A stretch of DNA of 30,174 bases, taken from a virus. Below are positions 1-30,174 of this stretch, one piece after another; position 1 is the stretch's first letter; every line of letters begins with the position of its first letter. The DNA is taken from IMG/VR virus record IMGVR_UViG_3300028920_000205, positions 1 through 30,174 of that record; one strand, given 5' to 3'. Below the pieces are notes generated by a model. It was not told the origin of the DNA. It did not search any database and saw only the letters and a list, made by a program, of their open reading frames with translations. The translations under genes and the position numbers were made by a program.

Positions 1-51
1 TTTTTTTTATATATTCACATTTATTCCTATATTTTTATTTTATTTTTAGGA

Positions 52-57
52 TATATA
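52..57 (+). promoter_or_regulatory. TATA-like box 1 (weak)
   Basis: A TATATA core lies in the context GGATATATAGAG. An archaeal start site about 26 bases downstream would fall near 80, just before an ATG at 85 that opens only 18 codons (85-141). There is no clear BRE, so this is a weak call; its main support is that two better TATA boxes lie in the next 260 bases. Confidence 0.25.
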
Positions 58-66
58 GAGAGGTAA

Positions 67-149
67 GTGGGACTTCCCTGTACCATGACAACATGTGGTA
101 TGCTAACACTTGACACGGCCGTCCCACAGCTAGATAGATAAACTCTAGC
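67..149. other. Structured GC-richer element, unknown
   Basis: GTGGGAC (67-73) pairs perfectly with GTCCCAC (121-127), enclosing a smaller stem TACCA/TGGTA (81-85 with 96-100, extendable by two G-T pairs). A separate six-pair hairpin GCTAGA/TCTAGC (129-134 with 144-149) follows. The block is clearly richer in G+C than its surroundings. The outer stem has seven pairs like a tRNA acceptor, but no T arm or anticodon arm can be drawn, so it is not called a tRNA. It may be a small RNA, a protein-binding site or part of an origin. Confidence 0.35.
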
Positions 150-198
150 ACGGTTGGTGATCCTAAACTATACTGATCAATAATGATCTTGGAGTAAT

Positions 199-214
199 GG
201 GAAACAGGTATATA
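199..214 (+). promoter_or_regulatory. Archaeal-type BRE/TATA promoter 2
   Basis: GGGAAAC (199-205) followed by AGG and TATATA (209-214) fits the archaeal purine-rich BRE plus TATA arrangement. The expected start site is near 238, inside the GCGAT/ATCGC hairpin. The transcript could be a small RNA or a leader of about 96 bases for the gene at 334. Confidence 0.4.
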
Positions 215-303
215 GACGTAAGATCAATACGCCCGCGATCCTATCGCCAGCGATCCAGCGAGTATGTGATCCTGATCCAGCCAAAACTTGAAAAAACCGA
301 CAA

Positions 304-313
304 CTATATATAG
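304..313 (+). promoter_or_regulatory. TATA box for leaderless gene at 334
   Basis: The core TATATATAG is centred about 26 bases before the ATG at 334. In archaea this spacing puts the transcript start at or next to the start codon, that is, a leaderless mRNA. No Shine-Dalgarno sequence precedes the ATG, which agrees with this. It is one of the better signs that the host transcription machinery is archaeal. Confidence 0.5.
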
Positions 314-333
314 TACCTACCCGATCCAGTATT

Positions 334-450
334 ATGGCAGAAAAAAAAGATTGGATAAGAGTCAAAGTCGAAACTGAAATATTGATCTCTACCGCTAAAA
401 TAAGGAATAAATATAACTATTGGAAACCTATTGATCTAAACGTACCATAA
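334..450 (+). CDS. Small basic protein, 38 aa, unknown
   Basis: I do not recognise this protein. It starts MAEKKDWIRVKVETEILIST and is rich in Lys, Arg and Ile with two Trp. The opening charged strand followed by a probable helix is reminiscent of small ribbon-helix-helix regulators, but 38 residues is short for that fold, so no function is assigned. Support for a real gene is its setting: a TATA box 26 bases before the ATG (leaderless pattern) and a long T-rich terminator beginning five bases after the stop. It is alone, rightward, and convergent with the small leftward operon ending at 535. Confidence 0.5.
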   Translation: MAEKKDWIRVKVETEILISTAKIRNKYNYWKPIDLNVP

Positions 451-452
451 AA

Positions 453-477
453 TTCTTTTTTTTTTTCTTTTTTTTTT
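453..477 (+). terminator. T-rich archaeal-type terminator
   Basis: Eleven T residues (456-466), one C, then ten T residues (468-477) follow directly after the stop codon at 450. Archaeal RNA polymerases stop at such U-rich tracts without needing a hairpin, and none is evident here. It ends the small gene at 334-450. Confidence 0.6.
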
Positions 478-514
478 GATGATCCAATTAAACATTTATT
501 TGCACGATTAGTTT

Positions 515-545
515 AAAAAAAGAAGGAAATAAACCTATTCCTTCT
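515..545 (-). terminator. Hairpin plus T7 terminator of the leftward operon
   Basis: AGAAGGAA (521-528) and TTCCTTCT (538-545) form a perfect eight-pair stem. Read on the minus strand it is followed at once by seven T residues (positions 521 down to 515, the first shared with the stem). The stem covers the stop codon of the gene ending at 535. This has the form of an intrinsic terminator, and the T tract alone would also suit archaeal termination. Confidence 0.65.
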
Positions 546-696
546 GTATTTTAATTCTAAATTTACCACAACCACAGGTTTCAGTTTTTAAATTAATTAA
601 ATGGTTTTCAACTACTTTTACTTTTTTATGACAAAATATACATGGAAACTCTCTTTTATATCTGTAAATATGAAGGTTTGATTGAATGATTGACAT
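535..696 (-). CDS. Small zinc-ribbon-like protein, 53 aa
   Basis: This is the third and last gene of a leftward operon. The 53-residue product has a CIFC pair near residue 19 and a CGCG pair near residue 41, separated by a basic Lys/Val stretch, so it probably folds round one zinc ion like a small zinc ribbon. Function is unknown; such proteins in viruses are often regulators or nucleic-acid binders, which is inference. The ATG at 696 lies six bases past the stop of the upstream gene, and the Shine-Dalgarno GGAGAG overlaps that gene's end, so the two are translationally linked. The stop lies inside the terminator hairpin. Confidence 0.7.
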   Translation of the reverse strand: MSIIQSNLHIYRYKREFPCIFCHKKVKVVENHLINLKTETCGCGKFRIKIQKE

Positions 697-702
697 TTTT
701 AT

Positions 703-963
703 TCACTCTCCTATTTCTTCTTCAGTTGCCCATCTTAAGAATTTACCGCAATTTCTACAAACATAAGAGCCATTACCTATTAACATAGGATAATGCTTTT
801 TACAATGCAATTTTATTTTAGGTTTTTCTAATACTTTTAAATCAATTCCAATGCTTTTAAGTTTCTTTAAACATTCTATTTCATAACTTATGTATTCCTT
901 TAATTCTTCTAGTTTTTTAATATTATTAATTTCAGATATTTGTTTTTTAATTTCATTAATCAT
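703..963 (-). CDS. Coiled-coil and zinc-ribbon protein, 86 aa
   Basis: This is the middle gene of the leftward operon. The first 45 residues are charged, heptad-like helix with many Lys, Glu, Ile and Leu, suggesting a coiled coil. The second half carries Cys54 and His57 followed by a CRNCGKFLRW segment (about residues 69-78), a likely zinc ribbon. The arrangement suggests a small dimeric regulator or adaptor, but no family is recognised. It begins two bases after the stop of the upstream gene and is separated by six bases from the downstream zinc-ribbon gene. The three genes very probably share one transcript from the promoter at 1451-1465. Confidence 0.8.
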   Translation of the reverse strand: MINEIKKQISEINNIKKLEELKEYISYEIECLKKLKSIGIDLKVLEKPKIKLHCKKHYPMLIGNGSYVCRNCGKFLRWATEEEIGE

Positions 964-965
964 TT

Positions 966-1412
966 TTAATTGCCCCCAACTAAAGAAAAAGAGTAAAGGA
1001 TTGTATCCTTTTTAAAGTATAAAGCATTATCAAGTTTCCTATGTTGTATATTATTTACAAGTATTGTATTATCTTCGTTAATTAGAGTATTTCCGTTATT
1101 ATGGTGGAAGTTTAATTTAAATTCATCTATTTGTTTTAAGATGTAATCAACTGTTAATTGATTATTATATTTGTTTGCTAATTTAATTGTGTCAATTATC
1201 CCAAAAACTATTGATACATCTATTATTTTATCTGGGTAATATTGACTATTCCTATCGATTTTAAACCTAAATCTAGGTTTATTATCGTGTATATTCTGGC
1301 TTAAGATAAGAGCATTTTTATTTCTTATCTTAAAGCCATATTCACTAGCTTCTTTTATTTTATCCAATCCATAAAATTCGGTTGGATTTGTTTGATATAT
1401 TATTTCACTCAT
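966..1412 (-). CDS. Unknown protein, 148 aa, first gene of leftward operon
   Basis: I do not recognise the family. The product is soluble with no membrane segment or signal peptide, rich in Asn, Ile and Lys. It has a central stretch of probable helices (about residues 65-100, including IIDTIKLANKYNN) and a C-terminal half that looks like beta strand. The ATG is well supported: minus-strand Shine-Dalgarno TAAGGAGAA lies just upstream. A promoter (1451-1465) and a perfect palindrome (1420-1439) precede it, so it is probably the regulated leading gene. Being transcribed against the virion genes, it may belong to an early or lysogeny-like regulatory set; that is inference. Confidence 0.8.
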   Translation of the reverse strand: MSEIIYQTNPTEFYGLDKIKEASEYGFKIRNKNALILSQNIHDNKPRFRFKIDRNSQYYPDKIIDVSIVFGIIDTIKLANKYNNQLTVDYILKQIDEFKLNFHHNNGNTLINEDNTILVNNIQHRKLDNALYFKKDTILYSFSLVGGN

Positions 1413-1419
1413 TTTTTAT

Positions 1420-1439
1420 TTCTCCTTACATAAGGAGAA
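1420..1439. promoter_or_regulatory. Perfect palindrome over start site and SD (candidate operator)
   Basis: TTCTCCTTA (1420-1428), two bases, then TAAGGAGAA (1431-1439) form a nine-base perfect inverted repeat. The minus-strand arm TAAGGAGAA is the Shine-Dalgarno of the gene starting at 1412. The start site predicted from the TATA box at 1451-1458 (about 1429) falls in its centre, so a dimeric repressor bound here would block initiation. If transcription began further upstream, the RNA would instead hide the Shine-Dalgarno in a hairpin. Confidence 0.5.
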
Positions 1440-1450
1440 TATTTACAGAG

Positions 1451-1465
1451 TATTTAAGTCTTTCG
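1451..1465 (-). promoter_or_regulatory. BRE/TATA promoter of the leftward operon
   Basis: On the minus strand CGAAA (1465-1461), two bases, then CTTAAATA (1458-1451) matches the archaeal BRE plus TATA layout. The start site expected about 25 bases downstream is near 1429, giving a leader of roughly 17 bases that carries the Shine-Dalgarno. Confidence 0.55.
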
Positions 1466-1697
1466 GTTTTTTTAACAAATGTTATCATGTAGCATGATTT
1501 ATGGTTTTTTATTTTATTTTAGATATTAGATAATAATGATTTTAGTCAATAGATATACAAAAATATATATTTCTATGTATTTGCTCTAGGATTGATTTTA
1601 AGCTATTCTAAAGCAAAAACTATGTTGTGAATAGTATAATAAGCGATAATAAGACTTTTTGCCTTTAAGGGTTATTATCAGCAATCCCATATAAAAT

Positions 1698-1750
1698 GTT
1701 GTACCTTTACTTAATAAAGGTTGCACCTTTACTTATATAAGGTTGTAAAG
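1698..1750. repeat. 22-base tandem repeat, iteron-like
   Basis: A 22-base unit occurs twice back to back (1698-1719 and 1720-1741), differing at three positions, with the shared core ACCTTTACTTA. It is followed by a partial third unit starting GTTGTA at 1742. Such head-to-tail repeats next to an A+T tract resemble iterons or multiple operator sites. The second unit ends in TTATATAAG, a possible TATA element. Confidence 0.5.
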
Positions 1751-2060
1751 TAAAACCTTGATTTATATATATATTTATATATTGAAATATGATAACTATT
1801 GTCATGGAATAATGTTCTTAACAATCGTTAATCATATATACAAAAATATATATATTCTATTTTAAGAATAAAAATAAAAAACCCCAAAATAAAAATCATA
1901 ATAATTATATAAAAATATCTAATAAAATAAATTTAATAAATCAAATATATAAGATATTAAAATATAAATAATTAAATAAATGAAATTCAAAAATTGAATT
2001 TTATATTTTTTTATTTTTATATAAATCCCAGCATAAAGAAGCCTTATTTATTTTTGATAG

Positions 2061-2172
2061 GAGATAAAAATACGCTTAGTTATCTACCTCCGGTATAACA
2101 CCCTAGGACTACTCCCCCCCATCATTCTTCAGCCACCACTCTACAGCATACCCAGCTGAGATCGAAGATCTC
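2061..2172. other. C-rich, G-poor island with hairpins (packaging-site candidate)
   Basis: Within very AT-rich DNA, about 2085-2160 is rich in C and poor in G on the plus strand, including a run of seven C at 2114-2120. It is flanked by AGATAA/TTATCT (2062-2067 with 2080-2085) and by a perfect hairpin GAGATC-GAA-GATCTC (2158-2172). It lies about 350 bases before the candidate small terminase gene, the usual neighbourhood of cos or pac sites. That location is the only functional clue. Confidence 0.3.
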
Positions 2173-2285
2173 TTGTGATTATTCTCTCATGTGGATTTTC
2201 TATCGTAATAACGGAATTCAAATTATATATTTGCTATAATTTTACCACGAATGTGGTTGATGAAAAATGGGGAGAAAATGACATA

Positions 2286-2299
2286 GAAACCTTTATATA
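2286..2299 (+). promoter_or_regulatory. Strong archaeal BRE/TATA promoter
   Basis: GAAAC (2286-2290) followed by C and TTTATATA (2292-2299) is a textbook archaeal BRE plus TATA box. The expected start site is near 2321, giving a leader of about 180 bases before the gene at 2502. It probably drives the packaging operon. Confidence 0.6.
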
Positions 2300-2379
2300 C
2301 TTTTTGGTGCTCAACAGGAGGGATTTATTTTTATCTAAAAAAAGTGCCACCAACCTATACCGTTGAGAGAGGGTATAAC

Positions 2380-2387
2380 TATATAAA
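2380..2387 (+). promoter_or_regulatory. Second TATA box before the packaging genes
   Basis: TATATAAA sits 80 bases after the preceding promoter. Its expected start site (about 2409) coincides with a small open frame whose ATG is at 2412. The two boxes form tandem promoters for the rightward genes. Confidence 0.45.
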
Positions 2388-2411
2388 CCTTTCTTACTAA
2401 TATTAGTATAT

Positions 2412-2480
2412 ATGACACAGTCAAGAATGGAGTGGCAAGCTATGCCGAGGATGTTGGAGGGAATTTATATTTATTTTTAG
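2412..2480 (+). CDS. Possible leaderless micro-ORF, 22 aa
   Basis: An ATG lies about 28 bases after the centre of a TATATAAA box and opens 22 codons (MTQSRMEWQAMPRMLEGIYI and two more residues). It would be leaderless. There is no homology or composition argument for it, and it could equally be an untranslated leader of the gene at 2502. It is listed because the same TATA-to-ATG spacing is seen at 304-334. Confidence 0.2.
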   Translation: MTQSRMEWQAMPRMLEGIYIYF

Positions 2481-2501
2481 ATATATTAAATAGTGTTTTA
2501 A

Positions 2502-3080
2502 ATGAGTAACGTTAACAAGATTATAAAGTATGGGATAGAGAGTGAAGTAGATCCACTTTTAGATGATGGTGTATCAGTCTATAAAATTGCTGAAATTATT
2601 AGTACTAACCATCAAGATAATCCAGAATTAAGGAATTGTTCTCATATGGTTCCTCAAAGATATAAGGAAACAAGAGAAAAGGATAAGATTAATGATATAA
2701 TAGAAGCTGGTAAAGATCCAACTGATGTTATAAATAAAGAGTTTATAAGTAAATTAAATGAAATTATTGAGAGATTCAAGAAATGGTCTGATGAGGCAGA
2801 GAGTTTATATGAAGAAGCTAAAACCGATGGTACACTTATGGAAAGGGTTAAGATATTAAAAGAGATAAGGGATAATATAGCCCAAGAAAGAAAGAGTTTA
2901 GAGTCTCTCAAGCAATATGGAACACGACAACAATCCAATATATATAATATAAGTCTCAAAAAGGAGCAGAATTTTAAACTTCAAATGATTGATATAGCTA
3001 AAGATCTATGCTCAGATTGCTCTAAAAAAGCACTAAGTAGACTTAGTAAGATTGTTGTTGATGATGTTGAGTCAAAATAA
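2502..3080 (+). CDS. Candidate small terminase subunit
   Basis: The 192-residue product has an N-terminal helical region (about residues 15-60) that could be a helix-turn-helix DNA-binding domain. A long charged coiled coil follows (about 75-140), then a C-terminal helix with a CSDC pair. DNA-binding head plus oligomerising coiled coil is the usual plan of phage small terminases, which recognise the packaging site and recruit the large subunit. Sequence similarity alone would not identify it; the call rests on architecture and on being the first rightward gene upstream of the large terminase. No Shine-Dalgarno is evident before the ATG. Its distance from the large subunit, with two membrane proteins between, is unusual, so a different role is possible. 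Confidence 0.5.
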   Translation: MSNVNKIIKYGIESEVDPLLDDGVSVYKIAEIISTNHQDNPELRNCSHMVPQRYKETREKDKINDIIEAGKDPTDVINKEFISKLNEIIERFKKWSDEAESLYEEAKTDGTLMERVKILKEIRDNIAQERKSLESLKQYGTRQQSNIYNISLKKEQNFKLQMIDIAKDLCSDCSKKALSRLSKIVVDDVESK

Positions 3081-3096
3081 TAAAAGGAGGAATATA

Positions 3097-3348
3097 ATGG
3101 CTAAATCTAAAAAGAGAACAGTGACGGTACCTTCTTATGATTGGAAGATAACTGCTAGGAAATTTGTAACTCAATTCTTATTAGTCGGTCTTTTAGCTGC
3201 CTTACTATGGGCATCAGAGGAAGGATTACCTGGTTTAATATTAGAACATCCTCAATATGCAGCATTACTATCGCTTGCTTCTGCTATAATAATAGCAATA
3301 TTCAATTATATAAGTCACTATAAAGATACAAAAGAAATAGAAGTTTAA
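3097..3348 (+). CDS. Two-helix membrane protein (holin-like), 83 aa
   Basis: The ATG at 3097 follows the Shine-Dalgarno AAAGGAGG; an upstream ATG at 3052 lies inside the preceding gene and has no such site. The product has a basic N terminus (MAKSKKRTVTV), a first hydrophobic helix at about residues 24-39 and a second at about 53-70, then a short charged tail. Size and two-helix topology resemble class II holins, small proteins that open the cell membrane for lysis. No lysis enzyme is adjacent and archaeal lysis systems are poorly known, so only the membrane assignment is firm. Confidence 0.65.
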   Translation: MAKSKKRTVTVPSYDWKITARKFVTQFLLVGLLAALLWASEEGLPGLILEHPQYAALLSLASAIIIAIFNYISHYKDTKEIEV

Positions 3349-3356
3349 ATATTAGA

Positions 3357-3460
3357 CTTATGTTGAATCAAAAATCACCGTTGACTACGAACGTTAAGTC
3401 GGTAAATCTAACTATAACATAAGGCCATGCCCAAATGGTTCTTAGATACAGGTGAATCTG
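3357..3460 (+). ncRNA. Structured RNA-like element between packaging genes
   Basis: CTTATGTT (3357-3364) pairs perfectly with AACATAAG (3416-3423). Nested inside is ACC...GACT (3377-3386) with AGTCGGT (3397-3403), a hairpin capped by AC/GT round GAAC. Downstream are small stems GCCA/TGGT (3424-3427 with 3436-3439) and AGAT/ATCT (3444-3447 with 3456-3459). The word CCAAATGGT occurs at 3431 and again near 3497. The 183-base gap (3349-3531) contains no gene. A folded leader or small RNA is the simplest reading, but it was found by eye. Confidence 0.35.
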
Positions 3461-3531
3461 CTTATTCCTATAATAATCGTTAAACAATAAACTGAACCAA
3501 ATGGTATGTTATTTATGTTATATTTAGGAAA

Positions 3532-3660
3532 ATGATGATGAAGATGGATTTGGATAAATGGTTATCCGATGCAGCTAAATGGATTCTACCGTTTTTCGGT
3601 TTTCTATTTATTGCAAAGGAAATATTTGGTCTATACTTCAGTTTAGGATTTAGTTTCTAA
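3532..3660 (+). CDS. Single-span membrane miniprotein, 42 aa
   Basis: The frame opens with three ATG codons after the Shine-Dalgarno AGGAA. It encodes a short charged N-terminal part (KMDLDKWLSDAAKW) and one hydrophobic stretch rich in Phe (about residues 18-42). It is probably a small membrane protein. Together with the two-helix protein at 3097 it makes a pair of membrane proteins between the terminase genes, perhaps lysis-related or membrane-associated in assembly; both ideas are inference. No family is recognised. Confidence 0.55.
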   Translation: MMMKMDLDKWLSDAAKWILPFFGFLFIAKEIFGLYFSLGFSF

Positions 3661-3688
3661 GGTAAATCTTAGATTGATTATTAAAAAT

Positions 3689-3706
3689 TATGTTTTTATG
3701 TTTTTT
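3689..3706 (+). promoter_or_regulatory. Intergenic ATGT motif, copy before large terminase
   Basis: The sequence TATGTTTTTATGTTTTTT has two ATGT words eight bases apart in a T-rich setting and ends 17 bases before the terminase ATG. It belongs to a family of similar motifs in gaps across the rightward region, a candidate late promoter element or U-rich transcript-end signal. Confidence 0.4.
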
Positions 3707-3723
3707 ATTTCTTATGATTCTTT

Positions 3724-5139
3724 ATGGTTGATAAAAACTTTGAGACAATAAAATATACACTCGATCCTATAGCATTTATTGTAGATGTGTTAGGATTGGT
3801 ATGTAAGAATTTCCATAAAGAATGGATAAATCTATTTGAGAAAAATAAATACGTATCTCTCTTAGCTCCTAGAGGACACGGTAAAAGTTGGTTAGTTGGA
3901 GCATATATAGTATGGAAAATGGTAAGAGATCCAAATATTAGGATCTTAACGGTAACCATTAACCAAGATAAGGCTAATGAAATGATGACTTTTGCACAAG
4001 GTCATCTGGTTAATAATATTAAATTAATAGAATTATTTGGTGAACAGAAGGGTTTCAGTGAGTGGTCCCGATCAACTCTTAGGTTAAAACGATCTGGAAG
4101 CGGTGGAGTAGCTCACAAGGAACCCACATTTACTGTATCATCGGTAACCTCCTCAATGGTTGGGGGTCACTATGACATAATAATATTAGATGATATAACT
4201 GATGAGAAAAACTCCAGAACTCCCTATAGAAGAAAAGAATTAGAAAGTTGGTATAATAATACCCTTACTCCTATGCTAGAACCCGAAGGACAAATTATAT
4301 CTATAGGAACCAAGTGGCATGAAAATGATATTCATGGTTACTTGTCTAAATTAGAAAACTATAAAACTAAAACCTATAAAGCGATAATAGATGAAGAAAA
4401 TGAGAAAGTTTTATGGCCAGAAAGATGGTCTTATAAGAAACTTCTTCAAAGAAAGTCGGGTATGGGAAGCATTGGTTTTGAGATGCAATATCAGAATGAA
4501 ATTGTATCTAGTGAAGATTCACCCATAAAAAGAGATTGGATTGAATACGCTATTGAGAATTATAAGATGATACCTCAACCCTTTGATGTATATATGGGAG
4601 TTGATTTATCATCAAAGGGAGAGGAAACTGATTATTTTACAATATCCATAATAGGAATAAGTGAAGGTTCTGTCTACCTACTAGATGGACTTAGAACTAA
4701 AGCATCTTTATTTAGACAATTCGAGTTGATTAAATCTTATGATAGGAAGTGGAATCCAGTAAAGATAGGAATTGAACAAGCTGCACAACAAAAAATGATA
4801 GTAGATCAATTGACTGAATCTACAACCCTTCCTATAATACCAATAAAATCGTCTATCGTAAATGATAGAATGTCAAGAGTTCAAAGATTATCAGTATTAT
4901 TTGAAACTGGAAGAATATATTTAAACCCAAAGTTAGAAAACTGGTCTAATGAGCTTATTTCTTATCCTAGGGGAGCAAATGATGATACCATAGATTCATT
5001 GTCATTTGCAATCCAAACATCTCAATTAGAAGATGAAGAAGTTAATATAGACTGGAAATCTATACCTGAAATGATTTCAAAAAAATCAAGGGGTACAAAT
5101 AATGTTAGTAAGTATAAAGTTACAAAAATAGGGAGGTAG
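3724..5139 (+). CDS. terL: Terminase large subunit (packaging ATPase and nuclease)
   Basis: This motor protein cuts concatemeric viral DNA and drives it into the prohead through the portal. The 471-residue length is typical. The ATPase domain shows Walker A APRGHGKS (residues 48-55), Walker B IIILDD (152-157) followed by an acidic cluster, and the coupling motif SIGTKWHEND (193-202). The C-terminal RNase H-like nuclease has its metal ligands in GVDLS (Asp294), GIEQ (Glu351) and NDDTIDSL (Asp421/Asp424). All key residues are present, so it should be active. The start at 3724 has no strong Shine-Dalgarno but follows the ATGT motif. The next gene begins two bases after its stop. Confidence 0.95.
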   Translation: MVDKNFETIKYTLDPIAFIVDVLGLVCKNFHKEWINLFEKNKYVSLLAPRGHGKSWLVGAYIVWKMVRDPNIRILTVTINQDKANEMMTFAQGHLVNNIKLIELFGEQKGFSEWSRSTLRLKRSGSGGVAHKEPTFTVSSVTSSMVGGHYDIIILDDITDEKNSRTPYRRKELESWYNNTLTPMLEPEGQIISIGTKWHENDIHGYLSKLENYKTKTYKAIIDEENEKVLWPERWSYKKLLQRKSGMGSIGFEMQYQNEIVSSEDSPIKRDWIEYAIENYKMIPQPFDVYMGVDLSSKGEETDYFTISIIGISEGSVYLLDGLRTKASLFRQFELIKSYDRKWNPVKIGIEQAAQQKMIVDQLTESTTLPIIPIKSSIVNDRMSRVQRLSVLFETGRIYLNPKLENWSNELISYPRGANDDTIDSLSFAIQTSQLEDEEVNIDWKSIPEMISKKSRGTNNVSKYKVTKIGR

Positions 5140-5141
5140 TT

Positions 5142-5411
5142 ATGGAGGAAATATACATAGGAAGTAAGGACATTTCTAGATATATTTCGGCTTGTTTCTA
5201 TTCTCTAGGAAAGGATAAGGATATTAAGATAATAGCTAGGGGAAATAATATTAAGAGGGCTATAGATATCTTAGCTATACTAATTAGAGACTACTTAGAG
5301 AAACCAGAGTATACCATTAAGGTTGGAAGCGAGCCCTTTGAAAAAAGAAATGTTTCCACTATTGAAATAAGTCTTTCTGGAATAAAGAAAGGAAAATTAG
5401 AAGAAAAATAA
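5142..5411 (+). CDS. Alba-family chromatin protein, viral
   Basis: The 89-residue product aligns along nearly its whole length with archaeal Alba, a dimeric DNA/RNA-binding chromatin protein. It shows the start strand IYIGSKDISRYI, the loop IKIIARGNNIKRAIDI (ARG at 32-34), and the closing VGSEPFEKRNVSTIEISL with the STIEI signature at 72-76. Lys9 and Arg13 lie where Alba has its nucleic-acid-contacting lysines. It begins two bases after the large terminase stop and is followed 18 bases later by the portal, so it belongs to the packaging operon. It may coat or compact viral DNA, affect packaging, or bind viral RNA. Identification by pattern is strong; the role is inference. Confidence 0.85.
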   Translation: MEEIYIGSKDISRYISACFYSLGKDKDIKIIARGNNIKRAIDILAILIRDYLEKPEYTIKVGSEPFEKRNVSTIEISLSGIKKGKLEEK

Positions 5412-5429
5412 GTTTAAAGAGGATATTAA

Positions 5430-6710
5430 ATGGGAATTTTTACATCTTTAAGAAATAGATTACTCCCCAGTAGATCTATATATTTAGATGGTGAAGGTAA
5501 ATATAAAACCATTATAGCTACAGGTAAACAAGGATCTAAGGGAATGGGATCATCAGATAGAAGTGAATCTCAATTAAAGAAATATTGGAATTATTATGAA
5601 GGAGAGAATACTGTATTTGCAGCTATAAATACAACTGCTTGGAATACAGTTATGGTAGGTTATAATTTAACATCTGATAATGATAATGCTAAAAAATTAA
5701 TTAGTGATACTCTATCTAATATTAATTTAGATTTAGTTCTATTAGATAATGTAATATTTACATTAGTTTATGGAGATTCTTTTATAGAAATAGTTAAGAA
5801 TAGTAAGGGAGAAGTCACTGATCTCAAAACTGTTGATCCAACTACTGTTGTAATAAATAGTAACGAGTATGGTGTAGTTGAATCTTATCAACAGAAAATA
5901 CAAGGTCAACTCCAAAATACTATATTAAAACCAGAGGATATAATTCATATTAAGTTCTTTACAAATCCTACATCTCCTTATGGAATTTCTTTAATAAAGC
6001 CATCTCAAGACACAATAGATAGAAAAATAGATACAGATGATGCTTTAGCTAATGCAATCATGAGACACGGCACTAGTAAATATGTAGTAACAGTTGGTAA
6101 TGAAGAGGAAATACCACCTCCAGATGTATTCAATGAGATAAAGAGAGAATTAGAGGATATAACTGAAACTAATGAATTCATAGTTCCAGGCTTAATAGAC
6201 ATTAAAGCTATAGATGAAAGAGGAATACCAGGAGTAGAAGAGTATTCTTCAATGTTCCAAACTCAATTAGTTATAGGAATGCTATGTCCAGAAGAAGCCT
6301 TAGGTTTAGGAAAGGGATCTACTGAATCGACTGCAACGGTAAAACAAATAATGTATGAGAGGATGATTAGAGCCTTTCAATTAAGGATCACCAAACAATT
6401 ACAAAGTGAATTATTTAATTATCTACTAGAAAAAAATGGTTTTGATTTAAATATTGTAACTATGAGATTCAATTCTGTAACTGATGCAGATGAAGCAGTT
6501 AAAGCTAAATGGTTAGGAAATCTACTAAGAGGTTACAGACCTGAAGAGGGTAAACCCTTCACTAAGGATGAAGTAAGAGCTATGTTTGGTTACGGACCTA
6601 TAGAGACTAAAAAGGAAGAGGAAGAAACTCCAACGTCCGAACCTCAAGAAAATGTACCTGAAGAAGATGAAGAAGAAAATGAAGAAGATGAAGGAGAAGA
6701 ATCTACATAA
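5430..6710 (+). CDS. Portal protein
   Basis: This 426-residue protein should form the twelve-part ring at one capsid vertex through which DNA enters and to which the tail attaches. Recognisable parts are the N-terminal wing (about 60-190, with LVYGDSFIEIVKN and IIHIKFFTNP), the stem region and a long helix round PEEALGLGKGSTES and IMYERMIRAFQLRI (about 285-330), and the crown. The C terminus (about 385-426) is an acidic Glu/Asp tail. Size and position directly after terminase fit the family. The Shine-Dalgarno GAGGA precedes the ATG. The acidic tail overlaps the start of the protease gene in another frame. Confidence 0.9.
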   Translation: MGIFTSLRNRLLPSRSIYLDGEGKYKTIIATGKQGSKGMGSSDRSESQLKKYWNYYEGENTVFAAINTTAWNTVMVGYNLTSDNDNAKKLISDTLSNINLDLVLLDNVIFTLVYGDSFIEIVKNSKGEVTDLKTVDPTTVVINSNEYGVVESYQQKIQGQLQNTILKPEDIIHIKFFTNPTSPYGISLIKPSQDTIDRKIDTDDALANAIMRHGTSKYVVTVGNEEEIPPPDVFNEIKRELEDITETNEFIVPGLIDIKAIDERGIPGVEEYSSMFQTQLVIGMLCPEEALGLGKGSTESTATVKQIMYERMIRAFQLRITKQLQSELFNYLLEKNGFDLNIVTMRFNSVTDADEAVKAKWLGNLLRGYRPEEGKPFTKDEVRAMFGYGPIETKKEEEETPTSEPQENVPEEDEEENEEDEGEEST

Positions 6711-7182
6711 TCCTATAATAAAATTTGATTATGATAAGAAGTATATCTCAAAGGATACAGACTTTAGGATATATAGAGATGCTATAATGTTAACTCCAGG
6801 AGAATTCACTGATTCTCTATCAAGATATCCAGTAGTGTACACTGAAGAGGAATTAAAGAAGTCTGCAAAGATATGGTCAGATAATTATCTTAACGTTGAT
6901 CATTCCTTTGAAGTCCAAAAAAGAATAGGTTTCGTTAAAAATTCTTACTATAAGGATGGTGGAGTTAGAGGAGATCTATATATTCATCAATTAACTAACG
7001 CTAGTAAGGAAACTATTGCTTTAATAGATGCAGGGTTGGTTAATTGGTTATCAGTTGAATTATTAACTGAAGATAAATGGAATGCTGAAGATAATAAGAG
7101 ATATGCATCTGATATAGAATTCATTGGATGTGCTGTGGTATTACATCCAGCATGTGATGGAACAAAAATCAATGGGGATTAA
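6688..7182 (+). CDS. Prohead maturation protease 1 (S78/XkdF-like)
   Basis: This protein probably cleaves capsid or scaffold during head maturation. From the ATG at 6688 it has 164 residues, with the candidate catalytic His in NVDHS (His72), Ser in NWLSVELL (Ser122), and the usual closing strand DIEFIGCAVVLHPACD (142-157). Other in-frame ATGs (6652, 6667, 6679) lie deeper in the portal gene; 6688 gives the least overlap, though none has a clear Shine-Dalgarno. It carries no scaffold extension. It is a distant partner of the larger protease at 9493; each is paired with its own capsid protein gene downstream. Protease fold is likely, catalytic assignment less certain. Confidence 0.7.
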   Translation: MKEKNLHNPIIKFDYDKKYISKDTDFRIYRDAIMLTPGEFTDSLSRYPVVYTEEELKKSAKIWSDNYLNVDHSFEVQKRIGFVKNSYYKDGGVRGDLYIHQLTNASKETIALIDAGLVNWLSVELLTEDKWNAEDNKRYASDIEFIGCAVVLHPACDGTKINGD

Positions 7183-7186
7183 ATAT

Positions 7187-7342
7187 ATGGAAAAGAAACT
7201 GATAGTTTGCTCATTTTATAATAAGTGTAAAAATTATCCAGATAAGTGTGATAATTGTAAGTGGAATGCCAGTATTAAATTAGAGGATAATCTATTACTA
7301 GAAACTAAGGATGGAAAATCCATCAGATATCTTGGTGAATAA
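7187..7342 (+). CDS. Four-cysteine zinc protein, 51 aa
   Basis: The protein has Cys8, Cys14, Cys21 and Cys24 within its first half (VCSFYNKCKNYPDKCDNCKW), a probable zinc-binding cluster, and a charged second half. I do not recognise a family. The ATG at 7187 follows GGGGAT and lies five bases after the protease stop; an earlier in-frame ATG at 7124 lies within the protease gene. It sits between protease 1 and the HIT-like gene, so it may be an accessory head factor or a small regulator. Confidence 0.65.
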   Translation: MEKKLIVCSFYNKCKNYPDKCDNCKWNASIKLEDNLLLETKDGKSIRYLGE

Positions 7343-7664
7343 CTTGGAAGATCAAATTCTAGTTAAGAGTTGTCCATTATGTGAGATATTTCAAAAACCT
7401 AAAATAGGTATAAAAACTAAATTATACTGGCCAGAAAAAATAGAAAATATACCAAAATCTGAATTTGTTATTGTAAATTGTTTATCCTGTAAAGTTCCTA
7501 TGGTAGTTTATGGAGAACATCTTACCTCAATAACCAACGAAGCTTGGGGAAGAATCCTATACATCTGTAGAAAAAAATTTGGAAGAAATATAACTCTAAG
7601 ACACAAACCCAGAACAATTAGGGATCATTATCATTGTCATATATATAATATAGATAAAAAATGA
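7311..7664 (+). CDS. HIT-like protein with paired CxxC motifs
   Basis: The product ends in RDHYHCHIYN, which contains an exact histidine triad pattern (His106, His108, His110 with hydrophobic spacers). Upstream are CPLC (21-24) and CLSCKVPMVVYGEHL (57-71), the order expected of HIT-superfamily proteins: N-terminal zinc pair, central strand with a His, terminal triad. HIT enzymes hydrolyse or transfer nucleotidyl groups. If active it might act on nucleotides or nucleotidylated protein. An ATG at 7311 overlaps the preceding gene by 32 bases without a Shine-Dalgarno; a TTG at 7344, five bases after GGTGA, may be the true start and leaves both motifs intact. The next gene overlaps its stop as ATGA. 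Confidence 0.6.
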   Translation: MENPSDILVNNLEDQILVKSCPLCEIFQKPKIGIKTKLYWPEKIENIPKSEFVIVNCLSCKVPMVVYGEHLTSITNEAWGRILYICRKKFGRNITLRHKPRTIRDHYHCHIYNIDKK

Positions 7665-7762
7665 AATATAAATTTTGGAATTTGGCATCAAAAATTTCTT
7701 GGATAGTTTTAAGTATAATTGGATTTATAGTAGTATTAAAATTATTAGAAATTATAGAATAA
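7661..7762 (+). CDS. Single-span membrane miniprotein, 33 aa
   Basis: The ATG overlaps the stop of the HIT-like gene in an ATGA arrangement, a typical sign of translational coupling. The 33 residues are a short amphipathic start (MKYKFWNLASKIS) and one hydrophobic helix (about 14-29, WIVLSIIGFIVVL). It is probably a small membrane protein of unknown role. It is too short for homology, so support is coupling and composition only. Confidence 0.5.
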   Translation: MKYKFWNLASKISWIVLSIIGFIVVLKLLEIIE

Positions 7763-7768
7763 TATATT

Positions 7769-7785
7769 TATGTATTTAATAATGT
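7769..7785 (+). promoter_or_regulatory. Intergenic ATGT motif before capsid gene 1
   Basis: ATGTATTTAATAATGT (7770-7785) has two ATGT words twelve bases apart. The same 16 bases occur exactly at 19014-19029, before a fibre gene. It precedes the GGTGAT ribosome site of the capsid gene. Confidence 0.45.
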
Positions 7786-7804
7786 TTTATAAAGGTGATT
7801 AAAA

Positions 7805-8758
7805 ATGTCAAAACTAACAAGACTTCTAGAATACTATTGTGCTGGAAACAGCAAAAGACGTAGTCTAATGGACAAAGATTCGTTTATCAATAATTTTAAT
7901 AAACAAGAGAAACAACTCCTATTAAGTGAAGTGGGGGAAACTGATTTAGTTTCAAGAGAATTAATAGCTGCAATAGTACAAGGAGCTGAAAGAAGACAAT
8001 CAGCAAGAAAATTATTGCCCATTATTAATACTAATAGTAATACTTGTAGAATAGTTTGCAATACAGATCCATCAGGTCAATATGCACCATACGTGGCAGA
8101 GGGAGGTGCAATAGAACAGGATAGTATAATTTATGATGAGACTGATGTAACAATCAAGAAGGCAGCAGTAGCTCCTTATATAACAAATGAACTTATTGAA
8201 GATGAAAAGTTTGATTGGATAGAATTAGAATTACAGAGAGCAGGTGCCAAATTAGAAAATAAACTTAATCAAGAAGCAATAACAACTATGTTGGACTCTA
8301 TAAGTATGACTAATGATATAGATCCGGCAGGTACTCACATCGCCTTATCCGATATAGGTAGGGCTAAGATGGAAGTAGATAATATGGGTTGGAATGCTGA
8401 TTCATTATTCTTAGAACCATATGGATATGCTTATATGATAGATGAAACTAACTTTGGAGATATAACTAAGGGAGATAATAAGGTTATAGGTCTAAATGCA
8501 TCTATATTAGATGCTAAGGCAGATTCTGTATCGGGCAATGCATCAAGATATAGATTCTGGGATGGAGTAGATACAGGATATCATTATTGTGGTTTAGTGT
8601 TTGATTCCATGAACTTTGCTGCAATAGTTATGAGAGAAGATATTAATACCAATAAAATAAAGGACCCTATTCATGATTTAACCAAATTGACTGCTAAAAT
8701 GAGATTTGGTATTGGAGTATATAATCCTAATGCTGGTTGCAGAGTATTAACTAAGTAA
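7805..8758 (+). CDS. Major capsid protein 1 (HK97-fold candidate)
   Basis: The 317-residue protein is paralogous to the one at 11642: both open MSKLT(R/K)LLEY and share the VAEGG/VAEGA loop near residue 97, VTIKK.../VTIDK..., the helix (Y/L)ITNELIED, LELQRAGA/LELKKAGA with following ENKLN/ENALN, ISDI, DPIHDL, MRFG and a Gly-Cys near the end. These are features of HK97-fold shell proteins: N-arm, E-loop, spine helix and P domain. The start follows GGTGAT with five-base spacing. It sits downstream of protease 1 and differs most from its paralogue in the middle third. It could be the main hexamer protein, a vertex protein or a subfunctional copy. Confidence 0.85.
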   Translation: MSKLTRLLEYYCAGNSKRRSLMDKDSFINNFNKQEKQLLLSEVGETDLVSRELIAAIVQGAERRQSARKLLPIINTNSNTCRIVCNTDPSGQYAPYVAEGGAIEQDSIIYDETDVTIKKAAVAPYITNELIEDEKFDWIELELQRAGAKLENKLNQEAITTMLDSISMTNDIDPAGTHIALSDIGRAKMEVDNMGWNADSLFLEPYGYAYMIDETNFGDITKGDNKVIGLNASILDAKADSVSGNASRYRFWDGVDTGYHYCGLVFDSMNFAAIVMREDINTNKIKDPIHDLTKLTAKMRFGIGVYNPNAGCRVLTK

Positions 8759-8767
8759 AGTTAAATT

Positions 8768-8785
8768 TATGTTTTAATGTTTTTG
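8768..8785 (+). promoter_or_regulatory. Intergenic ATGT motif before PAS gene
   Basis: TATGTTTTAATGTTTTTG carries ATGT at 8769 and 8777, eight bases apart, as before the large terminase. A possible ATG start at 8777 is the second ATGT word and is therefore probably not a start codon. Confidence 0.4.
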
Positions 8786-8800
8786 TATATTAAAACTGAT

Positions 8801-9244
8801 ATGTCCGAAAATCTTAATAAACTTAATAGATTAACTAAGGAATTAGCTGAAGAGATAAAGTATGAGGAAACTGGACCAGCTCTAAAATTCTGTAAATTGA
8901 TTCTTGGCTCAATAAAATCTCCAGCCTTTATAATAGATAAAGATTATAATCTAATTTATGGAAATCCAGAAGCTGAAAGACTTGGTAAGAAATATAATGT
9001 CTTTACTAAATCAGGTATTGGTAAAAAATGCTATGAGGTACAATATCCAGGTCAAGGAGGACCTTGTAAAGATTGTCCAGCAATAAAGGCAATAAAAACA
9101 AAAAAAGTTGAGAATACAGAATGGAAATCAAAAAACTCTAAAATAACCTATATGGTTACTGATATCCCTTTGGTTTATAATGGTGTATCTGGGGTGATAG
9201 AGATACTTAATCCAATAAAAAGAGTGAATAATAATGGCAAATAA
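8801..9244 (+). CDS. PAS-domain protein with cysteine cluster
   Basis: The protein has a short N-terminal helix (residues 1-35) and a PAS sensor fold: SPAFIIDKDYNLIYGNPEAERL (40-61 region), the central helix, and the closing strands YMVTDIPLVYNGVSGVIEIL. Cys77, Cys89 and Cys92 (GKKCYEV, GGPCKDCPAI) form a cluster seen in many methanogen PAS sensors, where it may bind iron-sulphur, haem or zinc. No output domain is present. The ATG at 8801 is chosen over 8777, which lies inside the ATGT motif. It lies between capsid gene 1 and protease 2, an unexpected place for a sensor. It may be a captured host gene or a virion component. Confidence 0.75.
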   Translation: MSENLNKLNRLTKELAEEIKYEETGPALKFCKLILGSIKSPAFIIDKDYNLIYGNPEAERLGKKYNVFTKSGIGKKCYEVQYPGQGGPCKDCPAIKAIKTKKVENTEWKSKNSKITYMVTDIPLVYNGVSGVIEILNPIKRVNNNGK

Positions 9245-9482
9245 TGATTTTGATAAGTGGGATATGAAGGTAGCTGAATGGAGAGGATATACCCTTAGAG
9301 CACTTGAAGATTTAAATGGAGATGTACAACATCTTAAAAAATCTTGTGATAATATGGAAAAAAAGTTAGAAAATATAGAAAATAAATTAACAAATCAAAC
9401 CATTAAAATAGGTATAACATCAGGAATTATAGGTTTATTTGCAGGATTAATTGTATCGGTTATGGTAAATATATTAATATAA
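9234..9482 (+). CDS. Coiled-coil protein with C-terminal membrane anchor
   Basis: The 82-residue product has an N-terminal charged helix with heptad spacing (about 15-55, LEDLNGDVQHLKKSCDNMEK) and one C-terminal hydrophobic helix (about 57-80). This plan resembles the XhlA-type proteins that accompany holins in some Gram-positive phages, but sequence identity is not evident. The gene overlaps the end of the PAS gene by 11 bases and is followed 10 bases later by protease 2. Membrane anchoring is likely; role unknown. Confidence 0.65.
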   Translation: MANNDFDKWDMKVAEWRGYTLRALEDLNGDVQHLKKSCDNMEKKLENIENKLTNQTIKIGITSGIIGLFAGLIVSVMVNILI

Positions 9483-9492
9483 GGACGATATA

Positions 9493-11109
9493 ATGCCAGT
9501 TCCAAAAGAGGGAGAAACCCGAGATAAATTTATAAGTCGTTGTATTCCTTATGTTATACATGAGGGAACAACTGATGATCCCAAACAAGCTGCAGCAATA
9601 TGCTACTCAATATGGAGAAAGCATCATCCAGGAGCTAAATCTGAAGATGAGGATAAGGCTTATAATTGTGAATGTATAGAGTGTGGTTACACTATGGAAT
9701 CTGAAGAACATTGTAAGGATATTACCTGCCCAGAATGTGGAGGAGAAATGAGGAGAGCAGAAAGACCTGGAGTAGGTAAGAGTGAAGATATATATCTACC
9801 TAAATTAGGAGATATAAAATTAAACTTACCAAAGTTTGAGTTGGTTTTAAGACCCATAATAGAAAATAAGGTCGAAGAAATTGAAGAAATTAATAAATTA
9901 GATTCAATATCAGTTCCCTTTGATCTTAGAGGTAATATAAAAATAATAGAAAAATCAGATAATAAGAGAGTAATTGCTGGTTACGCTAATATAGCGGTAG
10001 TTGATCTTGAAGATCAATTTATTCCAATAGAAACTCTTAAGAAGGGAATAGAATCATTACTTAAGGATCCTCATTATTCAAACTTAATGTTGGTTCATAA
10101 AAATATTCAAATAGGAAAAATAATTCCTAAATTTGGAGAATTAACTACTCATGTTGATGATAAAGGCTTATTTATTGTTGCAGAAATCAGAAGAGATATA
10201 AAAACAGCTGATGAAGTATGGGAATCTATATTAAATAAAGATATTAATGGATTCTCGATTGGTTGTGAAGTTTTAGAACATCATGAAGAATGTGATGATA
10301 ATAAGTGTATTACAGTACTTGATGAAATAAATATTTTTGAGGTAAGTGTTTGCACTCATCCCGTTAATAAACAATCAGGCTTTATAGTAGTTTCAAAATC
10401 TAGTGATTATGTATGTGATGAATGTTATATAAATAATGATATAATGACAAAAACAAAGGATAAAACAAAAACAGATTCTAAGAAATCAGAGGAAACTGAA
10501 GAAGACATCATAGAAGAGTCTGTTGAGGAACCTCAGAAAGAAGTTAAGGAAGAAAAACAAGAAGAAGATGAAGAAGAAAAGACCGAAGAAGAAACAAAGG
10601 AAGAAGAACCATCTGAGGAACCTGAAGAGAAATCAATCGAGGAAAGATTAGACATACTAGAAAGAGCTATATCAACAATTTCATCTGCTATAGAAGAAAT
10701 TACTACTAAACAAGACGAAGAGGAAATGCCAGAGGAAGAACTTCCAGAAGAAGAACCTGAAGAGGAAGTAGTCGAAGAATCAGAAGAGAAAGAAGAAGAA
10801 GAACTTTCTGAAGAGGAAAAAACAGAGGAAAAAACAGAACCTTATGAGGAACTCTTTAAGAGCATAAATACTCTTTTAGAAAAATTATCAGAGAAAAGTG
10901 ACATAGAGGAATTGAAATTAGCAATAAAATCAAGGGACGATAAAATCAGTGAATTAGAAGAAAGGGTAAAGGTAATCAATAAATCTTCAAAGAAAGAAGA
11001 AAAAGTTGATAAAGGAAAACCAAAAACTCTTCAATCTGAAACTGAACCCGAATTAGAAGAAGATAACCCTATCAGGGTAGAAAATGGTATGGTCTATTAC
11101 AAGGAATAA
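9493..11109 (+). CDS. Prohead protease 2 with zinc ribbon and scaffold-like tail
   Basis: This 538-residue protein is modular. Residues 1-47 (KEGETRDKFISRCIPY, AAAICYSIWRKHHPG) form a small domain often found at the front of phage head proteins. Residues 59-90 hold a zinc ribbon (CECIECG and CPECGGEM). An S78/XkdF-like protease follows with candidate His202 (LVHKN), Ser255 (NGFSIG) and the strand EINIFEVSVCTHPVN (278-292). Residues 330-465 are mostly Glu and Lys, then coiled coil, consistent with an internal scaffold that is cut away. Joining protease and scaffold in one chain is known in several phages. Shine-Dalgarno AAGGACG precedes the ATG. The decoration and second capsid genes follow. 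Confidence 0.8.
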   Translation: MPVPKEGETRDKFISRCIPYVIHEGTTDDPKQAAAICYSIWRKHHPGAKSEDEDKAYNCECIECGYTMESEEHCKDITCPECGGEMRRAERPGVGKSEDIYLPKLGDIKLNLPKFELVLRPIIENKVEEIEEINKLDSISVPFDLRGNIKIIEKSDNKRVIAGYANIAVVDLEDQFIPIETLKKGIESLLKDPHYSNLMLVHKNIQIGKIIPKFGELTTHVDDKGLFIVAEIRRDIKTADEVWESILNKDINGFSIGCEVLEHHEECDDNKCITVLDEINIFEVSVCTHPVNKQSGFIVVSKSSDYVCDECYINNDIMTKTKDKTKTDSKKSEETEEDIIEESVEEPQKEVKEEKQEEDEEEKTEEETKEEEPSEEPEEKSIEERLDILERAISTISSAIEEITTKQDEEEMPEEELPEEEPEEEVVEESEEKEEEELSEEEKTEEKTEPYEELFKSINTLLEKLSEKSDIEELKLAIKSRDDKISELEERVKVINKSSKKEEKVDKGKPKTLQSETEPELEEDNPIRVENGMVYYKE

Positions 11110-11159
11110 ATGTCAGATAATGTATCTTATAATATGTTAAAATAAAATAGAGGAAGAAT

Positions 11160-11573
11160 ATGGCATTTACAACAACAACAAGCCCATCTGAAGATATTAT
11201 AGTTCAAGAAGGAACATTTGCTTTTGACTATGATTGCTCAGGTTCTGTATATGCAGGTCAGGGAGTTTTAGCTGTAGGAACTATGCAAGTTATAGCACCA
11301 GGAAGTTTTCAAAATAAACCTGTTGGTACTGCTTGTGTAGGAGTAGCAGCATATGATCAAACTGATGGTAATCCAGTAGCTGTATATGGACCAGGGAATA
11401 TTTGTAGAGTTATAGTTTCAGGTACGGGCGTGGCAGCTGGAGATGTACTAGCTTGTAGTGATCATGGAAAGTTCATGGATACCCCAGCAGCTTATACAAC
11501 TTCGGGAGTTAATGCAATAGCATTAGAGACCCAATCAACAAATAATGGTACTTGTAAGGTATTATTATTCTAG
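11160..11573 (+). CDS. Capsid decoration/cement protein (DUF2190-like)
   Basis: The 137-residue protein is Gly, Val, Ala and Thr rich with repeated short strands (VYAGQGVLAVGT, GTACVGVAAYDQTDG, CRVIVSGTGVAAGDVL) and no charged helices. This is the composition of small beta-barrel capsid-stabilising proteins such as DUF2190 members, which bind the outside of expanded heads. Position between protease 2 and capsid protein 2 is where such genes usually lie. The start follows AGAGGAAG. Family assignment is by pattern. Confidence 0.65.
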   Translation: MAFTTTTSPSEDIIVQEGTFAFDYDCSGSVYAGQGVLAVGTMQVIAPGSFQNKPVGTACVGVAAYDQTDGNPVAVYGPGNICRVIVSGTGVAAGDVLACSDHGKFMDTPAAYTTSGVNAIALETQSTNNGTCKVLLF

Positions 11574-11581
11574 TTTAATAA

Positions 11582-11598
11582 CTAATTATTATAATTAG
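11582..11598. promoter_or_regulatory. Perfect palindrome before capsid gene 2
   Basis: CTAATTAT, one base, ATAATTAG: eight-base perfect arms just after the decoration gene. ATGT words follow at about 11603-11620. It could be a binding site or a hairpin trimming or stabilising the abundant capsid transcript. Confidence 0.35.
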
Positions 11599-11641
11599 AT
11601 ATAATGTATGTTATATCATGTTAATTTAATAGGTAAAATAT

Positions 11642-12616
11642 ATGTCAAAATTAACTAAACTCTTAGAATATGGTTATGCAGGAAATAACGAAAGAAGTAG
11701 GTTACTTAACAAACAATCCTTCAAAAATGCAGTAGGAAAAGAAACTCATGCTCTTCTCCAATCAGAGAGAACAGCAATTGCTGATTCAACATTGGTACAA
11801 GAAGAAGTTTATAAAACAGTAATTGAAGGAACTGAACCAATGAAATGCATGAGGGAAGTAGTCCCCATAATACAAACAAATTCTTATTCAGTTAGGTTTG
11901 TTGAAGGAGAAGCTGGAACTTATGCTAATAAAGTAGCTGAAGGAGCTAAAATAGAGATAGATACTCAAGAGTATTCAAAGCACGATGTTACCATAGATAA
12001 ATATGGTGTAAGGCCTCTTATAACTAATGAACTAATTGAAGATGCTCTCTTTGATGTAGTGGAATTAGAACTTAAAAAGGCTGGTGCAAGAATGGAGAAT
12101 GCTCTAAATAGAAAGATTCTATATCAAATGATTGCTGGAACCAATAAAATAACTACCAATACATTAAATCCAGCTGGACCTCACATCGCAATATCAGATA
12201 TAGCTCAGGCAGTAGGCAAAGTCAAAAAGCAAAATTACATGCCAGATACTCTTGTATTACATCCAACTGCAGAAGCCTATCTATTACAAGATTCAAATCT
12301 AGCATACGCATCATACGCAGCTGGAGCAGGAGCATTAAGACAAGGAGATGTTGGATCTACATTATTGGGATTAAAACCATATACTTGTACAGCAACTGAT
12401 GCAGCATCACCAGTTTGGGATGATACTACAGCTGGAAGCGATATAACCGGTATAGTATTCTCAAAGAATGATTTAGCCGTAACTTGTATGAGAAGAGATT
12501 TAACAATTGAGCAATACGATGATCCAATCCATGATCTTATTGGAATGTCACTTACAATGAGATTTGGAGCAGATGTATTAGCTGAAACAGCTGGCTGTGT
12601 AATATATCACAAGTAA
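11642..12616 (+). CDS. Major capsid protein 2 (HK97-fold candidate)
   Basis: The 324-residue protein is a clear paralogue of the one at 7805 (same opening MSKLTKLLEY, ITNELIED, LELKKAGA, DPIHDL, MRFGAD). It lies in the more usual capsid position, after a scaffold-bearing protease and a decoration protein, so it may be the main shell protein. It also matches the classical layout HLALSD/HIAISD helix and a substantial P-domain insertion rich in Ala and Gly (about 218-235, YASYAAGAGALRQ). GGTAAAATAT precedes the ATG. Two diverged capsid proteins could build hexamers and pentamers separately, as in T4, or be alternative shells. Confidence 0.85.
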   Translation: MSKLTKLLEYGYAGNNERSRLLNKQSFKNAVGKETHALLQSERTAIADSTLVQEEVYKTVIEGTEPMKCMREVVPIIQTNSYSVRFVEGEAGTYANKVAEGAKIEIDTQEYSKHDVTIDKYGVRPLITNELIEDALFDVVELELKKAGARMENALNRKILYQMIAGTNKITTNTLNPAGPHIAISDIAQAVGKVKKQNYMPDTLVLHPTAEAYLLQDSNLAYASYAAGAGALRQGDVGSTLLGLKPYTCTATDAASPVWDDTTAGSDITGIVFSKNDLAVTCMRRDLTIEQYDDPIHDLIGMSLTMRFGADVLAETAGCVIYHK

Positions 12617-12648
12617 TCTAAGAGAATCAATAATAACCATATAGTTTA

Positions 12649-12675
12649 TATGTATTATGTTTTTATATTTATGTA
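12649..12675 (+). promoter_or_regulatory. Intergenic ATGT motif after capsid gene 2
   Basis: ATGT occurs at 12650, 12657 and 12671 in a T-rich stretch beginning 33 bases after the capsid stop codon, in the same manner as the other copies. Confidence 0.4.
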
Positions 12676-12701
12676 TATTGTTATAAATAGTTGGAATGAA
12701 T

Positions 12702-12983
12702 ATGCCAGGAGCAAAAATTCCAGTATTAGAAATAGAAAATTTAACTATAACTGATAATGGTAGAGGAATACTCTTATATAATGATGGTACTAATGTCCAT
12801 TTAGGACAAGATTGGACAGGAATTTCGTCTCAGTCTTCAGAAGCTAGTAAGAAATTCTTCCCAGCCGCAAGCTCATCAGGTTGGGTAGGAATACATTTGA
12901 TATCTGGAAATACTTATGGTCCTACTGGTGCTGTATACTATATACCCCTATTTAGTAACTTAGATACAAATCTATCATCCTAA
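12702..12983 (+). CDS. Small virion-associated protein, paralogue A
   Basis: The ATG at 12702 is chosen over 12696 because the next gene starts with the same MPGAK sequence. The 93-residue product is strand-rich: an opening segment KIPVLEIENLTITDNGRG, a variable middle with DWTG, and a closing SSSGWVGIHLISGNTYGPTG block. It matches its neighbour at 12997 along its length, so the pair arose by tandem duplication. No family is recognised. Location directly after the capsid gene suggests a head decoration, stopper or adhesion protein. Confidence 0.7.
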   Translation: MPGAKIPVLEIENLTITDNGRGILLYNDGTNVHLGQDWTGISSQSSEASKKFFPAASSSGWVGIHLISGNTYGPTGAVYYIPLFSNLDTNLSS

Positions 12984-12996
12984 TTGAGGTGAATCA

Positions 12997-13266
12997 ATGC
13001 CAGGAGCAAAATTACCTGTATTAGAAGTTGAGAAACTTCAAATAAAGAAAGATGGAAGAGGATTTCTATTTTATGAAAATACTAGACTATCTAGTGATTG
13101 GACGGGTTATAGTTTTTCAGGCGGTACAACTGAAGGTAGAAGGTTTCTTTGTGCTACAAGTTCATCAGGGTGGTTAAAGGTTCATATAGTATCTGGAAGT
13201 ACTTACGGTCCTACTGGTGCATCATATTATGTACCAATATTTAAATCTAGAAATACTACTTTATAG
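12997..13266 (+). CDS. Small virion-associated protein, paralogue B
   Basis: This 89-residue protein mirrors the preceding gene (MPGAKLPVLEVEKLQI, SDWTG, SSSGWLKVHIVSGSTYGP). The conserved SSSGW and YGPTGA blocks are probably structural. Thirteen bases separate the two genes; the start follows GAGGTGA, a full Shine-Dalgarno. Divergence is greatest in the middle, which may face outward. Function unknown. Confidence 0.7.
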   Translation: MPGAKLPVLEVEKLQIKKDGRGFLFYENTRLSSDWTGYSFSGGTTEGRRFLCATSSSGWLKVHIVSGSTYGPTGASYYVPIFKSRNTTL

Positions 13267-13274
13267 GTAGAGTT

Positions 13275-13544
13275 ATGTTACATGGAAAAGGAGCTGGAAA
13301 TTATTCAAGAAATAGTCAGTCTTGGTTAACTGAGGAATACGAAACTAAGAGAAAAAAGGGATTGATAGATAGAGATAAGTTGACTGATGCTGAAATAAAA
13401 AAATATGAAATATCAGGATCAGATGGTGGTGGTAGAACTCATCCCCATACATATGAAGTAAGACAATTCCCTTTTCCAGAATCAGGCAAGGAAACAATTG
13501 ATATTAGAAAGGTTGATCAGAGAATAGGAGAAATAAGTGATTAG
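13275..13544 (+). CDS. Unknown charged protein in head-connector operon
   Basis: The 89-residue product is hydrophilic and Gly, Lys, Asp and Glu rich, with no membrane segment. It opens MLHGKGAGNYSRNSQSWL and contains GGGRTHPHTYEVRQFPF. I do not recognise it. Eight bases separate it from the preceding gene and two from the next, so it is co-expressed with the head-tail connector. It could be a minor head protein or a linker. Confidence 0.7.
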   Translation: MLHGKGAGNYSRNSQSWLTEEYETKRKKGLIDRDKLTDAEIKKYEISGSDGGGRTHPHTYEVRQFPFPESGKETIDIRKVDQRIGEISD

Positions 13545-13546
13545 GT

Positions 13547-13978
13547 ATGTGTGCTGATTATAGTCCTAATATAGTAAACGAAATCGATGTACGCAATTTC
13601 TTTACCCCACCCCTAGATTACGATGACATAAACAAGGCTGAGATATTACTTAAAATAGAAGCCGTTGAAGATTATGTTACGGCAACATATTTTAATGACT
13701 CAACCCCAACTGCAGCTCTAGCGAGAATACCTTGTTTATTATTAATAGCTGCAAAAATAATCCAATCTCCTGAATTAGCTAAAAAATATTACACTTTAAG
13801 TGAAGAGGAATTGGGAGATTATAGATACACTTTAGCTCAACCTATTTCTAGAGGTACAGATGTACAATCTAGTCCATTTGTTATCTCTAAAACTTGGGAG
13901 AAAATGGCCATAGAAATCCTAGAAAAACGAAGTGCAACCGCTTTAGATAGATATGGTTTATATAAAGCAAATGATTAA
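13547..13978 (+). CDS. Head-tail adaptor (gp6-like) candidate
   Basis: The protein is mostly helical with the pattern of small connector adaptors: an opening VRNFFTPPLDYDDINKAEI, helix IEAVEDYVTATYF, then a long hydrophobic helix ARIPCLLLIAAKII (about 60-75) and a C-terminal helix TWEKMAIEILEKR. Such proteins attach under the portal and extend the DNA channel. Position (first connector gene after capsid, followed by closure, completion and terminator proteins) is the strongest support. Confidence 0.6.
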   Translation: MCADYSPNIVNEIDVRNFFTPPLDYDDINKAEILLKIEAVEDYVTATYFNDSTPTAALARIPCLLLIAAKIIQSPELAKKYYTLSEEELGDYRYTLAQPISRGTDVQSSPFVISKTWEKMAIEILEKRSATALDRYGLYKAND

Positions 13979-13980
13979 CT

Positions 13981-14214
13981 ATGTCTTATCATCCAGGACC
14001 TTTGTATCCACCAAATTGGAACAAATTAAGATTTGCTCTATTTAAAAAGTATAACTATACTTGTCAGTTATGTGGGAGATACTCTAAAGGAGATTTACAT
14101 CTACATCACATTAGACCAGTTAGATTAGGTGGAAGTCATAACGAGGACAACTTGATTGTTCTTTGTAGTCAATGTCACTATGATGTCCATACAAAGAGGA
14201 AAAAGATAATATGA
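13981..14214 (+). CDS. HNH endonuclease
   Basis: A 77-residue HNH protein, small but complete: zinc pairs CQLC (28-31) and CSQC (62-65), the catalytic HH (42-43) in HLHHIRPVRLGG, Asn at about 57 in NEDNL, and His70. HNH proteins are often needed with terminase for DNA packaging or cut DNA as homing or free-standing nucleases. It lies inside the connector operon and its stop overlaps the next start as ATGA, suggesting a working member of the operon rather than a recent insertion. Confidence 0.85.
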   Translation: MSYHPGPLYPPNWNKLRFALFKKYNYTCQLCGRYSKGDLHLHHIRPVRLGGSHNEDNLIVLCSQCHYDVHTKRKKII

Positions 14215-14531
14215 GTTACGAATCTTTAATGAATAATGGGTTTATAACAAGAACCAAATATTCATCTCAAAATGTATTGGGAGAATGGACATACACTTAC
14301 TCATCAGCTAGCACATCAACAAAGTGTAGAATGAATCCATTATCGGCATCAGAAAGATTAGATAGAACAGGATTATATGATGATGTTAGATATAAATGTT
14401 ATTGTTTATCATCAGCATCCATCAATAGAGGAGATCAAGTGATATATGATAATAAGAACTATAAAGTAAAGGAAGTCATCCAAGATAGCTCATTTCATCA
14501 TAAGAAAGCATTATTAAAGGAGATAACATGA
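14211..14531 (+). CDS. Head closure / head-tail joining protein
   Basis: The 106-residue protein is strand-rich with a Ser-rich loop and a closing segment INRGDQVIYDNKNYKVKEVI that matches the beta-barrel end of head-tail joining (SPP1 gp16-like) proteins, where the sequence G-D-x-V and YxV recur. These close the DNA channel after packaging. ATGA overlaps on both sides tie it to the HNH gene and the tail-completion gene. Confidence 0.7.
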   Translation: MSYESLMNNGFITRTKYSSQNVLGEWTYTYSSASTSTKCRMNPLSASERLDRTGLYDDVRYKCYCLSSASINRGDQVIYDNKNYKVKEVIQDSSFHHKKALLKEIT

Positions 14532-15034
14532 CCGATATAAGAATAACTGCTAAATTAATGGGAATCAAGGATGCTCAAATGAAGTTCAAAAATATAGGTA
14601 CTCGTATTAGTGCAATAACTCCACAAGCTTTAGAAGAGGCTGGAAGAATATTAAGAGATGCATCTATAGAGAATGTATATAGATTAGCTAAAAATCCCGA
14701 AATATCTAAAGGTGAAGGTGAATCCATAACTGACCCAGAAAATTGGTCAATTAATCCAATAGGCGGAAATGAAGTAGAAGTATCTTGTAATTCAAAACAC
14801 GCTTTAATAGTAGAACATGGTGGTTATGGAGGAATAATAATGGCTAGAGCTTATGGTTGGAGAAAAATACCAGTAGGTCAATCACACTCAGCAGATAAAA
14901 GAAAAACTGTATATGTTGATGAAGTACCTCTTCAACAAGGACTCCATTATTTTCAGAGTGCAATAGATTCTCCAGATGTTAAATCTAGAATGGCAACTGC
15001 TATATCAAATCGTCTAAAGAGAGAAGTATTTTAG
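14528..15034 (+). CDS. HK97 gp10-like tail-completion protein
   Basis: The 168-residue protein opens with a strand (DIRITAKLMGIKDAQMKF) and a helix ending in EEAGRILRDASIEN, then the characteristic VEHGGYGG loop (about 96-103) and a C-terminal helix DVKSRMATAISNRL. This order is typical of HK97 gp10 and related neck proteins, which link connector and tail. It is coupled to the preceding gene by an ATGA overlap. Confidence 0.8.
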   Translation: MTDIRITAKLMGIKDAQMKFKNIGTRISAITPQALEEAGRILRDASIENVYRLAKNPEISKGEGESITDPENWSINPIGGNEVEVSCNSKHALIVEHGGYGGIIMARAYGWRKIPVGQSHSADKRKTVYVDEVPLQQGLHYFQSAIDSPDVKSRMATAISNRLKREVF

Positions 15035-15043
15035 GTGATATAA

Positions 15044-15442
15044 ATGTCCTTTACTTCTATAACTCACATAAGAGGATATCTCATAAGTTCATCATCAGTA
15101 ACAAGTTTAGTTAATACTAATAATATAAAGGTTGGATGGCCAAAGTCATTAGATTCTTTTCCTTGTGTTACAATAACACAAACAGGAGGAGGAGATTATG
15201 GTTACTTGGGTTATGGAACATCGACAGCTGGATCTAAAATTAGAAGAGAAGAATCAACCTTTCAAATAGATATCTTTTCACAAAGTAGTAGATTAGAAAC
15301 CATACAAATTGCAGATGAGATAGTAAAAGTTCTAATATCAGGAACATGTAGAAAAAATTCAGATATAGATATGTATGATGATGAAACTGGTTTATATAGA
15401 AAAATACAAACCTATACAATAACTGAGTTTCATGACGATTAA
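15044..15442 (+). CDS. Tail terminator protein
   Basis: The 132-residue protein shows the tail-terminator plan: an N-terminal helix with LISSSSVTSLV, strand FPCVTITQTGGG, strand STFQIDIFSQS, helix QIADEIVKVLI, and a final YTITEFHDD strand. These proteins cap the finished tail tube and join it to the head. The start follows AGGTGATATAA. An 83-base gap with ATGT words follows it before the tube genes. Confidence 0.75.
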   Translation: MSFTSITHIRGYLISSSSVTSLVNTNNIKVGWPKSLDSFPCVTITQTGGGDYGYLGYGTSTAGSKIRREESTFQIDIFSQSSRLETIQIADEIVKVLISGTCRKNSDIDMYDDETGLYRKIQTYTITEFHDD

Positions 15443-15525
15443 ATGTATATTAAATATTTGTTTAAATAGATTAGTAATGTAATTAATAAGTAAGTTTTAA
15501 TGTATAAAAGATAGGTAAATTAATT

Positions 15526-16002
15526 ATGGCAGGAACAGTAACAGGAAAGAATGCTCAATTATATATAGCAGCTCATAATGGAACTCCATCCTTTACTGAC
15601 GATAACAAACACTCAACTTGGGGTATTGGAGATTTCTCCTTAACTCTAGATAGAGGTACAGTAGAACAAACATTAGTTGGAGAAGAAGGAAATTACTTTG
15701 ATCAAGGATCCTTATCAATAGAGGGCTCTTTAACAGCAGCCAAATTTGCTACTAGTGGATTATCAGATCCTCTAGATAATATAATTTCTGCTGAGGGAGC
15801 ATCAACATATTTGGCAGTTTCAGGTTGTGTTTCTACTGATACAGATGCTACTTATTTATCGTGGTATTTAAAGTCATGCCAAGTAACTGGATATGATATA
15901 TCAACTGGTGATTCAGATACAATAACTGAAGCATCTATAGATTTCATTGTAATGGCACCACATGCAGTTACCTATTCTACTCCATGCATACAGGATAATT
16001 AA
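15526..16002 (+). CDS. Tail tube protein A1
   Basis: The 158-residue strand-rich protein has conserved blocks shared with three following genes: IGDFSLTLDRGT, EQTLVGEEGNYFDQGSLSIEGSL, a CQVTGYD strand and a T-E-A-S-I-D-F closing block. It is most like the gene at 16487 (both open MA(G/A)T(V/I)TGKNA), so it is type A. Tail tube subunits stack as hexameric rings round the DNA channel. A distant alternative is that one type is a decoration of the tube. Start follows AGGTAAATTAATT. Confidence 0.75.
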   Translation: MAGTVTGKNAQLYIAAHNGTPSFTDDNKHSTWGIGDFSLTLDRGTVEQTLVGEEGNYFDQGSLSIEGSLTAAKFATSGLSDPLDNIISAEGASTYLAVSGCVSTDTDATYLSWYLKSCQVTGYDISTGDSDTITEASIDFIVMAPHAVTYSTPCIQDN

Positions 16003-16015
16003 GAGGTGATATAAT

Positions 16016-16474
16016 ATGGCAGGAACCCCAACGGTATATACAGGAGAGGATGCAACTGTAACTATAACAGCTAATAGTCAGTCTTTAACACACACAACTC
16101 TAGCTTTATCAGATTTTAGTCTAACCATAAGTAGAGGAACTGCAGAGCAAGAATTAGTTGGTGAAACTGGAAATTATAGTATTGCAGGTGCAATGAGTTG
16201 TGAGGGATCATTAACTTCTTGTAGATTACACTCTACGGCAGTTGGATATATAGTTTCTGATATGATCAATGGTAATACCATCCAAGTATCTGGAAGTTGT
16301 GGACCGAATTCACTACACTTTTATTTAAAGTCATGTCAGGTAACTGGTTTTGATTTCTCTATAGGAACGGCAGATGAAATAACGGAAGGATCAATTGACT
16401 TTACTATGCTTTACCCATATAAGTTATCTTCAAATGTAACTGACGGCTTCAAAAAGATAGTCGATGAATATTAG
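16016..16474 (+). CDS. Tail tube protein B1
   Basis: This 152-residue protein shares the core LSDFSLTISRGTAEQELVGE and CQVTGFDFS...TEGSIDF with its neighbours but belongs to type B, closest to 17004: opening P-T-(V/I)-Y-(T/K)-G-(E/D)-D-A, the block SCEGSLTSC, and SGSCGPNSLHF. Thirteen bases separate it from A1 and the start follows GAGGTGAT. Paired A and B genes suggest a tube made of two subunits, or tube plus a related ring protein. Confidence 0.75.
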   Translation: MAGTPTVYTGEDATVTITANSQSLTHTTLALSDFSLTISRGTAEQELVGETGNYSIAGAMSCEGSLTSCRLHSTAVGYIVSDMINGNTIQVSGSCGPNSLHFYLKSCQVTGFDFSIGTADEITEGSIDFTMLYPYKLSSNVTDGFKKIVDEY

Positions 16475-16486
16475 AGGTGATAAAAT

Positions 16487-17002
16487 ATGGCAGCAACAAT
16501 AACTGGAAAAAATGCAAAAATATTATTAAGAGCACATTCAGGAGCTTGTGATATAAATTCAAAATCAGCAACAGCTGGAGGAACAGATGGATCTTTTGAT
16601 AGTAATAAGACTCATAGCTCATGGGCAATAGGAGATTTTTCATTAACCTTAGATAGAGGTACAAATGAACAAAATCTTATTGGTGAAGCTAGTAACAGCT
16701 TTACACAAGGTTCACTATCAGTTGAAGGATCTATGATGCTTTCTAAATTTGCAGCTAGTGGATATAGAGATGTAATAATGAACATATTCGATGATCCAAA
16801 TAATAATTATAAGTATTTAGGTGTATCAGGAACAATAAACACAGAAACTTCAGGCTATTTATCCTGGTGTTTAGCATCTTGTCAAGTCACTGGTTATGAT
16901 GTATCTTTAGGAGATGCAAATACAATTACGGAAGCAAGTGTAGACTTTGTAATGCTCAATCCACAAGATTTAGGCTATCATGGTACTTGTATAGAGGGAT
17001 AA
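16487..17002 (+). CDS. Tail tube protein A2
   Basis: This 171-residue type A paralogue has an insertion near residues 20-38 (about CDINSKSATAGGTDGSFDS) relative to A1. Conserved blocks: IGDFSLTLDRGT, GSLSVEGSM, CQVTGYDVS, TEASVDFVM. Twelve bases after B1 and one base before B2, so all four are translated from one message. Start follows GAGGTGATAAAAT. Confidence 0.75.
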   Translation: MAATITGKNAKILLRAHSGACDINSKSATAGGTDGSFDSNKTHSSWAIGDFSLTLDRGTNEQNLIGEASNSFTQGSLSVEGSMMLSKFAASGYRDVIMNIFDDPNNNYKYLGVSGTINTETSGYLSWCLASCQVTGYDVSLGDANTITEASVDFVMLNPQDLGYHGTCIEG

Positions 17003-17003
17003 A

Positions 17004-17447
17004 ATGGCACAAACACCAACAATATATAAAGGAGACGATGCTAAGTTAAATATTAGTGGGATGTCTCATTCTATATTAGCAATATCAGATTTTTCTCTAA
17101 CATTAGGGAAAGGTACAGCTGAACAAGAGTTATTAGGATCTAAGGGTAATTATACAATAGCAGGAGCTATAAGTTGTGAAGGCTCTTTAACCTCTTGTAA
17201 ATTAGATTCTACAGGATTGGTTAAGTTAGTACAGAATATGATAGATAAATCCAAAACAAAAATATCTGGAAGTTGTGGACCAAATTCTCTACACTTTGAT
17301 CTTGATGATTGTGTATTAACTGGATTTGACTTCTCATTAGCTGGTGCAGATGAAATTATAGAAGGAAGTATAGACTTTACTCACTTGACTCCTTATAGAA
17401 TATCAGTTCAGACCGATATAGGATATACAAATCTTTATGATTGGTAA
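17004..17447 (+). CDS. Tail tube protein B2
   Basis: This 147-residue type B paralogue, the last of the four, keeps ISDFSLTLGKGTAEQELLG, AISCEGSLTSC, SGSCGPNSLHF and GSIDFTHL. The ATG begins one base after the A2 stop; GAGGGA lies just upstream. The A1-B1-A2-B2 order shows that a two-gene unit was duplicated as a block. Confidence 0.75.
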   Translation: MAQTPTIYKGDDAKLNISGMSHSILAISDFSLTLGKGTAEQELLGSKGNYTIAGAISCEGSLTSCKLDSTGLVKLVQNMIDKSKTKISGSCGPNSLHFDLDDCVLTGFDFSLAGADEIIEGSIDFTHLTPYRISVQTDIGYTNLYDW

Positions 17448-17451
17448 ATCA

Positions 17452-17472
17452 ATGTTTTTATGTTTTTAATGT
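17452..17472 (+). promoter_or_regulatory. Intergenic ATGT motif after tube genes
   Basis: ATGT at 17452, 17460 and 17469 in T-rich sequence, starting seven bases after the B2 stop codon. Spacing of eight and nine bases repeats the pattern seen at 3690 and 8769. Confidence 0.4.
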
Positions 17473-17501
17473 TAGAAGCAAATTATCCTTGGAGGTAATT
17501 C

Positions 17502-18008
17502 ATGGCAGAAGATGAAAAATCTAAAAACAATAATAAAGAGAAATCATCTGGTCCCCCTAAGGATTTTGAAGAGCTAAGAAAGAAAATATCCAAGAAGGAT
17601 GATCAAAGTACACAAAAGATTATCAAACAAATAGCCACTAGAGATAAATTGGAGAGAGACTTCAAGGAAGACTTATTAGAAGTTGTCTTCTTTTCCTCTC
17701 CAGAAACTCAAAGAATGATAAAGGCTAGACGACCAACACAATCAGAAATGATGACCATTATGAGATTATCCGCTGAAGCAGCTATTTATGAAGGTAAAAT
17801 GGATGTTAACTCTTTAGAAAAGATGGTTAATATCTATGATAAATTACCAGATTTGGCTGCATCCTTAAGTATAGATAATAAACTAGATATAGATTTCTGG
17901 AAGGATGGAATATCATTTGCAACTCTTCAAAATTTTATAACTGAACTCATTAGGGAAACTCAAAAAGGGACTGGAGTAACTCAGGAAGATATGGAATCCT
18001 TTCGTTGA
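17502..18008 (+). CDS. Tail assembly chaperone, first frame (gpG-like)
   Basis: The 168-residue protein has a charged, flexible N terminus (about 1-45, Lys/Glu rich), a helical body with QRMIKARRPTQSEMMTIMRL (about 68-87) and EKMVNIYDKLPDLAASL, and a C-terminal stretch ending EDMESFR. It follows the tube genes and is followed by an overlapping second frame, the usual arrangement of gpG/gpGT chaperones that hold the tape measure while the tube polymerises. It starts after a strong GGAGGTAATTC. Confidence 0.7.
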   Translation: MAEDEKSKNNNKEKSSGPPKDFEELRKKISKKDDQSTQKIIKQIATRDKLERDFKEDLLEVVFFSSPETQRMIKARRPTQSEMMTIMRLSAEAAIYEGKMDVNSLEKMVNIYDKLPDLAASLSIDNKLDIDFWKDGISFATLQNFITELIRETQKGTGVTQEDMESFR

Positions 18009-18207
18009 GTCCGGGATAGGCCAGCTAGAAGCAAGAATGTGTGAATTTCTTAGAGTAACTCCTAAGGAATTAGGAGAATTAAGAGAATTCGATCCAACTG
18101 GAATAGCATTTCTGGAACAACATATAATTTGGGAAGCTCAAGAGAAACAAAAAGCTTATAAGGAAGCTGAAAGGAAGGCCAAGAGCAAAAAAGGTAGAAG
18201 ACGATAA
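17980..18207 (+). CDS. Tail assembly chaperone, +1 frameshift extension (gpGT-like)
   Basis: A second frame is open from a stop at 17977 to 18207 and looks coding on both sides of its only ATG (18037): upstream residues WNPFVESGIGQLEAR, then MCEFLRVTPKELGELREFD and a basic C terminus KAKSKKGRRR. Because recognisable protein precedes the ATG, expression by frameshift from the gene at 17502 is more likely than a new start. Shift +1 at UUU-C before a rare CGU codon and a UGA stop (18000-18008) would give a fused product of about 234 residues. Such fusions are standard for tail chaperones, though most phages use -1. A -2 shift is possible too. Confidence 0.65.
   Translation, partial: LRKIWNPFVESGIGQLEARMCEFLRVTPKELGELREFDPTGIAFLEQHIIWEAQEKQKAYKEAERKAKSKKGRRR
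17997..18008 (+). promoter_or_regulatory. Candidate +1 ribosomal frameshift site
   Basis: In-frame codons TCC TTT CGT TGA. The Phe tRNA could slip from UUU to UUC while CGU, an arginine codon little used next to AGA in these genes, or the UGA waits unread. The chaperone frame then continues GTT GAG TCC. Confidence 0.5.
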
Positions 18208-18372
18208 TTCTAATGTATGTTATAATTATGTTTTAAGAAATTCTATTAGATAATATCCAATGCATAAGAACTTTTTTATTAACCAAAATATCGCTTGGAT
18301 TATAAATCTAATTAATTTCAATGTTATTTTTTGTTAGTGATAACTATATTAGTATAAAAACTATAAATGGCT
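18208..18372 (+). other. AT-rich gap before the structured RNA
   Basis: No gene is seen. ATGT words occur at 18213 and near 18228, a T6 tract at 18272-18277 could end tail-module transcripts, and ATCCAA (18255-18260) pairs with TTGGAT (18295-18300). TATA-like elements at about 18345-18352 and 18353-18360 lie at the right distance to start a transcript near 18373-18382. Confidence 0.4.
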
Positions 18373-18500
18373 GAGGATTGCTTGTAATGGTCCTTAAAGG
18401 CATTTTACCCCTCTCATGAAGGGTAATATAGAGTCTAAGTGAGATAATGGCTCTAAGGGGCCTTAAAACAAATCCTCGAGGACATCTGAAGGATATCCTC
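18373..18500 (+). ncRNA. Strongly structured RNA element, possible switch
   Basis: A G+C-richer block with nested pairs: GAGGATT (18373-18379) with AATCCTC (18471-18477); GGTCCTTA (18389-18396) with TAAGGGGCC (18454-18462, one bulge); inner hairpins TTACCC/GGGTAA (18405-18410 with 18421-18426) and AGAGTC/GGCTCT (18430-18435 with 18449-18454); and a 3' hairpin GAGGA...ATC/GAT...TCCTC (18478-18500). The arms GAGGAT and ATCCTC each occur twice in compatible order, so the outer stem could instead use 18495-18500, an exclusive alternative fold. It lies 36 bases before the fibre gene at 18536. No known RNA family is recognised. Confidence 0.55.
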
Positions 18501-18535
18501 AACTAATAGTGTGAAAATAAGGATTATATATAAAA

Positions 18536-18985
18536 ATGACTTGGTATGATAATAAATCAGCTGGAGACATTATACGTAGTCAAGATTGGGATGATCAGGC
18601 TAGTGTAGTAGTTTGGGTTAGTGGTAGTTATTTTGGCCATTCATCAAATAAAGATTTACATTTTCCATCATCTCAATTATTATCATGGTTAAATGCGTTA
18701 TATCAAGAAAGCGGGATTTCTGCTATATCAGATGTATCATGGTCAGGTGCATCAGATTTTTATGGGTTTTCATCCAATACAGCCTTAGTCAAAAATGGTT
18801 ATGCTAAGGTTTCTAATGGTGATACCATAGCTCATGGTTTACCGAGCACTCCATCTTATGCTAATATATCACCAAGTGGTTTTTCAATCAATTTTGGAGC
18901 AACATGTAAAGTTGATGAGTCCAATATAACGGTTTATCTTACTACTGATGGTAGTAGAGATATTTTTTGGACTGCATCAATTTAA
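18536..18985 (+). CDS. Small fibre/receptor-binding protein 1
   Basis: The 149-residue protein has a middle SDVSWSGASDFYGFSSNT block and a C-terminal domain (about 88-149) beginning KVSNGDTIAHGL, then ISPSG, VDESNITVYL and a closing FWTASI. The same C-terminal domain ends the proteins at 19048 and 20193, and the middle block recurs at 20193, so it is a module exchanged among fibre genes. Such terminal beta domains commonly contact the receptor. The start codon lacks a strong Shine-Dalgarno (AAGGA lies 15 bases upstream), and the structured element lies just before it. Confidence 0.65.
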   Translation: MTWYDNKSAGDIIRSQDWDDQASVVVWVSGSYFGHSSNKDLHFPSSQLLSWLNALYQESGISAISDVSWSGASDFYGFSSNTALVKNGYAKVSNGDTIAHGLPSTPSYANISPSGFSINFGATCKVDESNITVYLTTDGSRDIFWTASI

Positions 18986-18997
18986 TTTATATTAATA

Positions 18998-19029
18998 TAT
19001 GTATTTATGGTTAATGTATTTAATAATGT
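18998..19029 (+). promoter_or_regulatory. Intergenic ATGT motif before fibre gene 2
   Basis: ATGT at 18999, 19014 and 19026. Bases 19014-19029 (ATGTATTTAATAATGT) are identical to 7770-7785 before capsid gene 1, which argues for a conserved signal rather than chance A/T similarity. Confidence 0.45.
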
Positions 19030-19047
19030 AAAATAAGGAGAAAATAA

Positions 19048-20055
19048 ATGGCAATACCCTTTTTAGCGGTAGAAATATCAGGTTTAGCAACTCAAGCTTA
19101 CAATTCAGGAGCAGTAAATAGAAAATTCATTAATGATGTATCTAGTGCTATCTGGACTGAGATGGCAGCAATTGAAGGTGGTTTAGAATCAGATACTCCA
19201 GAAAATTGGACAACTTTAACTCCAGGTACTGGAATAGATACATTTGAAGGACCCATAGGTGTTAGTGGTTCAACTCCAGTAAGTATAAATGTAGCTGGAT
19301 ATAGTACAATATCATCTCAAGCTAAATATGCCTATAGTGAAGTTTTAGCATCAGGTACTGAATATACAGAAACTTATAGTTGGTATAATGCATCTGCTAG
19401 TACAATATCAGATAAATTAACCCATATAGGAGAATCTGGTCAAGAATATAGTGCAGCTTATGGATCAGCACAAATAGCATTTTATGATTCAGCACATGTA
19501 GATCACGACCAAACAACTAACTTTGTTGCTAATGAACACGTAGATCACACTAGTGTATCTATGACTGCTGGTGATGGTTTAACTGGAGGAGGTACGATTG
19601 CTTCGACTAGAGATTTTGCAGTTGGAGCTGGAACAGGAATAGGAGTTAATGCTAATGATATTGAAGTTTTAGGATATTCAACAATATCTTCAAATGCTAA
19701 GGCTGCAATGGGATATATGGCATCTGGTAACGAATATTCGGATGCATATAATTGGTATGTTGCATCATCTAGCAAGATATCAGAGTTTGTAGCATCAGGA
19801 GATGAGTATTCAGCAGCATATGCATCAGCCCAAGCTTTAGAAGCTGGAGCTTTCAAGAAAGTTTCTAGTGGATGGGCATCAATAGCTGATAACGAAACAA
19901 TAGCTCACGGATTAGGTGGAAAACCAAATCACGTATCAATAACTCCTAGTGGGGCAGTAACATTTGCAGTTGCCTTTACTTGTGATGCAACTAATATTAC
20001 GGTAAGAATTTCTGCTGCAGGAAGCCGAATGGTTAATTGGCGTGCCGAACTGTAA
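19048..20055 (+). CDS. Tail fibre protein 2
   Basis: The 335-residue protein is Ser, Ala, Thr and Gly rich. It begins with a module ISGLATQAYNSGAVNRKF INDVSSAI-like (about 9-35) shared with the next fibre genes, contains repeats of the form ASG-(D/N)-EYS-(A/D)-AY, and has the typical trimeric-fibre stretch AGDGLTGGGTIASTRDFAVG (about 173-192). The end (about 270-335) is the exchanged domain IAHGLGGKP...ITPSG...ATNITV...VNWRAEL. It is likely to trimerise and bind the host surface. Start follows AAGGAGAAAATAA. Confidence 0.75.
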   Translation: MAIPFLAVEISGLATQAYNSGAVNRKFINDVSSAIWTEMAAIEGGLESDTPENWTTLTPGTGIDTFEGPIGVSGSTPVSINVAGYSTISSQAKYAYSEVLASGTEYTETYSWYNASASTISDKLTHIGESGQEYSAAYGSAQIAFYDSAHVDHDQTTNFVANEHVDHTSVSMTAGDGLTGGGTIASTRDFAVGAGTGIGVNANDIEVLGYSTISSNAKAAMGYMASGNEYSDAYNWYVASSSKISEFVASGDEYSAAYASAQALEAGAFKKVSSGWASIADNETIAHGLGGKPNHVSITPSGAVTFAVAFTCDATNITVRISAAGSRMVNWRAEL

Positions 20056-20094
20056 TAAGCTAGTATATGATTAATAAATATATGCTAGCTTATT
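20054..20094 (+). repeat. Long hairpin after fibre gene 2
   Basis: AATAAGCTAG (20054-20063) and CTAGCTTATT (20085-20094) are perfect ten-base arms, with TATAT/ATATA able to pair inside. It overlaps the stop codon of the fibre gene. Without a T tract it is a doubtful terminator; mRNA end protection or a recombination point are alternatives. Confidence 0.55.
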
Positions 20095-20106
20095 AATTTA
20101 AGTTAG

Positions 20107-20148
20107 TCTATTTAAATTTCATATACTGGTCTATTAATGTTAAATAGA
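20107..20148 (+). repeat. Second inverted repeat between fibre genes
   Basis: TCTATTTAA (20107-20115) pairs with TTAAATAGA (20140-20148), nine perfect pairs round 24 bases. With the hairpin at 20054 it fills the 137-base gap between two fibre genes that share modules. Confidence 0.45.
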
Positions 20149-20192
20149 ATAAAAATTTAAGATTAAATTAATTATAAATAAATTGATAGAAG

Positions 20193-20588
20193 ATGGCAAT
20201 ACCTACACTCATAAGTGAGATATCAGGATTAACAACGAGTTATTACAACTCAGGAGGAGTTAATAAACTGTATGTTGATACAATTTCCAGTAATTTAAAT
20301 TCAAAAATAACTATATTAGATTCTTGGTCTGGAGCAACTGATTTTTATAATTTCTCTTCTAATACAAGAGGATTATACTTCCCATCATCAGAAACTAGAT
20401 ATGGGTGGGGAAGTGTATCTAATGAAGGTACAATTGCTCATACATGTTCTACTAAACCATCATGGGTATCCATAGCTCCATCAGGAGCAAATCCATTTAT
20501 GTATTCATTTAAAGTAGATTCAACTAATATCACCATATATCATAGTACACCAGATTCAGAAGTATTTTCATGGAGGGCAGTTGTATAA
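20193..20588 (+). CDS. Small fibre/receptor-binding protein 3
   Basis: The 131-residue protein combines three modules: the N-terminal ISGLTTSYYNSGGVNKLYVD (as in fibre 2), the middle SWSGATDFYNFSSNT (as in 18536), and the C-terminal domain IAHTCSTKP...IAPSG...STNITIYH...FSWRAVV. It is a compact mosaic of its neighbours, consistent with recombination of host-range modules. The next gene starts on the last base of its stop codon (TAATG). Confidence 0.65.
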   Translation: MAIPTLISEISGLTTSYYNSGGVNKLYVDTISSNLNSKITILDSWSGATDFYNFSSNTRGLYFPSSETRYGWGSVSNEGTIAHTCSTKPSWVSIAPSGANPFMYSFKVDSTNITIYHSTPDSEVFSWRAVV

Positions 20589-21274
20589 TGAGTGCCATAA
20601 TATTAGAAGATACTTTTAAAGATAATTCCTTAGATACCTCTAAATGGACTGAAAGTGCAAATGCAGGCTCATTAGTTGCTGAACAGAATAATCAATTAGA
20701 ATTGATATCCAATTCAAATATTTCTGCATTCATTAGAAGTAATATTGCGGTATCTCCTAAAAATACTCAATTAATATTAAAAGTAACACAACACTGTACA
20801 GATGCTGGATTTAAATTATGTCCAACAGTTGTTGAAAACCACCAATGGGATGTTTATTCTGAATTAAATTGGTATAGTTTACAATGTGTAGGTAGTACTA
20901 AACTCTCTCCAAATGTAAAAGATGGTGGATCTAGTGCACAGGTTGGTGGAGATAGTCCAACTCTATCTACTCCTTATTGGATAAGAATGAGAATAGATAA
21001 TACAACAATATACTTTGATTATTCAAAAAAAACAACAAAACCAAATAGAGATAATGATTGGATTAATATTTCTAGTGAATTATGGGATATGGGAACTGGA
21101 ATAGATCAAGCTCAATATTGCTACATAACCGCATATAATACTCCATCAACTGGAGAACCTCATGTATCAGATTTTTCATGGGAAATATATCCCTCTCCAA
21201 CATTAAAATTTGAAAATTCTGGTCATTTAAGATTTACTGGTGGTAATAATCAATTACAATTTTTAAATGTATAA
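20588..21274 (+). CDS. Lectin-like (jelly-roll) virion protein
   Basis: From ATG 20588 (stop-start overlap with the preceding gene) the 228-residue protein opens ILEDTFKDNSLDTSKWTE, a typical first strand of concanavalin A-like glucanase/lectin domains (ED-F-x-D-x-x-L-D-x-x-K-W). It continues with AEQNNQLELIS, WYSLQCVG, YWIRMRIDNTTIYFDYS and YITAYNT, in the family's order. It ends in LKFENSGHLRFTGGNNQLQF. It may bind or trim surface glycans. No catalytic pair of acids is obvious, so binding is favoured. Confidence 0.65.
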   Translation: MSAIILEDTFKDNSLDTSKWTESANAGSLVAEQNNQLELISNSNISAFIRSNIAVSPKNTQLILKVTQHCTDAGFKLCPTVVENHQWDVYSELNWYSLQCVGSTKLSPNVKDGGSSAQVGGDSPTLSTPYWIRMRIDNTTIYFDYSKKTTKPNRDNDWINISSELWDMGTGIDQAQYCYITAYNTPSTGEPHVSDFSWEIYPSPTLKFENSGHLRFTGGNNQLQFLNV

Positions 21275-21298
21275 AATAATAATTAAGGTTAGATAAAT

Positions 21299-24271
21299 AT
21301 GGGAACTGGAAATTTATATAATATAGGATATGTCTCTTCGATATCAATCAGTGGAGGAGCTATATTTACAGCTGATTTAACAATAAATGCTAATACTATA
21401 TCGGGATTAGTAGATCCTATATATCCATCGGCTGCATCCAATAAACACTATGTTGACACCATATCAGGTAGTCTATCAACAAGGATAAATGCTGCAGAAG
21501 GTTTAGATGGCAGTACAGCGAGTAGTAACTTCTTTTTAAAAACATCTGGACAATCAATATGGGATTGGTATGAAGCATCTGGAATTAATCTCTATACTAT
21601 ATCCACTAATCTAGATACTAAAATAGATGGAAAGGAAGATACTCTTGACGGTTCAGAATATTATCCATCTTCTTTAGGAAAAGGAATTTCTTCTCAAGTA
21701 GAGATATTAACTCTCCATTCTTCAAATAGTGATATACATTTCACACTTGCTAGCATCCAAGATGATTTTGCAGGTAGTTCAAATATTAATCGTGCTTTAT
21801 TGGATAGTATATCTAGTAATTTAAGAACAGATATAGATGCGGTTGATGATACTCCTGACACTTGGGGTGTATTATCTTCTGGTTATGGTATTAATACATT
21901 ATCAGATATAGGTGTATCAGGTGCTGGTGGTACGGTATCAATTGATATGTCTAAATTCGTTGAATCATCAGTTGCTATATCTAAATTTTATGATAGTGAA
22001 AGTGATTTAACATCCTTATTAAATGATAATTATGCTGGTAGTGCTAATGTCAACTGGACTAAAATCACAGCCATCTCTTCAGGTTTTGATGGTAGATTAG
22101 ATACATTAGAAGGATATGATCAATTTGATCATGAATTATATATTACATCATCTAATATAATAGCTAATTTTGTAGAATCTGGTGGAACTAAATGGACAGA
22201 TTTAACTGATGGTGGTGAAACCACTCTCCATACCCATGCAGGTATGACTACTGATGTAGCTTGGAGTGGTGCACATGAATTCTATTCAGTTTCATCTTTA
22301 GTGAACACTCTTGATGCTTGGTATGATGCTTCAAGTAGCAAGTTATCTGCATCAGGTGCGTTAGCCCATAATAAAGTTACTCTAGCTGGACAGGATTATC
22401 TTACATTATCCGATCAAGAGATCACTGCCGGTAAATTAAATATGGAGGATACTAATTTAACCGATGGTCTTGGAATTACCTTCTCTACAAATGACATTAG
22501 TGTTACTGATTATATAGCTAGTAGTACTGCTATAAGTAAGTTCTTAATTAGTTCTGATTTTAATGGTTGGAAGAGTGATGTTACTGAAACAGAAATGGAC
22601 TATCTACATGGAGTAACATCGGATATTCAAACCCAATTAAATGCAGTTGATAGTCTTGGTGATATAACATGGGGAGCACCTACACAAGCATCTGGAGTTG
22701 TGTTAGTTGGTACCTCTGCAGTATCTGGTGCTTTAAAGGTTACTCTTAGAGATATATCACAAAATGTAATTAAATCTGGTGCTAATTGGCAAAAGGCATA
22801 TCTATCAGGTCAGAGAGTTCAAGATTTATTTAATCATACTCTTTATGCAACAAGTGCTAATCTTTATAACCAAAGTTGGATAGATACTTTCTCTGGAAAT
22901 ATTGACACTCGTATAGATGCTAAACAAGATGCTTTAGATGGTTCAGAGTATTACCCAAGTTCATTAGGACATTCACAATATCTTGAGTATGTTGGTCATA
23001 GTAGTAATACTAATAATCCGCATGAAGTTGCTTGGTCTGATGTATCTACTACAGCAATTGCTGATTTAAATGATAACTATGCTGGTTCATCTAATGTAAA
23101 TCGTGCACTTATAGATGCAATATCAGGTAATTTGGATACTAAGATAGATGCGATATCTGATACTCCCACAACTTGGGGAGTTATTACTGCAGGAACTGGA
23201 ATAGAATCAACTGGAGATATTGGAGTTTCTGGTGCAGGAGCCACTCTATCTATAACCCAATCAGAAATCTTAACTACTGTATCAAGTAATGCTAAATCAG
23301 CTTATGATTGGTTTACTAATTCATCTCAAAAGTTATCAGAATTTATAGTTAGTGGTGATGAATATAGTAGTGCTTATGCATCAACTTCAACAGGAGTATT
23401 TGCATTAGATGGAGCTGCACCCACTGCTCATAAGGATAGTCACGATCCAAATGATGGTTCAGATGCTTTAGATTGTGCTGCTGCTGGTGAGATTGTAGGA
23501 GTGACTGCTGCAGCTGAAGGAACTGCTCATTCATTTTCTAGAAGTGATCATACTCACCAAATACAACATGCTATATCAAATGATCATATAGTAACTATGG
23601 ATGATTCTGATGCAGCTGATGATGATTATGCTAAGTTTACTGCTAATGGATTAGAAGGTAGGGATTATTCAGAAGTTAGAAGCGATTTAGGTATTCAAGA
23701 ATTACTTGATAGTGGAACTAAATATACTACTGCTTATACTCATAGTCAAGATAATACTCAAGCACATACTGATTATTTACTTAATAATGCTGATGATACT
23801 ACATCTGGTGTTCTTACTGCTAATGGATTCATTACTACAGCTGGTATATCTAGCAATATAATATCATCTCAAGCAATATCAACTAATAGTTTGCGTGTAG
23901 CCAATTGGGTTAGTCCACCTATGCTATTTAATATAGCTAATATTCAATTATCCTCTAATCAAAATATTAACTTAACAACATTCGATTTAGCAAGCACAGA
24001 AACTGCTTATATTTGGCAAGCATCAGCATGTGGCTCAGGAGGAACTGCTGTTAGTGGATTATCTATAGAAATGTTAGCTGGCTCTGCATTACCATTAGAT
24101 GGTAGCGATACAGTATATGAAACATCTAGTCAAATATTACAAACAGGTTCTCCTCTAGGTTCAACTAGTGCAGGAGATCATGTTGAAATAAGATTAAAGT
24201 ATTCAGGCTCTGAAGGTGGAGCAACTGGAATAGTTTATGGGTCTGGATTTATGAATATATCAGTTTATTAA
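21299..24271 (+). CDS. Long tail fibre protein, 990 aa
   Basis: This is the largest gene in the window. It opens with the shared module ISGLVDPIYPSAASNKHYVD (about 34-53), a phage-fibre hallmark, followed by many short repeats including DGSEYYPSSLG (twice), AG-S-(S/A)-N-(I/V)-N and DTP-x-TWGV. HTHAGMT (about 312) and DHTHQIQHAIS (about 750) are His-x-His motifs that in some trimeric fibres hold metal ions. The C terminus (about 870-990) is a strand-rich Gly-containing head. Composition (Ser, Thr, Ala, Asp; almost no Cys) fits a trimeric fibre. It is too repetitive and lacks the long helices expected for a tape measure. Confidence 0.8.
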   Translation: MGTGNLYNIGYVSSISISGGAIFTADLTINANTISGLVDPIYPSAASNKHYVDTISGSLSTRINAAEGLDGSTASSNFFLKTSGQSIWDWYEASGINLYTISTNLDTKIDGKEDTLDGSEYYPSSLGKGISSQVEILTLHSSNSDIHFTLASIQDDFAGSSNINRALLDSISSNLRTDIDAVDDTPDTWGVLSSGYGINTLSDIGVSGAGGTVSIDMSKFVESSVAISKFYDSESDLTSLLNDNYAGSANVNWTKITAISSGFDGRLDTLEGYDQFDHELYITSSNIIANFVESGGTKWTDLTDGGETTLHTHAGMTTDVAWSGAHEFYSVSSLVNTLDAWYDASSSKLSASGALAHNKVTLAGQDYLTLSDQEITAGKLNMEDTNLTDGLGITFSTNDISVTDYIASSTAISKFLISSDFNGWKSDVTETEMDYLHGVTSDIQTQLNAVDSLGDITWGAPTQASGVVLVGTSAVSGALKVTLRDISQNVIKSGANWQKAYLSGQRVQDLFNHTLYATSANLYNQSWIDTFSGNIDTRIDAKQDALDGSEYYPSSLGHSQYLEYVGHSSNTNNPHEVAWSDVSTTAIADLNDNYAGSSNVNRALIDAISGNLDTKIDAISDTPTTWGVITAGTGIESTGDIGVSGAGATLSITQSEILTTVSSNAKSAYDWFTNSSQKLSEFIVSGDEYSSAYASTSTGVFALDGAAPTAHKDSHDPNDGSDALDCAAAGEIVGVTAAAEGTAHSFSRSDHTHQIQHAISNDHIVTMDDSDAADDDYAKFTANGLEGRDYSEVRSDLGIQELLDSGTKYTTAYTHSQDNTQAHTDYLLNNADDTTSGVLTANGFITTAGISSNIISSQAISTNSLRVANWVSPPMLFNIANIQLSSNQNINLTTFDLASTETAYIWQASACGSGGTAVSGLSIEMLAGSALPLDGSDTVYETSSQILQTGSPLGSTSAGDHVEIRLKYSGSEGGATGIVYGSGFMNISVY
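21607..21958 (+). repeat. Fibre internal repeat, copy 1
   Basis: This segment encodes the block beginning NLDTKIDGKEDTLDGSEYYP and ending GVSGAGGTVSIDMSKF. A second version lies at 22897-23269 in the same frame, about 1.3 kb later, with clear protein similarity at both ends and a divergent middle. Confidence 0.6.
22897..23269 (+). repeat. Fibre internal repeat, copy 2
   Basis: This segment encodes NIDTRIDAKQDALDGSEYYP to GVSGAGATLSITQSEI, matching copy 1. The doubled unit suggests the fibre lengthened by internal duplication. Confidence 0.6.
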
Positions 24272-24272
24272 T

Positions 24273-24287
24273 TATGTTTATTATGTA
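24273..24287 (+). promoter_or_regulatory. Intergenic ATGT motif after the long fibre
   Basis: ATGT at 24274 and 24283, nine bases apart, immediately after the fibre stop codon. Confidence 0.35.
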
Positions 24288-24305
24288 TAATATAAGAAGA
24301 TAAAT

Positions 24306-24383
24306 ATGAATTGTAATTTATATCAAAGCTCATCTAACTATGGTAATGAGGTCTACATTACAGCAGGAAGTTGGGCGATATAA
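24306..24383 (+). CDS. Possible 25-aa peptide or gene remnant
   Basis: The ATG follows AGAAGATAAAT and opens 25 codons (MNCNLYQSSSNYGNEVYITA, then five more). It may be a true small peptide or the start of a virion gene cut short when the cargo cassette at 24426 was inserted. No homology argument is available. Its Cys and Tyr-rich start loosely recalls the small proteins at the end of the window. Confidence 0.25.
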   Translation: MNCNLYQSSSNYGNEVYITAGSWAI

Positions 24384-24425
24384 TAATGTAATCTGTTAAA
24401 TAGTAAAACAAAAATAGGTGATAAA

Positions 24426-25352
24426 ATAGAAACAAAAAATATAATACAAGGCTATATTGCAGTTCTTATAACAACTCTATCATTCTCTATAATAGAGTTA
24501 TTGGGAACATTAGCATTCAAAGGTGGAGCTAGTATTCCAACATTAATTTCAGTTAGAATGCTTATAGCTACATCTTTAATTGGTTTAACTTTAATAAGTT
24601 TAACCAAATTAAATAAATATAGATTATCTAAATTATTTAAGATAGAAAGAGAAGATATTAAAATATTAATGTTAAGTTGTTTTCTGTTGGTATCTAATCT
24701 GATAGTATTCTGGGAGGGTCTTGCTTCATTAAATAATATACCAATGGCTCTAGGAGTCTATCACACTTATCCTTTATGGATAGCTATTATGGCAACATTA
24801 GCATTTAAAGAAAGATTTGGTAAAATAAGACTATTAGCTTTGGGTTTAGGTTCTATAGGTGCATTATTTGCTATTAGATTCTTGCCTAGTTTAACTTTAA
24901 TAGATATTAATATAAAGGGAGTACTATTAATGTTAGCTGCTGCAATCACATTCGGCGGGTATATGTTAACAAATCAAAAATTAATGAAGAAATATCATTA
25001 CTTTACTATATTATTCTATAATTTCCTAGCTTGTCTTGGAGTATATAGTTTAATGCAATCTCCATCGATAACATTGTCACAGTTAACTCCAGATACAATC
25101 TGGTATATCGTAGCAACAGGTGTAGTATCTACCTATATAGCTTATATAGCCATAAATATAGCTATAAAGAAAATTAGAGCATCAAATACTTCAATAATAA
25201 GTTTATCCAAGCCAATAATAGCATCTATATTAGCATTTATAGTACTTGGACAAACTATAAATTACTATCAAGCATTTGGAATAGGTTGTATCTTATTAAG
25301 TATCTATCTACTTGGTAGAAGGTTATTAATTAATGAGAGAGAAGCGATTTAG
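24426..25352 (+). CDS. DMT/EamA-family transporter, non-standard start
   Basis: The protein is very hydrophobic with about ten membrane helices in two EamA repeats (second repeat from about WYIVATGVVSTYIAYIA), as in drug/metabolite transporters, which move small molecules across the cell membrane. The first helix (GYIAVLITTLSFSIIELLG) lies upstream of the first TTG (24501), and no ATG, GTG or TTG precedes it before the stop at 24384-24386. GGTGAT at 24417-24422 points to ATA at 24426, one base change from ATG. So the gene uses an ATA start, or its start codon has been lost. From ATA it has 308 residues, the family's normal length. Substrate unknown; neighbours suggest a sugar or lipid-linked intermediate. 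Confidence 0.75.
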   Translation: METKNIIQGYIAVLITTLSFSIIELLGTLAFKGGASIPTLISVRMLIATSLIGLTLISLTKLNKYRLSKLFKIEREDIKILMLSCFLLVSNLIVFWEGLASLNNIPMALGVYHTYPLWIAIMATLAFKERFGKIRLLALGLGSIGALFAIRFLPSLTLIDINIKGVLLMLAAAITFGGYMLTNQKLMKKYHYFTILFYNFLACLGVYSLMQSPSITLSQLTPDTIWYIVATGVVSTYIAYIAINIAIKKIRASNTSIISLSKPIIASILAFIVLGQTINYYQAFGIGCILLSIYLLGRRLLINEREAI

Positions 25353-26832
25353 GGTATTATTTATATATCCTAATATTCATTCTAATTGTGCCTTCAGTCC
25401 AGCTATACAAATACTCTCATCGATACTTAAAAATAATGGTTATTTAGTAGACTGTATTCATGTAAATAAGTGGATTACTCCCTATAAAAAGAGTAATATA
25501 ATAAATAAATTTAATAAAAAAAGATATAATCTCGTATGTGTATCATCTATATCATCAGAATTTAATGATGCTAATATTATAGCCAAATGGATAAAAGAAG
25601 AAAATAAAGATATTCCTATAATAATGGGAGGAATACATGCTATAATAAAGCCGAATGACTTATGGGATAGTTATTTCGATGCTTTCTGTATAGGAGAAGG
25701 TGAAAGAGTATTATTAGAATTGGTTGAGAAAATGAAAATAAATAAAAATTATTATAAAACTAAATCTTTCTGGTTTAAAAAAGGAGAAAATAGAATTAAA
25801 AATGAGTTATCTATACTCACCAATATAGAGGATATACCATTAAGAGATTTGGATATTTTGGATATTAAAAAAATATTAAGTAAAACATCAGGTTGGTATG
25901 CAATATCATTCTCTAGAGGTTGCCCATATAATTGTTCTTTCTGTATAAATCCTCTATTACGTAAAATATATAATGTAAATCTAAAAGAATTTATAAGAAT
26001 GACATCTGTAAAGAAATCTATCAATGAACTTGAAAATGTAGTAAATAAATTTGGAAAATATATCAAAGTATTTAGTTTTAATGACGATTTACTTACTATA
26101 CATAAAAATTGGATATCAGAATTTTGTAGAGAATATAAAAGAAAAATATATGATAAATTTAATATAAAATTTGCTATATTAACAAGAGCTGATTCTCTAA
26201 ATGAAAATATGATTAAAACTCTTAAAGAAAGTGGATGTCAAGAAATAGCTATAGGAGTAGAAACTGGAAATGATAAACTTAGAAATGATATATTAAATAA
26301 AAATATATCAAAAGAAGAAATAATAAATTTGTTTAAATTATGTAAAAAATATAATTTAAATACATTAGCTTATATTATGATAGGGATTCCTGGAGAAAAT
26401 AAGGAAACTATATTAGATACTTTAAATTTATTAAATAAAATTAAACCTAGATTAATTAGAATATCATTTTTAAATCCAGAATACGGTTCTGAAATGTATA
26501 ATTATTGTATTGAAAATAATATCTATAAAAGTAAATATATAATCGGTACTCCTTTACTAAATACACCTCTAAAATTAAAAAATATTTCCTCTTATGAATT
26601 ACTTAAATACAGAATTATGCTTCCATGGTATCTTAATTTATTTAATAATAATCCAATATACTTGGATGCTATTAATAAATTTGAATCATCAACTTATGAT
26701 GAACTGTTAGAAAAGTTTGATTATATTGTTGAATATGATAAAAAATTCTCAAAGAATATAAGTATTCCACACTTTGAATTCTTTAAGAATAATAAATATT
26801 ATTGTTACTATAATGAAGGAAATAATGACTGA
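25333..26832 (+). CDS. B12-binding-type radical SAM enzyme
   Basis: The 499-residue enzyme has an N-terminal domain like the cobalamin-binding fold (VLFIYPN, PAIQILSSILKNNGYLVD, IPIIMGGIHAIIKP, FDAFCIGEGERVLLELVE, residues 8-132). The radical SAM core follows with CPYNCSFC (Cys197, Cys201, Cys204 for the 4Fe-4S cluster), FNDD, and the ethanolamine-like GIETGNDKLR segment. It cleaves S-adenosylmethionine to drive methyl transfer or rearrangement. The typical B12 His motif is not seen, so cofactor binding is uncertain. It overlaps the transporter by 20 bases. Members often modify lipids, glycans or antibiotics. Confidence 0.85.
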   Translation: MREKRFRVLFIYPNIHSNCAFSPAIQILSSILKNNGYLVDCIHVNKWITPYKKSNIINKFNKKRYNLVCVSSISSEFNDANIIAKWIKEENKDIPIIMGGIHAIIKPNDLWDSYFDAFCIGEGERVLLELVEKMKINKNYYKTKSFWFKKGENRIKNELSILTNIEDIPLRDLDILDIKKILSKTSGWYAISFSRGCPYNCSFCINPLLRKIYNVNLKEFIRMTSVKKSINELENVVNKFGKYIKVFSFNDDLLTIHKNWISEFCREYKRKIYDKFNIKFAILTRADSLNENMIKTLKESGCQEIAIGVETGNDKLRNDILNKNISKEEIINLFKLCKKYNLNTLAYIMIGIPGENKETILDTLNLLNKIKPRLIRISFLNPEYGSEMYNYCIENNIYKSKYIIGTPLLNTPLKLKNISSYELLKYRIMLPWYLNLFNNNPIYLDAINKFESSTYDELLEKFDYIVEYDKKFSKNISIPHFEFFKNNKYYCYYNEGNND

Positions 26833-27502
26833 ATCTATATTGATAGCATTAAATACATATAATGGATATATTTCACTATTGCCTCAAGTATGGTCTGCTA
26901 TAAACAATCTAATTATACCAAATGGATATACAGTAGATTATATCCTATTTACAGAGGATACAGAGGATAAAGTAATAGAATATGCTAAAAATAATTCAAT
27001 TACTATTTATACATCCAATACAGATTTTACTCCAATAAATGGATTTAAAACTAATATAGATGAAATAAATATTGATATAGAAAAGTCTTTAAAAACAGTC
27101 TATAGGGTAATCACAATGTTAAATCTTACTCTGAACAAAGCTATTGAAGGTAATTATGATTGGTTGCTATCTATTGATGGTGACATTATTCCTCCAATTG
27201 ATGGATTGCAAAAATTATTAAGTACTGGTAAAAGATATATAGGTGCTAGAGTTGAAAGTAAAATAGTACCTCATAATTATTATGTTAGGCCAGAAAATCT
27301 AGATATAACTACTGATATATTTAGATGTATTATAATCGGTAATTGTTTTTTATTATCTCATAAAGATACATTCTCTACTCCATATTCTCTTGATGATGAA
27401 CCTATTATAGGAGGTCCTATTAAAAGGTGTAAAGAATTAAGAAAACAAGGTGTTAGATTATGGTGTCATCCAGATATAAATTGTCAACATTTAGTGGTAT
27501 AA
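26825..27502 (+). CDS. GT-A-like glycosyltransferase
   Basis: From ATG 26825 (after GAAGGA; overlaps the preceding stop by eight bases) the 225-residue protein opens with a Rossmann-like strand SILIALNTYNGYI. It carries the metal-binding DxD motif in DWLLSIDGDIIPP (Asp118 and Asp120) and a C-terminal GPIKRCKELRKQG...CHPDINCQHL with a late His, as in GT-A sugar transferases. It probably moves a sugar from a nucleotide or lipid donor to a surface molecule. An earlier ATG at 26774 lies in the radical SAM gene and is unlikely. Confidence 0.7.
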   Translation: MTESILIALNTYNGYISLLPQVWSAINNLIIPNGYTVDYILFTEDTEDKVIEYAKNNSITIYTSNTDFTPINGFKTNIDEINIDIEKSLKTVYRVITMLNLTLNKAIEGNYDWLLSIDGDIIPPIDGLQKLLSTGKRYIGARVESKIVPHNYYVRPENLDITTDIFRCIIIGNCFLLSHKDTFSTPYSLDDEPIIGGPIKRCKELRKQGVRLWCHPDINCQHLVV

Positions 27503-27503
27503 A

Positions 27504-28277
27504 ATGAAATTAAGAATTATAGATTTAGGAATTAGAAATCCAAGTTTTAATCCTACAGAAGCCCAAATGACTAGATACATAAATCTAGAAGAATCTTCTG
27601 CAATATTCTATACTACAGATAGAGAGCATATGCTAATCCCTGGATCTAGAGATTTAAATAAGGATATCTATATAGATAAATTACCTAAAGGAATAGGATT
27701 AATAAAAGGATATGAGAGTATTAGTAAAGATTCTAGAGGAGTCATATATGGCGGTCCTAATATATTACACTTTAGTCTTAAATTAAGAAAAGATTTATTA
27801 GGAGATATCGATGTTGTAAGAACAAAACTTCAAATATCTCTGATTAAATTATTAAAGAAATTAAAAGTAACTACATCTAATAATCCAATGTATATTAGAG
27901 ATAATGATACTATGATATTACATGATGGAAAATATAAAAAGATATCTGGATTGGATTGGTATTCTAATAATGGGTGGGATGTAGTTCTAATGCTATTAGC
28001 ATTTAAGTTTAATTATGAATTACTTAATATTGTATATAATCTAAAATCTCAGAAAATGAATAAAAAAGGTGGTGTAAGTGATATTAGAGAAGTTATATTG
28101 GGTCTAAATGAGATTAAAGATAATTTAATTCCTAAAGATGTAGGTCTAATGTTAGCTAAACAATTTGCTGAAGATGTTGGAATAGATTACTATATAGGTG
28201 ATTTCTCTAAAGATGAGTGGAATTATCTTAATTATACTCAACCTATTATGGATAAAAATAATTGGGTAGTAAAATGA
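27504..28277 (+). CDS. Lipoate/biotin ligase-like (LplA fold) protein
   Basis: The order of motifs follows LplA: start LRIIDLGIRNPSFNPTEAQM, then AIFYTTDREHMLIPGS, ISKDSRGVIYGGPNILHFSL (where LplA has RRxxGGGxVxHD), NDTMILHDGKYKKISG (134-149, with the conserved Lys at 145-146), and a C-terminal GVSDIREVILGLNEIK. LplA-type enzymes attach lipoate or octanoate to protein lysines. The Gly-rich loop is degenerate, so it may use another acyl or aryl substrate or be a structural relative. It is translated just after the glycosyltransferase and overlaps the next gene as ATGA. A viral copy is unexpected. Family by pattern only. Confidence 0.55.
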   Translation: MKLRIIDLGIRNPSFNPTEAQMTRYINLEESSAIFYTTDREHMLIPGSRDLNKDIYIDKLPKGIGLIKGYESISKDSRGVIYGGPNILHFSLKLRKDLLGDIDVVRTKLQISLIKLLKKLKVTTSNNPMYIRDNDTMILHDGKYKKISGLDWYSNNGWDVVLMLLAFKFNYELLNIVYNLKSQKMNKKGGVSDIREVILGLNEIKDNLIPKDVGLMLAKQFAEDVGIDYYIGDFSKDEWNYLNYTQPIMDKNNWVVK

Positions 28278-29716
28278 ATGAAATAACATTTCTTAGAACA
28301 AAGACATCAAAAACATTTGATGCAGGAAATAATAAAAGATTATCTAAATGTTATTCAACTCCTATACATTTCTGGTCTCCACAGGGAAAAGGTACAAACC
28401 CAAATGTAGATGAATGGGAAGATATAGATATAAATTTTAATGATATTTCTAATAAATATATTTGTGATAAAAATAATGTAATAACTGAAATTAAAGGAGA
28501 CAAATCTACTACAGATGGGATTGTATTAAAATTTAGTGAAAATCAAATTCTTAAAATATCTCTATTAAAAGTAGAATATGATGGAATAGATTTATTAAAT
28601 GGAACATCCTTTAACAACCTCTCTAAAGAGGAAAAGAATTCATTTATTTGTACCTTTATATCGGGTGATGGTCAAATTGAATATAAACAAACTAAAAATA
28701 GATTTTCTATATTTGCAAAAGCTAACAAATTAATAGAAGACTTTAGTATAGAATTTGAATTTAGTTTAACTGGTATAAGTTGTAGTAATAATAAGAATAT
28801 AATTGGAGGAGAAATTCATTATATAACTGATAATAATGGAGTATTTAATTTTGTTGATAAAGATGATAATTTTGTATTTAGAATAAAGTCTCCATTTTTT
28901 ATAGATTCTGCAAATAATATATCTAATAATATCATTCATACACTGTATGAATCTAATGGAAAATTATATTATACGAAAGTACCATCTAATGATGGTAAAA
29001 ATGATTTATATTTAGCTATATATCCAATATATATAGATATAACTATTACAAGTGATACTAGTGATGGAAGAGTGTTTTTATGTGAACAAGAAAGTTGGGA
29101 AGATGTTCATGATACTTTGGTAGGTTCAAGTGTAGATACAACTGGTACTGTGTTTACATTTGGCATTCTTTCTTTTTTAAATAAAGTTGATGATTATTGT
29201 TTATATAGAGCATTCTTTAGCTTTGATACATCCTCTATAGGAGGTAGCTCAACTATTACATCAGCTATACTTTATATAAAAGGATCTTTAGATAATTCTG
29301 AAACTCATACTGCTATGTGTCAAAAGGGAACCCATGGAGATTCATTAGTAGTTGGAGATTATGATTCATTTACAGGAAATTTATATGGTCAATTTAATTT
29401 AAATAGTGGAGATGGGGATGGAGTATGGAATTCAGATGACTGGAATTTATGTGATTTAGATGGATCAACTGATCTTCCTGGAGGAGATAGTGGATCTAAT
29501 GGATATGATGATATAGAAAAAACAGGAACTACGAGAATTTGTGTAAGAGAATATACATATGATTATAAAGATTCGGATCCTGGAGCTCCTGCAAACGAAT
29601 ATTTTAATATATATTCGGCTGAGGAGGATGGATCAGAACCTTATCTATCTATTGAATATACAACTTCTACTGCAATCCCCCCCACTGAACTTTATATAGA
29701 AGTAGGAGAATATTAG
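28274..29716 (+). CDS. Virion or secreted surface protein with DNRLRE-like domain
   Basis: Start ATG 28274 overlaps the preceding stop (ATGA). The 480-residue protein has no signal peptide. The first half resembles the N-terminal region of large surface/tail proteins (TSKTFDAGNNKR, TPIHFWSPQGKG). The second half (about 280-465) contains YRAFFSFDTSSIGGSSTITSAI-like sequence, the signature of DNRLRE carbohydrate-associated domains, with paired Cys. No transmembrane helix. It is probably displayed on the virion or involved in host-surface binding. Tight coupling to the cassette suggests these genes are expressed together. Confidence 0.6.
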   Translation: MNEITFLRTKTSKTFDAGNNKRLSKCYSTPIHFWSPQGKGTNPNVDEWEDIDINFNDISNKYICDKNNVITEIKGDKSTTDGIVLKFSENQILKISLLKVEYDGIDLLNGTSFNNLSKEEKNSFICTFISGDGQIEYKQTKNRFSIFAKANKLIEDFSIEFEFSLTGISCSNNKNIIGGEIHYITDNNGVFNFVDKDDNFVFRIKSPFFIDSANNISNNIIHTLYESNGKLYYTKVPSNDGKNDLYLAIYPIYIDITITSDTSDGRVFLCEQESWEDVHDTLVGSSVDTTGTVFTFGILSFLNKVDDYCLYRAFFSFDTSSIGGSSTITSAILYIKGSLDNSETHTAMCQKGTHGDSLVVGDYDSFTGNLYGQFNLNSGDGDGVWNSDDWNLCDLDGSTDLPGGDSGSNGYDDIEKTGTTRICVREYTYDYKDSDPGAPANEYFNIYSAEEDGSEPYLSIEYTTSTAIPPTELYIEVGEY

Positions 29717-29724
29717 GTAATAAT

Positions 29725-30018
29725 ATGACAGAATATGGAGCTTTATTTCCACTTGAATTTGAATTCTTCTTTAATGAGAGTTTAACTGGGAATAGTGACT
29801 ATTGGTTGGTTGTATGGGCAAAAAGTACAAAATCTATTTTCTCTGTGTATTATTACGGAGAAGAGGAGAATTCAGATATTACACAATCAGAAACTTATGG
29901 AGATTGGCCTGCTCAACTTGATGCTCCTCCTGAATATATTTCTGAATCTTATTGCATATATTGTACATATACTGTAGCTGGTGGAACTGAAAGTCACTCT
30001 AGAACAACTTGTAGTTAG
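29725..30018 (+). CDS. Unknown protein near window end, 97 aa
   Basis: The protein is acidic and aromatic-rich with GNSDYWLVVWAKS and a Cys-x-x-Cys (YCIYC) late on. It follows the surface protein by eight bases with a start after TTAGGTAATAAT. Strand-rich composition suggests a small virion or binding protein. No family is recognised. Confidence 0.55.
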   Translation: MTEYGALFPLEFEFFFNESLTGNSDYWLVVWAKSTKSIFSVYYYGEEENSDITQSETYGDWPAQLDAPPEYISESYCIYCTYTVAGGTESHSRTTCS

Positions 30019-30026
30019 GAGATATT

Positions 30027-30174
30027 ATGCAAATATGTGGTTTATTTGATGATCCAACTTATGGTCGTTTTGATTCTGCTATATATGACTGCAGAACTAT
30101 AACTAATATCCCTACAAGAATAGATGTAACAACATCTAGAACTAATATAGGTACACAATCTATATCAGAAAGAA
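30027..30174 (+). CDS. Partial gene, runs off the window
   Basis: The frame starts after the Shine-Dalgarno TTAGGAGATATT and stays open for 49 codons to the window edge. It opens MQICGLFDDPTYGRFDSAIY and continues with Thr, Arg and Ser-rich sequence. It is probably another tail or surface protein of the same operon. Nothing firmer can be said without the rest. Confidence 0.6.
   Translation, partial: MQICGLFDDPTYGRFDSAIYDCRTITNIPTRIDVTTSRTNIGTQSISER

Follow-up and report, generated by a model that had tools for sequence, protein, structure and literature searches.

A virus-encoded Alba-family protein between the terminase and portal genes in a poorly charted lineage of tailed viruses

An Alba-family gene in the packaging module

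The window analysed here is a stretch of viral DNA of 30,174 nucleotides (IMG/VR record IMGVR_UViG_3300028920_000205, positions 1 to 30,174). An HK97-type tailed-virus module is present in the order TerL (terminase large subunit), portal, prohead protease and major capsid, with Pfam/PHROG matches at 3724-5139, 5430-6710, 9493-11109, 7805-8758 and 11642-12616. The features of the packaging region described below (2502 to 7664) are all on the + strand. TerL (3724..5139, 471 aa) was recognised by PHROG terminase (E 5.5e-86) and Pfam Terminase_6C (39.4 bits), and the portal protein (5430..6710, 426 aa) by Pfam Phage_portal (E 8e-13) and PHROG portal (E 7.5e-29). Between them lies an ORF encoding 89 aa (5142..5411), whose ATG follows the TerL stop (5137-5139) with a gap of 2 nt and whose end is separated from the start of the portal gene, also ATG, by 18 nt. 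An SD-like GGGAGG (5131..5136) precedes the start of this ORF and touches the TerL stop codon.

Upstream of TerL, we infer that the product of 2502..3080 is the small terminase, from its position and its retention in relatives. The AlphaFold2 model of this candidate is all-helical (pLDDT 86.6), with an HTH-like N-terminal part followed by long helices. A PDB fold search with the model returned no small terminase among its matches; even so, the candidate is better placed for that role than the 89-aa protein, which was set aside as a small terminase. A small conserved protein with a hydrophobic stretch, which has homologues in most relatives, is encoded between the candidate and TerL (3097..3348; ATG 3097 was chosen as the start inside a listed ORF of 3052-3348). 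Downstream, an ORF that overlaps the end of the portal gene (6652..7182) encodes a protein that is kept in relatives and has no match in Pfam or PHROG. It is followed by a small CxxC-containing protein that is likewise kept (7311..7664).

A sequence-only reading of the window had called the 89-aa product Alba, squeezed between terminase and portal with gaps of 2 and 18 bases. The gaps are exact, and profile searches and structure prediction confirm that the ORF encodes a genuine member of the Alba family. Pfam PF01918 (Alba) matches it at 35.8 bits (E 7.1e-9), above the gathering cut-off of 25 bits. Two NCBIfam Alba models, TIGR00285 and PRK04015, also match (E 7.5e-10 and 6.5e-8 for the two matches), although at 32.5 against 88.25 bits and 38.9 against 90, respectively, their equivalog/subfamily cut-offs are not reached. 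The best PDB sequence match is the Alba structure 1nfh (E 3e-6). The AlphaFold2 monomer model (pLDDT 90.8) has a beta-alpha-beta-alpha-beta-beta fold, and in a Foldseek search of the PDB the top-ranked structures were all Alba, ahead of other folds; among the best matches were 2z7c (E 4.9e-8) and, with the highest TM score of 0.82, the Alba2-DNA complex 3u6y. All 21 of the viral homologues scanned against Pfam matched Alba and no second family, whilst no PHROG family matches the window protein.

Elsewhere in the window, two HK97-type major capsid genes (7805-8758 and 11642-12616, both Pfam Phage_capsid) occur in one module; the prohead protease gene and genes for a PAS-like and a small coiled protein lie between them. 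Four adjacent similar genes at 15526-17447 encode proteins of about 150-170 aa with the common motif SDFSLT...G..EQ.L.G..GN; these look like tandem duplicates and are perhaps tail-tube proteins. After the structural genes, an EamA-type transporter and a B12-binding radical SAM enzyme are encoded at 24501-26832.

Conservation of the gene order among relatives

Relatives were collected from IMG/VR with single proteins and profiles, and their genes were mapped by profile. The resulting TerL tree contained 59 contigs including the window, a few of which form near-identical pairs. Alba was found between TerL and portal in 56 of these 59 contigs (55 of the 58 relatives), down to a TerL identity of 36%. 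Like the profile and fold checks, the survey for this order suggested in the sequence-only reading gave a positive result. The remaining three contigs (L176, L190, L197) have no Alba in the slot, showing that the packaging module can work without it. Nor was Alba found in the most distant TerL relatives (L198-L201, 30% identity or less). The recurrent order is candidate small terminase, small hydrophobic protein, TerL, Alba, portal, conserved protein and CxxC protein, the outer genes being missing from fragments and from some relatives. Median gaps in the relatives are 12 nt between TerL and Alba and 4.5 nt between Alba and portal, and an SD-like motif precedes 45 of 54 Alba starts. The recurrence of this order in dozens of divergent contigs, together with strong purifying selection, shows that the ORF at 5142-5411 is not a chance reading frame. 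Some viral Albas (L063, L179, L185, L188) form a subgroup with an insertion of 20-30 residues directly before the third strand.

With the viral Alba, a cellular Alba and the window portal as queries, tblastn found nothing in 50,697 phage records (INPHARED); the absence of Alba from cultured phages holds at the sensitivity of tblastn, which may miss very divergent short proteins. The lack of a portal match in this collection indicates that the virus lineage is poorly charted. When viral contigs were scanned with a cellular-Alba profile, only members of the window's own virus lineage were recovered.

We found no account of a virus-encoded Alba in the open-licence literature searched. Viruses are absent from a broad survey of Alba (PMC11621453), and papers on the viromes of ANME-1 and Thermococcales make no reference to Alba in their main text. 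The conserved packaging-operon setting is unreported in the open literature and phage records searched, though it may have been described earlier elsewhere or be annotated in a database.

Evolution and constraint of the viral Alba

A tree was built from 55 distinct viral Albas and 28 cellular rows (26 from Thermoplasmatota, plus the crystal-structure proteins Sso10b and AF1956, whose sequences were entered by hand), a sampling that names no donor lineage. All but one of the viral Albas (54/55) form a single clade with support of 100/100 on a stem of 1.16, apart from the 28 sampled cellular rows. The exception, L192, is a divergent copy with cellular-like motifs and an uncertain placement on a long branch; its TerL is among the most distant. 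A tree holding all cellular rows together was not rejected (p-AU 0.53). In a search of 293 Thermoplasmatota genomes with the viral profile, the cellular Albas listed reached about 55 bits at best, and a viral copy in a metagenome-assembled genome (MAG) scored 159. Distances in the Alba and TerL trees are correlated (Mantel r 0.66, with none of 2000 permutations as high), and the viral Alba has been inherited in step with TerL.

Moreover, the gene is more constrained than its neighbours. Compared with close relatives (L002-L008, L010, L011), the window Alba has 82-89% identity and a dN of 0.07-0.12, against 61-73% and 0.19-0.28 for TerL and an identity of 61-70% for the portal. The dN of Alba is 1.7-4 times below that of TerL and the lowest of the five module genes compared; in distant relatives this difference fades. 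Synonymous differences over the same close comparisons are near saturation (pS 0.65-0.79). Low dN combined with near-saturated synonymous sites marks Alba as an old gene under strong constraint, and recent transfer or exchange is ruled out as the source of its high identity.

Comparison with cellular Alba and other known proteins

Archaeal Alba/Sac10b proteins (Sso10b, Ssh10b, Sis10b, AF1956, Mja10b, Ape10b2; PF01918) share their fold with the viral protein at about 25-35% identity in aligned structures, and both have K17, Y22, R42 and the ARG motif. The roles of nucleic-acid-contact and patch residues were taken from work on Sis10b (PMC7498313). In the alignment, equivalents of K17, Y22 and R42 are present in 52/55, 55/55 and 55/55 viral Albas. 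In contrast, two other nucleic-acid contacts of cellular Alba, K16 and R44, have mostly been lost. The hydrophobic dimer-dimer patch through which cellular Alba bridges fibres (M20/L24/L27/F60) is, judged from aligned residues, largely replaced, its positions being mostly S/P/K, S/T, F/L and Y/gap/H. Three further basic residues are near-invariant in the viral proteins: K38 (54/55; usually S in cellular Alba), R49 (55/55; usually N) and R69 (53/55; S or R). The long stem in the tree and the location of the gene in a packaging operon also distinguish the viral Alba.

The short beta3-beta4 hairpin is another difference from archaeal Alba/Sac10b, but it was rejected as a virus-only trait: a cellular Thermoplasmatota paralogue (e.g. 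L095, L112) has the same hairpin, although it groups with cellular Albas and has F60 and cellular-type motifs. The best BFVD match was a SpoVS-like phage protein (A0A6J5QJM8) with an Alba-like superfamily fold; it belongs to another family and the match is weak (TM 0.57 normalised by query, 19% identity). Virus-encoded histones (PMC11222145, PMC11500106) are likewise viral chromatin proteins, but with an unrelated fold and in different viruses, and the likeness is one of analogy only.

Host

Alba is a widespread nucleic-acid-binding and chromatin protein of archaea. The sequence-only reading had treated it as the strongest host indicator in the window, and the host is indeed probably archaeal. 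Alba by itself does not prove this, however, since a few metagenomic bacteria also carry it (PMC11621453). Further support for an archaeal host comes from a 115 kb relative, whose genes include one for an ERCC4-domain protein and one for a Rad51-like ATPase that has a SWIM zinc finger. One GTDB genome, a Guaymas Thermoplasmata MAG, contains a 4.1 kb contig (L036) of the window's virus family. A TerL search of 80 genomes of the same class returned that MAG and two weak matches in one other genome. The contig is accordingly weak evidence of host and may be misbinned, as the other genomes of the class have no close TerL. At the nucleotide level, positions 1-20000 of the window gave one long match in 390 Thermoplasmatota genomes, namely the viral contig binned with the MAG. 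The remaining matches are short; many fall near 6.65-6.7 and 10.5-10.8 kb, in stretches rich in glutamate codons, and no convincing spacer was found among the matches.

Possible functions of the viral Alba

The sequence-only reading had suggested that a viral copy could coat DNA ahead of packaging, take the place of host chromatin on viral DNA or act on a packaging-related RNA. The setting of the gene argues strongly for a core function linked to the head/packaging module, and the virus lineage probably needs Alba to handle nucleic acid during particle assembly. That the viral protein binds nucleic acid is likely from its family and its residues. We tentatively favour a non-bridging viral Alba that acts on viral genomic DNA at packaging, although our confidence in this explanation as a whole stays a little under even. 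Alba would be co-transcribed with TerL and portal, would dimerise and would bind nucleic acid through the K17/Y22/R42 equivalents and the virus-specific K38, R49 and R69. As the fibre-bridging patch is largely replaced, it would coat DNA without cross-linking it. The ligand would most likely be viral genomic DNA rather than RNA; the position of the gene, its constraint and the altered patch suggest DNA entering the motor, but they do not by themselves discriminate between the two ligands. At this step Alba may keep viral DNA free of bridging host chromatin and present it to the terminase-portal motor, and it perhaps remains inside the head as a minor protein component. There is a precedent in SSV1, whose virions contain a host chromatin protein according to a passage of PMC10848311 citing Quemin et al. 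2015.

This explanation is favoured by the fixed TerL-portal slot, the lowest dN, the kept contact residues and the replaced patch; a histone-fold protein in one Alba-less relative (G010, described below) adds a hint from a single genome. It is weakened by the loss of most K16 and R44 equivalents, by the tie of K17 to RNA in Sulfolobus, and by the three Alba-less lineages that still have the module. Packaging motors also generally strip DNA-bound proteins, which counts against it.

The same residues bear on an RNA-binding role, in which Alba would bind, or chaperone, either a packaging RNA so far unseen or the late mRNA of the virus, controlling folding or translation. We regard this as unlikely, but it has points in its favour: a Sulfolobus Alba is an RNA chaperone requiring K17, a residue tied to RNA rather than DNA (PMC7498313), and K17 is the basic loop residue that viral Albas keep whilst K16 and R44 are lost. 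However, the oligomerisation patch is also needed for the RNA chaperone activity of Sis10b (PMC7498313), and this patch is altered in viral Albas. No known RNA family was found in the window, and a general RNA task explains the fixed TerL-portal slot less directly.

Rather less probable is that Alba serves mainly as an accessory of the motor or connector, docking on portal, TerL or the small terminase and binding nucleic acid only as a secondary activity. The tight placement between two genes whose products touch during packaging would suit such a role, as would the correlation with TerL distances and the surface residues K38 and R49, which are invariant in viruses only. Correlated distances are nevertheless predicted by vertical inheritance by itself, and the residues invariant across viral and cellular Albas are the nucleic-acid contacts.

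We consider it improbable that the viral Alba acts on host chromatin, where it would displace or mix with the host's Alba and either shield viral DNA or alter the expression of host genes, with the operon position serving only late expression. The protein family is consistent with this, as is the presence of two cellular Albas in the Thermoplasmata MAG that also contains a relative. Against it, a long distance separates the viral clade from the cellular Albas sampled, and the dimer-dimer patch for mixing with host fibres is changed. Host-takeover genes are, moreover, commonly early and outside the structural module. Finally, the idea that Alba is a host gene of recent capture, a passenger with no core function, has nothing beyond small gene size to recommend it and is refuted for the window's lineage by conservation: near-saturated synonymous divergence accompanies high protein identity, and one deep viral clade occupies the same slot across distant TerLs.

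Returning to the packaging-DNA explanation, a wider version would be an archaeal tailed-virus lineage that as a whole uses Alba as a non-bridging DNA coat in packaging or the virion, with a histone comparable in at least one Alba-less relative. This is doubtful. A histone-fold protein (L207, G010:C1:50863-51198, - strand; Pfam PF00808, 27.7 bits against a cut-off of 21.4) is encoded by G010, a 63 kb relative that lacks Alba, and its gene lies outside the packaging operon. No histone-fold protein was found in any other of the 31 relatives searched, several of which are short fragments; with a single genome and such records, the histone is a hint only.

Linked to TerL, fixed in its slot and more constrained than the terminase, the viral Alba makes chromatin handling during archaeal tailed-virus packaging testable. 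It also appears to be a natural variant in which the fibre-bridging patch has changed and the core contacts are retained.

Other features of the relatives

The largest relatives (L067-L074, a 155 kb record; L075-L080, 115 kb; L085-L092, 144.5 kb) contain tens of kilobases of sugar-nucleotide, glycosyltransferase and radical-SAM type genes, as read by eye from translations, which are apparently a cluster for surface-glycan synthesis. Large intein-like inserts occur within the TerL genes of L002, L003, L006, L014, L016 and L197 and within the portal genes of L008, L009, L037 and L057. In a ribonucleotide reductase gene (L075:2329-4530), an intein splicing domain was confirmed by Pfam.
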